Source of the DNA: Cyclobacterium plantarum
GTDB lineage: Bacteria > Bacteroidota > Bacteroidia > Cytophagales > Cyclobacteriaceae
Reading direction: 5' to 3'
Length of the DNA: 64,000 bases
Assembly (NCBI RefSeq): GCF_011290685.1
Contig: NZ_JAANYN010000005.1
Location: 372,001 to 436,000, forward strand
Positions 1 through 64,000 of this stretch are shown piece by piece. The notes beneath the pieces were generated by a model. The model saw nothing but the letters and a program-made list of their open reading frames with translations, did not search any database and was not told the origin of the DNA. Made by a program: the position numbers and the translations under genes. Within the stretch, counting starts at the first letter, position 1. The number at the start of each line of letters is the position of its first letter.

Positions 1-477
1 AAACAAATCTACCAATTTATCAACCTTTAGGTGTCGTTGCGGTCCATGGTGACTTTTTGAATATCCTATACTTAATGCTTAAAGGTTTTCGTTTCATCGA
101 GCTTGTGTTTCCCATGTAAACAGGAGTACGGCATTACTATGTGTTAACCTACTAATGCCTTTTTTATTATGAAACCTTTACTATTCCTACAAACAGGGCT
201 GCCATTACTGTGGCTGAAACCACCGTATGCCAGGGAAAAAATCAATCCAAGCCGCCTCCCCTTATCTGGAAGTTTAAATACCCCCGGCCGAAACCACCCG
301 GCTACTGTCGGAAATGGTTGGGAAGTTTGCCCTCTGTCCGGTCCGATGCGAAGAACAAATCACTGCGCTGTGGACAAAAATGATGAACATGAAAACAACC
401 CTATCGCCGATGAAGCAAATGGGCAGGTAACCAGAAATCAATCCAGTTTGATTTTTAGAAACCCCATTGATTTTACC
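1..477. other. leader region without a supported gene
   Basis: I see no gene here. The reading frame of the next gene stays open upstream to about 169, but the extra residues lack any domain. A good signal peptide begins only at the ATG at 478, so this stretch is read as the 5' leader of the RHS locus. No clear TAnnTTTG-type promoter could be fixed. Confidence 0.4.
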
Positions 478-3400
478 ATGAAAACCATCCGTAAGTGCGA
501 CCAACACTGGTGGTTTTGCTTAGTCACCTACCTGCAAATGAACCTGATGCCTGCCGTCACTTTAGGACAGGAAATGGCATTCAGGGCCCAGGTCACCCCA
601 CCCTCTCCCGAAGTGAGTGCCCTGGCCAAATTTGCCGACACGCGCATATCCCATTATTCCGGCCTACCGGATATCAACATCCCCCTGTACGCTATTGCAG
701 AACAAGAACTGGAAATTCCGGTACGGCTAAGTTACCATGCCGGTGGAATCCGCGTGGAAGAGAGAGCGGGATGGGCAGGACTGGGTTGGGCCCTGAACGC
801 TGGCGGAAGCATTAGCAGGACCATGAAGGGGCTTCCGGATGAGCATAACCAGTCAAGCAGCGGCTATATCCAGCATGATGTGTTGCCTGATCAACTGTCT
901 ACCAGCCAATTGGCGGACTATTATAACCGCACACAAAGTGCAACTATCGATTTTGAGCAGGATATTTTCCACTTTGCATTCGCCAACTTTTCCGGAAAAT
1001 TTGTGCTCGATAAAAATGGTGAAGTTGCCTTCCTGAATGCCAGTAACTTAAAAATTCAATTTGATCAGGTTAACAGGAATATTGTCCGATGGAAGGTATG
1101 GGACGGAAGAGGAAACCAGTATGTTTTCGAAGATCTGGAGCGAACGATCACGGAAGCGATCTCCGAAGGCAAATCAGCACTTTTCCGGTCTATTTATCAT
1201 TCGGCCTGGCACCTGAGTAAAATCATTACCTATGGTGGAAGGGAAATAACCTTCCTTTACGAAAACTATACCGAATCCTATTATTCCAGGGCAACCCAAT
1301 CTGCTTCCTATTTTTTAAGTGGAACTTCCGGAAGCGGTGTCTGCGGCACCAACAGAATGACCAATGGGTTTTCTGAAGTAACCATACGGGGAAAACAATT
1401 GCAGGCGATTCATTTTGGTTTGGGGAAAATACTAATCGAAAGTAAGGATGACCGGAAAGACGCTGCGTCCAGAAGACTTTCGGGTATCAAGGTGTTCAAT
1501 AACAGGGACCGGCTCATCAGATCGTTTACATTTGACCATGATTATTACCAATCGACCTTGTCGGGCGAACACATCAACCTTCCGGATTTCATAGCCAGGG
1601 CTACGCCCGGGAAACGGCTTCGTCTTACGAAAGTCATCGAAAATACCACAAGTCAGGTGCTGGAGTATTTTCTGGAATATAACGCCAATACCTTACCGCA
1701 TTTGTTTTCCAATGCACAGGACCATTGGGGTTTTTACAATGGAGAGGACAACAGGAGCCTTATCCCGCAGTATATGAAATTCCGGCAAGCCAATGCAAAC
1801 CGGCTGGTGGTTCCGGAAAAGGCAGCAATGGGTTGCTTAAAAAAAATCTCCTATCCGACCGGTGGGACCATTACTTATGAAATGGAAAGCAATACCGTAT
1901 TGGTCCGTTCAAATGATTATTACAATTATTTTAGTCCGGTAGCCCTGGAAAAGGATCAACCCATATATTCCGCCTCGGTAAACAGCAAACGCCCCAAAGC
2001 TTATTTTCAGGTGGAACCTCAGGAATCCGAAGTTGATACACACAAGTTGATCCGGTACAGTGTTCAGCTGAACGGTTCGGTGGATTGCGATGGACGAGGC
2101 AGAGACTGCCGGGGCTCCCTGGACGTATACCTGTACTCCCCTGCAGACAGGTCCTTTGTAAGTTTGCTTTCCAATACCATCAAAAAGGGGAGCATTACAG
2201 GTGAAATTTGGCTGAAAGCAGGCACCCAATACCAACTACAGTTAGAGGGTCCTGCCAGCGTGACGGCAGGAGTGACCGCTACCGTTTCAGGTAGAAAAAA
2301 CCCACCAAACCAGGAGGGTACCGGTCAGATAGAAGTTCCTACGGGAGGCTTGCGGGTCAAATCCATAACCAAGGATTTTGGCCACCAAACCGAAACCATC
2401 CAATATCGCTATGAGCAAGCCGGGGACAGCATTTCCTCAGGCTCGCTGGCCACCTTTCCAAAATACGATTTTATCACTTTCAATACCAACACCCAAAAGG
2501 TTCCGGGTAGAAATGATATTTTGGTAGATCACTGTTTGAAATTTGAATTACGGTCTTATTCTCAGCTACCGTTATCTTCTGGTGCGGATTTCTTTGGCTA
2601 TGCCAACATTAAGGAGATCAGGGAAAACGAGGAAGGGGAAATTCTTCGCACAGATTATCAATACCTATCCCCAAAGCATTTCCCGGATCAATCCCGCTAT
2701 GTGGCTCCTTTCGGCATCGTGCGAAGCGCAGAAGGAAAAAGGGGTGTGCCAGCCGGAGTGATTTATTTTGTTCAAACCAAAGAGGGTTTCCAAAAATCCC
2801 GGGAATTGACCTATACCTATCAGGCATCGGAAAGGGCCTCACATGAAAACTTTGTTTTTTCTTGCATGGGTTACGGGCCCGGAGGATGTCAGGATGTCCG
2901 GTACCTGAAATATTTCAATACCACGGTCTGGAATCCCCGCATTGAAATAAAGGAGATTCGGTTTGATATCCAGACCGGTACTGCCTTTGATAAAACCAGC
3001 ACAACAACCTATGATGAGAATTACCTTTTGCCCATAAAGCAGACCCATTCCCTATCCCGGCACGCAAACCTGGAAGAATATTACTATTATCCATTCAACC
3101 TTCCAGAGGCCTTGAATGCTTCCGGGGACCAGTCCATACTTGCTGGCCTTATGGATGCCAATAGGATTACTCCCAGCCTGGCTCAGGTAAAAAAAATGGC
3201 CGGGCAACAGGTTGAGCAGCAACAGGTCCAAATGAAAAGGTACCATGGAAAAATTTTACCGGCAGGACTGCACAAAAAGCACGCTGACCATCAAACATTT
3301 ATGGACTTAAGTATTTTATCCTATGATTCGTTTGGGAATATCCTGGAGCAGACGCCCCGGACTGGTCCAAGGCAAAGTTTTCTCTGGTTTGAAGAGGGCA

Positions 3401-3966
3401 GGTGGATGGCAGCCGCTGTTCATAATGCGGCTGCTTCGGAAATTGCCTATACTTCTTTTGAAACTGCTGATAAAGGAGGATGGACTTTCACAGGAGACCC
3501 CTATTCAAGCAAGGGTGCCAAAACCGGAGTAAACTTGTATCACCTGGGAAGGGGAGCCATCAACAAAACGGAGATACCGGCAAGTCCTGACCGTGTGTTT
3601 CTACTTTCCTTTTGGGCAAAAAGAACCAGCCGCCGGACTTCAGCGAACTGGAGCTTTATGGGGGAAACTGTGCAGTTGACCGATGAATGGCAATTGATCC
3701 AACGGGAAGTGACCGGCGACAAGCTTACCCTTTCCGGACAGGGTGTTTTGATAGACGAATTACGCCTTCACCCCAAGGATGCCTTTATGGAAACCTATAC
3801 CCATGAACCCCTGATCGGCATCAGCAGCAATACAGATCAAAGAAACCATACCCGCTATTATGAATACGATGCCATGGGCAGGCTGGAGACCATTCGCAAC
3901 ATGGATTGGGACATTCTGGAACACTACGCATATACCTACCAATCCCAAAAACCGATATTGCCATGA
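478..3966 (+). CDS. exported RHS-partner protein with terminal YD repeat
   Basis: Large secreted protein of about 1,162 residues, of the kind that precedes DUF6443/RHS genes in Cytophagales. I chose the ATG at 478 because residues 1-31 then form a signal peptide ending near TLGQ. The conserved N-terminal block (SALAKFADTRISHYSG, then GWAGLGWALNAGGSISR) is typical of the family and resembles the start of SpvB/RHS-like shells. Residues about 985-1090 look like a carbohydrate-binding-type beta sandwich (YTSFE, GGWTF). The C-terminus carries one clear YD repeat (YYEYDAMGRLETI). Its stop overlaps the start of the next gene as ATGA, so the two are probably translated together and may build one RHS shell. 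No enzymatic motif was seen. Exact function is unknown. Confidence 0.75.
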   Translation: MKTIRKCDQHWWFCLVTYLQMNLMPAVTLGQEMAFRAQVTPPSPEVSALAKFADTRISHYSGLPDINIPLYAIAEQELEIPVRLSYHAGGIRVEERAGWAGLGWALNAGGSISRTMKGLPDEHNQSSSGYIQHDVLPDQLSTSQLADYYNRTQSATIDFEQDIFHFAFANFSGKFVLDKNGEVAFLNASNLKIQFDQVNRNIVRWKVWDGRGNQYVFEDLERTITEAISEGKSALFRSIYHSAWHLSKIITYGGREITFLYENYTESYYSRATQSASYFLSGTSGSGVCGTNRMTNGFSEVTIRGKQLQAIHFGLGKILIESKDDRKDAASRRLSGIKVFNNRDRLIRSFTFDHDYYQSTLSGEHINLPDFIARATPGKRLRLTKVIENTTSQVLEYFLEYNANTLPHLFSNAQDHWGFYNGEDNRSLIPQYMKFRQANANRLVVPEKAAMGCLKKISYPTGGTITYEMESNTVLVRSNDYYNYFSPVALEKDQPIYSASVNSKRPKAYFQVEPQESEVDTHKLIRYSVQLNGSVDCDGRGRDCRGSLDVYLYSPADRSFVSLLSNTIKKGSITGEIWLKAGTQYQLQLEGPASVTAGVTATVSGRKNPPNQEGTGQIEVPTGGLRVKSITKDFGHQTETIQYRYEQAGDSISSGSLATFPKYDFITFNTNTQKVPGRNDILVDHCLKFELRSYSQLPLSSGADFFGYANIKEIRENEEGEILRTDYQYLSPKHFPDQSRYVAPFGIVRSAEGKRGVPAGVIYFVQTKEGFQKSRELTYTYQASERASHENFVFSCMGYGPGGCQDVRYLKYFNTTVWNPRIEIKEIRFDIQTGTAFDKTSTTTYDENYLLPIKQTHSLSRHANLEEYYYYPFNLPEALNASGDQSILAGLMDANRITPSLAQVKKMAGQQVEQQQVQMKRYHGKILPAGLHKKHADHQTFMDLSILSYDSFGNILEQTPRTGPRQSFLWFEEGRWMAAAVHNAAASEIAYTSFETADKGGWTFTGDPYSSKGAKTGVNLYHLGRGAINKTEIPASPDRVFLLSFWAKRTSRRTSANWSFMGETVQLTDEWQLIQREVTGDKLTLSGQGVLIDELRLHPKDAFMETYTHEPLIGISSNTDQRNHTRYYEYDAMGRLETIRNMDWDILEHYAYTYQSQKPILP

Positions 3967-6900
3967 AAACCAAACTGATATACCTTGCTATTCTGACAGT
4001 GTTTTCCTGGACGGACAAGTCCGCTATTGCACAGGAAAACAGCATCCGCACATTTCGCCCGGAAGTGCCGCTGAAAGCAACACCCTCATTAGAAGGTTCT
4101 CCCTCGGTTAAAATATCAACGGTATACCTGGATGGGCTGGGCAGAGAACGACAGATCGTCAGCCAGGGGGCCGCTCCAGGCGGTGGGGACATTGTCCAGC
4201 CACTGCATTACGATTCCTTCGGCAGACCTGACCGTGAATACCTTCCCTATGTCCCGATAACCAACAATGTCCCCGGTGCATTCCGGCCTGATTTTGAGGC
4301 TGAACATGCCAGCTACTACCGGCAGAAGTACACCGGAGATGCTTATGGCTATCAGGAAATCGTTTATCAATCTTCGGATCTTTTATCACCGCAAACCATC
4401 TCTCCTCCCGGCAAAGCCTGGAGACCGGGGTCGGGACGGGAAACAAAATTCCACGAGCGACCCAACCGGGCCGGGGAACAGGTCCGTATCTGGACGGTGA
4501 ACGGTGACGGCCTGCCGCTTACCAAGGAAAGCTATGCCGCCGGAGAACTTTGGGTCAGCAGTATTACCGATGGAGAAGGAATCCAAAGCCTGATATACAC
4601 GGACAAACTGGGCAGGGAAATACTGAAAAAGAATCAGGCCGGACCAAACCCCTCTGAAGCCCATGCAGGATGGCACTGCACCTACTACATTTATGACAGG
4701 ATGGGCGATCTGCGCGTGGTTCTCCCTCCCAAAGCAGTGGAAATCCTGTCCGACAACTGGCAGCGTTCCCGGGATATGGAACTAGCCGAAGGCTTGTATT
4801 TCCTTTACCGCTTTGATGGCAAAAAGCGGCTGATCGAAAAGAAGATCCCTGGAAAAGCAAGGGAAGAATTCCTTTACGATGATCGGGACCGGCTTGTTGG
4901 CAGCAGGGACGGCAACCTGGCGTTGGCCGGCCAATGGCGGTACACGAAATATGATGTTCACAACAGACCGGTACAGACGGGGATTATCAGCGATAAAAGG
5001 AATAGGGAAACCCTGCAAAAAGACCTGGACCCGGAAGGCTCCCAATACCTACCCGGAAAGCCTGAAATAGTACCGGTAACGTACGGAAAAACCTTTCCCA
5101 TTAGCTCTTCCGACTGGCAGAACCGGTACCAGGCTTTGCGGACCATCGTACCGAAACCGAATTTTAAGTTTGAGCCAAAAGGGATCTCGAATTTTCCCGT
5201 AGAAATTGATACATCTTCGGACAAACCCCTTGCACCTGAACCTTTTCCCCGTGAAGAAGGAGAGATTCTTACCCGGACCTTTTATGACGACTACCGCAAC
5301 AGTAAAAGGGCATTCCAGGAAAAAGGGACTGGCATCAGCTCCCTACCCGCCTCCGGACTGTCCACAGGAAAATTAGTGAAAGATATGGCCTCTGACCAAT
5401 TAATGGAATCCGTCGCGCATTACGATGACATGGGTCGGTCGGTGCTTACCCTATCGGAACACCACCTGGGCGGGAACATCGAAAATTCGGTTAAATTTGA
5501 TTTCAGAAATAGGCCCCTGGAAACGCAAACCCAAATCCACGGCAGCCTGGCCCTACGCTATACCGACAGGTACCAGTACAGTCCGGAAGGCTACCTCAGT
5601 GCCATTTACCGGCGCATGGGGGAGGAGCAGGAAACCCTGCTGGCCTCCTATGCCTACGGGTTGACCGGCCAAATGGAAGAAAAGCACCTCGGTGGCCTGG
5701 CTACTTTCCAATATGAACGCCATATTCAGGGCTGGACCAATGCCATCAGGCCCAAGAGCGCGGATCCCGGCTTGTTTTCCATGACGCTCACCCATGAAAC
5801 CGGCCCAAAGCCCTTGTTCAATGGCAATATCTCCGAAATGGTATGGAGCGGAAGGGACCGGCAACACCGGGCTTACCGGTTTGACTATGATCCTGTGGGC
5901 CGGTTGACAGCAGCTTCCTATTCCGTTCCTGGAAAAAACACCGAAAAGGACAGGTACAGCCTAAGGGGCATGCGATACGATGCCAATGGGAACCTCCTTG
6001 GCCTTATCCGGCACAACAGGCAAGGAAAAAACAGCTTCGGAGAAGTGGACCGGCTCAGTTATCGTTATGCACCTTACAGCAACCTCTTGGAAAGCATCAG
6101 CGATGCGGTACCCGACGCAGGTTTTGCTGCAAGGGATTTTAGCTCCGCCCCCGTCTCCGGGGATTACCGGTACGATCCCAATGGCAACCTAACGGCCAGC
6201 CCCGACAAGGGTATCAAGCGCATCCGCTACAACCATCTGGACCTTCCCCAAGAAGTGGTGTTTGACTCCGGAGAAAAACTGCAGTTTGCCTATTCGGCCG
6301 AAGGACAGTTGCTGTATAGAAGGCTGGAAAAAAAAGGCAAAATGATGGAGCGGACGGATCAGCTGGGCGAACTGGTGCTGGCCGACGGCAAACCCCGGCA
6401 GTTGCTGCACCCGGAAGGAAGGGCCGTTTGGGAAAAAGGAAACTGGGTTCCCGAGTTTTTTATCAGGGACCATCTCGGGAATGTCCGGGAGGTGCTCAGA
6501 AAACCGATTAGCTCCACCGTCCTGGCCAGCATGGAGCCCGGTAGAGGCAAAGAGGAAAACAAGCATTTTGAAGGGATAGACCAAACCCGACAGGCCGGGG
6601 TGGAACACAACAGCACGCCCGGAGGCAGCCATTCCGCTTGGCTGAATGCGGGCCGGGGAAGGATGCTCGGGCCTGCCAGAAGGCAAAAGGTAGCGATCGG
6701 GGAGCAGATAAGGCTCTCGGTCCGGGGCAAATACCGGGATAGCCGCGCGTTGTCGGTAAAACCGGAAACCTTTCTCGGCAGTGGGGCGAAAGACCGCCTG
6801 CTGGACGACCTGACAGAATTCGGAAATGCGCCTGTGGCCGTCGGTAATCCGGTGCTGTGGCTTTCTCTGGCAGACTTGCTGATCAAAGAACTGCAGAACA

Positions 6901-8120
6901 AACCGGTGCCAGAGGCGTATTTGTTGTACGTTCTATACGACAGCGAGGGGAAGCTTTATCGGCAGGAAAAAAGAACCTTGACAAAAAAAGCGGCCGGAAA
7001 ACACGAATTATTGGAGACAAATTTTTATATTGAAAAGGATGGGTATTTGGAGGCCTTTTTGGTAAACGAGACCGAGACCGATGTATGGTTTGATGATTTT
7101 CGGGTGCAGACCCTGAGTCCGCTGGTGGTGCAGGAAGACCATTATGACCCTTGGGGGCTGTCGCTCAGTGGGCTGGAATACCGGGCGGAAGATCGGGATA
7201 AGAATAATTATAAATTTAACGCAGGGAGTTTCTTGTTAGATCGCCTGGGATGGTACCAAACCCCCAATCGCTTATATGATCCGGTTTTGGGAAGGTTTTG
7301 GGGCATGGACAAGCTGTCTGATATGTACACCTCCATTAGTCCCATGGCCTTTGGATTCAATAACCCGCTTTTATTTTCCGACCCTACCGGTTTGGCGGGG
7401 GACTGCGATGGCTGTCCGGAGTTTCAGCTTCCGGTAGTGACGGTCAACAGCCGCCCGAACCGCGGGTACCGGATGCAGCTGGAGTCACAACTGCAGCTTA
7501 TGCGTCAGAGTCGAAACCCCGTTTACCGCAACCTGGGGCAAACGGCCTACCGGGAAGGGCTGCAGGCGGCCAGGGACTTGTACCAGCGGGGGCGGAAGTT
7601 ACATTTCAGCGAATCGGAAGCACTGGCATCAAGGAACAGCCGGTATTTGGATGGCATTGGCATGATGGTTTCCTATGGCATTACGGGTAGCATGGTAGCT
7701 GCCTTTGCTTCGCCGGCGCTGGTGAGGGGCTTGGTGGATGGATTGGGTGCCCGGGTCGTTCAACGGATGGGGATGGAAGCGGGGTTGCAGATGGGGATGA
7801 GTTTAATTCTTAGAAGGGATTTAGCTGGGGTCGATTATGCGGATATTTTGACAACTGGAGTATTTGGTAAGTCCGCATTTTTTGGCCACGCATTATTGGA
7901 TTTAGATTCATCTAGCGGGCTAAGTGATTCTTTTGGCATTCTTGGTGAAAAAAAGTCGATTTTGGCTTCAACAATTGACGGCCTGGTAGGTGGATTTAAT
8001 TTCGGATATGGCCAACTTTTAAATAACTCAGAAATAGATAGAGCAACAATTAATTTCATTTCTACATTTAATGGGGGAGCTAGAACTTTGGTCGGACAAG
8101 TCTCCACACTGGATAACTAA
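3963..8120 (+). CDS. DUF6443 / RHS repeat-core polymorphic toxin
   Basis: About 1,385 residues. The ATG at 3963 overlaps the previous stop and starts a signal peptide ending near AIAQ. Residues about 20-160 match DUF6443 (STVYLDGLGRERQIVSQG, then YDSFGRPDREYLPY). The middle holds many YD repeats (YDPVGRLTAASY, YDANGNLLGLI, YDPNGNLTASP). Residues about 1055-1146 form the RHS-associated core, ending RLYDPVLGRFWGMDKLSD, MAFGFNNPLLFSDPTG. A linker follows (about 1170-1250, ending YGITGSMVAAF) and then a variable tip of about 130 residues of unknown fold. By family knowledge the core marks the boundary between the shell and a toxic C-terminus. The next gene starts five bases after the stop and is the likely immunity protein. 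The linker recurs at 9998, ahead of another tip. The tip's toxic activity is inferred. Confidence 0.85.
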   Translation: MKTKLIYLAILTVFSWTDKSAIAQENSIRTFRPEVPLKATPSLEGSPSVKISTVYLDGLGRERQIVSQGAAPGGGDIVQPLHYDSFGRPDREYLPYVPITNNVPGAFRPDFEAEHASYYRQKYTGDAYGYQEIVYQSSDLLSPQTISPPGKAWRPGSGRETKFHERPNRAGEQVRIWTVNGDGLPLTKESYAAGELWVSSITDGEGIQSLIYTDKLGREILKKNQAGPNPSEAHAGWHCTYYIYDRMGDLRVVLPPKAVEILSDNWQRSRDMELAEGLYFLYRFDGKKRLIEKKIPGKAREEFLYDDRDRLVGSRDGNLALAGQWRYTKYDVHNRPVQTGIISDKRNRETLQKDLDPEGSQYLPGKPEIVPVTYGKTFPISSSDWQNRYQALRTIVPKPNFKFEPKGISNFPVEIDTSSDKPLAPEPFPREEGEILTRTFYDDYRNSKRAFQEKGTGISSLPASGLSTGKLVKDMASDQLMESVAHYDDMGRSVLTLSEHHLGGNIENSVKFDFRNRPLETQTQIHGSLALRYTDRYQYSPEGYLSAIYRRMGEEQETLLASYAYGLTGQMEEKHLGGLATFQYERHIQGWTNAIRPKSADPGLFSMTLTHETGPKPLFNGNISEMVWSGRDRQHRAYRFDYDPVGRLTAASYSVPGKNTEKDRYSLRGMRYDANGNLLGLIRHNRQGKNSFGEVDRLSYRYAPYSNLLESISDAVPDAGFAARDFSSAPVSGDYRYDPNGNLTASPDKGIKRIRYNHLDLPQEVVFDSGEKLQFAYSAEGQLLYRRLEKKGKMMERTDQLGELVLADGKPRQLLHPEGRAVWEKGNWVPEFFIRDHLGNVREVLRKPISSTVLASMEPGRGKEENKHFEGIDQTRQAGVEHNSTPGGSHSAWLNAGRGRMLGPARRQKVAIGEQIRLSVRGKYRDSRALSVKPETFLGSGAKDRLLDDLTEFGNAPVAVGNPVLWLSLADLLIKELQNKPVPEAYLLYVLYDSEGKLYRQEKRTLTKKAAGKHELLETNFYIEKDGYLEAFLVNETETDVWFDDFRVQTLSPLVVQEDHYDPWGLSLSGLEYRAEDRDKNNYKFNAGSFLLDRLGWYQTPNRLYDPVLGRFWGMDKLSDMYTSISPMAFGFNNPLLFSDPTGLAGDCDGCPEFQLPVVTVNSRPNRGYRMQLESQLQLMRQSRNPVYRNLGQTAYREGLQAARDLYQRGRKLHFSESEALASRNSRYLDGIGMMVSYGITGSMVAAFASPALVRGLVDGLGARVVQRMGMEAGLQMGMSLILRRDLAGVDYADILTTGVFGKSAFFGHALLDLDSSSGLSDSFGILGEKKSILASTIDGLVGGFNFGYGQLLNNSEIDRATINFISTFNGGARTLVGQVSTLDN
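7471..7711 (+). repeat. linker repeat, copy 1 (inside RHS gene)
   Basis: Segment coding for MQLESQLQLMRQSR through YGITGSMVAA. A copy at 9998-10240 differs at only a handful of positions over about 215 bases and lies in the same reading phase. The pair is a direct repeat of about 2.5 kb period that brackets two tip/immunity cassettes. Confidence 0.9.
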
Positions 8121-8125
8121 AGAAT

Positions 8126-8509
8126 ATGAAAAAGGAAACTTTGATAAAAACTACCGGCAAAATAGTAGCCGTTATTACGTTTCTTGTAATTGCTGACTAT
8201 TTAATTCAGGAAAAATACAAATCATATAAAAAAACATATACAGTGGGTATCCTAGGCGATACCATTAAACCATATGGACAGGATTTTCAAGTTCGTTTTA
8301 ACTTTGATTTTAATGGATTAAGAAGGCATTCCTTTAATTCGATCGGAGATAATAATATAGAGAGTAAAACCTATTTAATAGAAGTTCCAATTAGAAAACC
8401 AGGTAGAAGCCGAATCCTTTGGGATTATCCCGTTCCCGACACGCTAAAAGCCCCTTATGAAGGCTGGGAGGAAATACCGGCGTTTTTGAAAAAGCGGGAG
8501 GGAGACTGA
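8126..8509 (+). CDS. candidate immunity protein for the attached RHS tip
   Basis: A 127-residue protein with one N-terminal membrane helix (residues about 10-27) followed by a small soluble domain. It starts five bases after the RHS stop, the usual place for an immunity gene. It is a diverged paralogue of the protein at 10663-11037: both share the middle pattern F-N-F-(D/E)-F and an almost identical C-terminus (DYPVPDTLKAPYEGW, then FLKKREG). The downstream third is conserved also as DNA, which fits repeated cassette exchange through a constant 3' edge. The immunity role is inferred from position and co-variation with the tips. No named family was recognised. Confidence 0.6.
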   Translation: MKKETLIKTTGKIVAVITFLVIADYLIQEKYKSYKKTYTVGILGDTIKPYGQDFQVRFNFDFNGLRRHSFNSIGDNNIESKTYLIEVPIRKPGRSRILWDYPVPDTLKAPYEGWEEIPAFLKKREGD

Positions 8510-8686
8510 ATCGTATGCAAAACCGATGCAACTGGAATCGCCACTACAGCTTCCGCAGCAGAGAGCAGTCCCCTTTACTGCAACCTGTGACAAACGACCT
8601 ACCGGGGGGGGGCTACAAGCGGACATGTGGAATAAACCCATACGGTACAATGATCCTGGGGAACTTGTACGGATTGTGAGGAATAA
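8510..8686 (+). pseudogene. degraded RHS linker remnant
   Basis: After the immunity stop the sequence runs actgaatcg, then ATGCAACTGGAATCGCC, matching the intact linker start ATGCAGCTGGAGTCAC at 9998 and 7473. Further on it reads as RYNDPGELVRIVRNK followed by a stop and a frame change into the next open frame. This is a decayed junction that once joined the cassette below to an RHS shell. Confidence 0.6.
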
Positions 8687-9334
8687 GTGAAGAAACCGTA
8701 TGAGCGTCAGGTTTACCATTCTACCGGAGGAGCAGAATATATTTTTGGTAATGGGGAATGGACACGAGATGGAGGAATGCTAGACGGCGTTAATGTTGAG
8801 GCCTCAAGGTTAGAAAATAACGAGGCCGATCTCGGTCGCGTAAACCTTGCATTGACTATTGGAGGGGGTATTTATGGAGGATTTGAAGGACTTTCCAACA
8901 GTCAGGGTTTCTGGCTTGGCCAAAACGAAAAGTATTATTCTGCCCGCTGGGGAGGAAACCAATATACAGGAAGCAGGGCTGGGGCATTTCGAGCGGCAAA
9001 GGCTTATGGATTAGCCGGTAAAGCCACATTGATTGGATCCGCAGGAATTGGTTTTTATTTAACATTAAACGGATACCAGCTTGACGGTGAGAAATTTGGT
9101 TATAATGCGCAAATGGCAGCAGCCGGCAGTGCAGGGAGTATTTTGGGAGGAGTGGCCGGAGCTAAAGCGGGATTATTGATTGGAGGAGCAGCCGGGTCTT
9201 TTTTTGGAGGAGTTGGAGCAATTCCAGGTGCCGTATTAGGAGGGGTTATAGGTGGTTTTGGTTTAGGCTTGGGAGGAAGTTATTTTGGTGAATTTGTTGG
9301 GGAGACTGCAATTGATCAACTTCATAACCCATAG
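8687..9334 (+). pseudogene. orphan RHS tip 2, glycine-rich
   Basis: Open frame of about 215 residues with a GTG start that is only nominal, because it is the severed C-terminus of an RHS protein (remnant just upstream). The N-terminal part (YHSTGGAEYIFGNGEW, then LALTIGGGIYGGFEGL) leads into a glycine-zipper stretch at residues about 140-205 (repeated GG, AGAKAGLLIGGAAGSFFGG), suggesting a membrane-inserting or pore-like segment. It is unrelated to the tips at 8120 and 10662. The next gene is a three-helix membrane protein, the expected kind of immunity partner for a membrane toxin. It lacks a signal peptide and shell, so it is probably silent unless recombined. Confidence 0.6.
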
Positions 9335-9351
9335 CATTAATAATATTTATT

Positions 9352-9867
9352 ATGGAAAAAATAGAACTTTGGTTAAATATTGTACATTACTGCGTCTATA
9401 AGTTAGATTATAGACTTCACTTGCTGTCCAATAAGATAAACCCTTTTTTGCTTTTAGGAAAAATACCGGCCGTGGAAAAAAACTTTAAAGATCAAGGTTC
9501 AAGTTTAAAGGAATTTGGAAATAAGTTCTGGACAGATAGGCGGTATGGTTTTGGGATAATGATATCTGGAGCGACATTAACTATGTTGATCTTTTTTATG
9601 ATTTGGGTAATATTTCTCGTTGTGAATAGTTTGCTAAGTTACCCCTTTAATTTTACCTGGCACCCGTTTGTATTCTGCCTTATTTTGGCCTACTCTATTT
9701 GCCATTTATTTGTTTTCCGAAATGAAAAATACATTAAATACTTCAAAAAGTTTGATAAGAGATCAAAACAGGAAAAGCAAAAATATGGGTTTTTATCCCT
9801 GGTTTTTGCATCTGGAACGATTATATTAGTTTTTTTAAGTTTCCGAATTTTACCTCCGCTTCCTTAA
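9352..9867 (+). CDS. membrane protein, candidate immunity for tip 2
   Basis: 171 residues with three predicted membrane helices (about 68-93, 105-122 and 147-167) and a basic loop (KYFKKFDKRSKQEKQK). It begins 17 bases after orphan tip 2 and is followed at once by remnants of another cassette. A polytopic partner fits a glycine-zipper toxin, as for colicin-type immunity proteins, but this is inference. I do not recognise the family. Confidence 0.5.
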   Translation: MEKIELWLNIVHYCVYKLDYRLHLLSNKINPFLLLGKIPAVEKNFKDQGSSLKEFGNKFWTDRRYGFGIMISGATLTMLIFFMIWVIFLVVNSLLSYPFNFTWHPFVFCLILAYSICHLFVFRNEKYIKYFKKFDKRSKQEKQKYGFLSLVFASGTIILVFLSFRILPPLP

Positions 9868-9935
9868 TTGGAGAGTGCTAAAATTGAAAAATATTTATTT
9901 TCTACCCGGACTCGGAAGCGTCAGTGGCACCCTGT

Positions 9936-9983
9936 GAAGGGGGGAGGAGATTCCGGAGTTTGATAAAGAAAGAAGATAACTGA
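9936..9983 (+). pseudogene. 3' remnant of a third immunity gene
   Basis: Reads GEEIPEFDKERR followed by a stop, matching the WEEIPAFLKKREG end of the immunity proteins at 8509 and 11037. The same actgaatcg spacer and linker start then follow. An immunity gene was lost here except for its conserved 3' edge. Confidence 0.6.
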
Positions 9984-9997
9984 ATCGCTAACGAACC

Positions 9998-10240
9998 GGA
10001 TGCAGCTGGAGTCACAACTGCAGCTAATGCGTCAGAGTCGAAACCCCGTTTACCGCAATTTGGGGCAAACGGCCTACCGGGAAGGGCTGCAGGCAGCCAG
10101 GGACTTGTATCAGCGGGGGCGGAAGTTGCATTTCAGCGAATCGGAAGCACTGGCATCAAGGAACAGCCGGTATTTGGATGGCATTGGCATGATGGTTTCC
10201 TATGGCATTACCGGCAGCATGGTAGCGGCGGTCGCATCGC
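9998..10240 (+). repeat. linker repeat, copy 2
   Basis: Near-identical to 7471-7711. Identity fades just after SMVAA, where the tips diverge. It keeps the same phase as the RHS gene, so recombination between the copies would give an uninterrupted RHS frame ending in tip 3. Confidence 0.9.
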
Positions 10241-10662
10241 CGGTTTTGGTCAGAGGAATGATAGAGGCTTTTGGAAAATCTGCTTTATTTCATTCAGGTA
10301 TTGAAGCAAGCCAACAAATGATTTTCAGTTTCCTGGGTAATGGCGACTTTTCTAAGGTTGACCTTTTTGACATAGCAGCAGCTGGAGTGTTTAGAAAAAG
10401 TGCCTTTCTTTTTCAAGGCTTTGGCGATTTTACTACAAAAGCCGGGTTTCAGGATGCTTTGGGATTAGCAAGTGAGATCGGAATCGGGGGTACAAAATCG
10501 ACTACAGCAAGTTTGGTTGATCTCGGAGTAGGCGGCTTCAATTGGAAATGGAAAAACACCTTAGATAATTCTGATATTGATAAGGTTGTCATTAATACCA
10601 TTTCCAATTTTAATAATACGATAACATTGGGGGTTGGTGAAATAATAAAAACAAGGGAATAG
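10000..10662 (+). CDS. orphan RHS tip 3 with linker
   Basis: 220 residues. Residues 1-75 equal the linker of the RHS protein; the remainder is a diverged relative of its current tip. Shared marks are AGVFRKSAF/TGVFGKSAF, VGGFN and NSDIDK/NSEIDR followed by an I-S-x-F-N motif. Without shell or signal peptide it is a silent spare tip, or a truncated gene that may still be expressed in the cytoplasm. The stop codon is followed directly by its matching immunity paralogue at 10663. The toxin mechanism is unknown and no catalytic motif is recognisable. Confidence 0.7.
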   Translation: MQLESQLQLMRQSRNPVYRNLGQTAYREGLQAARDLYQRGRKLHFSESEALASRNSRYLDGIGMMVSYGITGSMVAAVASPVLVRGMIEAFGKSALFHSGIEASQQMIFSFLGNGDFSKVDLFDIAAAGVFRKSAFLFQGFGDFTTKAGFQDALGLASEIGIGGTKSTTASLVDLGVGGFNWKWKNTLDNSDIDKVVINTISNFNNTITLGVGEIIKTRE

Positions 10663-11037
10663 ATGTTAAAAATTACACTGAAAATTGTTGCTTTTATTTT
10701 CATTTGGATAATTATCGCATTTTTCTATCAGAAAAATTACGATTCTTTGGAGAAAAAGTATGCTGTTGGGTGGGTAGTAGGAAAGGAAACTGGTTTACGG
10801 CAAGGGTTTTATGTCAATTTTAATTTTGAATTTCAAGGAGAGAAATTAACAAACATTAGTTCTCAAGAAAATTATTCGGTTAGTAAAGGCGAGTTTTATT
10901 TGGTGGAGATTCCTGTAAAAAAAGTCAACAAGGCTAAAATGTTGCTTGACTATCCCGTTCCCGACACCCTAAAAGCCCCTTACGAAGGCTGGGATCAAAT
11001 ACCCGAGTTTTTGAAAAAGAGGGAAGGAGGTGATTGA
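10663..11037 (+). CDS. candidate immunity protein for tip 3
   Basis: 124 residues with an N-terminal membrane helix (about 5-21). Paralogue of the protein at 8126-8509: the middle is diverged, while the last about 30 residues (DYPVPDTLKAPYEGW onward) are nearly the same. It starts directly after the tip 3 stop. That both tip and partner diverge together while their outer edges stay constant is the usual signature of toxin-immunity co-variation. Confidence 0.6.
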   Translation: MLKITLKIVAFIFIWIIIAFFYQKNYDSLEKKYAVGWVVGKETGLRQGFYVNFNFEFQGEKLTNISSQENYSVSKGEFYLVEIPVKKVNKAKMLLDYPVPDTLKAPYEGWDQIPEFLKKREGGD

Positions 11038-11193
11038 AATGCAATCTGTCCGGCTAGCGAGGCAACTTCTCCTTCGCTGAATTGATTGATCGCCGGTGTC
11101 TGGCAGCTGCGGATCTGTTAGGCTGCAGCTTTCGGTTGGTGCCCGTGCACAGGAGGAGTCTCGGTTTTTTAGGGTTTCGGAATTTCTCCGGGC

Positions 11194-11690
11194 CTACCCG
11201 AGAGCGTTGCGTTTCGGTAAATCCATAGGCCGCCAGGTTTGCGGTTTGGTTAATAGATTTTTTTGGACACTTGGGATTCGTGAAACAGCATCCCAGGTGT
11301 TCCAAAATATCCCAACAACTAATTTGCCTTTTTTTCGCTGTTCAATTCTGGCTCGGGTCATTCGTTCTCTGAGTCCTCCCTCGTTGACAAAAGCAATTTC
11401 CAATTGCTTAATTTGTTGTTTTAAGAGATAGGTGCAGATTTTAATTAGCGTAATCATGGCATTTGCACAAATTTCCGGATCTGCGTGCTCAATGGCTTCT
11501 TTGAATGTGTCGTAGGTTGGCGTCGGAGTGCTTTTATTTAGTTCGCGCACGCGGTAAACAAGGCGATGAAGCTTATCCCAAATCGGAAGCGCCCGGGTTC
11601 TAAAAAATCCTCATAGTCAATTTGAAGCTCTTGTAAACTTGCCCGGGCTATATTTATGAGCTTAATTTCCCATTCTTTATTTCCTACACC
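11194..11690 (-). pseudogene. frameshifted four-helix-bundle suffix protein
   Basis: The leftmost part reads PEICANAMITLIKICTYLLK then LEIAFVNEGGLRERM, as in Bacteroidota four-helix-bundle proteins with a suffix domain. The part upstream on this strand reads WEIKLINIARASLQELQIDY then EDF, the core of the same family, but in another frame. The frames switch near 11595, where one reads EDFLEPGRF and the other RTRALPIWDKLHRLVYRVREL. The N-terminus is missing and replaced by the fragment at 11691. The gene is broken. The 150 bases to its left (11040-11193) hold nothing I can identify. Confidence 0.65.
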
Positions 11691-11889
11691 GAAAACCCTT
11701 TCTTTTTCATCATGATACCTTCCTTTCTTAAGTTGTTTTTGATAATCCCTTCCGGCATTATCAAATTCCAACAAAACATATGGAAGAGACTCATCTCTTG
11801 AAGAAACGAGCTTTGTTACCGGCCCGATTCCTCGAATACCACCTATTGGAATAAATACAATCTCTTTTGAGTTCTTTAATTCTATTTAG
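11691..11889 (-). pseudogene. TOPRIM fragment of an OLD-like nuclease
   Basis: Open frame without a start codon reading IVFIPIGGIRGIGPVTKLVS, then LPYVLLEFDNAGRDYQKQL. The LLxxDNAG block is the acidic TOPRIM motif seen in OLD-family AAA endonucleases of defence islands. It runs without a stop into the four-helix-bundle fragment at 11690, forming a chimera of two unrelated genes. Only this part of the domain survives, so it is a relic. The family assignment is by motif only. Confidence 0.5.
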
Positions 11890-12063
11890 TTTCGTTTTTA
11901 TTTTTGGTTCTTTTTAATTCTGACTAACGTTTATGCATAAGATTAGTTGCGTTGTTTAGCACCTGATTTAGCAAATACAAACTGAATAGAAAACCCCCAA
12001 GGATTTTCGTAAATAGGGCAGAGCTAGCGATTAATTTTACACGAGACTACCATTTTTAGTTAC

Positions 12064-12732
12064 TTAATAAGTTATTGTTCCTTTATCATTTTTTTCTACG
12101 ACATAAGTTTTAGTCAGTTTATCATATAAGTTTTGATTTTTATCATCCCAAAGAATCCAGATAATAGGAATAAGAAAAAAACTCAATACACCTTTTAAAA
12201 GCTCACGAATGGCACCTTCTTCTGCTTTTTTATAGTCATCTCCAGTCTCTGATGATATAACTTTCAAACCAAAGATACGGTGTCCTAAATTCCCTATAAA
12301 CATTGGGTAAAATATGGCACCAACAATTAGCCCTAAAACAGGAGCAAATACAAAATCAATAGAATTTTCATTAAGTAACTCTTTTAATGATGGGGTCTTA
12401 TAAATTCTATAGGGGATTAAAATAGTGATGAAATAGATAAATGATTCTACTAAATTTGCTAAAAATCGTTTTCCTTTCGATGCTAATCTAAATCCGTAAA
12501 CTAGATTACTGTTAATATTATCTTCAATTATTTTTTTGCTGTTTATTAAATCCTCTATATTAATATCTAGTACTTCGCATATTAATATTAATGTTTTTCC
12601 TCGTGGTTCACTTTCATTATTTTCAATCCGCTGTATTGTTCTTAAATTTACTTTTGATAATTCGGCTAACTCTTCTTGAGTTAACCCTTTTGACTTTCTA
12701 GTTTCACTAATTTTTTTCCCAATTATACTCAT
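12064..12732 (-). CDS. XRE helix-turn-helix / RDD membrane fusion protein
   Basis: 222 residues. Residues 1-60 are a typical XRE DNA-binding domain (ISETRKSKGLTQEELAELSK, VNLRTIQRIEN). The remainder has hydrophobic segments around 90-110, 126-147 and 182-196, with the RDD-like elements R-F-L-A-N-L near the first helix and GHRIFGLKV before the last. A DNA-binding domain tethered to an RDD membrane domain suggests a membrane-sensing regulator. It stands alone: left of it is the relic region, right of it a gene-free stretch. The targets are unknown. Confidence 0.75.
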   Translation of the reverse strand: MSIIGKKISETRKSKGLTQEELAELSKVNLRTIQRIENNESEPRGKTLILICEVLDINIEDLINSKKIIEDNINSNLVYGFRLASKGKRFLANLVESFIYFITILIPYRIYKTPSLKELLNENSIDFVFAPVLGLIVGAIFYPMFIGNLGHRIFGLKVISSETGDDYKKAEEGAIRELLKGVLSFFLIPIIWILWDDKNQNLYDKLTKTYVVEKNDKGTITY

Positions 12733-13546
12733 TATAAATTCTGTTTAAATTTCTTCAAAGTTATTAATGAAACTATATTTTTGATAACGGTTTGGTACTG
12801 GTTTGTTTACGGCATTTTTACGACATTTAATTAAATATTCATATTGTCGTATTTCTAAAAAGGTAAATTAAGTAATATACTTGGTCATTGATTTTATGTT
12901 CGTTGAACTATTAATGGTAACTTGCTTATTGTAACTATTTTATCCGCCTTATTTTAAAAAAAGGATTGCATAAAAACCGGTTTATTCTCCTTATTTCAAA
13001 CTAGCCTATCAGGTATAAATTACTTCCATGATACCGCACATAGCACCTTCTCCTACCAGTCCCTTTTGCTTACTTATACCTACTGTATGTCTGGATAGTG
13101 CTGTTCCCCTTTGTACACTAGCGTATAAAAACAGCCCAATACCAGCCCCTCAACCAATTCTCTTCCGGATTCCTCCGTTCATTCCTTTGAAAAAACTTCA
13201 TTACCTAAAAACACCATTCCAATATACCGGAAAAATACCATTTCACCAACGGTTGGTTTCGGATTTGAGCTTGATTCGGGGTTTGAAATCTCTTGAGGAA
13301 CAAACGGACAGCGGCAGCCGATGCGGCAATATGCCTGGACGGATACCAACTGTACTCTTCGCCGCACCTTATCGCAATACCCGGATAGCGAAATCTTTTC
13401 CAGTTGACAGGTATGTCTTAGTAGCTTGTTAATCAGTGAGGTTAACAAGACAGTAGTTTTCTTAAAAATGTACGGGCGAGGGCTACAAAAATCCATCCCC
13501 GCCCAACAAGAAGCATTTGGAATTCGTCTCCTGCCCGGTTGGCTTT
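12733..13546. other. gene-free stretch
   Basis: About 800 bases without a believable gene. The open frames present have proline-rich, low-complexity translations with no family resemblance. The first 250 bases are AT-rich and could hold the promoter of the XRE-RDD gene. Nothing else identified. Confidence 0.4.
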
Positions 13547-14059
13547 CTACGTTTTTACCAAAACAGGCGGACGGTTCCGGGTACGATGGCCGAAAAGTCT
13601 GTAAAAAATATACCCGTGAGAAATCATATTCACCACGCCAATGGTCGAAAAGGCCCACCACAGGGTTCCCAGGTCGTACTTGTAAAATTCAATCGCAAAC
13701 ACCTGAGGAAAGGCGAGGATCAGGTCCGTAAACCCGAACACATTGAATACCCAGGCGAGTGGGATGGCGTAGGTCCATTTATTGCGCAAGGCAAAGGCGG
13801 TAATCACCGCAAGAATGGCGGTAGCATAATCCCATATGCCAATGGTAAACGCCAGGTCGTCCGGGAATTCGTCGTACACCTGGGTATCGACCATAAAGGC
13901 CATTCCCAAATAGCGTAATCCGTGAATAAGCACCATCGGAACCAATGCATCGTTAACACTAAGTTTGGCCAGTTTTGGGAATACAAACCATTTGAACGCG
14001 AAGTAAAACGTGAGCAAACCTGCAACGGTTTGCATATTGAAAATCGTGAAATTGTCCAT
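13547..14059 (-). CDS. polytopic membrane protein, unknown
   Basis: 170 residues with about five hydrophobic helices (residues about 10-30, 42-60, 70-95, 98-118, 128-155) and a short basic C-terminus. No catalytic motif. It starts nine bases after the DUF1772-like gene and probably shares its transcript. The neighbouring small membrane proteins and SDR suggest a stress or envelope function, but this is guesswork. Confidence 0.6.
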   Translation of the reverse strand: MDNFTIFNMQTVAGLLTFYFAFKWFVFPKLAKLSVNDALVPMVLIHGLRYLGMAFMVDTQVYDEFPDDLAFTIGIWDYATAILAVITAFALRNKWTYAIPLAWVFNVFGFTDLILAFPQVFAIEFYKYDLGTLWWAFSTIGVVNMISHGYIFYRLFGHRTRNRPPVLVKT

Positions 14060-14068
14060 GGATTTTTG

Positions 14069-14533
14069 TTATGGCGTTTTGATAGTGGCTAACTTAAAGG
14101 CTTTTACCGCAAAAATGGCGGCTGCAAAAACGGTGATCGTTCGTACCCAGTGTAAACGCATCCACCAGTTGAGTTTGCTTACCGCTTCTTCGGCGGAATA
14201 GGCCGACTCCATAAAACCCAAATTAGCGGGCAGGTGATATACGCTGGTAATGGTACAGGCGATGACCAAGCCAGCAAGCGCGAAGCTCCAGTTTTTCCGC
14301 ACTTCTTTTTGCCCTTTTGTCTGCACAACCAAAGCGATGGTGGCGATTAATGCCGGCAATAAAATGCCCATGGTGGGTGGCAAGAGATTGGGGAATTGAA
14401 GCGTAAATTGCTTCATAAATTCCATGGGTTCCAGCGTTTGCCAATAGCTGCCAAAACCAAAACCAATGACGAGCATGTTGCCCACAAATGCGGCAATGCC
14501 GATGATCGAAATGTACGGAAGAATCTTTTTCAT
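14069..14533 (-). CDS. DUF1772-like membrane protein
   Basis: 154 residues. I chose the ATG at 14533 (MKKILPYISIIG), which gives an immediate membrane helix; the longer frame upstream reads through a repeat. Four helices, with the pattern N-x-P-N-L and W-x-R-x-H-W-V-R-T near the C-terminus as in DUF1772/anthrone-oxygenase-like proteins (the residues LHWVRTITVFAAA are visible). It lies between an SDR oxidoreductase and another membrane protein on the same strand. Enzymatic activity is not shown. Confidence 0.6.
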   Translation of the reverse strand: MKKILPYISIIGIAAFVGNMLVIGFGFGSYWQTLEPMEFMKQFTLQFPNLLPPTMGILLPALIATIALVVQTKGQKEVRKNWSFALAGLVIACTITSVYHLPANLGFMESAYSAEEAVSKLNWWMRLHWVRTITVFAAAIFAVKAFKLATIKTP

Positions 14534-14567
14534 ATGTTTATAATTGTTTTTTAGCGGCCATAACTTG

Positions 14568-14605
14568 TCCCGGTTTATCGGGATAGCCTGTCCCGACCTT
14601 CGGGA
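14568..14605. repeat. twin hairpin in SDR-DUF1772 gap
   Basis: Two adjacent hairpins: TCCCG-gtttat-CGGGA (14568-14583) and TCCCGA-cct-TCGGGA (14591-14605). They fill the 136-base gap between two genes of one strand. There is no long T run, so they look like dispersed intergenic repeats or an RNA-stability element rather than a terminator. Confidence 0.5.
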
Positions 14606-14669
14606 GAATCTCGCATGCTTTATAATCATCCCTGTGTGTGACGATCCCGTCATGCTCGATTTCATCATA

Positions 14670-15434
14670 TTATTTATTTGGAATAGGTTGTTTGTTCAGT
14701 TGTTTGAATATGAATTTTGGTGCCAAACGGCCCATGATCTTCAGTGCCGTTGAAATGCCCGGCGTTATTTCTTCCTTGCCCTTGGAGTAGTTTTTCCAAA
14801 AAATGTCTGCTAATTTTTTGGGTGGCATGGGTTTCAAGTTATCGGCTTTCAAATCGGCATCTTTGGCTAATTTGGTATCTACCACAGGCGGTAATAATTC
14901 GATGACTTTAATACCGTGCGGCTTTAATTGCGGACGAATAGATTTTGTCCAAAAATGCACTGCCGCTTTTGTGCCCGAATAAACCGGTGCTTGAGTGAAT
15001 GGGACATAGGCCAAACCTGAAGAAACATTGACCAAAACCGCATTCTTGCTCCGTTTTAACTGGGGTAAAAAATGATGCAACATCCGGATAGGTGCCTGGA
15101 AGTTGATGGCTATTTCTTCCGCTTGTTTTTGCAAATCATTGCTTTCAGCTCCCGTATCCAGCAGCAGCATTATTCCCGCATTGTTGATTAAGACATCGAT
15201 CCCGCCAAATTCATTTTGAATAGCATCCGCCAACTTTTTGACATCTTCCTCTTGGGTTACATCACTTTGAAAAAAATGAATGTCAGGAAGTTCAGCCTTC
15301 ATCTTTTCCAGTTTGGATAAGTTTCTGCCCGTAACAAACACCGTATTGTTATGGGACAGAAATTTTTTGGCAAGGGCAAGCCCGATGCCTGAACCACCAC
15401 CTGTAATAAGTACTTTTTGATTGGATGTTATCAT
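14670..15434 (-). CDS. short-chain dehydrogenase/reductase
   Basis: 254 residues. Classical SDR: the cofactor loop TGGGSGIG sits at residues about 11-18, NNAG near 86, the catalytic Ser in VNVSSG, and Y-x-x-x-K in VYSGTKAA. An Arg in VTGRN after the second strand suggests NADP preference. The C-terminus (PPVVDTKLAKD, then PPKKLADIFW) is as in DltE-like SDRs of Bacteroidota. Substrate unknown. A promoter-like motif shared with the Crp gene lies 20-53 bases upstream. It probably leads the three-gene transcript with the two membrane genes to its left. Confidence 0.85.
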   Translation of the reverse strand: MITSNQKVLITGGGSGIGLALAKKFLSHNNTVFVTGRNLSKLEKMKAELPDIHFFQSDVTQEEDVKKLADAIQNEFGGIDVLINNAGIMLLLDTGAESNDLQKQAEEIAINFQAPIRMLHHFLPQLKRSKNAVLVNVSSGLAYVPFTQAPVYSGTKAAVHFWTKSIRPQLKPHGIKVIELLPPVVDTKLAKDADLKADNLKPMPPKKLADIFWKNYSKGKEEITPGISTALKIMGRLAPKFIFKQLNKQPIPNK

Positions 15435-15453
15435 TCGAGATCTTTTTTCTTAT

Positions 15454-15487
15454 TTAGACAAGAGATGTTGAAATGTGTAAAGACTTT
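15454..15487 (-). promoter_or_regulatory. bipartite promoter-like motif upstream of SDR
   Basis: On the minus strand reads CTTTACACAT, nine bases, TCTTGTCTAA. The same two blocks with identical nine-base spacing occur at 17051-17084 upstream of the Crp-like gene. Block order and spacing fit an ECF-type -35/-10 promoter; the adjacent ECF sigma gene (17135-18010) is an obvious candidate. Assignment to that factor is inference. Confidence 0.55.
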
Positions 15488-15519
15488 AAAAAAAAATTAT
15501 CAATCATCAATGATTTATT

Positions 15520-15888
15520 TTAAAGTGAACCTGCAGTCAAAAGTTTGTTGTGCATCCATAGCATCAAAACAGTTGGAACCAATTCAATCGCAATCAGGAA
15601 AATGAGAAAGGGAGTCGCTGGATAATTCGTTAGTGCTGCGGCTCTGGCGATGCCACCAATGAAAAGTGCAATCATCAGAAAACGGAATAAAGCGGTCTCT
15701 GATGGATTCCAGGCCACATAGAAAAACGCCAGTGACGTAGCCATCCAAATAGCGGCCACATAGCGATGGTTGTTATCGGTCATGGCATCTGTCGCGGCCG
15801 GATTGTAGGCAGCGGTTGTGCCCATAAACCCGGTGGCAGCAGCAATCAGCCCATAGAGCACCAGGAAAATACGTATAAAGAGTAGCAT
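15520..15888 (-). CDS. DUF4345-like membrane protein
   Basis: 122 residues with four hydrophobic helices. The pattern NHRYVAAIWMATSLAFFY, then GGIARAAAL, is that of DUF4345 proteins (N-x-x-R and G-x-x-R between helices). It begins two bases after the stop of the upstream membrane gene, so both are co-transcribed. Function of the family is unknown. Confidence 0.7.
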   Translation of the reverse strand: MLLFIRIFLVLYGLIAAATGFMGTTAAYNPAATDAMTDNNHRYVAAIWMATSLAFFYVAWNPSETALFRFLMIALFIGGIARAAALTNYPATPFLIFLIAIELVPTVLMLWMHNKLLTAGSL

Positions 15889-15890
15889 TG

Positions 15891-16340
15891 TTATGAATTT
15901 TTAGCGATTGGTTTGAGAAAGCAATAAGCCGCAATGATGATGGGAATGGCAAAGGGGATATGCTGCAGTACATCCAGCGGCTGTACCTGGGGCACATAGG
16001 TCGCCCAGGTAATCATGTCCACCAATATGACCAGCACGAGTGTCACCACATGAAACAGGCCCGCCAGCCTAAATTGGTGGAACCCAATGGCGAGCAGCAC
16101 GAAAATGGGTGGGACTACATCGCCCACTGCCTTAAAAATGGCCGTGATCTTTGCGAACCGGATAGCGGCATCCGAATCGGCAACGATAGAAAAAGAGGCC
16201 TCGGCCGAAAGGGGATGTATTACCCAGAAAAGCCCAATACCAATTAGCATACAAGCAGAGACAAGGCTTGCCCACACGCCCGTCCTAATGTATCCGGACA
16301 GATTTTTATCCAGTGGATTCTTGAAAGATTGAGTATCCAT
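15891..16340 (-). CDS. four-helix membrane protein, unknown
   Basis: 149 residues, hydrophobic segments at about 22-42, 72-92, 100-118 and 124-143. Immediately upstream of the DUF4345 gene and 76 bases downstream of the Crp-like gene on the same strand. No recognisable motif. Confidence 0.6.
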   Translation of the reverse strand: MDTQSFKNPLDKNLSGYIRTGVWASLVSACMLIGIGLFWVIHPLSAEASFSIVADSDAAIRFAKITAIFKAVGDVVPPIFVLLAIGFHQFRLAGLFHVVTLVLVILVDMITWATYVPQVQPLDVLQHIPFAIPIIIAAYCFLKPIAKNS

Positions 16341-16416
16341 TAAAGTCTTATCATTTTTTATAAAAGTAAGACCGGGTTATCTGAATCCACTTGACAAATG
16401 ATAAGTTCGAAGCAGT

Positions 16417-16983
16417 CTAAACCGATAATCTGAGCTTTCTTAACCTACTCAATGTTTCAGGGGTTACGCCCAGGAAAGTGGCGACATCCTTTAACTGAAA
16501 TCGTCTAAGAATTTCAGGATGCTTTTTTTCCAGGTATTCATAGCGTTGTAATGCATCCAACTTGAGAAACATCCTGCGCATGCTAAATTCTTCAATGAAT
16601 TCCTCTTCTGCCATTCTTCTTCCCACTCGCTCTATATAGATGGATTGTTGATACAAAATTTTTAGTTGATCAATATCCAGCGTTAAAAACTCGCAATCTT
16701 CTTCACTAATGATCGAAAGATCACTTGGCTCACCGGTAAGGGCACTGTGTAAAACAGTAAATACTTTTGGTGCTACGTAAAAGTGCGTGGTCTTCTCAAT
16801 GCCATTATCCATTTCAAGTTTTCTTACGGCGCCTTTGGTCATGTGCCAAATCGTTTTGCAGGGCTTGTGCAGGCCAAGGATGAGCTGTCCTTTTTCCGAC
16901 CGCATGGCTTTCAGATTTTGTTGATAGAGTATCCAAGCCTCATCAGGTAATTTTCCAGAGATTTGTTCAATGTATTCTCTCAT
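16417..16983 (-). CDS. Crp/Fnr-family transcriptional regulator
   Basis: 188 residues. Residues about 20-115 form a cyclic-nucleotide-binding-type beta barrel (KGQLILGLHKPCKTIWHMTK, GAVRK) without the full phosphate-binding Arg-Ala motif, so the ligand is uncertain. Residues about 145-188 are the DNA-binding end (YEYLEKKHPEILRRFQLKDV, then FLGVTPETLSRLRK), the usual form in Bacteroidota Crp-like proteins. It carries the shared bipartite motif upstream (17051-17084), suggesting control by an ECF sigma factor. Likely regulator of the neighbouring membrane genes. Confidence 0.85.
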   Translation of the reverse strand: MREYIEQISGKLPDEAWILYQQNLKAMRSEKGQLILGLHKPCKTIWHMTKGAVRKLEMDNGIEKTTHFYVAPKVFTVLHSALTGEPSDLSIISEEDCEFLTLDIDQLKILYQQSIYIERVGRRMAEEEFIEEFSMRRMFLKLDALQRYEYLEKKHPEILRRFQLKDVATFLGVTPETLSRLRKLRLSV

Positions 16984-17050
16984 GCCTATTTCTTTGCTTT
17001 TTTGTTTATAGAATTATCCATACCCAACGGTCAATTGTTGGTTTTTTCTA

Positions 17051-17084
17051 TTAGACAAGAAAAGAGGGCATGTGTAAAGACTTT
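17051..17084 (-). promoter_or_regulatory. bipartite promoter-like motif upstream of Crp gene
   Basis: Second copy of CTTTACACAT-N9-TCTTGTCTAA on the minus strand, 68-101 bases ahead of the ATG at 16983. The surrounding sequence differs from the copy at 15454, so only the two blocks and their spacing are conserved. Confidence 0.55.
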
Positions 17085-17134
17085 GAAGGATTTGTCCTTT
17101 TTTAAGGGCAATTTTTTTCTAGCTGTCTTGGTCT

Positions 17135-18010
17135 TTAGTTCAAGTTCAAACGGCGTTGCCAATTAGCATCTTCCAAAATTTTTACCAGGAAGTTTTTCTT
17201 TTCAAACTGCGTCTTAAAGCTGTGGCCCTGGTGAAGTTCCGCATATTTTAATTCTGCATCGTCCACCAAAAAATCAGCATCAGGTTCCAATTGCTCTTTG
17301 AAGGTTGAATACTCTTTTCGGTTAAAAAGCAGGTTTTTGGCATCGACCATGCCATTTTCGGTGGCAAAAGTTACCTTCTTATGGCACCGGCACGGATTGG
17401 CTTTATTTACCAACCCGCATTTGTTTTGCATAAAATTATACAAGTCTTTTCGGGCTTTGCTCAATTTCATGCGGTAGTTATCCTTGCTTATTTCCATAAT
17501 TTCCGAGCCGATTGTATGGTCCGCACCGAAAATATCACCGATTATATAAACCATGCGTTGTTCTTTGGTCAGGCAGAGGAGCATACCCGAAAGGCATTGT
17601 AGCCTTACTTCACGAATGGCTTCTCTCTGGTCCTTTTTTTCGCTTTCAGATAAATCTGTGTTGGGAGCAGCATCTAAACGAGTCCCCAGTTCTTCAAAAC
17701 TGTTGGCAAAGATATTAGGTGCCTTTTTTTGATCGTTTAGAAAGTGATTTTTCGCAATGCGATAAGCCCAGGTCTGAAAAGCACTTTCGTGTTTAAACGT
17801 ACTCAAATTGGAAATAATCTTTATTAGGGTCTCTTGGGTAAGGTCCTCCGCATCGGCGGTACTTCCTGTCATTTTCCAGGCGATGTTGTAGATAAAGGGT
17901 TGATGGCGCTCGATAAGGTTTGTCAACGCTGGTTGGTTCCCATCCAAAATCTGTTGGATGAGTTCTTTGTCCGTTTGGTCGGTTTGATAGGTGGGGTGGA
18001 AAGGGTTCAT
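17135..18010 (-). CDS. ECF-type sigma-70 factor with C-terminal Cys motif
   Basis: 291 residues. Region 2 spans residues about 20-90 (AEDLTQETLIKI; FQTWAYRIAKNHFLND) and region 4 about 140-195 (LTKEQRMVYIIGDIFGADHT, then SKDNYRMKLSKARKDL). A C-terminal extension starts with the cysteine pattern CGLVNKANPCRCHKK (about 198-212), seen in a Bacteroidota ECF group, and continues for about 75 residues. Region 4 ends in YRMKLSKAR. No anti-sigma gene is adjacent; the cysteine-bearing extension may itself sense. Two nearby genes share a possible promoter for it. Confidence 0.85.
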   Translation of the reverse strand: MNPFHPTYQTDQTDKELIQQILDGNQPALTNLIERHQPFIYNIAWKMTGSTADAEDLTQETLIKIISNLSTFKHESAFQTWAYRIAKNHFLNDQKKAPNIFANSFEELGTRLDAAPNTDLSESEKKDQREAIREVRLQCLSGMLLCLTKEQRMVYIIGDIFGADHTIGSEIMEISKDNYRMKLSKARKDLYNFMQNKCGLVNKANPCRCHKKVTFATENGMVDAKNLLFNRKEYSTFKEQLEPDADFLVDDAELKYAELHQGHSFKTQFEKKNFLVKILEDANWQRRLNLN

Positions 18011-18444
18011 GGGTGCAGGATGGTGGTTGGCATTTTTCGTTGGCAGTTAGGGTATACAAGGTACTTCTTTTTCCGCAATCACAAGGATCCGAACCAACTT
18101 CCTTATTCAGGTAATCGTAGGTTTTCTTCCTCGAATTGGCGTGTTGACGGTATCGGTAAATTTCGCATGGCCCTAATCTTCGCGTTTGTAGTTTGATTGC
18201 TGAAAACAGTTAATTATTTCAAAGAGTTGGTTTAAACTTATCGGGTGGGTACAAAATAGCTGTATTTTTCAGATCACAAGGGCGGAAAAATCGGTAATAA
18301 GCACTAGCGCTATGCTACATCAAATAAAATATTCCGTAAATCATTTCCATGTTAATCTCCGTTAATTTTAGTAACTGCTTTTATTTTATTTACTATTTTA
18401 GTTGCTGGAATTGGTAAAAGACCCAGACGATTCAACTCCAGCCT
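18011..18444. other. divergent intergenic region
   Basis: 434 bases between the leftward sigma gene and the rightward DoxX-like gene. No gene seen. The right 150 bases are AT-rich and probably hold the promoter of the gene at 18445. The bipartite ECF motif is not present, so the sigma gene does not appear to be autoregulated through it. Confidence 0.4.
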
Positions 18445-19695
18445 ATGAAAACGGACAACAGAAGCCCCTTACTATCTTTTATGCTGCTTTGGATAGCAGG
18501 ATATGCCTTCCTTTTTATGCTGCCGTTTCCGGTAAGGCACATTCCCTTTGCCCATGAACTGATTGCTGCTCCCATTTCATTGGGAATGGAAAGCCTTAAT
18601 TTTTTGGTGGGTCGGCAGTTACTTGGACTGGAAGACCTGGCCTATGATGGGGGCAGGGGAAGTGGGGATACGCGCTTCGATTATGTCTACCTGGTAACCT
18701 GGCTGCTGCTGTCTTTTCTGCTGGCAGTCTTGCTCTTTTTGTTGAGAAGCAAACTTACCTGGATCCGAAAGACTTACCCTTCCATGATTGTCTATGCGAG
18801 GTATTTTGTAGGGCTCACCTTGATCCACTATGGGGTCGCCAAATTTATGATCGGGCAGTTCCCCGGTCCCAGCCTCATCTCCATGGACCAGTCTTTTGGT
18901 GATTTTTCGCCCATGGGACTGGCCTGGCGGTTTTTTGGCTACTCAGATTTATACAAGGTTTTTATGGGCCTTTCGGAGATTACGGCAGGGGCGCTCTTGC
19001 TTTTCCGGCGAACGGTGGTAGTCGGAGCGATGCTTTCCATTGCCGTGGTGACGAATATCGTGCTGGTCAATTTTTCCTTTGACGTTCCTGTGAAAATCCT
19101 TTCATCACACCTGTTGCTATTCTCGGTACTTATCCTTGCTCCCTATCTAAAGCAGTTATTCGGCTTGCTTATTCTTCACAGGCCGGGACAATTGAGCTAC
19201 CAGCCCCGAACTTTTTTGTCCCCGAAAAAGAAATGGGCTTACCGATTGGTGAAGTTTTACATGGTGGTGTTTGTGCCGGTCAGCATGATGGTAGGGCACG
19301 TGCTATCCCAATCCTACAGGAGTTTCGATAATCCCTGGGAGGGGGCGTATGAAATTCTTAGTGATGGTGAGGACATGGTAGACCTTAAGTCCGATGCCAA
19401 ATGGGCGAGGGTGATTCTGGACGGAAAAACGCTCCTGATAGAGCGGGTTTCCGGAGATAAATCCTATTATTCCATAGTAGAAGTTGGGGAAAACGGTTTG
19501 ATTTCCCTGTCGGGTTCGCCTGAAGGGAACGATACACCGACCTTGCACTTGCGGGAAGCCGGGGAGGAGTATCAACTGGCAGCCACTTTCGGCGATGAGC
19601 AATTTACGCTAAAGGCAAAGCGGAAAATGAAGTCAGACTACTTCCTGCTGAGGAGGGGATTTCATTGGATAAATGAATATCCGGTGAACCGGTAG
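18445..19695 (+). CDS. DoxX-like integral membrane protein
   Basis: 416 residues with about seven membrane helices in residues 10-290 and a soluble C-terminal domain of about 120 residues (ILDGKTLLIERVSGDKSYYS). The stretch RYFVGLTLIHYGVAKFMIGQ, later YKVFMGLSEITAGALLLFRR, resembles DoxX/DoxD-type quinone-linked membrane proteins. It stands alone in its orientation between two leftward groups. Substrate unknown. Confidence 0.65.
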   Translation: MKTDNRSPLLSFMLLWIAGYAFLFMLPFPVRHIPFAHELIAAPISLGMESLNFLVGRQLLGLEDLAYDGGRGSGDTRFDYVYLVTWLLLSFLLAVLLFLLRSKLTWIRKTYPSMIVYARYFVGLTLIHYGVAKFMIGQFPGPSLISMDQSFGDFSPMGLAWRFFGYSDLYKVFMGLSEITAGALLLFRRTVVVGAMLSIAVVTNIVLVNFSFDVPVKILSSHLLLFSVLILAPYLKQLFGLLILHRPGQLSYQPRTFLSPKKKWAYRLVKFYMVVFVPVSMMVGHVLSQSYRSFDNPWEGAYEILSDGEDMVDLKSDAKWARVILDGKTLLIERVSGDKSYYSIVEVGENGLISLSGSPEGNDTPTLHLREAGEEYQLAATFGDEQFTLKAKRKMKSDYFLLRRGFHWINEYPVNR

Positions 19696-19770
19696 CCATG
19701 CAAAAGATAGCTCTTGCCAGGTCAGAAGATACCCATTTACACCCAAGTGGCTTCGATTAGAGAAGCTGTT

Positions 19771-20292
19771 TCAGGTGGCTACCTTAACGTTTTCATAGGT
19801 AGATTTCTTACCCCCAATGGCCTTTTCGATAATGGTGATATCACCGGTAGTCTCTAAAATGATCATATCTACATCCTCCAGGCTAGCCATGCCTTCCTGC
19901 CGGCCTTTGCTATAAATCTCCTCGATGGTGATTCGCTCCTTTTTCATGGCCGGATATAGAAATTCACCTTTGTAAAACAGTAAGGAGGGACTGCTGGTAA
20001 TTAATTTCTTTACCGGCTTAATCCGAACTGAAAGCCAGGTCAATACATATTGAAAGGCGATAAACAGACCAATGGCCGTCGCCCCATCGGCAAGGGATAT
20101 GTTTTTGTTCAGGGCCACGCTTGCCAGGCAAGAGCCTAAGGCAATGGTTACGATAAAATCAAAAGCATTCATTTTAGACAGGGTCCGTTTGCCCGACACC
20201 CTCAGCAACAGCACCATGGCGATGTATCCCATGGTAGTTAAACAAATGGTGCGGATAAGGCTTTCCCAGTTGTCAAACCAAATATTTTCCAT
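19771..20292 (-). CDS. DUF421 (YetF-like) membrane protein
   Basis: 173 residues. Three N-terminal helices (residues about 15-35, 45-62, 68-88) contain the family hallmark RVSGKRTLSKMNAFDFIVTI and the G-S-C-L-A turn, followed by the cytosolic domain (PSLLFYKGEFLYPAMKKERI, then E-x-x-x-x-x-R). It begins six bases after the DUF305 gene and is presumably co-transcribed. The role of the family is not settled. Confidence 0.85.
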   Translation of the reverse strand: MENIWFDNWESLIRTICLTTMGYIAMVLLLRVSGKRTLSKMNAFDFIVTIALGSCLASVALNKNISLADGATAIGLFIAFQYVLTWLSVRIKPVKKLITSSPSLLFYKGEFLYPAMKKERITIEEIYSKGRQEGMASLEDVDMIILETTGDITIIEKAIGGKKSTYENVKVAT

Positions 20293-20298
20293 CTTTTC

Positions 20299-20757
20299 CT
20301 ATTGATTATTTTCTAATCGATTGATCATCGCTTTCATCTCGGCTATCTCTCTTTCCTGGGCTTTGATGATTTCATCGGCTAATTTTTTCACCTCCGGATC
20401 TTTTAGGTCTGCGCGTTTACTGGTCAGGATGGCTATGGAATGATGGGGTATCATCGCCCGCATCCATTTCACATCTTCAATAGGGATCTGCTGTCTTACC
20501 AAAAAGGTAGCACTTGCCATCAGTAAAATACTGCCTAGTATAACGGCTACATTTTTTTTCTTGTTGGCGTACATTTTCCGCATAAACAAAAACATGATGA
20601 TGGACATGCCACCGATACCGATCAGGGTCATGTACATTCTGGTCCAGCTGAAAAACACATGACTTAGCTCATAGGTGTTGAAATACATGGTGATGTACAT
20701 GGAAATGGCCGAACAGGCCAGCATCAAAACAAAGGTGGTGTACGGTGCGTTTTTCAT
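20299..20757 (-). CDS. DUF305 membrane protein
   Basis: 152 residues. Three membrane helices (about 8-28, 36-60, 68-88), then a helical domain with the DUF305 signature W-M-R-A-M-I-P-H-H-S and a long helix EVKKLADEIIKAQEREIAEM. The two histidines are the conserved pair of the family, which has a ferritin-like helical fold and is often found near metal-resistance genes. No metal genes are visible here. Confidence 0.85.
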   Translation of the reverse strand: MKNAPYTTFVLMLACSAISMYITMYFNTYELSHVFFSWTRMYMTLIGIGGMSIIMFLFMRKMYANKKKNVAVILGSILLMASATFLVRQQIPIEDVKWMRAMIPHHSIAILTSKRADLKDPEVKKLADEIIKAQEREIAEMKAMINRLENNQ

Positions 20758-21176
20758 AGTGGGTTATTTTTTAATTAGTCAAAGAGTTCAAATGTAGTTA
20801 CAGGATTATCGAGACCTGTTTTATGAGCCTTTTAAGGCTCGGTTATACAGTACGGGCATTTGACCTTTCCATTGCTCCCGGCATTCAATTTCCACCAAAA
20901 GCCGGGCCATAAAATTCCCCACATTGATTCGGCTGTAAACCGGTGAGGGAATAGGCGTTTGTTGATGGGTAAAGGGAGTGGTTGGCATGGTTGGCTTTTT
21001 TTGCATTGAACAAGCCCTTTCCAATGGAGAATATTTGGAACGGGCCCGTGCTGATTCCTGTTATAGGCCCTTTCCATTATAGCACAAGAAATGGTTACAA
21101 AACGGGAAAAAGGCGGTAAATACTAAAAAAATTGATAATATTAGGGCTGGGTTTACCGCACCTGGGGTCATGCTAT
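20758..21176. other. intergenic region with possible NAD(P)-binding relic
   Basis: No intact gene. On the minus strand near 20821-20960 a short frame reads YSRINVGNFMARLLVE, then GQMPVLYNRAL, which resembles the C-terminal end of NAD(P)H-binding SDR-like proteins (R-I-x-x-x-x-x-A-x-F-M). It lacks everything upstream, so it would be a relic. The rest shows nothing. Confidence 0.3.
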
Positions 21177-21562
21177 CCGACATTTGTCATGTAAGACTTC
21201 AGATAAATCAGAATTTGTAATCCTGCTTACCTGTGTGTTCCGGGGATTACAAATCCCCCTTATCTGTACCACGGGATTACAAATCCCGCGGAGCGGTACG
21301 AGAACGTGCTGTTCGACATTTGCAATGTCGAACCACAGATATTCAGGATTTGCAATCCTGTTTTCGTGCCCGTCAGGGGGATTACAAATCCCCTTTATCT
21401 GTACCACGGGATTACAAATTCCGCGGAGCGGGACAGGGCCGAGCTGTTCGACATTTGCAATGTCGAACCACAGATATTCAGGATTTGCAATCCTGGGTTC
21501 GTGCCCGTTCTGGGGATTACAAATCCCCTTTATCTGTACCACAGAATTACAAATTCCGCGGA
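21177..21562. repeat. palindromic repeat cluster A
   Basis: About 2.9 copies of a 135-base unit. Each unit has four hairpins in fixed order: TTCGACATT-TGC-AATGTCGAA, CAGGATT-TGC-AATCCTG, GGGGATT-ACA-AATCCCC and CGGGATT-ACA-AATCCCG (or CGGAATT/AATTCCG). All have three-base loops. Arm changes are matched on the other arm. The first copy (21177) is degenerate. It ends 37 bases before the S9 peptidase start. Confidence 0.9.
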
Positions 21563-21599
21563 GTGAAATTCTTCCGGACACCTTTAATTGAATTGAACC

Positions 21600-23834
21600 A
21601 TGAAAATTTACCCTCTTCTCTTTACCCTGACATTTTTGATACTTCCCTGGACGGGGTATGGGCAGGGGAGGCTGGAAGATTACCAACGGGCTGCCGCTGT
21701 AAAAGAAGCCTACAAGGACAAAGTATACCATTCCCCAATGGGTATCCAATGGCAGGAGGGAAATGTGCTTACCTACTCGGTGAGAACGGCTGAAGGCATC
21801 CGTTACCTGAAAATTGATCCGAAAGTTAAAGAGAAAGCCCCCTTGTTTGACCGGCACCTCCTGGCAAAAGCCCTGTCCGATAGTACCGGCAGGGAATTTT
21901 CAGCAAGGGAACTGAAATTAACGGATATCAAATTGAAAAAAGGCAAAATCCAGTTCAAAAACCAGGGGCTGGTATGGGAATGGGATGAGGTTCAAAGCCG
22001 GCTTGAAAAAATCGAAGAGTCTGAATCCCCTGATTCCCGCTATTGGGGAACCATACGTCCGGCATACGAAGGGAAGCCAGTGCCATCTCCGGATGGTAAT
22101 AAGGAAGCGTTTATCAGGGATTATAATGTGTATGTAAAAGAACTGGCTACGGGCAAGGAGGAAAAATTGAGCAGCGATGGGGTCATTGGTGACCATTATG
22201 CTGCCCGATTGGAATGGTCAGCCGATAGCAAAAAGATAGCTACCTTTAAATTCAGGCCCAGTGAGGTCCGGAAATTGACCCTGATCGCGTCATCACCCCC
22301 AGACCAGCTACAGCCCAAGCTGATAGAAAGGGACTACCTGAAGCCTGGAGATGCTCTACCCGTACGCGTGCCGGTTATTTTTAATCTGGAAAATGGCAGC
22401 AGCTGGAAAGCACCACTAAACCAAATGGATCATCAATTTGCCCTGACCCGCCTCAACTGGAAAAAAGACGGTTCAGCGGTCCGTTGGGAGTACAACCAAC
22501 GGGGCCATCAGCTGTATAAGGTATTTGAGATGGATGCCGAAACAGGAACCTTGCGTACACTGATCGAGGAAAAAAGTCCCACCTTTATCGATTACAGCGG
22601 CAAATATTTCAGGAATGACCTGGAAAAAGAAAACCAGATCCTGTGGGCATCGGAAAGGGACGGATGGCGGCATTTGTACCTGTTTGACGCCGGTACCGGT
22701 GAGCTGCTGCGGCAAATAACCCGGGGAGAATGGGTGGTACGGGAAATCCTGCAGGTGGATGAGGAAGCCGGCGAGATCTACTTTACGGCCAGCGGAAAAA
22801 ACAAAAACGAAGATCCCTACCATTTGCATTTGTATAAAATCGGCATAGACGGAAAAAACCTCGTTCAGCTGACCGAAGGCAATGCCAATCACGAGATTTC
22901 TTTGTCCTCCGATCAGCAATACTTTGTGGATCACTATTCCCGGCAAGACCTTCCGCCGGCCACCGTATTAAAGGATGCCGGAAATGGGGAGCTAATCATG
23001 GAACTGGAGAAAGCGGATATAACTGCCTTGCTGGCGGAAGGTTGGTCGGCACCGGAGATTTTTAGGGCCAAAGGAAGAGATGGCAAAACGGATATCTGGG
23101 GCCTTATCATCAAGCCGTCGAATTTTGACCCCGGAAAGACCTATCCGGTCATCGAGTACATCTATGCCGGTCCGCACAGCGCTTTTGTGCCCAAATCCTT
23201 TGCGCCCAATTACAATGGACTCAACGAATTGGCCGAACTGGGTTTTGTGGTGGTGCAGATGGATGGTATGGGCACCTCCAATCGCTCGAAAGCCTTTCAC
23301 GATGTCGCCTGGAAAAACCTGAAAGACGCCGGATTTCCCGATCGGATTCAGTGGATGAAGGCCGCCGCAAAGGAGCGGCCCTATATGGACCTGGAGCGGG
23401 TGGGGGTATTTGGCACCTCCGCTGGCGGGCAAAGTGCCGCCGGAGCCCTGCTATTTCACCCTGAGTTTTACAAAGTGGCGGTATCTTCCTGCGGCTGCCA
23501 CGACAACCGCATGGATAAAATCTGGTGGAACGAACAGTGGATGGGCTATCCGGTGGATGTACATTACGAGGAGAGTTCGAATGTGGTGCATGCAAAAAAC
23601 CTGGAAGGCAAACTCCTGCTGATTGTGGGAGAGGTTGATGACAATGTAGATCCTTCGTCTACGTATCAGTTTGCAGACCAACTGATCAAAAATGACAAAG
23701 AATTCGAATTTTTAATGATACCCGGGATGGGCCACAGTTCGGGAGGGGCCTACGGTGAGCGGAAGCGGAGGGATTTCTTTGTAAAGCATCTGCTGGGCCT
23801 GACCCCTCCGGCCTGGGATAAATGGGTGGAGTAA
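21600..23834 (+). CDS. S9 family dipeptidyl-peptidase IV-like protease
   Basis: 744 residues with a signal peptide (about 1-21, ending GYGQ), so exported to the periplasm or surface. Residues about 60-480 form the beta-propeller (DPP IV N-terminal domain). Residues about 510-744 are the alpha/beta-hydrolase domain. Catalytic residues are visible: Ser607 in GTSAGG, Asp680/681 in VGEVDDNVD and His712 in PGMGHSSGG. Length and order match Bacteroidota DPP IV-like enzymes that cleave dipeptides from peptide N-termini. The helix with the Glu-Glu pair of true DPP IV is not obvious, so substrate preference may differ. It is monocistronic, with palindrome clusters on both sides. Confidence 0.9.
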   Translation: MKIYPLLFTLTFLILPWTGYGQGRLEDYQRAAAVKEAYKDKVYHSPMGIQWQEGNVLTYSVRTAEGIRYLKIDPKVKEKAPLFDRHLLAKALSDSTGREFSARELKLTDIKLKKGKIQFKNQGLVWEWDEVQSRLEKIEESESPDSRYWGTIRPAYEGKPVPSPDGNKEAFIRDYNVYVKELATGKEEKLSSDGVIGDHYAARLEWSADSKKIATFKFRPSEVRKLTLIASSPPDQLQPKLIERDYLKPGDALPVRVPVIFNLENGSSWKAPLNQMDHQFALTRLNWKKDGSAVRWEYNQRGHQLYKVFEMDAETGTLRTLIEEKSPTFIDYSGKYFRNDLEKENQILWASERDGWRHLYLFDAGTGELLRQITRGEWVVREILQVDEEAGEIYFTASGKNKNEDPYHLHLYKIGIDGKNLVQLTEGNANHEISLSSDQQYFVDHYSRQDLPPATVLKDAGNGELIMELEKADITALLAEGWSAPEIFRAKGRDGKTDIWGLIIKPSNFDPGKTYPVIEYIYAGPHSAFVPKSFAPNYNGLNELAELGFVVVQMDGMGTSNRSKAFHDVAWKNLKDAGFPDRIQWMKAAAKERPYMDLERVGVFGTSAGGQSAAGALLFHPEFYKVAVSSCGCHDNRMDKIWWNEQWMGYPVDVHYEESSNVVHAKNLEGKLLLIVGEVDDNVDPSSTYQFADQLIKNDKEFEFLMIPGMGHSSGGAYGERKRRDFFVKHLLGLTPPAWDKWVE

Positions 23835-23857
23835 GTTGCACATTCTACGTGGATGTG

Positions 23858-24248
23858 CTGTTCGACATTTGTAATGTCGGGCCACAGATAAGTAAGGATT
23901 TGCAATCCTGCTTTGGTGTACGTCAGGGGGATTGCAAATCCCCATTTATCTGTCCCACGGGATTACAAATCCCGTGGAGCGGTACGTAGCTGCGCTGTTC
24001 GACATTTGTAATGTCGGACCACAGATAGTCAGGATTTGCAATCCTGTTTCCGAGCTCGTTCGGGGATTACAAATCCCCTTTATCTGCCCCACGGAATTGC
24101 AAATTCCGCGGAGCGGTACGGAACATTGCTGTCCGACATTTGTAATGTCGGGCTTCAGATAAATCAGGATTTGCAATCCTGCTTACGTGCCCGTTCCGGG
24201 AATTACAAATCCCCTTTATCGGTACCACGGAATTACAAATTCCGCAGG
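23858..24248. repeat. palindromic repeat cluster B
   Basis: Three units of the same four-hairpin element as cluster A, same orientation, starting near 23860, 23997 and 24130. The first hairpin here has loop TGT and one mismatched end (TTCGACATT/AATGTCGG); the second unit has GGGGATT-ACA-AATCCCC then CGGAATT-GCA-AATTCCG. It begins 24 bases after the S9 stop and may act at the mRNA 3' end. Confidence 0.9.
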
Positions 24249-24438
24249 GCGGCTTTTTATTAAAAAAATTGCTTAAATGAATGGATTCTTTATTCCAAAC
24301 CCTTATTTTTAATTGACAATTGTGGCTTAAATGGTTTCTAAATTGCCGGCTCATTACAAGTTACTTTTTCAGACTTCATTTCAATAATTTTTTTTTCGCA
24401 AAACCCCTGTAATCGGGAAACCTTCTGGAAAAGTAAAT

Positions 24439-24795
24439 ATGGATGTAATCGACAAGTACATGGCCGGTTTTCCCAGGGATGTTCAAGACATCTTGCAGCA
24501 CATGCGCAAGATAATCAAAGCCTGTGCGCCCGGAGCGGAGGAAATTCTGTCCTACGGTATGCCCGGATACAAGACCCAGGGCAAACCCCTGGTATATTTT
24601 GCGGCCTATAAAAACCATATCGGCTTCTATGCCACTCCAACAGGCCATGCTGAATTTGAAAGGGAACTTGCTCCCTATAAGCAAGGCAAGGGATCCGTAC
24701 AATTTCCCTTGACCAAACCTATTCCTTTTGACCTGATTGAGAGAATTGTGGTTTTCAGGGTGGAGGAAAATGAAAGAAACGGGGTAAAAAAATAG
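24439..24795 (+). CDS. DUF1801 (YdhG-like) protein
   Basis: 118 residues. Shows the DUF1801 pattern: Y-x-A-x-F-P-x-x-x-x-x-x-L-x-x-M-R at the N-terminus, then EEILSYGMPGYKTQGKPLVY and FAAYKNHIGFY with the conserved Y-K-N-H. The C-terminus has GSVQFPLTKPIPFDLIERIV. Small alpha/beta fold related to frataxin-like YdhG; cytoplasmic. Isolated between two palindrome clusters. Role unknown. Confidence 0.9.
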   Translation: MDVIDKYMAGFPRDVQDILQHMRKIIKACAPGAEEILSYGMPGYKTQGKPLVYFAAYKNHIGFYATPTGHAEFERELAPYKQGKGSVQFPLTKPIPFDLIERIVVFRVEENERNGVKK

Positions 24796-24849
24796 GGTTT
24801 CCAGGTACTGAGTATGGTTTTTAGAGAAACTCTTTTCAATCAGGAAATT

Positions 24850-25076
24850 CAGATAATGCAGGATTTGCCATCCTGCTTAGGTTTCCGAATTGGGGATTAC
24901 AAATCCCCTTCATCTGCCCCACGGGATTACAAGTCCCGCAGAGCGGTACGTAGATGCGCTGTTCGACATTTGTAATGTTGGACCAAAGATAGTCAGGATT
25001 TGTAATCCTGCTTACGTACTCATCCTTGCGAATACGGGTGTCTTTGAGTAGGGAATTGTGTTGATCCTGTCCTACC
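24850..25076. repeat. palindromic repeat cluster C with tail
   Basis: One and a half units of the hairpin element: CAGGATT/CATCCTG (decayed), GGGGATT-ACA-AATCCCC, CGGGATT/AGTCCCG, then TTCGACATT/AATGTTGGA and CAGGATT-TGT-AATCCTG. It ends in TCTTTGAGTAGGGAATTG then TTGATCCTGTCCT, a tail also found at the end of cluster D (27560-27595). Confidence 0.85.
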
Positions 25077-25077
25077 A

Positions 25078-25200
25078 CCACTGAAAATTACCAACCAAAG
25101 GTATAATGATCATTCGAAAGTTTTAGTTAATTTAGCAGGATAAGCATCTAAAGCTGAATGCATTTACTTTGAAAATTAAAAGGCCTGTCAAAAGCATGAA
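25078..25200 (+). pseudogene. decayed tyrosine integrase fragment
   Basis: About 120 bases closely matching 31556-31682 of the intact prophage integrase, for example AATCAAAGGTATAATGATCA versus ACCAAAGGTATAATGATCAT and the shared GCATTTACTTTGAAAA/ACATTTACTTTGAAAA. Stops and a deletion destroy the frame. It begins exactly where the tail of cluster C ends. The following 118 bases to 25318 are AT-rich and probably hold the promoter of the next gene. Confidence 0.8.
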
Positions 25201-25318
25201 TGGGTTTTGGAGGCTGTGGGAAGAGATTCAAATTTAAAAATTAAACTAGCGAAACCTTACTATAGTTTTTATATATTGAAAGTGAAATAAGGTTACTTAA
25301 AATGGGAAGGAGGATAAG

Positions 25319-26242
25319 ATGAATTATAGACTTAAAATAGAGCATGCATCCGATAAAAACGGCAGCATAGACCTCCAAAGATTAGCATCTATTGCGGAAA
25401 GCCTAAGAAAAATTGCCGAGGGCGCCCTTCAATTGAGGCTAAAGGGTTTAAGCAAAGCCAAAAAAAACATCAAGCTAAATGATGCGCTGAAAATTTCTTT
25501 AACTGGAATCCAGAAAGGCAGTACCATTCTTAATTTGGAGTCTGAAAAGTTTAAAAGGACACTTTCAGGATATCAGACTGATATTTTTATGTTGGGACAT
25601 CAACAAGAATTGCCAGATAAAACACCCATTGCATTATTTGTTGAATCCTTTGATGAAGCCTTACATAATCCGAATGGTAGTGAGTTGTTGGACAAACTTT
25701 TGATGAAGGAGCTTTTAAAATTCAAAAAATCATTTCTGAATGACAATGAGATATTTTCCTTTCAGAAGGAGGGCTCTTTTCAAAAACTTACCCTTAAAAA
25801 GTCTGACTTTAGTAAAATTAAAATGGCAGAGGAGGAAATCCCACAACCTGAGGCTGCCCTGGTGAATGGAATAATTGAGGAATTGACTTACAGCAAGCTC
25901 AAAGTAAAAATTCAAACCAATGAGGGTATTGTAGAGGGATTTTTATCAGAAAGCATGAATCCTGAGGAAATTAAAAGATGGTGGGGAAGGGAGGCTACTG
26001 TTGAAGGGACCATGCACTACAAACCTGGGAGTAAATCAGTATTGGAAATAGAGAGGATATTTGAATCTAAACCAGGGGACGAATTTTTCTCCAAGAAACA
26101 AAAATATGAAAGTCTTGAGGAGCAGATTGCTCGACAAATACAGGAAGGGAAGGAAAACAATCCCTTGAATATGATTTGGGGTTCATGGCCTGGGGATGAA
26201 ACAGATGAAGAGTTTGAAGCATTGCTAAGAGATCTGGATTGA
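25319..26242 (+). CDS. large partner of PIN protein, putative antitoxin
   Basis: 307 residues, no signal peptide or membrane helix. Two parts are visible: an N-terminal alpha/beta region (residues 1-190, with KISLTGIQKGSTILNLES), and residues about 195-260 that look like a small beta barrel (LKVKIQTNEGIVEGFL then GREATVEGTMHY). The stop overlaps the PIN gene start (TGATG). Canonical VapB antitoxins are about 70-90 residues with a short DNA-binding end, so this would be an unusual partner. I do not recognise a named family. Antitoxin function is inferred from the overlap and order. Confidence 0.6.
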   Translation: MNYRLKIEHASDKNGSIDLQRLASIAESLRKIAEGALQLRLKGLSKAKKNIKLNDALKISLTGIQKGSTILNLESEKFKRTLSGYQTDIFMLGHQQELPDKTPIALFVESFDEALHNPNGSELLDKLLMKELLKFKKSFLNDNEIFSFQKEGSFQKLTLKKSDFSKIKMAEEEIPQPEAALVNGIIEELTYSKLKVKIQTNEGIVEGFLSESMNPEEIKRWWGREATVEGTMHYKPGSKSVLEIERIFESKPGDEFFSKKQKYESLEEQIARQIQEGKENNPLNMIWGSWPGDETDEEFEALLRDLD

Positions 26243-26697
26243 TGAAAAAAGTATTGTTAGATACTTCGGTGCTTCTTCATTATATGCGGAATGATGATTT
26301 AGCAAGGAGAACTGAGGATACTTATCATTTACTGAGTGATCCCGTAAAAATAATTTTATTTAGTGCCATCACTATTGGAGAAATTGAGGGGTTTTTCTTA
26401 AGGAATAAATATGGAGCAAAGCAAAGCGAGAGATGGGACAAGCTTTTGGGAAAGGCTATTGTCCTTAACATAGATGGGAAGGATAAAAAACTAATGAAGG
26501 CCTATGCTGAAATCCAAGCATATTGTCAAAACAATCACCCCACATTGAAGGCAGGTCAATCCAAAACGATTGGTCAAAATGATATGTGGATTGCAGCCAT
26601 AGCCTATGTAACTAAAGCCACTCTATATACAAAGGATGCTGATTTCGAGCATTTGAAAGGTGTTTTTATAGATGTAGTAAGAGTCGGTAAAAAATGA
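26242..26697 (+). CDS. PIN-domain ribonuclease (VapC-like)
   Basis: 151 residues from the ATG at 26242 (a TTG three bases earlier is possible). All four acidic PIN positions are present: Asp7 in LLDTSVLL, Glu in IGEIEG, Asp in GQNDMWIAA and Asp in YTKDADFEHL. The fold and length are those of VapC toxins, metal-dependent RNases that cut tRNA or rRNA. It overlaps the 307-residue partner upstream and a short frame downstream. All residues needed for activity appear intact. Confidence 0.8.
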   Translation: MKKVLLDTSVLLHYMRNDDLARRTEDTYHLLSDPVKIILFSAITIGEIEGFFLRNKYGAKQSERWDKLLGKAIVLNIDGKDKKLMKAYAEIQAYCQNNHPTLKAGQSKTIGQNDMWIAAIAYVTKATLYTKDADFEHLKGVFIDVVRVGKK

Positions 26698-26816
26698 CCG
26701 ATTGGAAGGACTATCAATCAATTGAGGTTGGTGAAAGGTTAATTCAAACGCCCCCCCTTAAATTGGGATTTTGGATTCGATGGCTTATAAGTGGTCCTCT
26801 TTGGTTGATGTGTTGA
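26694..26816 (+). pseudogene. truncated third frame of the PIN operon
   Basis: An ATG overlapping the PIN stop (ATGA) opens 40 codons (MTDWKDYQSIEVGERLIQ) ending near WLISGPLWLMC. The coupled start suggests a third operon gene, but it stops shortly after and nothing recognisable follows to 26945. Probably truncated by rearrangement. Confidence 0.35.
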
Positions 26817-26945
26817 CAAGTCGGGCTGTATCATTGGGACCAGTTGCCATTCTGCATTTCAAGGAATCCCCTGACAAGTAAAAAATTCCGGACAAAATTA
26901 CCGCAAGTCTTCGAATTCGAGTGAAATAAATTAAGTGCAGAAACT

Positions 26946-27296
26946 TTAGTAAATTGATTTAATTTTTTCGATCGATAATATCCTGATCACGGGTACAGCC
27001 ATCAGGAAAACAGGTACGTCATTTAGAGCTGGTTGAAAGATGTCTTCCTGGTCATCCAGGAGTTGAAATTTGATATTCACAGGTATGGGTTCCTGAGATA
27101 CCAGCTTAAATTCCTCTGGTAGGTTTTCAGGATAATAAAGATCGTCGTCGAATTTGATGAGGAACTGATAAAATCCCCTTGAAGCTACTGAGATGACCAC
27201 CTCAGCAGTACCCTCTTTATTTGGATCCATGCTATTTTCGCAGGAAAAAATCAGGATGAGGAAAAACAACAAGGTTTTGACTTTATAAATCTTCAT
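26946..27296 (-). CDS. small lipoprotein, unknown
   Basis: 116 residues. The ATG at 27296 gives a type II signal peptide ending in LIFSC (Cys about 19), so a lipid-anchored protein. The body (AEVVISVASRGFYQFLIKFD) looks like a beta sandwich. No family recognised. Its upstream region is palindrome cluster D. Confidence 0.65.
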   Translation of the reverse strand: MKIYKVKTLLFFLILIFSCENSMDPNKEGTAEVVISVASRGFYQFLIKFDDDLYYPENLPEEFKLVSQEPIPVNIKFQLLDDQEDIFQPALNDVPVFLMAVPVIRILSIEKIKSIY

Positions 27297-27340
27297 ATGT
27301 TTAAGACGTATGGGAGCGGGGAAATGATACAATACACTTG

Positions 27341-27600
27341 CGCTGTTCGACATTTGTATTGTCGGACCACCGATAAATCAGGATTTGCAATCCTGTTTCC
27401 GAGCTCGTTCGGGGGATTACAAATCCCCCTTATCTGTACCACGGAAATGCAAATTCCGCGGAGCGTATCGGGGACGAGCTGTTCGACATTTGCAATGTCG
27501 AACCCCAGATATATCAGGATTTGCAATCCTGCTTGCGTGCCCATTCTGGGGATTGCAGCTCTCTTTGAGTAGGGAGTTTTGTTGATCCTGGCCTGGCACC
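27341..27600. repeat. palindromic repeat cluster D with tail
   Basis: About 1.7 units: TTCGACATT/TATTGTCGGA (decayed), CAGGATT-TGC-AATCCTG, GGGGGATT-ACA-AATCCCCC, CGGAAAT/AAATTCCG, TTCGACATT-TGC-AATGTCGAA, CAGGATT-TGC-AATCCTG and half of GGGGATT. It breaks off within the third hairpin and continues as CTCTTTGAGTAGGGAGTTTT then TTGATCCTGGCCTGGCACC, the same tail as cluster C. Confidence 0.85.
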
Positions 27601-27948
27601 CCTGCAAATTATATAGCTTTTTAAAGTGGATATTCCTTTCTCAGCCATTCTACCGGTATTTTCAGCAACTGACTGAATTGTCGGATCATGGGCTCGATCG
27701 TCTTTGATTAAGTTAATGCACTAAATCAATTACCAAGAATAATCAATTTCTGAAAGGGATACACTTCTATTAAAACTAATTTCTAAAGAATTGAAAGCAA
27801 TAAGGGATTTTAATGGGAAAACGGTTATCTTAGAACGTTAAGGTAAAAAAGAAACGCTTCCTTTTGGGAAGCGTCGGTCCAAGAGAGCTACTCTTGGAGA
27901 TGTTCTAGTAATGCAAACCTAAAAAGGAATTTTTTAATTCCAAACAAT
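27601..27948. other. intergenic region with tandem hairpins before NYN gene
   Basis: No gene. Just ahead of the NYN gene are two perfect hairpins: ACGCTTCC-tttt-GGAAGCGT-like (27854-27874, one extra G in the loop) and CCAAGAG-agcta-CTCTTGG (27879-27897). Neither is followed by a T run. They end about 50 bases before the ATG and could be a structured 5' leader or a small RNA. Confidence 0.5.
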
Positions 27949-28563
27949 ATGGAAAAAAAAGAAAGGGTTATTGTTTACATCGATGGGTTTAACCTTTATT
28001 TTGGGATGACATCAAGTTATCCTGATATTAAATGGTTAAATGTTGAACTTCTGGCCAATAATTTACTAAAAAGTTCTCAGGAATTATTTGGAATCAAATA
28101 TTTTACTTCCATGGTCAGCAATAATCCTCCTAAGGAACAAAGACAACGAGCTTATATCAGTGCACTTGAAACCACATCAGTTCAAATAATTTATGGTCAT
28201 TATAAATCTAAAACTAAATCATGTAAACGCTGTGGTCATATTTGGAATGACAATGAAGAAAAGATGACAGATGTAAATATTGCTGTGGAAATGTTGAAAG
28301 ATGCAATGGAAGATAAGTTTGATATGGCCATGTTGATCTCAGGTGATAGTGATTTGGTTCCTCCTATTCTTGCTATCCATGAAAAATTCCCTCAAAAGCG
28401 AGTATTTGTTGCATTCCCACCAAATAGATCTAATGTAAGTGTAAAAAATGTCGCAAAAGGAAGCATGATCATTGGGCGGAAAAAACTAAAAGACTCCCAA
28501 TTCCAAGAACAAATTAAGTTGCAAAACGGGTATATTCTGAATAAACCAACTGAATGGAAATAA
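27949..28563 (+). CDS. NYN-domain (PIN-like) protein
   Basis: 204 residues. NYN signature: VYIDGFNLYF near residue 12, VNIAVEMLKDAM, and LISGDSDLVPPI with the catalytic acidic residues; fold related to PIN RNases and LabA/limkain proteins. A zinc-ribbon-like insert CKRCGHIW lies near residue 89. RNA cleavage is likely from the family but untested. Unusual structured leader (27854-27897). Flanked by mobile-element debris, so it may be cargo of an older element. Confidence 0.85.
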   Translation: MEKKERVIVYIDGFNLYFGMTSSYPDIKWLNVELLANNLLKSSQELFGIKYFTSMVSNNPPKEQRQRAYISALETTSVQIIYGHYKSKTKSCKRCGHIWNDNEEKMTDVNIAVEMLKDAMEDKFDMAMLISGDSDLVPPILAIHEKFPQKRVFVAFPPNRSNVSVKNVAKGSMIIGRKKLKDSQFQEQIKLQNGYILNKPTEWK

Positions 28564-28776
28564 GGCTGTTCCAGCAATAATCTCATCCACATTAAAAAAA
28601 AAACTGTAATACCGAATTTGATCAGGTATTTTTCATTATAATAAGAATAAGTTGAAAAAGAAGAAGAAGCAATTTTACCATTTAGATAATTACTCAGAGT
28701 TAACCGCAAATAATAGTACAAATCAGGAAAATATCCCCAAATTAAACCTACCAACCAATAATCCCTCTTTCTGGTC

Positions 28777-29277
28777 TTGATTTATACCGGATTAAGATTT
28801 GGTGATGGCATCTGTATTTCCAAAAGGTGGGTGGTAAATGGTATGCTGCATATCCTTACACATAAGACAGATGAAATAATAAGCATTCCCTTGCATCCTA
28901 ATTTGAAGGAAGTCCTGGAGAAATACGACTATGATTTGTCCAGTCTGGCTATTTCCAATCAAAAATTCAATAAGTACGTGAAGGAACGCTGTCTGGAAGC
29001 AGGAATCAACGCAGATGTGGAGGTGGTTAAGTATGCGAAAAGGATTAAAAAATACCATGTAATCCCCAAATACAAGTTGATAGCCAGCCATACGGGAAGG
29101 AGAACCTTTATTACCAATGCAATCCTTGCTGGAATACCATTATCTGTGATTCAAAGGATTACAGGTCATAAGAAGTTAGTAACACTTCAAAAATATGTCG
29201 ATATTGCGGAGGGAATTAATGTGGAGGAAATGGATAAATTCAGTAAGTTTTTTGGCTTAAGAATAGGGGAAAGGTAA
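28777..29277 (+). pseudogene. 5'-truncated tyrosine integrase
   Basis: Catalytic half of a tyrosine recombinase beginning mid-domain at IYTGLRFGDGI (first catalytic Arg) and continuing with HTGRRTFITNAI (H-x-x-R) and the final Tyr in LQKYVDIAE. It is the same family as the intact integrase at 30615, with matching blocks YDYDLS and RRTFITNAI. The N-terminal arm- and core-binding domains are missing; upstream sequence 28564-28776 is AT-rich and shows no trace of them. Same orientation as the two other integrase copies. Confidence 0.85.
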
Positions 29278-29339
29278 TCTTTTGAATTTTCCTCCTCGCT
29301 AAATTTATACATTTGATTGTTTTTTATTAATCAATAACG

Positions 29340-29690
29340 ATGAAAAGAGATTTAGAACTAATTAAGAAGATTCTTTTAGAATTAGAAAAGGATCAATCCC
29401 CCTTTGACTGGAAATCATTTGAATATGCTGATAAGATTAGCTATTGCTACCACATAAAATTGCTTTGGCAGGCAGACTTGATCGAAGCAATAGACATGTC
29501 GAGTAAAGGCAATCCTGATTGGGCACCAATTTGTTTAACTTGGCAAGGGCACGAATTTCTTGAAGCTGCCAAAAATGATAAAGCCTGGGATAAAGTTAAG
29601 AGTACAACTATAAGTGAAGGTGTTTCCATGCCCTTTTCTGTTTTGAAGGAATTATTATTAATCACAATAAAAACTGAACTTGGCTTTTGA
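29340..29690 (+). CDS. DUF2513 protein
   Basis: 116 residues with the DUF2513 pattern: MKRDLELIKKILLELEKD, then a winged-helix-like body with YHIKLLWQADLIEAI and LTWQGHEFLEAAKNDKAW. The family is common in phages and genomic islands and is probably a DNA-binding winged helix. It sits between an integrase relic and ssrA. Confidence 0.85.
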   Translation: MKRDLELIKKILLELEKDQSPFDWKSFEYADKISYCYHIKLLWQADLIEAIDMSSKGNPDWAPICLTWQGHEFLEAAKNDKAWDKVKSTTISEGVSMPFSVLKELLLITIKTELGF

Positions 29691-29703
29691 ATGAATAATA
29701 AAT

Positions 29704-30216
29704 ATGCAACTCCTCCAAGAACTTCTCAAAGATGTCCAATCCTCCCTAAAATCCTATAATCAGGGATTAGCCAAAAAAAACATGCTGGTGGATATTCCCT
29801 GGACTATTGTGGATGGTGAGCTAAATATTCAACGACTCATTTTCCGCAAGGACAAATCCCTGTACATTGTCAAAGAAGGTGAAATTCAGGAGAGTAAATG
29901 GGAGTATTTGGCTGCCATGGATTCCCTGGTGGTAAATGTTGGAGGTAAGAAGCTCCTTTTAAACGAAGTATTTGCTGATGGTAATGCTCTAATTCTTAAA
30001 AAGGATGGGATAACTACTGATTTTTTATGCTTTGTAAACCAAAAGGAAATCCCTGATTTAAACTTGGAAGGTTACCTTAGAAAAATTAAAGAATTAGAAC
30101 CTCCCACTAAATTTGATGAAATCAGTCAAAACGAATACTCAGATACTGATAAAAATATTATTTTTACCGTACTTGTGGTAATAGTACTTTTTTTAGTATG
30201 GAGCTTTTTACAATAA
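29704..30216 (+). CDS. tail-anchored protein, unknown
   Basis: 170 residues; a soluble beta-rich N-terminal part and one C-terminal membrane helix (about 150-168, IIFTVLVVIVLFLVWSF). It starts 13 bases after the DUF2513 gene, probably the same transcript. The central part (VDGELNIQRLIFRKDKSLYI) has no recognised motif. Confidence 0.55.
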   Translation: MQLLQELLKDVQSSLKSYNQGLAKKNMLVDIPWTIVDGELNIQRLIFRKDKSLYIVKEGEIQESKWEYLAAMDSLVVNVGGKKLLLNEVFADGNALILKKDGITTDFLCFVNQKEIPDLNLEGYLRKIKELEPPTKFDEISQNEYSDTDKNIIFTVLVVIVLFLVWSFLQ

Positions 30217-30227
30217 AAATACTGCCT

Positions 30228-30443
30228 TTATTCATTTTTCAGAGGGTCTGATAAAAATATCCTTTGGCAATTCCTACAAAAAGGTTCACGGAGGATATAT
30301 TCAGCAAAATCTATTGATTCGACTTTTATTATTTTATACCCTTTAAAGTTTATTTTGAATCCGCAACAAGGGAGCTGGTTTGTGTTGGTTAGAAGGTGCC
30401 CCTTATTTCGATAATTTATCGGTTCCGCAATATACATTTTCAA
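30228..30443 (-). CDS. small cysteine-containing protein, doubtful
   Basis: 71 residues with two cysteine pairs (PCCGF and PFCRNCQRIF) that could make a small zinc knuckle. It lies convergent to the gene at 29704 and just beyond the ssrA terminator. Coding status is uncertain. Confidence 0.3.
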   Translation of the reverse strand: MKMYIAEPINYRNKGHLLTNTNQLPCCGFKINFKGYKIIKVESIDFAEYILREPFCRNCQRIFLSDPLKNE

Positions 30444-30450
30444 ATATAAA

Positions 30451-30478
30451 AAAAGGCCTGAATATTTTCAGGCCTTTT
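30451..30478. terminator. original ssrA terminator, left behind by prophage
   Basis: Perfect 12-bp stem AAAAGGCCTGAA / TTCAGGCCTTTT with loop TATT, two bases outside the 37-bp att repeat. In the uninterrupted chromosome it would lie directly after the 3' end of ssrA on the minus strand, where its T run serves leftward transcription. Confidence 0.8.
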
Positions 30479-30480
30479 TT

Positions 30481-30517
30481 GTGGAGCTGGCGGGATTCGA
30501 ACCCGCGTCCAGATAGG
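30481..30517. repeat. attL, 37-bp direct repeat (3' end of ssrA)
   Basis: Identical to 62093-62129. Contains the T-arm and acceptor 3' strand of tmRNA in reverse complement (GGATTCGAACCC region). Sequence diverges immediately on both sides, so 37 bp is the full core identity. Only this fragment of ssrA is at the left end; the intact gene is at the right. Confidence 0.95.
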
Positions 30518-30587
30518 CCCTATACAGCGTTTAAAGGCTATTTTAATTTTTTAGTAGATCGAAAATCACCCGTTTTTGAACACTTCT

Positions 30588-30609
30588 GTGACTGAATTGT
30601 GACTGAATT
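30588..30609 (+). repeat. candidate integrase arm sites, left
   Basis: Tandem 11-base repeats GTGACTGAATT at 30588 and 30599. A third exact copy is at 30720-30730 within the integrase coding sequence, and a similar tandem pair lies 52-73 bases inside attR (62020-62041). Tandem short repeats on both sides of the core fit arm-type binding by the integrase N-terminal domain. Confidence 0.6.
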
Positions 30610-30614
30610 TTTCT

Positions 30615-31877
30615 ATGTTTAGGAAATCAAAAAAACCTCCTAAAATGAACATACAAGCAGTTTTAAAGAATGTAAATCCAAAAAGTAAGATTGGAACAAT
30701 CAACATTTATTTAAATTTCGTGACTGAATTTGACCGAAATCAGATTTTTGTAAAGACTCCAATCAGGATTGAAAAGCGTTATTGGAATAATGGTAAAATC
30801 AGAAAGTCCCATCCTAATTACAATGAATACTCCCAACTTTTAGCAAGTGAACAAGGTGCTGTTTTAGACCTTGTGAACGACTTAAGGCTTCAAGGGGTAC
30901 CAATTACCTCTGATTCATTTAAGTCTTACAGAGACAAAAAAAATGAGGGAATCAAAGACCTTGTTACCCTTGCTAAGGAATACATTGCCATTAGAACTGA
31001 TGCAACAAAAAGATTACGGGATAAACTAAACAATCTTGTTACCAGATTGGAAGATTTTTCAAATGGCAAGAAATTCTACCATAGTCAAATAAATCAAAAA
31101 TGGGTTAATGCTTTTTCCACATACTTACAAACACCACAACCTAACCACCCTAATAAGTATCTGAGAACCGGACAACAACCAGCAACAATTCACAAAACTT
31201 TTAAATTCTTAAAACAGGTGCTTCATTTTTATTCCAAAACCGGAGTGATTGATGATAGTTTTAAATCCCTGAATTACCCCAAAGCATTCACACAAAAACA
31301 AATGGTGTTCATTGAATCAGAAATCAGGAAATTAATTGAATACCAACCCACAAGGGATTCAATTAAAAGGGTTAAGGATTTGGCCTTAATCCAGCTTTTT
31401 ACAGGCTTAAGGTATTCGGATGCCATTAAAATCAATCAGTCCAATATTTTCAATGAACAATTGGCAATAACAGCGGAAAAAACCAACCAAAATATCAACA
31501 TTCCACTTCATCCAGCCTTAAAAAATATCCTTGAAAAGTATGATTATGACTTATCACCACTTAAAATTACTAATCAAAGGTATAATGATCATTTGAAAGA
31601 TTTAGTTAAATTAGCAGGTATTGAATCAAAAGCTGAATACATTTACTTTGAAAATGGGGTAAAGAAAACCTGTCAAAAACACAAATATGAATTGGTGGCT
31701 TCTCATACCTTCAGAAGAACCTTTATTACCAATGCCATCATAAAAGGCATTCCGTTACACGTTATTCAAAGTATAACAGGCCATACAACATTAAAACAGT
31801 TGAGTGAATATGTTAATATTGCTGATAGTATTAAACAACAGGAAATGAATAAAATGAATGAATTGTTTAGGGTATGA
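30615..31877 (+). CDS. int: tyrosine integrase of the ssrA prophage
   Basis: 420 residues. N-terminal SAM-like core-binding domain (residues about 100-200) and catalytic domain (about 225-420). Catalytic residues: Arg in LFTGLRYSDAI, His and Arg in SHTFRRTF, His in GHTTLKQL and Tyr in SEYVNIAD. Phage_int_SAM_5 type common in Bacteroidota elements. It is placed directly inside attL, as expected, and its reading frame covers one candidate arm site. The stop overlaps the next gene (ATGA), so the integrase and the cargo trio are co-transcribed. Confidence 0.95.
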   Translation: MFRKSKKPPKMNIQAVLKNVNPKSKIGTINIYLNFVTEFDRNQIFVKTPIRIEKRYWNNGKIRKSHPNYNEYSQLLASEQGAVLDLVNDLRLQGVPITSDSFKSYRDKKNEGIKDLVTLAKEYIAIRTDATKRLRDKLNNLVTRLEDFSNGKKFYHSQINQKWVNAFSTYLQTPQPNHPNKYLRTGQQPATIHKTFKFLKQVLHFYSKTGVIDDSFKSLNYPKAFTQKQMVFIESEIRKLIEYQPTRDSIKRVKDLALIQLFTGLRYSDAIKINQSNIFNEQLAITAEKTNQNINIPLHPALKNILEKYDYDLSPLKITNQRYNDHLKDLVKLAGIESKAEYIYFENGVKKTCQKHKYELVASHTFRRTFITNAIIKGIPLHVIQSITGHTTLKQLSEYVNIADSIKQQEMNKMNELFRV

Positions 31878-33535
31878 GTGCAAACAAAGATTTTAAATCC
31901 ATAAGATTCTTAAAATACATTGATCCAATAAATGATAAAACTTATAAGATTTCTAATACTTCCATTGATCATATAGAGAAATACATTTTTGAAGAATTAG
32001 TTGAAGGTGATAGGTTAATTTTTGAAAGGTTAGTTTATAATGATGATTGTTTTAAAAATATTTCTTTTAATAATATAAAATTAGAATTTAACTTTTGTGA
32101 TTTCCGTCAAATTTTGAGATTAAATTTAAATAATACAGAATTAAAAATAAGTTCAAATTTACAAGAAGATTGTAAAGAAATAGGATTAAATATCAAAGGA
32201 ATAGCAAAATCAGTTTGTCTTACAAATTTGAACCTTGATGAATTTGAAATATCAAGTTCAAATATAAGCGATTTGACGGTAACTAGAAACAATATAGATA
32301 CTTTTTCAATTTCGAATAAAACTAGTATTGGGAAATTTTCAATTTCAAATGAAAAAAAAGACTACAAAATTAATAAATTATTTTTTGATTTAACAAAAAT
32401 TGATGAATTATTAATTTCTTATCTTGATACCTTAAGCAATATTTATATAAATTTTTGTGACATCAAAACATTCAAGTTTGAAGAAGTTTGTATAAGTGAC
32501 CAAATAAAATTTGAAAGATATAATGTAGATGATTTAAAAGTATTAAAGTCAAAAATCACTAATTTTATTATCAATTTTTACGAAACAGGATATAAAAGAG
32601 AATTAAATAGTTTTTCATTAAACAACATTGAATTTGCAGATGATTCAAAAATTTCACAACTATTAATTAAACAAAAAGGTAATCGTTGTAATATTAATTC
32701 AATCCTAATATCAGCTGTTGAGAAAATTGATATTTCCAACTTAATTGTTAATAAAATAACTGTAAAAAATCAAGTAATCAACGAATCAATATTCAGTAAT
32801 GTAAAGTTTGGGTCATTAGAATTAAATGGATTCGCTTCTAGGAATAAATTTAATTTCTCAAATTGTACAGTGATAGATAAAAATGGTTTATTGATCTTAA
32901 ATAATTCTGTTTTAGATAATGTTGCGTTTAATCCATCGTTTTTGCATCAATTTAAGGAAATAAGGTTTACTAATTCTTCACTTATAAACTTACAGGCAAA
33001 TAATTTAACTGAAATACCCACAAGAACTATAAGGCCTTTTAAAAGAGACATTGAAACAAATTACTTAACTCTATATAGAGAGTTAAAAATTTTGGCTCAA
33101 AATTATGGTGATAATTATTTATTTCATAAACTTAAAGCACTTGAATACAATGAAAGAATTTGGAATTGGACATTTCATCCTTTTAAGTCCAAGGATTATT
33201 CCGTCAAAGATTATTTCATACTTTTAACAAATAGAATATCAAATAACCATACTACTAATCCATTTTTAGCATTTGGTTGGATTTTGGGATTAATTATTCT
33301 GTATGTTTATAGTATAAATTGTTTGACTAATTCGGATTTTGGTAACTTTCTTATATCTAATCACACTGATTATTTTATTGTGCCATTTAAATTATTTATT
33401 TCAAATAAAGATGAAATTATTGGAATTGCTGATAAATTCCCTAATTATTTATTTTATATAGATATCGGTTATCATATTATTTTAAGTTACTTAATTTACC
33501 AAATGATCGCAGCATTCAGAAAATTTAATAGATAA
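31874..33535 (+). CDS. beta-helix-like membrane protein, paralogue 1
   Basis: 553 residues, unusually rich in Ile, Asn and Lys. Residues about 30-380 show irregular repeats of short beta strands spaced about 20 residues (for example TNLNLDEFEISSSNISDLTV), as in pentapeptide- or beta-helix-like proteins. It is followed by a helical segment (YLTLYRELKILAQNYGDN then ALEYNERIW) and two membrane helices at about 463-482 and 530-545, ending IYQMIAAFRKFNR. The ending is shared with the next gene. Similar architecture is known in uncharacterised Bacteroidota proteins. Translationally coupled to the integrase, so likely expressed in the lysogen. A role in superinfection immunity is inference only. Confidence 0.7.
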   Translation: MSANKDFKSIRFLKYIDPINDKTYKISNTSIDHIEKYIFEELVEGDRLIFERLVYNDDCFKNISFNNIKLEFNFCDFRQILRLNLNNTELKISSNLQEDCKEIGLNIKGIAKSVCLTNLNLDEFEISSSNISDLTVTRNNIDTFSISNKTSIGKFSISNEKKDYKINKLFFDLTKIDELLISYLDTLSNIYINFCDIKTFKFEEVCISDQIKFERYNVDDLKVLKSKITNFIINFYETGYKRELNSFSLNNIEFADDSKISQLLIKQKGNRCNINSILISAVEKIDISNLIVNKITVKNQVINESIFSNVKFGSLELNGFASRNKFNFSNCTVIDKNGLLILNNSVLDNVAFNPSFLHQFKEIRFTNSSLINLQANNLTEIPTRTIRPFKRDIETNYLTLYRELKILAQNYGDNYLFHKLKALEYNERIWNWTFHPFKSKDYSVKDYFILLTNRISNNHTTNPFLAFGWILGLIILYVYSINCLTNSDFGNFLISNHTDYFIVPFKLFISNKDEIIGIADKFPNYLFYIDIGYHIILSYLIYQMIAAFRKFNR

Positions 33536-33552
33536 AAAATGAGAAATTTAAA

Positions 33553-35154
33553 ATGATACTCAGTTTTAAACATTTTGAAATTCAAGGCGATAGGCTACTT
33601 TATAACGGTAATGAGCAAATTACAGGCTTATCAGCAGATCTTTATAAATTAAATTATAATTTTATTTTTGTAAATTCAAAGTTTAAAGGGGAATTTGATA
33701 TAAAATTTGAATCCAAAAAAATAATATTAAAAGGCTGTTCTTTTGAAGGAGATATTGAATTCAGTGGAAATAAAAACATATTTAAAATTGAGTCTTTTAA
33801 TTCTAATTTTACGATTAATGAACCTGAATCTGATGTTACGATTAAGTCTACTAATATAGATGGACTAGGAAAGATAAAAGACATAAGTTCTTTTCAATTG
33901 TCTATCGAAATTTATTACCTAAGCGATCTAGTTATTGAAAATGTAAAATCAGAAAATATCAGTATTCAATCCAATATTACCCAAGAAAAGCCTTTAAATT
34001 TAGATATCTATGTTGAAAATTCTGGCACCTTTACTATTCTTGATGTTTATATTAATACAATAAATTACAATAACTCAATTTTTGAAAAGTTTGTTTTTGA
34101 TACCTGTACTTTTAAACACCCCAATAAGTATTTTAATTTTTTGATGCCTCTTGCTAAATCATTGATTATTAGAAATATTAAATCAAACTTTGAGACTATA
34201 AACTTATGTGTTGATGATTTTGACCTATACGATTTATTAAGAGAAATTGAGTTAAAGGACATAGAATGTGAACTTCTAATACTAGATTTCAAACAACATA
34301 TTCCACTAGCATTTGAAAGAATTTTATTTTCTAGCGATAATAGGTTTGTAATTGAAACTCATAATGCTTGTGGGATGCTTTCTGTTCAAAATTTAGAGTT
34401 ATCTGGTTATTTTTCTAAACAGAATATAATTAAAGATATCGAGATAAAAAATCTTAAATTCGATTTTTTTCAAACTGACAGTGAATTTATATTTAGAAAT
34501 TTGTCCTTTATAGAAAAAGGCGAATTGGTTATTGGCAATTCTAATTTAAATAATGTTACTTTTAATCCTTCCATTTTACACGAATTTAATAAAATCACCA
34601 CTTTTGGCTCTGATTTTTTTGGTATGAATATAACTGGATTTAAATTTTTAAATATAAATCATTTTGCTAAAGAATATATTGATATTAATAAACGGTTGTT
34701 TCCTACTAATAACATTAAATTGTTCAGGTATTTAAAAAATTTTTCCTTAGCTGATGGAGATTTGGATTCATTTCAAAAATATAGATCGTATGAACTTAAC
34801 GAGACTTATTTTCATAGTAGGCAATTGAAAAGGTATGAGAAATTTATATTGTGGTTTAACAAAATAACAAATAATCATACAACTGATTGGTTTAAAGCTT
34901 TTAAATTAATTCTAATCACTTTTTCTTTTTATTTGTATTTAATTACCTCCTATCTTTTATATTCCCAAAATGATTTTCAATTTATGGATGTTTCAAAAAT
35001 ATTACCTAATTTGCTTTCACCTGTTAGTTTTTTAATAAATAATGATGAATTTTGTTTTCCTAATTTAATTTATTTTTTTGATGTATTCTATAATATTATA
35101 ATTGGTTTACTCCTATACCAAATGATTGCGGCATTTAGGAAATTTAATCGTTAA
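33553..35154 (+). CDS. beta-helix-like membrane protein, paralogue 2
   Basis: 533 residues and the same plan as its neighbour: strand repeats to about residue 360, a conserved block LNNVTFNPSILHEFNKI (LDNVAFNPSFLHQFKEI in paralogue 1), a helical linker (KLFRYLKNFSLADGDLDSFQ, RSYELNETYF), the motif NKITNNHTTDWFKAF and two membrane helices ending YQMIAAFRKFNR. The repeat regions have diverged strongly while the C-terminal third is conserved. That suggests a variable outer part on a common membrane base. It lies 17 bases after paralogue 1. Confidence 0.7.
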   Translation: MILSFKHFEIQGDRLLYNGNEQITGLSADLYKLNYNFIFVNSKFKGEFDIKFESKKIILKGCSFEGDIEFSGNKNIFKIESFNSNFTINEPESDVTIKSTNIDGLGKIKDISSFQLSIEIYYLSDLVIENVKSENISIQSNITQEKPLNLDIYVENSGTFTILDVYINTINYNNSIFEKFVFDTCTFKHPNKYFNFLMPLAKSLIIRNIKSNFETINLCVDDFDLYDLLREIELKDIECELLILDFKQHIPLAFERILFSSDNRFVIETHNACGMLSVQNLELSGYFSKQNIIKDIEIKNLKFDFFQTDSEFIFRNLSFIEKGELVIGNSNLNNVTFNPSILHEFNKITTFGSDFFGMNITGFKFLNINHFAKEYIDINKRLFPTNNIKLFRYLKNFSLADGDLDSFQKYRSYELNETYFHSRQLKRYEKFILWFNKITNNHTTDWFKAFKLILITFSFYLYLITSYLLYSQNDFQFMDVSKILPNLLSPVSFLINNDEFCFPNLIYFFDVFYNIIIGLLLYQMIAAFRKFNR

Positions 35155-35157
35155 ATT

Positions 35158-35856
35158 ATGGGTAAAAAGATACCTTTTTTCAAAAAGAATGCCCTAATTT
35201 TATTATTAGTAGGAATTCCATTGTTTTTATTTTTGTTTATTTCTATTTTTTTCAAAAGCCATTCAAATATTTGGGTATTTCCTTTTAATGTTGAAATATG
35301 GGGTACTGTATCAGATTGGTTTATGGTTTGGGTGACAGCTATTACAGCTATATATTTAATTAAGACTTTTAAGGAACAACAAAGGCTTACTGAAATTGAA
35401 AATTACGATTATAAGGAAAAAATTAAACCCGAGTTTAAAATTGTTGCTGAAATTGATCATTTTTCAGTTGATTTAGATAATACAGCAAAAGCCATAGTAA
35501 GTTTAATTATCTATGTTAGAAATTATAATGCGTATAACGTTAAAATTACTACAGATAAAGTTTTAGATACTGCAAGCCTACCGTTTACTTTACCGGAAGA
35601 AAATTATAAAATTATTTATAAAGATGATTCAATTTCAATTCCATATTTGAAGTTCAATATTTGTGAAAAGATTTTATCAATTAAGCAAGATTTTATTAAA
35701 AAGGAATACGTAGATGATGGATTTCTCTATTTTAGACTGAAATTTCGTTTTGATTTTTCTGATTTTGAACACACCACTTATTTTCAGGAAATTGAAATTT
35801 CAGCAAATAATAACAAAGAAATAGAATGTTTTAGTACTCCAGTTTTACCAAACTAA
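35158..35856 (+). CDS. two-helix membrane protein of the cargo trio
   Basis: 232 residues: membrane helices at about 10-30 and 58-75 (WFMVWVTAITAIYLIKTF), then a soluble beta domain (FKIVAEIDHFSVDLDN, YVRNYNAYNVKI). It starts three bases after paralogue 2, making a tight trio. The DWFMVWVTAITA helix resembles small membrane proteins common in phages and islands. No known function. Confidence 0.65.
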   Translation: MGKKIPFFKKNALILLLVGIPLFLFLFISIFFKSHSNIWVFPFNVEIWGTVSDWFMVWVTAITAIYLIKTFKEQQRLTEIENYDYKEKIKPEFKIVAEIDHFSVDLDNTAKAIVSLIIYVRNYNAYNVKITTDKVLDTASLPFTLPEENYKIIYKDDSISIPYLKFNICEKILSIKQDFIKKEYVDDGFLYFRLKFRFDFSDFEHTTYFQEIEISANNNKEIECFSTPVLPN

Positions 35857-35885
35857 TAAAATAAAAATTGGTTTAGTGGTCAATT

Positions 35886-36212
35886 CTATTTAACACAAAC
35901 AAATCTAAGCCTTCCATCCTTCATTTCATTCAAGTACCGTTCTAAACTGTCAATTGTCCGTTCTAAGCCTGTCTTTTGCCTATGGCACTTACCACACAAG
36001 GTTTGCAGGTTGGTTGGCTCTAATTCCAAATGAGGTGCCAATCTGCGTGGTATGATGTGATCCACAACAGCCCCTTCACTAACAATTTCCCATTGGTCAC
36101 AAAGTTCACAAACTGGATTTGCTTCAATATAGTGTTTTCTGAGTTTCAGCCAATCTTTTTTCCTGTAAAAGTCTGTATCAAAGCCATAGCCTTTAGGATT
36201 CCATTTTTTCAT
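35886..36212 (-). CDS. HNH endonuclease
   Basis: 108 residues. Zinc-binding cysteines in NPVCELCDQW and LCGKCHRQK, and the HNH core VVDHIIPRRLAPHLE then EPTNLQTLCGKCH. Small phage HNH enzymes of this kind usually sit beside the terminase and aid genome packaging. Here it is 18 kb from the terminase by the linear map, on the opposite side of the structural operon. It is convergent with the cargo trio. Confidence 0.9.
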   Translation of the reverse strand: MKKWNPKGYGFDTDFYRKKDWLKLRKHYIEANPVCELCDQWEIVSEGAVVDHIIPRRLAPHLELEPTNLQTLCGKCHRQKTGLERTIDSLERYLNEMKDGRLRFVCVK

Positions 36213-36309
36213 TATTTTAGTGTTTTGAATTTAAATTTTAGTAAATTAACCGCTAACTTTTAGTTTCAAGTTATTACCACCTAATGTTTTGCCAATAATA
36301 AAAGTAAAT

Positions 36310-37302
36310 ATGAGTTTGTTAAACAGTGCAAAAAATGCAATTAGCCTAAAGTTAAATGATACGGTTTTTTTAACTTTTTTTGGTTCTCTTATAATTTTAA
36401 ATTGGAAACCGTTATTTTATCTATTTTTTTCTTCCAATAATCCTGGAGAAAGAATTCATTATATTGAAAATTCTATAGTTAACGATACTTTAGGTAATTT
36501 GTACACCGCAATTGGAATTACTTTAATATATGGTTTTTGTTACCCAATACTTTTAATTGGATTTAATTATGTTAAAAGTATTTACTTGCAAAGAGAGGAA
36601 GTAAATAATGAAAAGATTTATAAGAAAAAGATTAATTCAAATACAGCAATTTTTCAATCTGAATTAGCTAGTAAGGGCGCAAATAAGATTGAAGAGTATA
36701 AAGAGATTATTAAAATAAAAGAGGAACGAATTTCAGAATTAGAATCTTCTATAAAAAAATCAAATCAGGATAATCAAAAGAAAGTAAGAGATTATGAAAA
36801 TACATTGAATCAAGTTAAAGAAAGTAATTCAGTATATTCTGAAAAGATTAATGAATTAGAGCGAGAAAATAATAAACTTAAACAAGAAGTTTTAAATGTT
36901 GAATCATATGTTAGTAAATATTCAGGTATTCTTCAAAAGATTTCTTATTTAATATCCTTTGATTATCAAGGAAACATTAATTTCATTTTTAATCATTATT
37001 TCAATAGTATTCTAAATAATGAATTTAATAAAGAATATTATAATCGTATTTTAAAATCTGAGGAATTTGAAATTATTTTTAAAGACTATGCGGAACACAA
37101 TACAGATAGCATTCATAAATTTAATTTTGAAAATATTGTTCCTACCTACCGCCAAAAATTAGAAAGTGAATTGAATATTAATAATGAGAATTTTGAATCA
37201 AGTAATTTTTCTAATATTTTATTTCTTTTTCGATTAAAATGGTTGAAAGAAAGATTTGATACGATTGAAAGAGAACTTGTTGAATTGGATAAACCTATTT
37301 GA
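36310..37302 (+). CDS. membrane coiled-coil protein
   Basis: 330 residues from the ATG at 36310 (a TTG at 36289 is less likely). Two membrane helices (about 20-38 and 62-85), a long coiled coil (about 95-205; IKIKEERISELESSIKKS, INELERENNKLKQEVL) and a C-terminal helical domain of about 120 residues. No family recognised. The 97-base divergent gap to the HNH gene probably holds its promoter. It may belong with the lysogenic cargo. Confidence 0.65.
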   Translation: MSLLNSAKNAISLKLNDTVFLTFFGSLIILNWKPLFYLFFSSNNPGERIHYIENSIVNDTLGNLYTAIGITLIYGFCYPILLIGFNYVKSIYLQREEVNNEKIYKKKINSNTAIFQSELASKGANKIEEYKEIIKIKEERISELESSIKKSNQDNQKKVRDYENTLNQVKESNSVYSEKINELERENNKLKQEVLNVESYVSKYSGILQKISYLISFDYQGNINFIFNHYFNSILNNEFNKEYYNRILKSEEFEIIFKDYAEHNTDSIHKFNFENIVPTYRQKLESELNINNENFESSNFSNILFLFRLKWLKERFDTIERELVELDKPI

Positions 37303-37348
37303 ATTTCATAAGAAAAAATTTAATTACGATATAAATTAATTTAATGAT

Positions 37349-37624
37349 ATGACACAACTAAAAGAATTCATTGAAGCCTATTCGGATTTACTCAAATCTG
37401 ATAATGAAATTGTTCACTGTGACAATGATGGAAATATTTATACCACCGTTGAAGAGGCTTACGCTGCCAAAAAAGCTGGTAAGGAAATTGAACTTATAAA
37501 CCTAAAGGAAACAGCCATTGAGGAATTAAAGGATATTGGGATTAACAAAAATGAAGCCTCTCAAATGGTTCAAATTCTTAATTTTCTTTATAAGGGTAAA
37601 AGAGGTAGGAAACCCAAAAAGTAA
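37349..37624 (+). CDS. small acidic protein with RGRKPKK tail
   Basis: 91 residues. Helical, with a C-terminal AT-hook-like end (KGKRGRKPKK) suggesting DNA contact. The middle reads VHCDNDGNIYTTVEEAYAAK. Follows the coiled-coil gene by 46 bases and ends before a bidirectional terminator. Possible small regulator; unrecognised. Confidence 0.6.
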   Translation: MTQLKEFIEAYSDLLKSDNEIVHCDNDGNIYTTVEEAYAAKKAGKEIELINLKETAIEELKDIGINKNEASQMVQILNFLYKGKRGRKPKK

Positions 37625-37642
37625 ATTGACCAGCAACAAATA

Positions 37643-37665
37643 AGGCCATCTTAATTTGATGGCCT
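37643..37665. terminator. bidirectional terminator between convergent groups
   Basis: Stem AGGCCATC / GATGGCCT with loop TTAATTT, between the rightward gene ending at 37624 and the leftward tail-fibre gene ending at 37671. The downstream T run is interrupted, so strength is uncertain. Confidence 0.6.
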
Positions 37666-37670
37666 GTATT

Positions 37671-40256
37671 TTAGAGGTTTTTAATAAACATCCAAAGAGA
37701 ATCACCCATTTGTTGATATCCACTTAAAGCAGGATGAACCCCATTAGACCATCTTTCTATTTGTTCTGTAGTTCTTGAATTCGCTGGAACTAGTGATTTT
37801 GGAAAATTAAATTTTCTATCAATGTTGCAATTCATTTGTGCCACAAATATTTTGTTATTTCTATTTTCTATTGTGTCATAATTATCAATTAAAAATGATA
37901 CCCATTCTTTGTAATGCTCTAAATATTGTTTAAGTATATGGGAATTTGAATATGATACCCCAAAAGCATCTTGACTTATTGCTGGTGGAATAGTAACTAA
38001 AATAACAATATTAATATCAGGAACATCATTTCTGATATTTGTTATAAGCGTATCACAATTATTTTTGATTGTATTTAGCTTTGTTTCACTTATAGAATGA
38101 AATACGTCATTTATTCCAAGGTGTATTGTGATCAAATCAGTACTTTGTAAAGTGAATGAATTGGTTGTTAAATAATTTGAAAAATCTAATTGATTCGTTG
38201 ATGAATTCCAAAAGGGACTTTCTGTATTATTTACAAACCAATCAAATGTTTTTCCGGAGTGGCCTTCGTGTTTATTGATTCCGCTTCCTTGTGTTCCTAT
38301 AAATGTTACCGTTGGATTGGTATTGTAATCAGTTGTAATTGTTGATACATAATTCCCATTGGCTGTTGTTGAATCCCCAATACACAACACTTTTAAACTA
38401 GATTGTCCATCATTTATTCCATTGGTAATAACTGTTGTTGTTTTTGTTGCTAATAGTGTTCCTAAATAAAAAACATCTATAGTTAAATTACTATTGGCAG
38501 CTGATCCACTTGGTATATATCTCCAACCTCTTTCATAATGATTTCCTAGATTACAGGTTACTTTAATTTTAAGTTGTTCCAATGGAATATTTGAAAATAT
38601 TACATTTTCCCAAAATATATTCATTTCAACATTTTCAGTTGTATATATATTTGATGGTAAAAGTATTTCGGCTTTGGGTTCAAAGATTTCAGGTAAACCT
38701 ATTTTTTCCTGAATGTATCCTATGAAAGTATCACTAAAGCCAACAATAGGAATGGAAATAGCGGTTTTAACATAGGTTCTTTCACTGCCCGAAGTTGTAA
38801 GCGTTCCCACACTTGTTAAACTTCCATTAGTTACAAACCTTGGCCATCCGTTCCCCTCTGAGGTGGGTAAAATTGATGATGATGAAGCTCCGTATCTATC
38901 CACAAATTGATTGCATTGCCAAATAAGAAATAGTTTTTCGCCTGTGGCATTTTCTATTAAATCATCAAATACACAAAGAATATCCTTTGTTTCAAATGGA
39001 AGAATTGAAACGTTTAATATTTTGTCTTTTAAAACAGCACCCGTTGCATCACCAACAAAAACCCGAAATCTTATTTTGGTAATTTCCGTGTCCCTTGCCC
39101 TAACCTTTACATAAACAGAATTGAAATTTTGAGGCATTCCAATAGCGGTTCCCCATCCTGAAAAGGTGGAAGTTGTATTTAGCCATTGTGCCGAATCTTC
39201 ATCAAAAGTTGGCGTTATGTCGGTTGAAATTGATTCCTTTATATACGTGTTATCAAATGGTGTATTATCATCCTGATTAAAAACAGGATGTACCATTCCA
39301 TTAAAATCACTACGCTTTAAAAATGAATCAAGTCCAGTTAACTCAAATGGTTCAAATGATGTTGGGTTAAACCCTCTTTCTATTTGAAAAGTTGAAACAT
39401 TATTTGTTGTTACCCGAATATATTTTGCGTTGTTTGGTGCAGTACGTGTATTAGATGAACTATTTTCTCCGCTAATAAATACCTTGTTTTCATCGTAAAA
39501 AGCGGTTCTATTTCCGTAACTTAAAGAATAGGTTTCTCCCGGTTCCACTTCTATAAAATGGGAAGCCAAATAATTTTCGTTACCGTTCATTACCTCTCCT
39601 GTTGTTTCACTGATAAATTTATCCGGTATACTATCAGGATCATTGATATTAAAAAGGTTTTTTCCCGGTACTTTACTAGCTTTTTTGTCTATTTGAGAAT
39701 TTAAACCTGTTACCGCTTCTGTTAGCTCTGTTTTCTCTGTAAATGATTCTAATCCTTTTATTTCGTACGGCTCCCAAGCTGTTGAAACTGTCCCTTTTTC
39801 TAATTGAAATCCAGCCCAAGCCCCCTTGCTTGTTCCACACCTTATAAACACTGCATTATTTGGAATTAAAATTGTTTCTCCTGACGTGTTAATAGTATCG
39901 GAACCAGAAATAAAAACCTTTTCACTATCATAAAAAGCACACCAATGTTTAAAATTTACCGTGTAATTTTCACCCCCTTCAACCTGTATATAATTTGTTG
40001 CGTTATAGCTTGTATTATAAGCTAAATTTCCATTATTTGGATTAACGTAATAATCTAAAGTGTTATCAGGATCATCTATATTAAACAGGTTCTTTCCTGT
40101 AAGTTTATTTGCTTTTCTTTCAACCTCTGAAGACAAATTTTCTAAATCATCTGTCTTTGAATATTCTTGTAAATCTAGCTTAGTTGCATAATTTGAACTT
40201 ATTACTGTAATTACCTCATTATCTATTAACTGAACGATTACATTAAATTCTTCCAT
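37671..40256 (-). CDS. SGNH/GDSL-hydrolase tail fibre protein
   Basis: 861 residues. Residues about 55-170 and 195-310 are two copies of one domain (each begins GKNLFNI-x-DPD, contains FYD-x-x-KVFISG and ends in W/F-EP-(Y/F)-E-(I/L)-x-GL). Residues about 625-861 are an SGNH hydrolase: GDST near 634, GIND in LGINDVF, and D/H of the last block in NGVHPALSGYQQMGD. The phage position (last gene of the tail module) suggests a fibre that binds and de-acetylates or de-esterifies a surface polysaccharide. It is the only enzyme in the tail besides possible tip domains. Confidence 0.85.
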   Translation of the reverse strand: MEEFNVIVQLIDNEVITVISSNYATKLDLQEYSKTDDLENLSSEVERKANKLTGKNLFNIDDPDNTLDYYVNPNNGNLAYNTSYNATNYIQVEGGENYTVNFKHWCAFYDSEKVFISGSDTINTSGETILIPNNAVFIRCGTSKGAWAGFQLEKGTVSTAWEPYEIKGLESFTEKTELTEAVTGLNSQIDKKASKVPGKNLFNINDPDSIPDKFISETTGEVMNGNENYLASHFIEVEPGETYSLSYGNRTAFYDENKVFISGENSSSNTRTAPNNAKYIRVTTNNVSTFQIERGFNPTSFEPFELTGLDSFLKRSDFNGMVHPVFNQDDNTPFDNTYIKESISTDITPTFDEDSAQWLNTTSTFSGWGTAIGMPQNFNSVYVKVRARDTEITKIRFRVFVGDATGAVLKDKILNVSILPFETKDILCVFDDLIENATGEKLFLIWQCNQFVDRYGASSSSILPTSEGNGWPRFVTNGSLTSVGTLTTSGSERTYVKTAISIPIVGFSDTFIGYIQEKIGLPEIFEPKAEILLPSNIYTTENVEMNIFWENVIFSNIPLEQLKIKVTCNLGNHYERGWRYIPSGSAANSNLTIDVFYLGTLLATKTTTVITNGINDGQSSLKVLCIGDSTTANGNYVSTITTDYNTNPTVTFIGTQGSGINKHEGHSGKTFDWFVNNTESPFWNSSTNQLDFSNYLTTNSFTLQSTDLITIHLGINDVFHSISETKLNTIKNNCDTLITNIRNDVPDINIVILVTIPPAISQDAFGVSYSNSHILKQYLEHYKEWVSFLIDNYDTIENRNNKIFVAQMNCNIDRKFNFPKSLVPANSRTTEQIERWSNGVHPALSGYQQMGDSLWMFIKNL

Positions 40257-40263
40257 AAAAAAA

Positions 40264-40611
40264 TTAAATTTTGGTTGTTGATTGGAGATTACTAAAAATT
40301 ATCCTAAAATAGGTTTTAACAACTGATCCATTTTTAAGCTTAACATCACCATAATATTTAGGCAAATACAATAATTGAGTTTGCAAATAGGAAATAGTAA
40401 AAACCACCTGATTAGAAGATAAACCAAATGAAATTCCATTCTGTAAATCCAATTTAATTTCTTCTGTTTGTCTGGTTGGATTGCTGGAAATATCTAAATA
40501 AACCCCATCATAGTTGTTTTGAATATCTAATGGATTTTCATTTTCATCAAAAAAATTTAATTGAAATGATTTACTATCCCCTCTAGTTATGTTTAATTGT
40601 AATTCGGTCAT
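40264..40611 (-). CDS. BppU-N-like baseplate/fibre adaptor
   Basis: 115 residues. Starts LQLNITRGDSKSFQLNFFDE, like the N-terminal domain of BppU-type upper baseplate proteins, a beta sandwich that anchors fibres. It is tightly packed between the tail-tip and fibre genes, which supports an adaptor role. Confidence 0.6.
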   Translation of the reverse strand: MTELQLNITRGDSKSFQLNFFDENENPLDIQNNYDGVYLDISSNPTRQTEEIKLDLQNGISFGLSSNQVVFTISYLQTQLLYLPKYYGDVKLKNGSVVKTYFRIIFSNLQSTTKI

Positions 40612-40612
40612 T

Positions 40613-43597
40613 TTATTTGAAAAAATTATTTTTTAATTTTGAATCAATGATTAAAAAAATTGATTTAGGTAAAAGTGAATTACCGTTACTTTCTAATAAT
40701 TGATTTCTTATCAATTCTTTGATAGAATTAAATTCACTGTAATTTCTACTTTTAAATAAACATAATGCTGCTAATCCAGATATATGGATTGATTCATTTG
40801 AATCAGTTGACTTATTCTTGTAAATCCCATTACTTTCAAAAACACTAAATTCATTTATGTAACTACTGTTTTTAGTAAACAGATAAGCATAAACTTTTAA
40901 AAGTAAACTGGTATCATTAATAATATCAAAGTTGTTGGAATCGGATTGTAAACCATAAATCAAACTACCATTTTTAACCAAGTTGTTTTCAATCGATTTT
41001 CTTAGCTTTTTGGCAACGTTTAAATCAAATAGCTTTAACCCAAAATAATAAACAATATTGTCAATTGTGCTAATGGTTGAATCAAACCCTAACTTAATTG
41101 GATTGTTAAAATAATTGCCATCAATGAAAGTAAACACTCCATCAACAATAGATTTTGCTTTGTTTACTTTACTTTGATTATGCATTTTGTATTTGATATA
41201 AAAGTTTAAAGAATAGAAAAGAATTGCATTACTTTTAAAAGTTACATCACCTTGTAAAATTCCATTTTCAATATATTCATTAAACGAACCATCAACATTT
41301 TGCAAAGCAAATAATTCATCAACAATGGTATCAGCAATAAATTCATATTCCTTGTTTCCCAATAAACCTATAATGGCAAAGGACAAATCATAAATATTGC
41401 TTTGATCACCTGTTAGAAATGAAAGTGGTATTCCATTTGATTTATTGGATTCAATTGCTTCATATACACTTAAGTCAAATGGTTTACTCAATTCAACCAA
41501 TTCAATGTTGTGCATTTGTTCTTTGTCACTTATTTCAAGTCCTTGTATTTTAAAAGTCCTGTCTATGGATGGATTAAAGATTATGTCATTCAAATCAATC
41601 AAATCATCACCAAATATTTCACTTCTAAAAGTAAAGGAGGGTTTGCTATACTGTTCAATAATTCGGTTTGCTGTATGCTGTAAGATTGGCAATTCCTCAT
41701 TATTCCTGAACCATACATCAGTTAGACTTCCATCTGATTTTTGTAAAGCTCCCAAATCCCTTAAATTCCCATCACCTAAAACAGTTTCAATCGTTTCCAA
41801 AACTTTTACATTATCATCTTTAATAATTGATTGATATTCTTTTTCGATTTCCAAAGAAATATTAGGATGATCAATTTCAATTCTTTTGATAGTGTTATTC
41901 ACCCGATTAATATTGATTTGGTATTTGGTTGGTACATCAGTATGATAGTTTTGAACGTTCCAAAAATGGGGTGCTGAAATATCAAATTTGATTGTTCCTT
42001 CATCACCTAAAGAAATGTATTCGCTGTATTCATCATATTGGCCTACCAAAAAAAGAACCCTGTACATATTGAATCTTTTGGTATAGTTGTAATCAGGGTT
42101 TTTAAAATTCATCGGTTCTTTTGATTCCTGATTTAGTGTGTATCTTCTGATATACCTTCTAGCTTCTATATAATCAAAGTCCTGTGTATCAGTAATAAAA
42201 GGTGTCCAATCAGGTGTATTGGTAGACCATAAGTATAATTGCTCAGTTGGGTAATCAGCCGTATAACTTAATCTTGCTGTCTGGTTTTTTGTCGTGTTGT
42301 TTGATTCAATCCGTACATAATGGCCAAAAGTTAGATTTTCAAAAAAGTCCTGTAGCTGCTTTTCAGCCCAATTTTGGTAAATGTCTTCATCAAAAGTTGG
42401 GTCTGTTATTCTTTCCGGTGGATGGTCATAATCAACCATTAATTGGGATTCAAAAACAAAATCAATAAACTTGTCAATTCTGCTGGTTTGTAAAGGCAAC
42501 CTGTTATAATTGACCGTTATGCCAATGTAATCTGATTTACTTGCTGTTTGAGCTTCCCCAATAGTGGCATAAGTGTTGTTTGAATATTCTAGTGTGAAAA
42601 TGAATCCGTTATTTTCCCTACTGATAAAACCATTGTTACTAAAATATTTATGATTGGATGAATTAATCCAAGCATCATCAAAAAGATTCCCCCCTTTGAT
42701 TATTGGTTCTTTGGCCTCTTTGTCCTGAATTATTGTAAGTGATTTTTTACCACCTTCTATTTCAATATTTGATGAACCTTCGACAATCTTTAAATTATGA
42801 TCATCCAAATATTTGGTTTGGCTGATTGAATCAATTCCTAAAAAATTACCTGTTATACCACTGTACTTGTAAAAGTTGAAAGTTTCCAAATTAAAGTTGG
42901 TTATTTCCCAACGTCCTTTATTTTGCTTTAAAGTTGCTGCAAAAACTTTCATTAACTCTAGTACCACATCTTCACAATTCCAAGCTTCTTGATTGTCTTG
43001 GTATAAGTTATTAATAAAGGCTCTAGTGTTGATATGGGTATTGAATAAAATACCTGTTGAAAATTGATTGGCTTGATAGCTTATATCCAATCCATCATAA
43101 ATATCTAGTTGTAAACCTATCTTGTCAAAAATAACTTTTAAAACAGAAATGATACTTATTGAATCTTCATAGATGAATTCATCATTTGAATCTTTAAAAG
43201 GTATGTCTTTTAAGGTTGTTAAGTAATCAATTGCTTTAATGGATACCTCATAAGGTGGGGTTACAAAATCTTCATTATAATTGTCAGGTACTAAGAATCC
43301 ATCCCAATAAGCTTCATTTTCCTTTAAAACCTCAATTCTGTATTTCTTTTCCGGGAAATCAGAAAATTCAATGAATTCAAAATTCTTTGTGGAAAGTAAG
43401 TTTATCCTGCATTCACTTTGCATTATTGGATTAAATTTCTTTTCCCCTTCACCATACCATTTTATTGTTAAAGGCTCAGAACCAAAGCTTTCTAAGGTGA
43501 TCAATTCACCATTATAGTTATCTTCTTTTATATAAATTACTGTTTTCCTGTTGTTTATATCTGAATATTCTATTTTGAATTTGTTGTTGTATGCCAT
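40613..43597 (-). CDS. tail tip protein with C-terminal alpha/alpha-toroid domain
   Basis: 994 residues. The N-terminal 700 residues are beta-rich, of the distal tail/tail-tip type seen after the tape measure gene in Bacteroidota siphophages (IYIKEDNYNGELITLESFGS; WDGFLVPDNYNEDFVTPPYE). Residues about 725-990 change character to paired helices with the pattern DTIVDELFALQNVDGSFNEY, IYGLQSDSNNF and DTSLLLKVYAYL, as in alpha/alpha toroids of glycoside hydrolases or prenyltransferase-like proteins. That suggests a fused glycan-active or glycan-binding domain. The catalytic residues cannot be named. A TTTTTTAA leader lies before the ATG. Confidence 0.7.
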   Translation of the reverse strand: MAYNNKFKIEYSDINNRKTVIYIKEDNYNGELITLESFGSEPLTIKWYGEGEKKFNPIMQSECRINLLSTKNFEFIEFSDFPEKKYRIEVLKENEAYWDGFLVPDNYNEDFVTPPYEVSIKAIDYLTTLKDIPFKDSNDEFIYEDSISIISVLKVIFDKIGLQLDIYDGLDISYQANQFSTGILFNTHINTRAFINNLYQDNQEAWNCEDVVLELMKVFAATLKQNKGRWEITNFNLETFNFYKYSGITGNFLGIDSISQTKYLDDHNLKIVEGSSNIEIEGGKKSLTIIQDKEAKEPIIKGGNLFDDAWINSSNHKYFSNNGFISRENNGFIFTLEYSNNTYATIGEAQTASKSDYIGITVNYNRLPLQTSRIDKFIDFVFESQLMVDYDHPPERITDPTFDEDIYQNWAEKQLQDFFENLTFGHYVRIESNNTTKNQTARLSYTADYPTEQLYLWSTNTPDWTPFITDTQDFDYIEARRYIRRYTLNQESKEPMNFKNPDYNYTKRFNMYRVLFLVGQYDEYSEYISLGDEGTIKFDISAPHFWNVQNYHTDVPTKYQININRVNNTIKRIEIDHPNISLEIEKEYQSIIKDDNVKVLETIETVLGDGNLRDLGALQKSDGSLTDVWFRNNEELPILQHTANRIIEQYSKPSFTFRSEIFGDDLIDLNDIIFNPSIDRTFKIQGLEISDKEQMHNIELVELSKPFDLSVYEAIESNKSNGIPLSFLTGDQSNIYDLSFAIIGLLGNKEYEFIADTIVDELFALQNVDGSFNEYIENGILQGDVTFKSNAILFYSLNFYIKYKMHNQSKVNKAKSIVDGVFTFIDGNYFNNPIKLGFDSTISTIDNIVYYFGLKLFDLNVAKKLRKSIENNLVKNGSLIYGLQSDSNNFDIINDTSLLLKVYAYLFTKNSSYINEFSVFESNGIYKNKSTDSNESIHISGLAALCLFKSRNYSEFNSIKELIRNQLLESNGNSLLPKSIFLIIDSKLKNNFFK

Positions 43598-43610
43598 TGA
43601 TTAAAAAATA

Positions 43611-46202
43611 TTATACCCTGCCCCTTTTTTGGTTTTCCTTATTGACTATGTACACCAAATCAGAACCTTCAATTCTAAATTTTCCTCTAAGTTCAGTTGG
43701 TTGGTTATTCCTGAATTTCAAATCATTTGAACTGATAATGGTCCCTGATTGGTTAGGCACAAATAATTCAGTTCCTCTTTCACCCACCTTATAAGCTGAA
43801 CCCATATTTACGGCTCCACCTTCAGCCCTACTACCACCAAAATTATTGGTTGCCATATTTCCAATTGATGATTTAATGAAACCTGCTAAGGCTATTAAAG
43901 CAACACCTCCAGCTATTGCAACGGCTGGATTTAAGGATTGTAAAGCTTTCTTTATACCTAAAATGGCAATACCTGCACCGATTGCCATTTTACCAAGTTG
44001 TTGCATTACATTGGTCAGGGATTCCAGTAAAACAGTACCAATACTGCTTATATGGGCTGATCCGCTTAACACTTCCCCTAAAGCTGTACTGAATGAAGAC
44101 AAGCCTTCAGCAATACCCTGATTGATTATGTAGTTGAAACCGTTGCTTAAATCCAATCCTATTTGTTGGAATGATTGGGATAAGGATCTACCAGCCAATT
44201 CAATTTCCTTTAATTTCTGGTTGAAATTTGTAAGTTTAATTTCAGGCTCCACCACTGGAACCCCTGAAACAGCTGTTGAAATAGCTCTGTTGGTACCCTT
44301 ATTATTGACCTGGCTAACTGGTAAAGGCTGTACTGTTTTTGGTTCTAATACCGTTAAAGGTGCAATAGATTCAGTTTCTTTTTTGACCTTTTTAACCTTG
44401 GTAATGTATTCATCCAAATACCCGTTTACGGTCTTAAGACCACTGGAAATATTGTCTAATCCGAAGTATCCGGTGACCTTACTAATACCACTAATTACAG
44501 TGGAAAATACTGTTAAAATGTTCTTAAAAATGACCTTAAAAAAGGATTGAATGAAATTACCAACTGATTCAAATGCACCTTTAAAATCACCTTTAACCAG
44601 CTTAACCGCAACATCTACAAAGGTTCTTAAATAATCAATCACTAAAGTTAAATTGCTAATTATCAGGTCAAAGGCTGTAAAAACAGTGGGCTTTAAAAAA
44701 TTGAATACCTCAGTTATTTCATTTCCGTATTTATCCCAAACTCTTTTTGATACACTTACGAATTCATTAATAATGTCCTTAATTCCGTTGATAGTGGTAT
44801 TCCATAATTTCTTTAGGGAATCCAGAAAAGCAACCCCATTACCATTAGTAAAGTAATCAACTATTTCATCCCAATATTTATAGATTAAAAGTGCTGCTGC
44901 ACCAACTGCCAAACCAATTGCTAATACAGGTGCCGAAATACCTGCTAATAGAGGTGTTAATACCTTTAATGCACCAATACTTGAACTTACAAGTCTTACA
45001 ATTTGTCCAAGACCTAGAATAAGAGGTGGAACAATAGCAAGGAAAACCCCAAATCCAACCACAATTTCTTTGGTTGAATCATCCAGATTTCTAAACCAAT
45101 TGGCAACAGCTTTAACCCCATCAGCTAAGGAATAAAACATAGGTGCAAGCTTTTCACCTATTTCAATTTGAATGCTTTCTAAAGCTGATCGCATAGAACG
45201 CAAAGCACCACCTAAACCGCTTTCCATTGTTTCAGCCATTGAATGAGCTGAACCTTCACTATTGGCTAATTCTCTTTGGTACCGCCTTAATTCCTCTGAT
45301 CCAGAATTTAACAATAGGTTTACCCCTCTAATGGATTCCTGTTTGAAAATACCTGCTAAGGCTGAATCCCTCATTTTTCCGGTCATTCCGGTTGTGGCTG
45401 CTTCAACATCTTGAATAATATCAACCAGTGACCGCATATTTCCTTCAGCATCATAAAGGCTTACATTCATTCCACCAATGGCAACATTACCATTATCAGA
45501 AGCCTTTTTCATATCCCTCATTACAGCGTTTAAGGTTGTTCCAGCCATAGAACCCTTCAAACCACTGTTGGCAAAAACAGCTAATAAGGATATTGAATCT
45601 TCAATAGTTTGATTGGCTGAAGCCATATTGGATGAACTGTATTTCATAGCCTCTCCAAGCTGTTCAACACTGGTATTGGCTTTGGCCTGACCTATGGCAA
45701 ATAAATCACTAACCTTAGAAGTCTGATCGGCTTCAATCTGATAGGCTGACATTACATCAGTTAAAATGTCTGTGGTGGTTGCTAGATTTCCACCTGCAAC
45801 GGCTGCCAAGTCTAATGAACTGGCTAAGGAATCTTGAATCTGTTTGGTGTTGTATCCAGCCAAAGCCATATATTGCATAGCTTCTGAAACCTCAGTGGCT
45901 GAAAATCGAGTGTTACCACCTAATTCTTTGGCCTGATCGTTAAGGGCTTTAAATTCGCTTGTGGTGGCATTGGTTAAAGCTTGAACCCGTAACATACCAT
46001 CACTGAATTGGGCTGTTGTATGGGTGGCAATACCGCCTAAAATAGACAATGGTAAGCTAACCTTTGAACTGATATCGCTGGCAATCTGATTAAGGTTTCT
46101 GGAAAATCTGTTTAAATCTCTTTGAACCCCTCCAATTACTTGTTGAAATTGATTAGCATTACCACCGATACTAACCAGAATTCTACCTACATTATTACTC
46201 AT
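43611..46202 (-). CDS. tape measure protein (TP901 family)
   Basis: 863 residues. N-terminal PhageMin_Tail/TP901 core (residues about 60-330: FSDGMLRVQALTNATTSEFK; FSATEVSEAMQYMALAGYNT; SSSNMASANQTIEDS; FANSGLKGSMAGTTL). Hydrophobic stretches around 390-450 and 760-800 match membrane segments used for DNA ejection. The length of 863 residues predicts a tail of about 130 nm by the usual 1.5 A per residue rule. It follows the frameshifted chaperone genes as expected. Two TTTTTTAA tracts precede the start. Confidence 0.93.
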   Translation of the reverse strand: MSNNVGRILVSIGGNANQFQQVIGGVQRDLNRFSRNLNQIASDISSKVSLPLSILGGIATHTTAQFSDGMLRVQALTNATTSEFKALNDQAKELGGNTRFSATEVSEAMQYMALAGYNTKQIQDSLASSLDLAAVAGGNLATTTDILTDVMSAYQIEADQTSKVSDLFAIGQAKANTSVEQLGEAMKYSSSNMASANQTIEDSISLLAVFANSGLKGSMAGTTLNAVMRDMKKASDNGNVAIGGMNVSLYDAEGNMRSLVDIIQDVEAATTGMTGKMRDSALAGIFKQESIRGVNLLLNSGSEELRRYQRELANSEGSAHSMAETMESGLGGALRSMRSALESIQIEIGEKLAPMFYSLADGVKAVANWFRNLDDSTKEIVVGFGVFLAIVPPLILGLGQIVRLVSSSIGALKVLTPLLAGISAPVLAIGLAVGAAALLIYKYWDEIVDYFTNGNGVAFLDSLKKLWNTTINGIKDIINEFVSVSKRVWDKYGNEITEVFNFLKPTVFTAFDLIISNLTLVIDYLRTFVDVAVKLVKGDFKGAFESVGNFIQSFFKVIFKNILTVFSTVISGISKVTGYFGLDNISSGLKTVNGYLDEYITKVKKVKKETESIAPLTVLEPKTVQPLPVSQVNNKGTNRAISTAVSGVPVVEPEIKLTNFNQKLKEIELAGRSLSQSFQQIGLDLSNGFNYIINQGIAEGLSSFSTALGEVLSGSAHISSIGTVLLESLTNVMQQLGKMAIGAGIAILGIKKALQSLNPAVAIAGGVALIALAGFIKSSIGNMATNNFGGSRAEGGAVNMGSAYKVGERGTELFVPNQSGTIISSNDLKFRNNQPTELRGKFRIEGSDLVYIVNKENQKRGRV

Positions 46203-46227
46203 TAAAAAATAGTTTTAAAAAATTGGA

Positions 46228-46590
46228 TTAAAGGAAATTCCATTTCTTTTGTAAATCCCTAAATTCCTTTTCTGTTAGTTTTTTGATTTCTTTTTTGCTT
46301 TCCCAATTAAAAGGTATTAACTGTTCAATAGATTTGGATTGTGCTTTTTTATCCAAATGAGGTTTGATAGAATAGTAAGATTGAAACCTAGCTAAATTGT
46401 ATTGGTGTTTTCTTTCATTTTCAAACCCTTTAATAAAAAAATGAAACTCTATTGGGGTCAAATCATAAAAGTCATTTAATGACAAACCAGCTTCAAAAGC
46501 CAATTGTAAACTGATATCATCATTTTTATTTTCACTTGTTGAATTCTCAGAAGGTGGATTATTTATTTCCCCTTCTGACTGGTAAAAAAA
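46228..46590 (-). CDS. tail assembly chaperone, -1 frameshift extension
   Basis: Frame entered from the chaperone gene at the T7 site (46584-46590). From there it reads YQSEGEINNPPSEN and continues without a stop through LQLAFEAGLSLNDFYD to FRDLQKKWNF. It has no ATG of its own; the only candidate start is a TTG at 46503. Equivalent to the T part of lambda gpG-GT: the fused product would recruit tail tube subunits to the tape measure, encoded directly downstream. Confidence 0.8.
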   Translation of the reverse strand, partial: FFYQSEGEINNPPSENSTSENKNDDISLQLAFEAGLSLNDFYDLTPIEFHFFIKGFENERKHQYNLARFQSYYSIKPHLDKKAQSKSIEQLIPFNWESKKEIKKLTEKEFRDLQKKWNFL

Positions 46591-46868
46591 CCACTTACAA
46601 CTTCCCCACTTTTAGTAAAAAAATCAGTGATATCCATCAAATCCAATATATCTTCAAAAGATTCATAGTTTTTATAAGGCATCTTTTCATTTAAAAATCT
46701 ATATCCTTCTTTTGCACCTAGGAATAATAAATAACTCAATTCACCTGTTGATAAATCACCCAATTGGCTTAACCCTTTTTTGGTGAATTCCTCAAATTGA
46801 ATTAAAGTTCTTCTGCTTATCCTTACTGGAATTTTGGTTTCACTGTTTACTTCAAAGTATTTAATCAT
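46563..46868 (-). CDS. tail assembly chaperone (gpG-like)
   Basis: 101 residues from the ATG at 46868 (MIKYFEVNSETKIPV); a longer frame upstream is AT-rich leader. Helical protein ending VVSGFFTSQKGK. Location between tail tube and tape measure genes is that of gpG-like chaperones. The T7 run encoding Phe-Phe near residue 94 allows a -1 shift into the next frame. Confidence 0.8.
   Translation of the reverse strand: MIKYFEVNSETKIPVRISRRTLIQFEEFTKKGLSQLGDLSTGELSYLLFLGAKEGYRFLNEKMPYKNYESFEDILDLMDITDFFTKSGEVVSGFFTSQKGK
46584..46590 (-). promoter_or_regulatory. programmed -1 ribosomal frameshift site
   Basis: On the coding strand the zero frame reads GGT TTT TTT ACC, giving the perfect slippery heptamer T TTT TTT seven codons before the stop TAA at 46563. 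After a -1 slip the frame is open to 46228. A perfect X-XXY-YYZ site between chaperone frames is the hallmark of siphovirus G/GT synthesis. Confidence 0.8.
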
Positions 46869-46984
46869 AATGTTTAATAATTTATATTTAATATTAATTA
46901 GGTTTTTATCAATCCATAAAAAAAGGATAACCAAAATTTGATTATCCTTTAAAAAATGAAAACTACAAAAAATGAAAATTATCT

Positions 46985-47425
46985 TTAAGAAATTGTTTCA
47001 AACTCTAAACCTCCATCAACATCAATAGTAAAACTAGCACTTGCAGTTTCATCCATTGAAAAAGACCCACTTGCAGAACTTATAAAACCAGAACCTTTGG
47101 CAGTTTTGGAACCTGCAATACTATCACCCATAACAAAATCTATTTTGGTACCATTATAGCACATTTCAAAAATTTCATCTTGTTTTAATGTTCCGGTTGG
47201 ATCATACAAAGATTCAACAGAAATACTTATTGTTGACCTTGTTGGCATATACCTTCTAACAGGAACGTCATTTGCATCCACTGTTGTTTTAGAAGTGTAT
47301 TCTCTCATTTCTTTTGTGATTTCTAAACTAGCTGAAGTTTGTCCAGCTAAAACAACTGGTGTACCGGGAGTTTCAGTATTTTCAACCAGCTTTATCAAAA
47401 TTTTATTGGAATCTGAATTATTCAT
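46985..47425 (-). CDS. major tail tube protein
   Basis: 146 residues, beta-rich, with the pattern SASLEITKEMREYTSKTTVD and RRYMPTRSTISISVESLYD of TP901-type tail tube proteins; the C-terminal half (SGFISSASGSFSMDETASAS) is typical of the conserved strand-loop repeat. It lies between the tail completion gene and the chaperones. A TTTTTTAA leader lies five bases before the ATG. Confidence 0.85.
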   Translation of the reverse strand: MNNSDSNKILIKLVENTETPGTPVVLAGQTSASLEITKEMREYTSKTTVDANDVPVRRYMPTRSTISISVESLYDPTGTLKQDEIFEMCYNGTKIDFVMGDSIAGSKTAKGSGFISSASGSFSMDETASASFTIDVDGGLEFETIS

Positions 47426-47486
47426 ATATATTAAAAAATTTAAGTCGTAAAAATATTTACCTTTAATTAAAATCCTATCAATTCAA

Positions 47487-47891
47487 TCAGGCATCTTTGG
47501 TAAAAACAAAAACATTAAAATTCATTGTTCTAAAATGTACTTCGCTGTTTTCTTGGAATTCATCAGTATAGGAATCAAATCTAATCAAGTCTATTAATAT
47601 ATTGTCATCAATATCCACATAGGTTTTATTGTCAAAAAGAACTTTTAAAACCGAAATAGAATTTACTACATCAGCATAATCTTCAGAAAAAATATTCAAT
47701 TTTAATAAATAGGTATCTTTTAAACTAGCTGTTTTCTTTGTGGCTTCGGCTTCAACTTGATAAATCTGATATAAAAGAATTGGCAATTTTTTACCATTGC
47801 TACCAGTTAAAGGAAAAATATTTCCATTGAAAATATTGTTTACTGGAACAGAATCTTTTAAGGTATCATAAATAATTTGTTCTATACTCAT
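47487..47891 (-). CDS. tail terminator-like protein (DUF3168)
   Basis: 134 residues. DUF3168 pattern: an N-terminal helix, then IFPLTGSNGKKLPILLYQIY, and a C-terminal strand FRTMNFNVFVF. Such proteins cap the growing tail tube. Start overlaps the gp10-like gene stop by four bases. Confidence 0.75.
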   Translation of the reverse strand: MSIEQIIYDTLKDSVPVNNIFNGNIFPLTGSNGKKLPILLYQIYQVEAEATKKTASLKDTYLLKLNIFSEDYADVVNSISVLKVLFDNKTYVDIDDNILIDLIRFDSYTDEFQENSEVHFRTMNFNVFVFTKDA

Positions 47892-48343
47892 AATGAATTT
47901 TGGTTTATGAATTTTCTCAATTCTGTGTTAAAAGCGTCAATAGCATTGGATTTTTTACTTTCAAAAGCTTTTCCTAAAAATGGATTAGGTGTTACTCCTT
48001 TTACCTTTTTCACATAAACCATATTTCCACTACTACCCATAAAAGCCAAAACCTTTGCTTTCTTTGGTTCCCGGTCTTCAGTTCCCAATTCAATTAAGTG
48101 GTGTGCAGGTGAATCAACCCTAACAAATGCCATCGTTCCACCTGTTCTTTTGGCAGTTCTAATAATGATTCGCTTTTTCATATTACCTGAATCAACAGGA
48201 ACATTCTTTTTAGCCTCTCTTTTGATTGCATTGGCTCCCTTCCTTACTGCTTTACGAATCACTTGCTTTTCAACATCAGCATTAAGCCTTCTAAGCCTTC
48301 TTAATAAATCGGTTGATTCAACATTAAAAGTAATATTTGCCAT
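47888..48343 (-). CDS. HK97 gp10-like head-tail protein
   Basis: 151 residues with the family signature: N-terminal strand, long basic helix (VRKGANAIKREAKKNVPVDS), then G-N-x-K-x-R, HHLIELGTEDREPKKAK and NPFLGKAFESKK. Completes the head-tail junction. Start and stop overlap both neighbours. Confidence 0.88.
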   Translation of the reverse strand: MANITFNVESTDLLRRLRRLNADVEKQVIRKAVRKGANAIKREAKKNVPVDSGNMKKRIIIRTAKRTGGTMAFVRVDSPAHHLIELGTEDREPKKAKVLAFMGSSGNMVYVKKVKGVTPNPFLGKAFESKKSNAIDAFNTELRKFINQNSL

Positions 48344-48666
48344 TATCTATTATTTTTATATTGTGCTGTGATTTCCAAACCTTCCCTATAACCAATTTCT
48401 TTAACCCCTTTAATATTATATTCCTTACCTTCAAATTCAATGGTATATGAGGTGTTAATATTGCCATCATAGTAAATTGTAAATATGATGATATCAGATT
48501 CAATCAATTGACTATTTTCATATTTTTCCCTGTTTTGCCAATCGTATTTTGAAGCAAAGAAATCTGAATAGTGTTGTTTTACTTTTAAAGGTTGACCAAA
48601 TTCACCTTTTGAATCCTGCGTGTAATAGATGGATATTTTATATCTTAAATCTGATAATTGAATCAT
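48343..48666 (-). CDS. head-tail adaptor (head closure) protein
   Basis: 107 residues. SPP1 gp16/phage head-tail joining pattern: LRYKISIYYTQDSKGEFGQP, a central Y-x-D-x-x-A-x-x-Y, and a C-terminal YNIKGVKEIGYREGLEITAQ. Stop shares a base with the gp10-like start. Confidence 0.85.
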   Translation of the reverse strand: MIQLSDLRYKISIYYTQDSKGEFGQPLKVKQHYSDFFASKYDWQNREKYENSQLIESDIIIFTIYYDGNINTSYTIEFEGKEYNIKGVKEIGYREGLEITAQYKNNR

Positions 48667-48667
48667 A

Positions 48668-49213
48668 TTAGCTAAACTTTACTTTCCTGTATGGTTGAAT
48701 TAATCTGTCAATAGTTTTTTCTAAATGAAAAACTGTTTTACCAATAACTATGCTTCCTCTATTCATATACAAATCTGTTAAAAACAGTAATGCTGCCTGT
48801 TTGATTGCTTTAGGAATATCATCCTTATCTTCATATCCTTTTTTATAGGTTATTTCAATTCTTGTAAATTCTAAAGGCAATTCACTAAAAACAATGTATT
48901 CATCTGAATTGGTGTAAGAAATACCACTTTCAATTAATGTAGTATCATTGTACACTTTAACTTCTTTAACCTGTACAATAGGTGGATTAGGAAATAAGAT
49001 TGATTCATTCACCTTTACTTTTTCATAGATTGAAAATACATATTCTGTATCCACTAAATCAGAATCTAATTCATTTTCCAATGTATCAGTTACAACATAC
49101 AATAAGCTATTCAAATACAAATCTTCGTGTGAATGCAATATTCTTAAATGTTCCTTTGCATCCTCTAAGCTAAGAATGGTTTGATTTGATTTTTTAGAAA
49201 GTTTTGCTATCAT
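48668..49213 (-). CDS. head-tail connector (gp6-like)
   Basis: 181 residues, mostly helical. LSLEDAKEHLRILHSHEDLY, then LNSLLYVVTDTLE and the C-terminal PKAIKQAALLFLTDLYMNRG are the Phage_connect_1 pattern. Between portal-side genes and the head closure gene, as usual. Confidence 0.88.
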   Translation of the reverse strand: MIAKLSKKSNQTILSLEDAKEHLRILHSHEDLYLNSLLYVVTDTLENELDSDLVDTEYVFSIYEKVKVNESILFPNPPIVQVKEVKVYNDTTLIESGISYTNSDEYIVFSELPLEFTRIEITYKKGYEDKDDIPKAIKQAALLFLTDLYMNRGSIVIGKTVFHLEKTIDRLIQPYRKVKFS

Positions 49214-49413
49214 TCTTTTTTGGGTCTACCTCTTTTATAAGTCTTTTTGATTGCTTTTTCTGTATCATTCTTTATAGTTGAAACTTCTAAATCTTCAATG
49301 ATTTGAATGATATTATGTTTTTGGATATTCGGTAAATCTGATTTGTTGATTTCAATTTCCTGATTTCTAAAATATCCTGATTGTTCGAGTGGTTTTACTA
49401 TTTTTACTTTCAT
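49210..49413 (-). CDS. small protein between capsid and connector
   Basis: 67 residues. N-terminal beta strands (MKVKIVKPLEQSGYFRNQEI) and a basic C-terminal tail KKTYKRGRPKKE. Stop overlaps the connector start by four bases. A small head protein of this position is frequent in HK97-like phages; role unknown. Confidence 0.6.
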   Translation of the reverse strand: MKVKIVKPLEQSGYFRNQEIEINKSDLPNIQKHNIIQIIEDLEVSTIKNDTEKAIKKTYKRGRPKKE

Positions 49414-49494
49414 ATAAATAATTAATAGGTTATCAACAAAAAAAGGACAGCCGTTTATGACTATCCTTTGTATTATCTGTTTTAAATTACTTGA

Positions 49495-50742
49495 TTAGGC
49501 AATTATGTCTTTAGAAACACTTTTGCCTTCAAAATACATATCTTTTAAATCCCAATAGGAATTAACATTCATAATGGTTTGGCCATCAGCAGCGGCAGTG
49601 TAAGGGTCTGTTATGATTTCAATAGTTCCCCAACCAGCAACAACAGCACTAGTAAAATCACCAAATACCATAGCACTTAAATCAGTTCCAGTGCCTTTAG
49701 TAAGGTTATTTGGTACCCGATTTGAAACCACATAATCAAAGCCATCAACTTTACCATCAGCTAAAACAAATTTGTCTGAACCACTGGCTTTTTCCAATAC
49801 TTTCAATGCGCTGTAAACGTCCCAATTTATCAGGAATTTAGCAACATCAGTATCAGCTTCACTTTTACCAACCAATTCAATGAATTCCTGTACTTTGGCA
49901 TAAGTTAAAGCAGCTCCGTTGGTTCCATTTACCACCCCTTGTACATCAGCAGAAGCCAATAAGTTTTCAACATACTTAGAATCCAAAGCTTTCTGAATGG
50001 ATTTTTCAATTTCACCCCTGAAATAAGCTTCAACGCTGGCACTAGATTGAATGAATAATTGGTTGGAAACTGGCATTCTTGTTGCTAATCTGTTTGGCCT
50101 TAATTCAACCTGTCCAATGGTATGATCTGAACTAACAACAGTTTGATTTTCAGTTCTCCAAGAACTTACAACCGCTCCGCCTTTAGGCATATCCACATTA
50201 GATACCAAATTAAGCATCTTAGTTGCCCCTACTTTGTCCAGCAAAGAACCTTCAAATAAGGATTCAATGATAGAAGTTTTGTCAGTTCCTACAAGGTTTC
50301 CGCCTTTGGTTCCAGAATCACCGGTAACAGAAAAATCACGTTGGTAATTGGTGGGTATGTAAACAGCATTAGAGTTTAAAGAAACACCTGCGTTTCTCAA
50401 TTCCTTTTCACCCTCTTTTTGGGCTTCAGCAAATACACCATCAACTTTACCACTTCTAACAGCATTGATATGGCCTAATAAGGAATATCTTTCACCTTTG
50501 TTGGTATTAATGTTAGGTACATTAACCCCTTGTGTGGTTGCCATTCTAGCTTCAAAAGCCTCAATCTTTTCAGCATCAGCAATTTTGGTTCTCAATTCCT
50601 CAGCTTCATTGAATTTGGTATCAAAGTTTTCTTTTTCTTCATTGGAAAAATCCCTATTTTCCTTTTTAGCTGAATCCAACAACGCTTTAATTTCTTTGTC
50701 TAATTCTGCTAATTCTTTTCTCAATTGGATTGATTTTTTCAT
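49495..50742 (-). CDS. HK97-fold major capsid protein
   Basis: 415 residues. Residues 1-65 are a coiled-coil scaffold delta domain (ELDKEIKALLDSAKKENRDF) that the protease removes. The mature part starts near residue 100 and contains the E-loop, A-domain and P-domain hallmarks (GATKMLNLVSNVDMPKGG; LRPNRLATRMPVSNQLFIQS; DYVVSNRVPNN). The ATG at 50742 is preceded by a TTTAAAAAATT-type leader. Confidence 0.93.
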   Translation of the reverse strand: MKKSIQLRKELAELDKEIKALLDSAKKENRDFSNEEKENFDTKFNEAEELRTKIADAEKIEAFEARMATTQGVNVPNINTNKGERYSLLGHINAVRSGKVDGVFAEAQKEGEKELRNAGVSLNSNAVYIPTNYQRDFSVTGDSGTKGGNLVGTDKTSIIESLFEGSLLDKVGATKMLNLVSNVDMPKGGAVVSSWRTENQTVVSSDHTIGQVELRPNRLATRMPVSNQLFIQSSASVEAYFRGEIEKSIQKALDSKYVENLLASADVQGVVNGTNGAALTYAKVQEFIELVGKSEADTDVAKFLINWDVYSALKVLEKASGSDKFVLADGKVDGFDYVVSNRVPNNLTKGTGTDLSAMVFGDFTSAVVAGWGTIEIITDPYTAAADGQTIMNVNSYWDLKDMYFEGKSVSKDIIA

Positions 50743-50801
50743 ATATGTTTAAAAAATTTAAATCAAAAAATTATTATTAACCTTAAGTAAAAATGTATCA
50801 A

Positions 50802-51386
50802 TTAAACCAATGAGTTTTTGAGTAAATAGTATTTGGCTAAATGACTATAATCAAATTCTCTTTTATCTAGCTGTTTAATGACATCTTCAAAATTTCTTAC
50901 ACTTGTATCTTCATAAGCTGGATTAGTTACCGGACTAACATCATAAATTCCTTTAAAACTTGTAATAGTTCTAATATATTTATCATCTCTTTTTTCCCAA
51001 CTTTCACCGTTATCATTGACTTTAAAAGCAAAAGAAGATTTAGAAATATTTCCTTTTTGAATATTCCTAAACAAATCTTTATGATAGCTTATTTCCTCAT
51101 CTATTTCAAATTTGTAATAAAGTCCTGTATCATCAACTTTTAATTCAAGTGTATCAACATCATTGCTTTTTCTGGCTAATACATACAAAGGATTGTGATT
51201 AAATAGGGCAACAACATCAGATAAATCAGTTGTATCATTTATGGCTTGTCTGTTTATGGTTTCATAGAATCCACCTAAATCTTTGCTAAGGGTATCGAAT
51301 TTTAATGCATATCCTTGAATATACTTTGATTCATTTTCCTCTAAGGTTCTAAATTCAATATTTGAAAAAGTTCTAATTTCTTTCAT
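50802..51386 (-). CDS. HK97-family prohead protease
   Basis: 194 residues from the ATG at 51386 (MKEIRTFSNIE), which has an A-rich leader; an in-frame ATG at 51410 would overlap the portal stop. Catalytic His in ALFNHNPLYVLAR and Ser in ISKSSFAFKV, with the final Glu/Asp near DVSPVTNPAYEDT. Processes the capsid delta domain during maturation. Confidence 0.9.
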   Translation of the reverse strand: MKEIRTFSNIEFRTLEENESKYIQGYALKFDTLSKDLGGFYETINRQAINDTTDLSDVVALFNHNPLYVLARKSNDVDTLELKVDDTGLYYKFEIDEEISYHKDLFRNIQKGNISKSSFAFKVNDNGESWEKRDDKYIRTITSFKGIYDVSPVTNPAYEDTSVRNFEDVIKQLDKREFDYSHLAKYYLLKNSLV

Positions 51387-51393
51387 TGTGTTT

Positions 51394-52596
51394 TTATGTT
51401 TTACTTTCATCTAATTCAGCCTTAGCCAAATCTTTATTTACTTTACCTGTCCAAAATTCACCGGATATTCCTAAAGGAATTAAATTAGAGTGAATATAAG
51501 CTTCACCATTGTATTCAGTTGGTAAATCTTCCTTATCTCTTATTTCTTTTGGTGTAATGGAACCTAGGTAAAACAATTCTTTATAATATTCAGCCCTACT
51601 TTTACTGTCACCTCTTAAAACAGCTTCTACATTAGCCTTAACATAGAAACCATCCAATATTTCATCCTTGGTAAAAAGTTTGTGTTTTAATTCAGATTCA
51701 ATTTTGGTTATGATTGGTAACAGTGTTTGTTTGTAAAAGTGTAGGTTTTGCAATTCAATATTTGAATAAGTGGTTGAATAATCACCAACAATAAAAGGAG
51801 GTACATTTAACATACTAGCAACCTCCGATTTTTCAAATTGTCTACTTTCAAGAAATTTGGTTTGCTCAGGTGACAAATTGATATTGTCTAGCTTCATACC
51901 ATCTTCTAAGAATAGTATCTTTTTGCCGTTTTTACCACTGAATTTGGTTGACAATTCATTCCTTAACCTGTCCCGTTGCTGATCATTTAAAGCTTTGTCA
52001 TAGGTAATAGAACCCTTAATACTACTTGCTTCACCTGTATAAACCTGATTGGTATAGCTTGTGGCATTTAGATTGATTTCAATATTCTTCCTGAAATTGC
52101 TGATTGGATCAATACCTAAAAATCCGGTACCAATATTCTTAAAATGAATCAAATCTTCATTAGGAATACTTTCACCCTTGTCAAATTTAAAATACAATCT
52201 GTTGTTAAAAATGATTGGTTCCACCGTTGAATAATTGATTATAATCAACTGTTCAACATCACCCGTAATACCTCTTACGATTTTGGCAAAGCTATTTCCT
52301 TTTAAAAACATTATGAATATCATAGTATTGAAAAATTCAAATGCTGTTTGCAAGTCATTTGATTTTTCTTTAATGATATAATGTATAGGATTCTTTTTCT
52401 GTATTTCCTTATTCTGAAAAACTTTAAAAGGTAGACTTGCAATTGTATTTGAAATACTGTTTACACCTTGGTAAAATGCACCAATTGTTAAAGCTGTATT
52501 TGCATCTATGATTGTATTATTTGATATATCTTCAATACTTATAATGGAAGGGTTTATTATCACCGAATTGGATAACAAATTTTTAAAAAAACTCAT
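51394..52596 (-). CDS. phage portal protein
   Basis: 400 residues. HK97 portal pattern: AFYQGVNSISNTIASLPFKV, LKGNSFAKIVRG, DLIHFKNIGTGFLGIDPISN, LSPEQTKFLESRQFEKSEVA, and SMLNVPPFIVGDYSTTYSN. Forms the dodecameric DNA gate at one capsid vertex. Precedes the protease and capsid genes in the usual order. Confidence 0.93.
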   Translation of the reverse strand: MSFFKNLLSNSVIINPSIISIEDISNNTIIDANTALTIGAFYQGVNSISNTIASLPFKVFQNKEIQKKNPIHYIIKEKSNDLQTAFEFFNTMIFIMFLKGNSFAKIVRGITGDVEQLIIINYSTVEPIIFNNRLYFKFDKGESIPNEDLIHFKNIGTGFLGIDPISNFRKNIEINLNATSYTNQVYTGEASSIKGSITYDKALNDQQRDRLRNELSTKFSGKNGKKILFLEDGMKLDNINLSPEQTKFLESRQFEKSEVASMLNVPPFIVGDYSTTYSNIELQNLHFYKQTLLPIITKIESELKHKLFTKDEILDGFYVKANVEAVLRGDSKSRAEYYKELFYLGSITPKEIRDKEDLPTEYNGEAYIHSNLIPLGISGEFWTGKVNKDLAKAELDESKT

Positions 52597-52655
52597 TTAC
52601 TATTTATTCTTTAATTAAAAAATTATCAATATTGATTTGGTATTAAGAATAGGTC

Positions 52656-53117
52656 TTACTGTTTGTTACTTCCATATTCTGAAATCTTACTTTTTATCTT
52701 ATTTAGAACTTCTAAAGGTAAAAGCTTTAAAGCTGTTAGATTTTCAACAATTGAAATTATCTGCTGTCCAACAAATACACCATAAAAAATTGAATACAAT
52801 GGATAAAATACCACTACAAACATTCCAGCATATTTAAGGATTGAAAGAATTAATAATGCTGATAACATTGTAAACAAGAATCTAGGAAACCTTTTCGATA
52901 CCAAATTCTTTGTTATTATCGCTTTAATGATACCTGTTAAAAAATCAATTCCGTATAATGCCATTAAAAAATATACACCTATTTCACTTATAAAAAGAAA
53001 CTTGAAAAGCAAATCTATTGCTAAAATGATTGGTACTATGTATTTTATTACAAATTCGCTGCCTATATTTTTGAATGTTGCTGTTATAAGTTCACTGAAA
53101 CTACTAAATCCCCACAT
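52656..53117 (-). CDS. phage holin (holin 4 family-like)
   Basis: 153 residues with four hydrophobic segments (about 22-45, 48-65, 75-98, 103-125), and the motif ALYGIDFLTGIIKAIITKNL typical of the toxin-secretion/phage holin family. It would perforate the inner membrane at lysis. Lies among packaging and head genes rather than in a lysis cassette, and no endolysin is next to it. Confidence 0.8.
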   Translation of the reverse strand: MWGFSSFSELITATFKNIGSEFVIKYIVPIILAIDLLFKFLFISEIGVYFLMALYGIDFLTGIIKAIITKNLVSKRFPRFLFTMLSALLILSILKYAGMFVVVFYPLYSIFYGVFVGQQIISIVENLTALKLLPLEVLNKIKSKISEYGSNKQ

Positions 53118-53134
53118 TACTAATTATTTTACTG

Positions 53135-53830
53135 TCAAAAAATGAATAGCTTTTCTATTCGTGTTGAATGTTGATTGATATTAAGGTTAGTAGTTGTATT
53201 GTATGACCAAATACATTTAAATTCTTTTGGTGCTGAATATTCACTAAAGTAAACTTTGTGGTTTTGATTTGTCATATCCTTAACCCAATCATAAAACTTT
53301 AAAGAATCAAACTTTGTCATATATTCTGTTGTGTCCTTATATGGTGGGTCACAATAGATTAGGCTGTTTTTTGGATAATCAATTTCATCATAAGATTTGT
53401 TGATGAATTTTACATCTTTCAAATTGGCTATTTGCTTCAACAAGTTCCTTTTAGCCTCATCACAATAGTTTCTTTTGGCTCCTAAGCTGTTGTTTCCTCT
53501 GGCATAACCACCAAACCATTTACCACCGAAAGAACAGCCAAAGCCCACAAAACCCACTAATTCAGGTGGGTATTTGCCTTTGTTGTTCCTAATATCTTTG
53601 TATTCCTCTAAATCTATTTTGTTTGGTGGAATCCATCCATTTTGTAAAGCCTTATACATTTCAACCAAATAAAAATTGATATCATTGGCTACCCGTTTTC
53701 CCTGTACTTTGTCCAAAGTATTGCAACCACCTGCAAAAGGTTCAATGTATATTTGATTTGTATTTTTATCTTTTAATATGATAGGTAAAATGTATTTGGC
53801 AATTCGTCTTTTACTGCCTAAGTATTTCAT
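53135..53830 (-). CDS. D12-class DNA adenine methylase (Dam-like)
   Basis: 231 residues. N-terminal YLGSKRRIAKYI, SAM-binding motif I in IEPFAGGCNTL, and catalytic motif IV CDPPY in LIYCDPPYKDTTEY, in the order of class alpha enzymes. Probably methylates phage DNA against host restriction. The target could be GATC but cannot be told from sequence. It is a morphogenesis-operon gene between holin and terminase. Confidence 0.9.
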   Translation of the reverse strand: MKYLGSKRRIAKYILPIILKDKNTNQIYIEPFAGGCNTLDKVQGKRVANDINFYLVEMYKALQNGWIPPNKIDLEEYKDIRNNKGKYPPELVGFVGFGCSFGGKWFGGYARGNNSLGAKRNYCDEAKRNLLKQIANLKDVKFINKSYDEIDYPKNSLIYCDPPYKDTTEYMTKFDSLKFYDWVKDMTNQNHKVYFSEYSAPKEFKCIWSYNTTTNLNINQHSTRIEKLFIF

Positions 53831-53838
53831 TAAAAAAG

Positions 53839-55446
53839 TTAAATAAAGAAAAACCCGTTTTCCCGGTAAGGTGATTTTTGATTTTCACCTTCTAAAATTT
53901 CATCATTTTTATCCTGCTGATATTGCCCTACTGCCATCACCAAAGAAACAGCACTATCAATTTTTTCCTTTGATTTCTCTTTTGACATTTTCACATTACC
54001 TGCATCATCTTTGGTAATTCTGACATTTGAAAGGCACCATTTTAAAACAGGATTATTGTTTTGTAAAAGTTTCTTTTCCAGCACCAATGATTCAGTCTTT
54101 TTAATAGCAGGTGACATTGATTTGTAACCCTGTCCGAATGGCGTAAACCTTAAACCTTCTAATTCTAGTTTGGTAACCAATTGATCTGCGCCCCATCTAT
54201 CATAAGCAATGTTTTGGATTTTAAACCTTTTAGAAAGTTCAATCAGCTTATTAAAAATATAGTCGTCATCTCTTACCCTTGAATCTGTCAGGTAAAGGAA
54301 ATTTGATTTCTTTTTAGCCCAACCCATAAAAGCTTTACCTGCTGCAATATTGTCTTTTTGGATGGCTGATTCATAGGGTAAAAAAGTGTAATTGAGTGTT
54401 TTAAAATTGCCGTTGTCTTGTGGAAATACCAGCACAAAAGCGTTTAAATCTTTGTTATTGGACAAATCCAGACCTCCCCAACATTCCATTCCCTCTAAAT
54501 CAGTTTCATCATATTCAATATGGCAGGCATTCCAATCAGTGGTATTAATCCAAGCTTCAACACTGTCAACCCAAATATTTAAATGCAATTGCTTATAAGT
54601 GTTCAAATAGGTTGGAATGGCCTTAGCCTTATTCAGTTGTTCAATCAAATATTCCTCTTTGATACTTTTACCAAAACTAGGATTGGCTTTAATGGCTGTT
54701 TCAATCTTGGTTGGATCGTCTTTTTCATCAGCTTCAAAAATCACTGGTAAGAATGTATCATCTTCAATTATCCCATTTATTAGCTTTTTGGAATAATCGT
54801 ACAAATCATAACAAATGTGGTTTTTGTTGCTTCCTGCTGTGGTAATGGATATTAAAAGAGGTTGTGACCTGGCACCCATTGAGGTTTTCAGTACATCATA
54901 CAATTCACTGGATTTATGTGAATGCAATTCATCAACCAAGGCAAATGAAAGGTTGGCACCGTGCAAACTACCAGCTTCAGCACTTACCACTTTAAAAAAT
55001 GAATTCTCTTTGCTGTATTCAATGGAATTCCTGAAAATCTTCAAATGACTGGAAAGTTCCTTGTTATTCCTGATCATTCCCTGCATTATTTCAAATGCTA
55101 TCCGGGCTTGTTCCCTTGTACTGGCTGCAAAGTACCCTTCACCACCCTTTTCACCGTCTGCTAGGATCATATAAAGGCTAATAGCACTGGACAAAGTGGA
55201 CTTGCTGTTCTTGCGTGGAAGGAAAATTAAAGCCTCCCTAAACTTGCGTAAACCTGTTAATTTGGACTTCCAGCCAAACAGGTTACCCACTATTTCCTTT
55301 TCCCAATCTTGTAAAATGTAGGGTTTACCGGATAAGTCGCCCTTTACGTGGGTACAGAATGTTTCAATAAATCTAATGGCTCTATCTGAGGTATAGGAAT
55401 CAGAAAAATATTTTTCCCTATCAATTTTGGAAAAATCAATGGTCAT
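53839..55446 (-). CDS. terminase large subunit
   Basis: 535 residues. ATPase domain: Walker-A-like LPRKNSKST near residue 75 and Walker-B LVDELH near 172. Nuclease domain: acidic residues in GGLDLSNNKDLNAFVLVF, TDSRVRDDDYIF and IAYDRWGADQL. Terminase_1 family, HK97/P27 type. Packages DNA through the portal. Its start is fused to a TTTTTTAATG leader. Confidence 0.94.
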   Translation of the reverse strand: MTIDFSKIDREKYFSDSYTSDRAIRFIETFCTHVKGDLSGKPYILQDWEKEIVGNLFGWKSKLTGLRKFREALIFLPRKNSKSTLSSAISLYMILADGEKGGEGYFAASTREQARIAFEIMQGMIRNNKELSSHLKIFRNSIEYSKENSFFKVVSAEAGSLHGANLSFALVDELHSHKSSELYDVLKTSMGARSQPLLISITTAGSNKNHICYDLYDYSKKLINGIIEDDTFLPVIFEADEKDDPTKIETAIKANPSFGKSIKEEYLIEQLNKAKAIPTYLNTYKQLHLNIWVDSVEAWINTTDWNACHIEYDETDLEGMECWGGLDLSNNKDLNAFVLVFPQDNGNFKTLNYTFLPYESAIQKDNIAAGKAFMGWAKKKSNFLYLTDSRVRDDDYIFNKLIELSKRFKIQNIAYDRWGADQLVTKLELEGLRFTPFGQGYKSMSPAIKKTESLVLEKKLLQNNNPVLKWCLSNVRITKDDAGNVKMSKEKSKEKIDSAVSLVMAVGQYQQDKNDEILEGENQKSPYRENGFFFI

Positions 55447-55453
55447 TAAAAAA

Positions 55454-55942
55454 TTAATTATTATTCAAAAAGTCATCTAAGGATTTTTCCTTGAAACCAC
55501 TTTCAGGAATAACTTTTGCAATCTTTTGTCTTTCGCTTGGATTCAAACCAAACTTACCCATTAAAGTATTATAGTTTTTAAAGGCAATGTTAGCAATGGT
55601 AACCCAAGGACTTGTCATTTCATAAGTTGAACCGTTTTTGTTTGTTGCTGTATTGACTGCACCATTCTTTTTAATCATATATTGGGCTTCAATATATTTT
55701 CCATATTCAGCCGAAAGCAATTCAAGTGTTTCTAAATCTGTAACTGTTAAAATGCTGGAATCAGAAAGCTTTTTAAGATAGCCTTTAAAGAATTCTTTGC
55801 CATATTTGTTTAAATGATCTGGAACAGGTAGTTTTTTAAAATCAGTTACTTTTTCCGGTTGCATATCATTTTCAATTTGTCTACATTTTCTAATTGTTCC
55901 TCTTTTTTCTTTTAGTTCTTTTGGTACTAATATATTTGGCAT
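55454..55942 (-). CDS. terminase small subunit (P27 family)
   Basis: 162 residues. P27 pattern: PVPDHLNKYGKEFFKGYLKK, LTVTDLETLELLSAEYGKYI, MTSPWVTIANIAFKNYNTLM and GKFGLNPSERQKIAKV. Recognises phage DNA ends and starts packaging. First gene of the late operon; the promoter probably lies in the 250 bases upstream. Confidence 0.9.
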   Translation of the reverse strand: MPNILVPKELKEKRGTIRKCRQIENDMQPEKVTDFKKLPVPDHLNKYGKEFFKGYLKKLSDSSILTVTDLETLELLSAEYGKYIEAQYMIKKNGAVNTATNKNGSTYEMTSPWVTIANIAFKNYNTLMGKFGLNPSERQKIAKVIPESGFKEKSLDDFLNNN

Positions 55943-56110
55943 ATTTGGATAAATTTTGAATCCCTAGAAACTTATAAATAGGATACATAAAAATTGTGGT
56001 ATCCATTGCGGTTAAGCTTAAAACCACCTTAAATTTCAAATAGGGGATAGGGTACAAATTCAATTACAAAAAGTTTTCACTTTACAATAATTAGAATCAT
56101 ATCAAAAAAA

Positions 56111-56141
56111 AAATCCTATCAGTATTTAACCAATAGGATTT
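56111..56141 (-). terminator. terminator of the early operon
   Basis: Stem AAATCCTAT / ATAGGATTT followed on the minus strand by a run of ten T, 54 bases after the stop of the sigma-like gene. It separates the early leftward operon from the late one. The remaining gap 55943-56110 has a GGATAC/GTATCC hairpin (near 56000) and TTAAGCTTAA, candidate late-promoter parts. Confidence 0.75.
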
Positions 56142-56194
56142 CCAAATCTAAATCATTAACCTTATCTATCATTGATAAGTAAATCTTTGTCAAC

Positions 56195-56686
56195 TTAATT
56201 TAATATCAGTTTTTCTTTCAGTTCCTTGATACATTTGTAATTGTATTCAATAGCTGTATGGTAAGTAATGTTCAATTTCGTTGCTATCTCTTTATAAGAA
56301 TAACTTTTAAGATACAAATAGAATACTTTCCATCTTGTAATCTTTTTGTTCACCAAATAATAGTTTTCAAATACATACCTTCTAATCCTAAAAATCATAT
56401 CTTTATAGGCATCACTATCACATATTGAAATAACTTCCTTTTTTAAATCAACAATGGTTAAGCCTTCCAAACTATTTACATTCCAATTGAAACTTTTATA
56501 AAGAGTGGTTGAGTAATTAAAAACAATTCCTTTAATGTAGTTTTTTAATTTATTGTCTAGTGGTTTGTTGATCAAATCTTTGTTGCAAAGAATCAATAAT
56601 ACTTCCTGTTGTACATCAGGAATATCAGGTTTGTTTTTGATTCTTTTACTTATTGTATTCACATAGTTATAAACATCAATATTCAC
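56195..56686 (-). CDS. phage sigma-70-like factor
   Basis: 163 residues. A region-2-like helix (PDIPDVQQEVLLILC) and a region-4-like helix-turn-helix at the C-terminus (YLKSYSYKEIATKLNITYHT, then EYNYKCIKEL). Divergent from host ECF factors and very AT-rich in coding. It is the last gene before the late operon, an ideal place for a late-transcription activator. Function inferred from motifs and position. Confidence 0.65.
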   Translation of the reverse strand: MNIDVYNYVNTISKRIKNKPDIPDVQQEVLLILCNKDLINKPLDNKLKNYIKGIVFNYSTTLYKSFNWNVNSLEGLTIVDLKKEVISICDSDAYKDMIFRIRRYVFENYYLVNKKITRWKVFYLYLKSYSYKEIATKLNITYHTAIEYNYKCIKELKEKLILN

Positions 56687-56990
56687 TATCCTTAAAAGTT
56701 TGATTGAATGATTTTAATCTAAAGGAATTGTTAATTCTAGTGTAACCATCTAAGTAAACTTCTAAACCAAAATAATCAATCATTTCATTCTCTATTATCT
56801 GATTCAATTCAATGGCTTTATTTTGATCTATCTTTAATTTGCTACAAATGTATTCATAGGAATAACAAAACAACCTATAAAAGAAAATCTTGTAAGCTTT
56901 ACGGTTAAGGCTTGTAAGTCGCTGTTTAGTCATTGCCTTCAAAACTTTTAAAGTAAAATCACTATTCATCTTTCTTTTTAAATTTGTCAA
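56676..56990 (-). CDS. sigma region 4-like small protein
   Basis: 104 residues. The centre reads AYKIFFYRLFCYSYEYICSK then LKIDQNKAIELNQIIENEM, which aligns by pattern with the region-4-like end of the next gene (FYLYLKSYSYKEIATKLNIT). It lacks a region 2. Overlaps both neighbours, so made with them. May be a diverged duplicate or a partner that modulates the sigma-like factor. Confidence 0.5.
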   Translation of the reverse strand: MTNLKRKMNSDFTLKVLKAMTKQRLTSLNRKAYKIFFYRLFCYSYEYICSKLKIDQNKAIELNQIIENEMIDYFGLEVYLDGYTRINNSFRLKSFNQTFKDSEY

Positions 56991-57171
56991 TCATTTTATC
57001 TAAAAGTATATCTGTTGTTTTGGTACGTTGGATCAATTGCCCAATCTCATAAGTTAGTATCATAAATATTAAACCGGATAAACCCACTAAGCATATTTTT
57101 AAAGCTAATCCAGTTGCGAAAAACACTGCAATTATGATACATAGAAAATTAAGTAATATTAATGCTCTCAT
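56962..57171 (-). CDS. small two-helix membrane protein
   Basis: 69 residues: hydrophobic segments about 3-22 and 27-44, then a charged tail DILLDKMIDKFKKKDE. Overlaps the nuclease-like gene at its start and the HTH gene at its end. Could be a holin-like or exclusion protein; no family recognised. Confidence 0.6.
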   Translation of the reverse strand: MRALILLNFLCIIIAVFFATGLALKICLVGLSGLIFMILTYEIGQLIQRTKTTDILLDKMIDKFKKKDE

Positions 57172-57616
57172 TTTTAAAAGTTCCTTTAATTGATGGTTTT
57201 AAAAAATAACAATCTTTTTTTGTGATAGATTTTGTTTCAACTGTGGTTGATGGACAATCAACAGCTAAGACAGTTAAATCTTTTTCTTTTTCATTCTTTA
57301 GATTAAACAGTATAAACCCATCCTTATAAATACATAAGTAAAGAGGAATGAACCCTAAATCTATGTATTGTATTAAGCTTTCAAATTTGGGCTTTTCTAT
57401 TAATACATCTGGATAACTGTCAATATTGACCTTTCTGGTTTTAACCTCAATTACACAAGGTTCATTCTTATTTGAAAAACCTATTAAATCAAATGTATCA
57501 AAAGGATTTACTGTACTTGCCAGGTTGGTGAATTTTAATCTGTTTAAAAAATCTATTGCTTTTTGTCGTCCATCTAATTCAAAGTTTACAAAATCGTTGG
57601 TTGTACTATCATTCAT
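57149..57616 (-). CDS. PD-(D/E)XK nuclease-like protein
   Basis: 155 residues. Motif FDTFDLIGFSN, then CVIEVKTRKVN, gives the D-x(n)-E-x-K core of PD-(D/E)XK nucleases, preceded by a helix with a conserved K/R and followed by a strand-helix-strand. First gene of the early operon, with a TTTTTTAA leader. Probably acts on DNA in replication or host takeover; substrate unknown. Confidence 0.6.
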   Translation of the reverse strand: MNDSTTNDFVNFELDGRQKAIDFLNRLKFTNLASTVNPFDTFDLIGFSNKNEPCVIEVKTRKVNIDSYPDVLIEKPKFESLIQYIDLGFIPLYLCIYKDGFILFNLKNEKEKDLTVLAVDCPSTTVETKSITKKDCYFLKPSIKGTFKNESINIT

Positions 57617-57745
57617 TGTTAAATTAAAAAATATACCCTAAAAAATATTTAATTAGTAACTTTATTACTATGCAACAAAGATACTAATTAAATAGTTAAT
57701 ATCAAATTATATTATGAAATAATTTGTAAATTTTGGAACTTTTTT

Positions 57746-59512
57746 TCACCCTAAAACAAATTTGGGTCTTATAATAATAAAGCCAAAGCACTGTTTATTA
57801 TTGATTCTTCTATTAGAAGGATTTACTTCAAAGTATTCACTTATACTAGAACCCTTAGCTGCTTTTTTGATTCCTAATTCAGAATATATTCTTTTAAAAG
57901 TTTCTTTGATTTTGTTAGTTGGAATAAAATTACCAATTCTAATATTTGGCTCTAATTTCAGTCTTCGAAAGACCTTTACATTTAAAGAGGTATCTAAATC
58001 AGAATTAACCAATTTTCGCTTTATGTTGGTTACATTGAAATTTAAGCTTTCAATTCCTTCAAAACCAATTGTTTCTATTGCTTTTTCTAAGAATGGATAT
58101 TTTTGATAAGCACCTTCTAAAACTGATTCCCTTGATAAATCATAGGTAATATTTAGAACAGATTTAACTTTTGAAACCGTATCTTCAAAGTTTTCGCCAA
58201 TATCATCAGTATTAATTATTACTTTGCTTTCATCCAGATAATGGTTTTCAACTTTTAATGAATTCTTTTGGTATTCCTTTATAAGGTTAATCTTAGTCTT
58301 ATAAATGTGCTTTTGGATTTTAAAATTGTATAGATCATATTTCACCCTGTTTTCATCGAATTTGAATTCATTATCAACTTTTACAAAATACTCTGAATGG
58401 CTGTCAACATTAATAACTTTTCTGTCTTCGTCTATTATTTTATTAAAAGTTTCAATTCTCCTTTTAGATACCTTTATTCCTTGATTCACTGATTCCAAGA
58501 ATTCATCATAGGTTAAATTGTTGCTATACCTTGTATTCGTGTACAAGTGCCAAATTTCATCAAAATATTTTGTATCCCTTATCCTGCCCGCTATTTGTTG
58601 TAAACTTGTACTTATATCAATTAAAGTATGGGCTTTTGACGGATCACTAATAACAATCATTCTTCCCTCTTTATCGTACAAGTCAACACCTTCAAAAGCT
58701 GCGGAAGTAATCAACTGTATCTTTTTTGGTTTGTCGGTTGTTTTTCCCCTTTTAATAGGTAAATCAACTTTATTGCTATCACTGTATAAAAGTCTTGTGT
58801 TTGATTCATCCAGCTTACAGGTATTTATCAATTTTTTAATGAAATCAATGCTATTCACAAAAATATATGCATTCCCTTTAATTTCACCATTTAAGAATCT
58901 TTCAATCATTGTTACAGTACTTTTAATTACACCATTCTTAGCTTGTACCGGATTCACTTTTATTTCTATGATATCTTCCCATTTTGCCACAACCTTTTTT
59001 ATGTCTTTCAATTCATCTAAAATGAATTCATCTTCCAAAACCGTTGCAGTCATAAATGTATAACTTTTAAAAGTAGTGAATAGATTTAAAACTTTTGTAA
59101 CTGCTTCATTCCTGAATACATACTTTGTAAAAAATAGATGATATTCATCTATTAAAAGGTTTAAGTCCTTAGCCCATCTTTTGAGCTTGTGCAAACTGTC
59201 ATAGGTAACCATTATCTTTTTTACCCTGTTTTTCATCATATAAGTTTTTATATCTTTTATAAGTGTTTTTCCTGTAACTTTTAAAATAGAATATGGATAA
59301 AGGGAATTATTTTTGCTTTGTTCTATTTTATTGTTTATAAGTGATATGTATGGTACACAAACAACATAATTTTCATTATTAGATAGTGCTATTGTGGTAC
59401 CACCTGCCCCAACTTTTCCTTTGTCAAAAATACAGTTTTTGGGTAGTTGATTATTTAGGGCTTCGCCTAAAAATTGAGTGCCTGATTTAATTGTAATTAA
59501 TTGTGTTTTCAT
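57746..59512 (-). CDS. SF2 DEAD/DEAH-type helicase
   Basis: 588 residues. Motif I in GKVGAGGTTIAL, motif II DEYH in NLLIDEYHLFF, motif III TATV, motif IV/V in LITSAAFEGVDLYD and motif VI in LQQIAGRIRDTKY. The C-terminal 150 residues are unique. It is the only replication-type protein of the element; no primase, polymerase or replicative loader was seen, so the element relies on the host or this enzyme opens the origin in the adjacent control region. Its start follows a TTTTTTAA leader. Confidence 0.85.
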   Translation of the reverse strand: MKTQLITIKSGTQFLGEALNNQLPKNCIFDKGKVGAGGTTIALSNNENYVVCVPYISLINNKIEQSKNNSLYPYSILKVTGKTLIKDIKTYMMKNRVKKIMVTYDSLHKLKRWAKDLNLLIDEYHLFFTKYVFRNEAVTKVLNLFTTFKSYTFMTATVLEDEFILDELKDIKKVVAKWEDIIEIKVNPVQAKNGVIKSTVTMIERFLNGEIKGNAYIFVNSIDFIKKLINTCKLDESNTRLLYSDSNKVDLPIKRGKTTDKPKKIQLITSAAFEGVDLYDKEGRMIVISDPSKAHTLIDISTSLQQIAGRIRDTKYFDEIWHLYTNTRYSNNLTYDEFLESVNQGIKVSKRRIETFNKIIDEDRKVINVDSHSEYFVKVDNEFKFDENRVKYDLYNFKIQKHIYKTKINLIKEYQKNSLKVENHYLDESKVIINTDDIGENFEDTVSKVKSVLNITYDLSRESVLEGAYQKYPFLEKAIETIGFEGIESLNFNVTNIKRKLVNSDLDTSLNVKVFRRLKLEPNIRIGNFIPTNKIKETFKRIYSELGIKKAAKGSSISEYFEVNPSNRRINNKQCFGFIIIRPKFVLG

Positions 59513-59565
59513 AAATGAAGTTGTTTATTTTAAAAAATAGTTAATTTAGGGTGCTAGATTTTTTA

Positions 59566-59700
59566 TTAGTATATACCGTCAATCGAAAAATCTAGCAGAA
59601 AGTAAAAAATAATAAGGCTGTTGAAGCCTATGAATCTAATTATAATGTTCTCAATTTTTTGTTGTAGGTTCTTTAAGCTGATACTTTTTTCTTCCTTCAA
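59566..59700 (-). CDS. possible 44-residue membrane peptide, doubtful
   Basis: TTG-started frame reading LKEEKSISLKNLQQKIENII then a hydrophobic stretch (FIGFNSLIIFYFLLDF). There is no ATG. It ends over the strong inverted repeat at 59552-59597. Listed only because the coiled-coil-plus-helix pattern is not random-looking. Confidence 0.2.
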   Translation of the reverse strand: MKEEKSISLKNLQQKIENIIIRFIGFNSLIIFYFLLDFSIDGIY

Positions 59701-59927
59701 TTCTTTCTTCTTATAGGGTCGTGGGAAAAAAAATGTTTCACTTAACTGAAATAAAAGGACCTATTAGGTCCAATGGTACTAAGTAAAGTGATATCTGTTT
59801 ATTTAATGGTCTATCTATATAAATGTTAAGGTTAATTATAGGTAGTGTGTTAATATTTATTTTGCTAATTATATAAGTTTTTCATTTGCCTTATAAAAGA
59901 TACTATATATATACTAGTTTAAATATT

Positions 59928-60002
59928 AACTAAGTTCGTGTATTAGTTTCTAACTTAGTTTCTCTAGTTTCTAACTTAGTTTCACTAGTTAATAACTAAG
60001 TT
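59928..60002. repeat. iteron-like array AACTWAGTT
   Basis: Palindromic nonamers AACTAAGTT (59928), AACTTAGTT (59952), AACTTAGTT (59973) and AACTAAGTT (59994), spaced 24, 21 and 21 bases, with CTAGTT-type half-repeats between them. A spacing of two helical turns puts all sites on one DNA face, as in repressor operators or replication iterons. Confidence 0.75.
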
Positions 60003-60556
60003 TGCTAAAAAATGAATTATAATGTTTTGTTTTGAGACTGCAATTTTGGATCTATGATTTGGAATTATTGCCTATATTCCATTCCCTGAAAAAGTAAATT
60101 ACAGACTTTATTGTGATCTACAAGATGATCACAAAGGTATTAAATTTGGCTCTCTTATCCAAAAAAAGTGTCATAAATATTTATTAAAATAAGATTCTAT
60201 ATAAATTTTCAATGAAGTGTTGATTTTTTTTCATAAAACCTTTGGATTTTATATTATGGCCTTTTATGTTTGCGAAATAATCGAAAGATAGGTGGTAGCT
60301 ACTTTCGATTGGAAATTTCCGATATTACTTCAGAACCAGCCATACAATAGGCACTGACAGTAAAAAAAAAGATTGGCAAAACTAAACTCTGATATCTAAA
60401 GAGTAAATTCCAGCCAAGCCCCTTAGATCAAATTTCTTAAAAATTATAAAACCCCTGAGCACTATGACTTAGAATAAAGTAACTAATTAATTCGTCCTCT
60501 GGCAGTAGAAGCCAAAAACCTTAGATCATATTTAAAAATTTGAAAAATGAAAAAAA

Positions 60557-61126
60557 ATGAATTCTGTAATAGAAAAAACAAATGGCCCTAAAATTTCCAG
60601 TTCGCAACAAGCCGAAAATGTCGATGGTAATAAGAAAGTATCATTGGTTAGAAGTAAAGGTGCAATCCTGATAGATGTAATCCAGAAATTCAAGGAAATT
60701 GATTTCAGGAAAAACAACCGAATCTTTGTAAATGCCCAAGGTCAAATTTTCAAAGACATCAATGATGTGCCTTTAGGTGAACAAGGGTTAACACCCAAGG
60801 ATTCCAAGGAAATGTTTTCTGAAGCCATTGCCAAAGCTGGATTGAGTGAAAGAACTGATTTGGCTGACCTGTCAAGGTTGCTTAATTCCTTTTTGGATGG
60901 TAAGTCACCAATTGAACTGAAAATTGATTCCTTGATTGAGGACTTCAAAAAAAGGTCAGGTGTTGGTAAAAGGCTCCATCTTTCAGAAGAGGAAAAAGAA
61001 TTGGTGTTTGAATATTGGAATGAGTGTAAAGCCAATATGACCAAAAAGGAATTTTCCGCAAAGCTTGGCCTAAGTTATCCGGCTTGTGTGAACCTCATCA
61101 AGTCGTATGACCTGATCAAAGAGTAA
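60557..61126 (+). CDS. putative helix-turn-helix regulator
   Basis: 189 residues, soluble. The first 130 residues are unrecognised (KDINDVPLGEQGLTPKDSKE; LSRLLNSFLDGKSPIELKID). Residues about 140-189 look like a DNA-binding end: LHLSEEEKELVFEYWNECKA, then KEFSAKLGLSYPACVNLIKS. It faces away from the structural genes and begins at the edge of the control region with the AACTWAGTT sites, so it is the best candidate for the missing lysogeny regulator. Confidence 0.5.
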   Translation: MNSVIEKTNGPKISSSQQAENVDGNKKVSLVRSKGAILIDVIQKFKEIDFRKNNRIFVNAQGQIFKDINDVPLGEQGLTPKDSKEMFSEAIAKAGLSERTDLADLSRLLNSFLDGKSPIELKIDSLIEDFKKRSGVGKRLHLSEEEKELVFEYWNECKANMTKKEFSAKLGLSYPACVNLIKSYDLIKE

Positions 61127-61149
61127 AAGCGAATTGACCTATAAAGTAT

Positions 61150-61182
61150 GGAAAGCACTGTGGTTTTGTCGCAGTGTTTTCC
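61150..61182 (+). terminator. hairpin after the HTH gene
   Basis: Stem GGAAAGCACTG / CAGTGTTTTCC (one G-T pair), loop of eleven bases, 24 bases after the stop. No strong T run follows, so termination may be partial. Confidence 0.4.
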
Positions 61183-61217
61183 CTTAAAATTAATTATTAA
61201 CCAAAATTTTAAAAAAA

Positions 61218-61871
61218 ATGAAAAGTGAAATGACAATTGCAAAAATCAACGTTGACTTAGGCCCACTTATGGCAAGAAATGAAATGGGAGGTGGTCATCT
61301 TCTTCCATCCTGCCATTCAATCAAAGGACTGTTGCAAGAAAGCCTTGAAATAGAATATCCTGTTCACAGTGCTGAAAATCATCCTGACAATTGGGCAGGT
61401 GAAGGAAAGTTTGAAATCATTTTCCGTACTGATTGCCCAAAGGAAGAAGGCCTAATGAATCCGGTGCAAGCATCTACACCGACAATTCCGGGAGGAAAGG
61501 AAGTTTGGGGTGACAAAGTATTTGATCTGCCAAAGCATTTCATTGAAATTTGGGTAGATAAAACCTATGAAGTCAACAATTCAACATTAAACGAATTGAT
61601 GGATAATGGATGGAAAAATAATGAGGGTCTTAAATCTGAGGCTTTTATTTATGTGAAAGTTCCATTTTGGACGCCAATTGAAAATATGCCTGTTTCATCT
61701 TTGGAGTCTGTTGATTTGCCTAAAATTGAATCCAGTGTTGAAAATGGAAAGTTGATGTGGGTAAACCCGAAGCCTTGGAGTTCAAATCAGGTTCCAAATT
61801 TTTGGTCTATCCGTCCTGATAAGGGAACCAATTATATGGAATTGGTCTATAAATTCCGGTTAGTGAAATAA
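61218..61871 (+). CDS. unknown protein at prophage right end
   Basis: 217 residues, soluble, Trp- and Pro-rich (ENHPDNWAGEGKFEIIFRTD; WVNPKPWSSNQVPNFWSIRP). The start lies after a poly-A leader. Codon usage is less AT-rich than the structural genes. No family recognised. It ends shortly before the right arm sites, where phage morons often sit. Confidence 0.55.
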   Translation: MKSEMTIAKINVDLGPLMARNEMGGGHLLPSCHSIKGLLQESLEIEYPVHSAENHPDNWAGEGKFEIIFRTDCPKEEGLMNPVQASTPTIPGGKEVWGDKVFDLPKHFIEIWVDKTYEVNNSTLNELMDNGWKNNEGLKSEAFIYVKVPFWTPIENMPVSSLESVDLPKIESSVENGKLMWVNPKPWSSNQVPNFWSIRPDKGTNYMELVYKFRLVK

Positions 61872-61900
61872 TCCTTATACCTATACGATTTGGAAAAGTT

Positions 61901-61930
61901 AAAAGGCCTCCCAATTTGGGTAGGTCTTTT
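61901..61930 (+). terminator. terminator after the right-end gene
   Basis: Stem AAAAGGCCTCCCA / TGGGTAGGTCTTTT (one bulge and one G-T pair), followed by T6 on the plus strand, 29 bases after the stop. Confidence 0.65.
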
Positions 61931-62019
61931 TTATTGAATTATTGGGTTTGGAATCAGCGTAAAAATTCAGTTTTTCTTTTAAAAGTAGGGGAGGGAATAA
62001 AAAAAAAACGAAAAGTTTT

Positions 62020-62041
62020 GTGACTGAATGGTGACTGGATT
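62020..62041 (+). repeat. candidate integrase arm sites, right
   Basis: Tandem GTGACTGAATG (62020) and GTGACTGGATT (62031), 52 bases inside the attR core. They match the pair at 30588-30609 in the same orientation. Confidence 0.6.
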
Positions 62042-62050
62042 AAAAAAAAA

Positions 62051-62077
62051 TCCCTGTAACTATTTAAATTACAGGGA
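62051..62077 (-). terminator. prophage-supplied ssrA terminator
   Basis: Stem TCCCTGTAA / TTACAGGGA with a nine-base loop, followed on the minus strand by nine T, 16 bases beyond the tmRNA 3' end. It replaces the host terminator now stranded at 30451-30478. Confidence 0.8.
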
Positions 62078-62092
62078 GTTAAAAACGTAAAA

Positions 62093-62129
62093 GTGGAGCT
62101 GGCGGGATTCGAACCCGCGTCCAGATAGG
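62093..62129. repeat. attR, 37-bp direct repeat (3' end of ssrA)
   Basis: Second copy of the core, forming the end of the functional tmRNA gene. The next bases (gaaacacc) belong to the host ssrA body; at attL the corresponding bases (ccctatac) are phage. Confidence 0.95.
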
Positions 62130-62495
62130 GAAACACCGTACCGTCTACATGCTTAGTCACCGATTTGATTGTCGGCCGAAAGCTGCTGGGTGACACACCT
62201 ACTTCCGGCTTAGCCACTTGTCTTAGCCCTGCTTAGTAGCCTCACAGGGAGCAGCACCGTCAAGTCGACACCCCAACTCTACCCGGACAGTGCAACGGGT
62301 AGTGGGATGTGGCCGGGGAGCATCTATCGAAGCTCAACCCTTTAAGCAGTATCTATTCCCCGAAGGGTAAGATTAGGCAGCCATGGCGTAATTAGATTCG
62401 CCAAGTATGGTTCGTATGAATCTTTCAAGGCCGTACATACTCCAGCCTGCATGCGAGCCCAGTCCTTACACCTACTGTCAAAACCGGTCAGCCCC
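62094..62495 (-). ncRNA. ssrA: transfer-messenger RNA
   Basis: About 402 bases. The 5' end GGGGCTGACCGG starts at 62495 and pairs with the acceptor end CCAGCTCCA at 62094; CCA appears not to be fully encoded. The T-arm contains GGTTCGAATCC. The tag frame reads GGC GAA TCT AAT TAC GCC ATG GCT GCC TAA (62402-62373), that is GESNYAMAA, close to other Bacteroidota tags. Releases stalled ribosomes with SmpB and marks the product for proteolysis. Its 3' end is the prophage attachment site yet the gene is kept whole. Confidence 0.96.
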
Positions 62496-62972
62496 ATATG
62501 ATTGGTAAAGACAAAGCTAACACAAATTTGGTTCCAAACCTTTAAATTTTTTCTGGTTCTTTCCTTCCGCTCTACCCGTATTTTTTAACGCCAAAACCTG
62601 CAAGGCGGAAGTGAATTTGTGTTAGGGTATTTTGAACCTTTTTCAATTATAAAAAACATTTTCCCTTATATTTCTCCAATTTTGGCTAAAGCCGGGGATT
62701 CTCATACACCTCATATTGCCTACAGCTAAAGCAGTAGGCAATTGATCAAAAATTCCTGGCTTCCAATTACATATAACAGGAGGATTTATCGGGAAATCTC
62801 TTTTGGAATTCCATTAATGTCAGGTAATTTATTGAATCAATATCCCACCCGGAAAAACGCTTACTAACCCTTTACCTCCCGCAAAAACCTTCGGCAGCAA
62901 CCGGCCGGGAAAACAAAAAAAGGCCATGGGATACCTCCCATGACCTCTTGACCAACATTTACTATTAAAAAA
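62496..62972. other. ssrA upstream region
   Basis: No gene. On the minus strand TAGCTTTG (62519-62512) matches the Bacteroidota -7 box TAnnTTTG, 16 bases before the mature tmRNA 5' end, which would leave a short leader for RNase P; a -33 TTTG lies 15 bases further up, a little too close. A 12-base inverted repeat CTAACACAAATT/AATTTGTGTTAG (62517-62528, 62614-62625) overlaps the box. Confidence 0.4.
62921..62946 (-). terminator. terminator of the lipoprotein gene
   Basis: Stem AGGCCATGGGA / TCCCATGACCT (one mismatch) with loop TACC, followed on the minus strand by T7, 27 bases after the lipoprotein stop. Confidence 0.75.
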
Positions 62973-63992
62973 TTATCTTGCGAATGCACCCAGTACCAGA
63001 TAAGTGGTCAGATCTGTGGTACTGATCTCCTGAGTGGGGTCGTGTACCACCAGGAAGCCTTCATACATCCTTGTCAGTTCATTGTAAGAAATCTCCAGCT
63101 CATTTTCAGCCATCACTGTTCCTCCATTGCCTTCTATGCCGCCGGCAAATATATCTCCATTGGGCGTTTCATTATAAGGGGTACCATTAGGGGTAGTGGA
63201 TGGATCGGCGGCATCATGTGCATGCACCATATAGGTCATGCCTTCCATGGTGTTCATCAGGCTGATGGTGATTTTGGCAGTTCCGTCGATATTTTCTTCC
63301 ACCATTATCTCCGCCATCAGGTTACGGCCATGATCTCCTTCGTAAGCCAGGTCTGTATTATCCAACAGCTGCCCTTCATTAAAGTCATACATGAACGTTT
63401 CTGTCCGGAGGTTGGCTTCAGCTTCCGGTAGATCCTGCGCAAATGTTCCCAATACCAGATAGGTGGTCAAATCTACTGTACTAATGTCCTGAGTAGGATC
63501 ATGTACGACCAAAAAGCCCTCGTAGGTATCCAACAGCATGTTGTAATCCATGTCCGTTTGCATGGTTTTGCTACCCATTCCATCGCTAATTGTGATCATT
63601 TCTGCAAAGATATCTCCGTTTGGTGTTTCGTTATAAGGAGTTCCATTTGGGGTGGTAGAAGGATCTGCAGCATCGTGCGCATGGACCGGGTACTGCATAC
63701 CGTCCAGACCATTTTCCAGGCGGACGGTCACTTCGGCATTGCCGTTTTCCATTTCGGTAATTTCAAGTTGTGCCGATAGATTCCTGGGGTGGTCTCCCTC
63801 GCCATCTCCGTTGTAGGCCGTGGCTGGATTGTCTAGCAGTTGACCTTCGTTAAATCCATAATCAAAAGTTTCCATTCCGGGAGTAAATGGCATTTCCGGT
63901 TCCGGATCATCGTTACAGGAAGCAAAGATCCCTAATCCTGCGACCATTAGTCCCAGGTTTAATGTCGTTTTTAAATTCAAGTACTTTTTCAT
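62973..63992 (-). CDS. lipoprotein with two SOD/CHRD-like repeats
   Basis: 339 residues from the ATG at 63992. Signal peptide II with lipobox IFASC (Cys about 25), then Asp residues, so outer-membrane lipid anchored. Two repeats of about 145 residues (about 45-185 and 200-339) share YDFNEGQLLDN, VHAHDAADPSTTPNGTPYNE and EGFLVVHDPTQ-(D/E)-IST. The His-x-His and later His resemble the metal-site spacing in CHRD/Cu-Zn SOD-like folds. A copper or other metal role is inference. Not part of the prophage. Confidence 0.7.
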   Translation of the reverse strand: MKKYLNLKTTLNLGLMVAGLGIFASCNDDPEPEMPFTPGMETFDYGFNEGQLLDNPATAYNGDGEGDHPRNLSAQLEITEMENGNAEVTVRLENGLDGMQYPVHAHDAADPSTTPNGTPYNETPNGDIFAEMITISDGMGSKTMQTDMDYNMLLDTYEGFLVVHDPTQDISTVDLTTYLVLGTFAQDLPEAEANLRTETFMYDFNEGQLLDNTDLAYEGDHGRNLMAEIMVEENIDGTAKITISLMNTMEGMTYMVHAHDAADPSTTPNGTPYNETPNGDIFAGGIEGNGGTVMAENELEISYNELTRMYEGFLVVHDPTQEISTTDLTTYLVLGAFAR

Positions 63993-64000
63993 GGTCAATT

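Follow-up and report, generated by a model that had tools for sequence, protein, structure and literature searches.

Two prophage-borne paralogues of Cyclobacterium plantarum with variable beta-solenoids on a predicted HalA-like membrane domain

What do three membrane-protein genes packed directly behind a prophage integrase do for the phage, or for the bacterium that carries it? The question arises in a 64,000-nucleotide stretch of the Cyclobacterium plantarum genome (GCF_011290685.1, contig NZ_JAANYN010000005.1, positions 372,001–436,000; hereafter the window), where an earlier note had read the genes, here called A, B and C, as a trio forming a possible exclusion or abortive system. The prophage spans 30481–62129 (31,649 bp) in the tmRNA gene, with a 37-base direct repeat at both borders (Table 1), and no third copy of the first 30 bases of attL was found in the window with up to three mismatches allowed. 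A and the integrase share 4 bases (ATGA) at the integrase stop, and gaps of 17 and 3 bases separate A from B and B from C, exactly the packing that the note described; its estimate of about 4 kb, or one eighth of the element, is likewise accurate (12.6%), as is its description of the three genes as non-structural cargo. G+C content is lower in A (23%) and B (24%) than in the prophage (30%) or in window positions 1–24000 (45.5%). Promoter-like sites in 30200–37800 numbered 47 versus 50.4 in shuffled sequence, a shuffled rate that carries no weight.

Table 1 Features of the prophage and of its cargo cassette (positions in the window, except for the domains of A).
Feature	Position	Strand	Description
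attL	30481–30517	.	37-base direct repeat, copies tmRNA 3' end; identical to 62093–62129
Tyrosine integrase	30615–31877	+	Pfam Phage_integrase E 6.9e-14; PHROG integrase E 2.4e-32
A	31874–33535	+	553 aa; HalA-like beta-solenoid/two-helix membrane protein (predicted)
Domains of A (residues)	solenoid ~17–371; helices 398–457; TM1 463–485; TM2 525–550		tail QMIAAFRKFNR
B	33553–35154	+	533 aa; paralogue of A
C	35158–35856	+	232 aa; two N-terminal membrane segments, then soluble domain
HNH endonuclease	35886–36212	-	Pfam HNH E 3e-10; right-hand border of cassette
attR	62093–62129	.	3' end of tmRNA
tmRNA	62093–62495	-	its 3' end is attR

A and B are 34% identical over 272 columns of their C-terminal halves (E 5e-31) and are, by sequence, real paralogues, as had been proposed. 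Neither matched Pfam or PADLOC (for A, at E 1), and the best NCBIfam row for A (E 0.011) fell far short of its cut-off; none of five scanned members of the family came near the cut-off of any NCBIfam model. PHROGs returned nothing usable for any of the three proteins, and in particular no lysis match. A tblastn search with A of 50,697 phage and 72,556 plasmid records returned no match, and searches of viral contigs with A or B alone recovered only this same prophage.

C, with two predicted membrane segments, would indeed be a third membrane protein; a functional trio is not supported. C adjoins relatives of A and B at only 2 of 34 loci (the window and its sister locus in C. lianum, L019) and also occurs elsewhere without them. 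Because C is not an obligate partner, the trio is no unit; we dropped the idea of one obligate system and treat C as a separate accessory gene. A candidate assignment of C to Asp3/Sec-ASP3 was also rejected, its NCBIfam and Pfam E values (0.004 and 0.013) lying far short of the curated cut-offs.

The structure prediction proposed in the earlier note supports the architecture that it had guessed. An AlphaFold2 model of full-length A (mean pLDDT 79) opens with a beta-solenoid, continues through a helical linker and ends in a pair of membrane helices, the first of which alone exceeds the hydropathy cut-off, the second being taken from the model. Family alignments agree in showing a variable strand-repeat N-terminus and a strongly conserved two-helix membrane end, and a step within B between sister prophages (below) falls at the same junction; a variable sensor on a conserved membrane base is thus a fitting description.

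Modelled alone, the C-terminal 161 residues of A (pLDDT 85) align by VIA-align with residues 180–355 of chain 9nyi_A over 145 of 161 residues (Z 8.9, rmsd 4.2), the best row ahead of a next at Z 5.5, within the range (Z below ~13) where a common arrangement is possible for helical bundles according to the program's own note. PDB entry 9nyi, which reportedly stems from Tan et al. 2025 (Nature 643:794) and the Hailong anti-phage system, contains four HalA chains and names oligo-dA in its title. In HalA, a regulatory N-terminus precedes a C-terminal two-helix membrane domain, and the N-terminal crown binds oligodeoxyadenylate and gates the channel. Foldseek recovered HalA weakly from the C-terminal model (E 3.8, probability 0.28) and as the second PDB row from the full-length model (probability 1.00, E 8.6e-3), in an alignment of 332 columns against the 333-residue chain with poor geometry (TM 0.33, rmsd 12.8). 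The full-length model had no Foldseek match at E ≤0.001 in the PDB or BFVD, and HalA is absent among its best 50 VIA-align rows, which are filled by beta-helix and LRR chains on the solenoid. Sequence similarity to HalA stayed at chance level in profile searches (E 2.2 and 0.78) and was found neither with the membrane-end profile nor with single sequences. LRR receptor matches of the full model in Foldseek, as well as a photosystem match to the C-terminal profile, were put down to chance or to repeats. By fold match of a predicted model, then, the C-terminal domain of A has a HalA-type membrane channel fold.

The solenoid itself resembles extracellular right-handed beta-helices, for instance those of tailspikes and of polysaccharide lyases, at Z scores reaching 19.2. 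This likeness invites a reading of A and B, membrane-anchored prophage cargo, as surface superinfection exclusion, in which the solenoid would be extracellular or periplasmic and would keep related phages from adsorbing or from bringing in their DNA. Such a match tells of fold alone, and neither A nor B shows an N-terminal hydrophobic segment. Lysine and arginine counts in B (5 in the 30 residues before TM1, 1 in the 42-residue loop and 3 in the 7-residue tail) place the solenoid and tail more plausibly in the cytoplasm, while the corresponding counts before TM1, in the loop and after TM2 of the distant relatives L037 (5/4/4) and L070 (5/3/3) do not settle topology. Since the missing N-terminal segment and the charge balance of B favour a cytoplasmic solenoid, and non-phage relatives lie near intracellular defence systems, we regard surface exclusion as improbable. 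A tail-spike-like structural role of the solenoid was set aside on the missing hydrophobic segment, the membrane tail and the occurrence of relatives in defence islands. Of the earlier proposal of an exclusion or abortive system, the defence role gains from the HalA fold and from the defence neighbours and their enrichment described below, whereas its exclusion half has become less likely.

A sister prophage in C. lianum (L019) carries the same att sequence beside its integrase and is 98, 97 and 95% identical to the window in integrase, tape measure and HNH endonuclease, respectively. A is missing there, an unrelated 310-aa ORF taking its place, and B and C are only 42% and 51% identical. Within B, residues 441–533, the membrane end, are 95–100% identical between the two copies; residues 1–440 drop to 7–53% per 40-residue block, with a sharp step at the membrane end, and the solenoid as a whole is ~31% identical. 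B in these prophages thus appears, from sequence, to have undergone a sensor swap on a fixed membrane end. The two prophages, conserved for the most part, thus carry variable non-structural genes at one fixed position. Divergence is not confined to the cassette: it extends to a 337-aa ORF (64% identical), to a tail gene of 115 aa (42%) and to the tail-end genes, where L019 offers no match for the protein of 861 aa.

This wider divergence would also fit genes of phage physiology (holin-like, or controlling lysis or lysogeny), or a housekeeping channel, with no defence role; membrane proteins encoded directly behind an integrase might be made at about the time when the element integrates or excises, and holins include two-helix proteins. 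Against it stand the divergence within B, which ends at the membrane domain, the lack of a PHROGs lysis match for A, B and C, and the presence of members at non-prophage chromosomal sites and close to defence genes, and we consider it quite improbable.

Relatives of A and B are sporadic in Bacteroidota. Within the family, 9 genomes out of 295 carry them, and within the phylum 13 out of 395, the present genome being counted both times; the phylum search gave 16 rows, three of which (G433, G579 and G597) are weak and contain stops. The search of other prophages and defence islands that the earlier note had suggested found them in both. They recur in prophages, and PADLOC placed type I restriction genes near L021, L034, L037, L068 and L070; L038 shares the gene clusters of L037 and adds a PF02384 match. 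The L070 relative lies between hsdS and hsdR and the L037 relative overlaps the end of hsdS by 4 bases, while Gabija gajA/gajB adjoin L072, and L035 has HerA beside it and a full-length Avs3a 4.5 kb away. Other relatives sit among ordinary genes such as serine dehydratase (L066) and LepA (L069). These PADLOC neighbours come from 40 hand-picked, mostly large ORFs, 21 of which matched at E ≤1e-10, and give neither a rate nor a matched control. In a genome-wide count of PF02384 covering 38 of 39 members (26 + 12; L040 not included), at least 6 of 38 have a type I methylase no more than 10 kb away, where chance would give 0.26 (Poisson P 3e-7, rising to 8e-6 with the sister pair L037/L038 counted once); for members in named records distances were taken inside the locus only, making this count a lower bound. 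None of the 12 members of the second set, mostly in prophages, has such a methylase within 10 kb, the nearest being ~17 kb away (G195). Together with the Gabija and Avs3a cases, these counts indicate that relatives are enriched in defence islands. Duplicate loci (L025, L026, L027, L029, L030, L045 and L046) were left out of the cluster and tree counts, and the fragment L023 out of the tree.

The restriction neighbours raise a further reading, a guard of restriction: the channel would sense anti-restriction or lost restriction activity and arrest the cell as a second line, a logic for which PrrC is a precedent. PrrC is named alongside Hailong in one published account (PMC12657218). The methylase enrichment and the hsdS contacts of the L037 and L070 genes favour such a guard, but for 32 of the 38 counted relatives, A and B included, the search up to 10 kb away found no type I methylase. 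The presence of Gabija and Avs genes nearby indicates defence islands in general, and relatives with type I genes do not cluster on the tree (6 rows need 5 changes, versus a shuffled mean of 5.7). We hold the guard to be improbable.

Published accounts of Hailong describe an ion-channel effector, HalA, and a nucleotidyltransferase, HalB, that makes an oligo-dA signal (PMC13275509, PMC12657218, PMC12265719, PMC12657230, PMC12483538). A regular expression for the nucleotidyltransferase motif, run over the ORFs of the collected loci, gave nine matches, which we ascribe to chance (two fall in family members and one in a serine dehydratase); PF01909 gave no match closer than 20 kb to any member in those 15 genomes, out of 24, that had comparable coordinates, and Pfam scans of the window neighbours gave no nucleotidyltransferase match. 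No recognisable HalB thus lies near A or B by a combination of motif, PF01909 and Pfam that would miss a very divergent one. A and B are therefore named here as HalA-like channels rather than as a Hailong system.

On balance we favour, with some reserve, A and B as HalA-type membrane effectors carried as lysogenic cargo: cytoplasmic, solenoid-gated channels that would arrest the infected lysogen. Since they resemble the pore half of a known anti-virus alarm, seemingly lack its switch and have sensor ends that look to have been exchanged between viruses, they probably help the host bacterium to resist other viruses. We infer that both are expressed in the lysogen, each joining a cytoplasmic solenoid as sensor and gate, through the helical linker, to a two-helix pore domain that may assemble, as for HalA, into a tetramer. 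In the uninfected lysogen the solenoid would keep the pore closed; during infection by another phage it would read a trigger, either a phage protein or a nucleic-acid ligand lost or gained, whereupon the pore would open, ions leak and growth stop ahead of any multiplication of the invader. The range of triggers would be broadened or updated by having two paralogues that differ in their solenoids, and by solenoid exchange between sister prophages on an unchanged pore. Searches of open-licence literature listed no paper describing this architecture in defence. The HalA effector, now part of a nucleotide-signal system of two genes, would on this reading belong to a wider family of gated channels found across Bacteroidota, and the sister prophages, with the same pore and different solenoids, offer a natural experiment for the domain that sets phage specificity.

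A bolder idea, which we offer tentatively and think rather unlikely, is a new class of stand-alone immune receptors in prophages, restriction operons and defence islands of the Bacteroidota: solenoid-gated HalA-type channels that dispense with a nucleotidyltransferase, sense phage directly through an exchangeable solenoid and undergo whole-sensor swaps by recombination.

Among known systems, pentapeptide-repeat proteins (McbG-like) have the beta-solenoid architecture of the N-terminus of A and B, with a weak, non-significant profile similarity to chains 2xt2 and 2xt4 (E 0.012–0.052); they differ in that no Pfam match was obtained here at E 1 and in that the solenoid here continues into a membrane domain. 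RexB is an ion channel. RexAB-like prophage defence and mycobacteriophage Sbash gp30/31 are likewise prophage-borne lysogenic defences with a membrane component, but their proteins are not those of A and B, for which no soluble RexA-like partner was recognised. Panoptes 2TM-beta (PMC12657230) and Cap1 also set a regulatory domain on a two-helix membrane module; that domain is a small nucleotide-binding one in place of a beta-solenoid, and the signalling is by nucleotides, whereas no cyclase, Cas10 or nucleotidyltransferase partner was recognised for A and B. In the Hailong system, HalA has the same domain order, and A is predicted to share the fold of its whole C-terminal domain. Hailong differs in its HalB-type nucleotidyltransferase, of which none was found near A and B, in a sequence similarity too low to detect, and in a part before residue 180 about half as long as the solenoid of A; A and B, for their part, are tandem paralogues carried as prophage cargo, with solenoids apparently exchanged between prophages.

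The window prophage, 31,649 bp long, has a tmRNA gene as its integration site, and a search of the window with the first 30 bases of the att repeat, allowing up to three mismatches, found no third copy. Behind its integrase lie three membrane-protein genes, A (553 aa), B (533 aa) and C (232 aa), which the earlier note described as an integrase-coupled trio possibly serving exclusion or abortive lysogenic defence. The tight packing described there holds (a 4-base overlap between integrase and A, then gaps of 17 bases between A and B and 3 bases between B and C), as does the estimate that the genes fill about an eighth of the element (3,983 bp, 12.6%). Their G+C content is 23% (A), 24% (B) and 26% (C), against 30% for the whole prophage; window bases 1-24000 stand at 45.5%.

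Terminator-like hairpins occur at either prophage end. The tmRNA's original terminator is probably the hairpin to the left of attL, and the prophage end brings a second immediately downstream of the tmRNA, so that integration may leave ssrA terminated. Just left of attL, a low-G+C stretch (37.5% against 45.5% further left) may be an older element in this ssrA site. Near attR, a 588-aa protein with 60% identity to a prophage gene of another genome (G220) shows, by eye, the SF2 helicase-like motifs LLIDEYH and QQIAGRIRD; it had no match in PHROG or NCBIfam.

Features of the window and of related loci, with coordinates in the stretch named
Feature	Location	Strand	Remark
Low-G+C stretch	window 24000-30480		
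DUF2513 gene	window 29340-29690		inside low-G+C stretch left of attL
Hairpin, left end	window 30449-30480	minus	
attL	window 30481-30517		37-base direct repeat
Integrase	window 30615-31877		directly 5' of A
337-aa membrane/coiled-coil protein	window 36289-37302	plus	phrog_4780, E 1.4e-9
861-aa tail-end protein	window 37671-40256	minus	GDSL lipase/acylhydrolase domain at the C-terminus (Pfam, E 3.5e-9)
588-aa protein	window 57746-59512	minus	
Hairpin, right end	window 62051-62077	minus	
attR	window 62093-62129		37-base direct repeat
tmRNA	window 62093-62495	minus	
310-aa ORF, sister prophage	L019 12416-13348	minus	
Integrase and A-like gene, G249	L023 65-2021		
Relative and neighbours, Sphingobacterium	L036 3651-7045	plus	

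A and B are paralogues, as proposed earlier (34% identity over 272 columns, E 5e-31). Neither matches Pfam or PADLOC at E 1 or approaches an NCBIfam cut-off, and the best E against PHROGs is only 0.07. An AlphaFold2 model of A (input alignment of 25 sequences, pLDDT 79) predicts a long beta-solenoid followed by helices at residues 398-457, a membrane helix at 463-485 and, beyond some short helices, another long helix at 525-550; only the first membrane helix passes the hydropathy cut-off. Residues N457, Q543, A546, A547, F548 and R549 are invariant in 25 of 25 rows, and with more distant members added the invariant residues of that end shrink to F and R. Neither protein has an N-terminal hydrophobic stretch. 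In B, five K/R in the 30 residues before TM1, one in the 42-residue loop and three in the 7-residue tail favour a cytoplasmic solenoid and tail; the balance is less clear in distant relatives (5, 4 and 4 in L037; 5, 3 and 3 in L070). Surface exclusion, disfavoured by this topology, is the less likely reading of the two proteins.

With the full-length model, Foldseek placed HalA, the ion-channel effector of Hailong anti-phage defence (PDB 9nyi_A), in the second row (E 8.6e-3, probability 1.00; TM 0.33, rmsd 12.8), but none of the rows got to E 0.001. When the C-terminal 161 residues were modelled separately (pLDDT 85), Foldseek matched them to HalA at E 3.8, while a structural aligner ranked HalA first (Z 8.9 and rmsd 4.2 across 145 residues, HalA 180-355), the following row scoring Z 5.5. 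No sequence relation between the A/B family and HalA was detectable.

A sister prophage in C. lianum (L019, identical with L026) has the identical att sequence adjoining its integrase, and the two elements share 98% identity in the integrase, 97% in the tape measure, 88% in a tail gene, 95% in the HNH gene and 92% in a 91-aa ORF. In A's place the sister carries an unrelated 310-aa ORF (no match in Pfam, PADLOC or NCBIfam), and identity falls to 42% in B and 51% in C. Further genes diverge: identity is 42% in a 115-aa tail gene and 64% in the 337-aa protein, which has thus also diverged more than its neighbours, and the 861-aa tail-end protein, possibly a receptor-processing esterase, has no match in the sister stretch. 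The A-B-C cassette is thus one of two zones that vary; host range leads one to expect variation at the tail end. Within B, residues 1-440 show 7-53% identity per 40-residue block (mean 31%), and the blocks from there to the end show 97%, 95% and 100%, the nucleotide step lying about 300 bases 5' of the stop codon. There are two readings: an exchange of the solenoid on a retained pore end, or recombination there that fused two different solenoids to one tail; under both, the border between modules lies close to the linker/membrane junction.

Searches with A were positive in 9 of the 295 family genomes (E 1e-4) and with a membrane-end profile in 13 of 395 genomes of the phylum (E 1e-3; three weak); both figures include the own genome. 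A single scan over genome contigs yielded 20 loci in Cyclobacterium, Echinicola, Algoriphagus, Flavobacteriaceae and Sphingobacteriaceae, and the full collection comprises 39 distinct members, each with its membrane end complete, at 34 loci. Profile comparison joins the phage-branch and cellular-branch alignments in one family (probability 99.9, E 7e-34). The tree built from all 39 membrane ends has a well-supported branch (100/98) with 16 rows on one side, of which 12 are in prophages, and the six rows near type I restriction require five changes.

Prophage members lie 3' of an integrase (the window; L019, after the 310-aa ORF; L023, integrase decayed) or one to three genes from the small terminase gene (L017, L020, L028, L031; L022 is a remnant), with three tandem copies in L020 and three copies over two places in L017. 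At L023, the integrase is interrupted by stops and stands with a truncated A-like gene at the contig end; the pair is a decayed copy of the integrase/A arrangement. Outside phages, PADLOC applied to neighbours chosen by hand found type I restriction genes near five loci (L021, L034, L037, L068 and L070, where the member sits between hsdS and hsdR), and L038 shares clusters with L037 and has a PF02384 (type I methylase) row. Also among the hand-chosen neighbours were gajB and gajA (adjoining L072; E 7e-206 and 5e-153), a full-length Avs3a match 4.5 kb away and an adjoining HerA match (L035), a nearby OLD/PtuA-like ATPase (L065) and an adjoining protein kinase (L017); other members have ordinary neighbours, for example serine dehydratase (L066) and LepA (L069). 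At L036, a relative has, at a distance of about 2.3 kb, a 721-aa protein that combines two-component ADP-ribosyltransferase and glycohydrolase domains and adjoins a 404-aa GajB-like helicase.

Counting PF02384 genome-wide for 38 of the 39 members (26 in 24 genomes plus 12 more; L040 left out), at least six had a type I methylase within 10 kb (1.2-7.4 kb) against 0.26 expected (P 3e-7; 8e-6 with L037 and L038 taken as one). The 26-member subset alone gave six against 0.19 expected, and the 12 added members, mostly in prophages, none.

The trio did not survive as a unit: C stands beside A/B relatives at just 2 of 34 loci and also occurs without them. Relatives of C were found in four other genomes among 295, one weakly. 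At L090 and L091, from two genomes in the genus of Echinicola shivajiensis, C adjoins an HNH remnant without A/B and the genes upstream differ; A/B relatives lie at another place in one of the two genomes (G111). We read C-HNH as a right border with a variable slot on its left, and C need not act together with A and B.

A and B are probably prophage cargo with a defence role. As described for Hailong, poly-dA made by the nucleotidyltransferase HalB blocks the HalA channel (PMC13275509), and phage exonuclease activity frees the effector (PMC12657230). At the A/B loci neither a motif search over locus ORFs (nine matches, every one judged chance) nor PF01909, the nucleotidyltransferase family (nothing within 20 kb of any member, over the 15 genomes of 24 with comparable coordinates), found a HalB; since neither this partner nor sequence homology to HalA was found, we do not claim A and B as Hailong proper. 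The lack of a methylase near the 12 added members and the other variable genes of the sister prophage count slightly against the reading towards which we lean, by a little: that A and B are HalA-type gated channels that would act by growth arrest.
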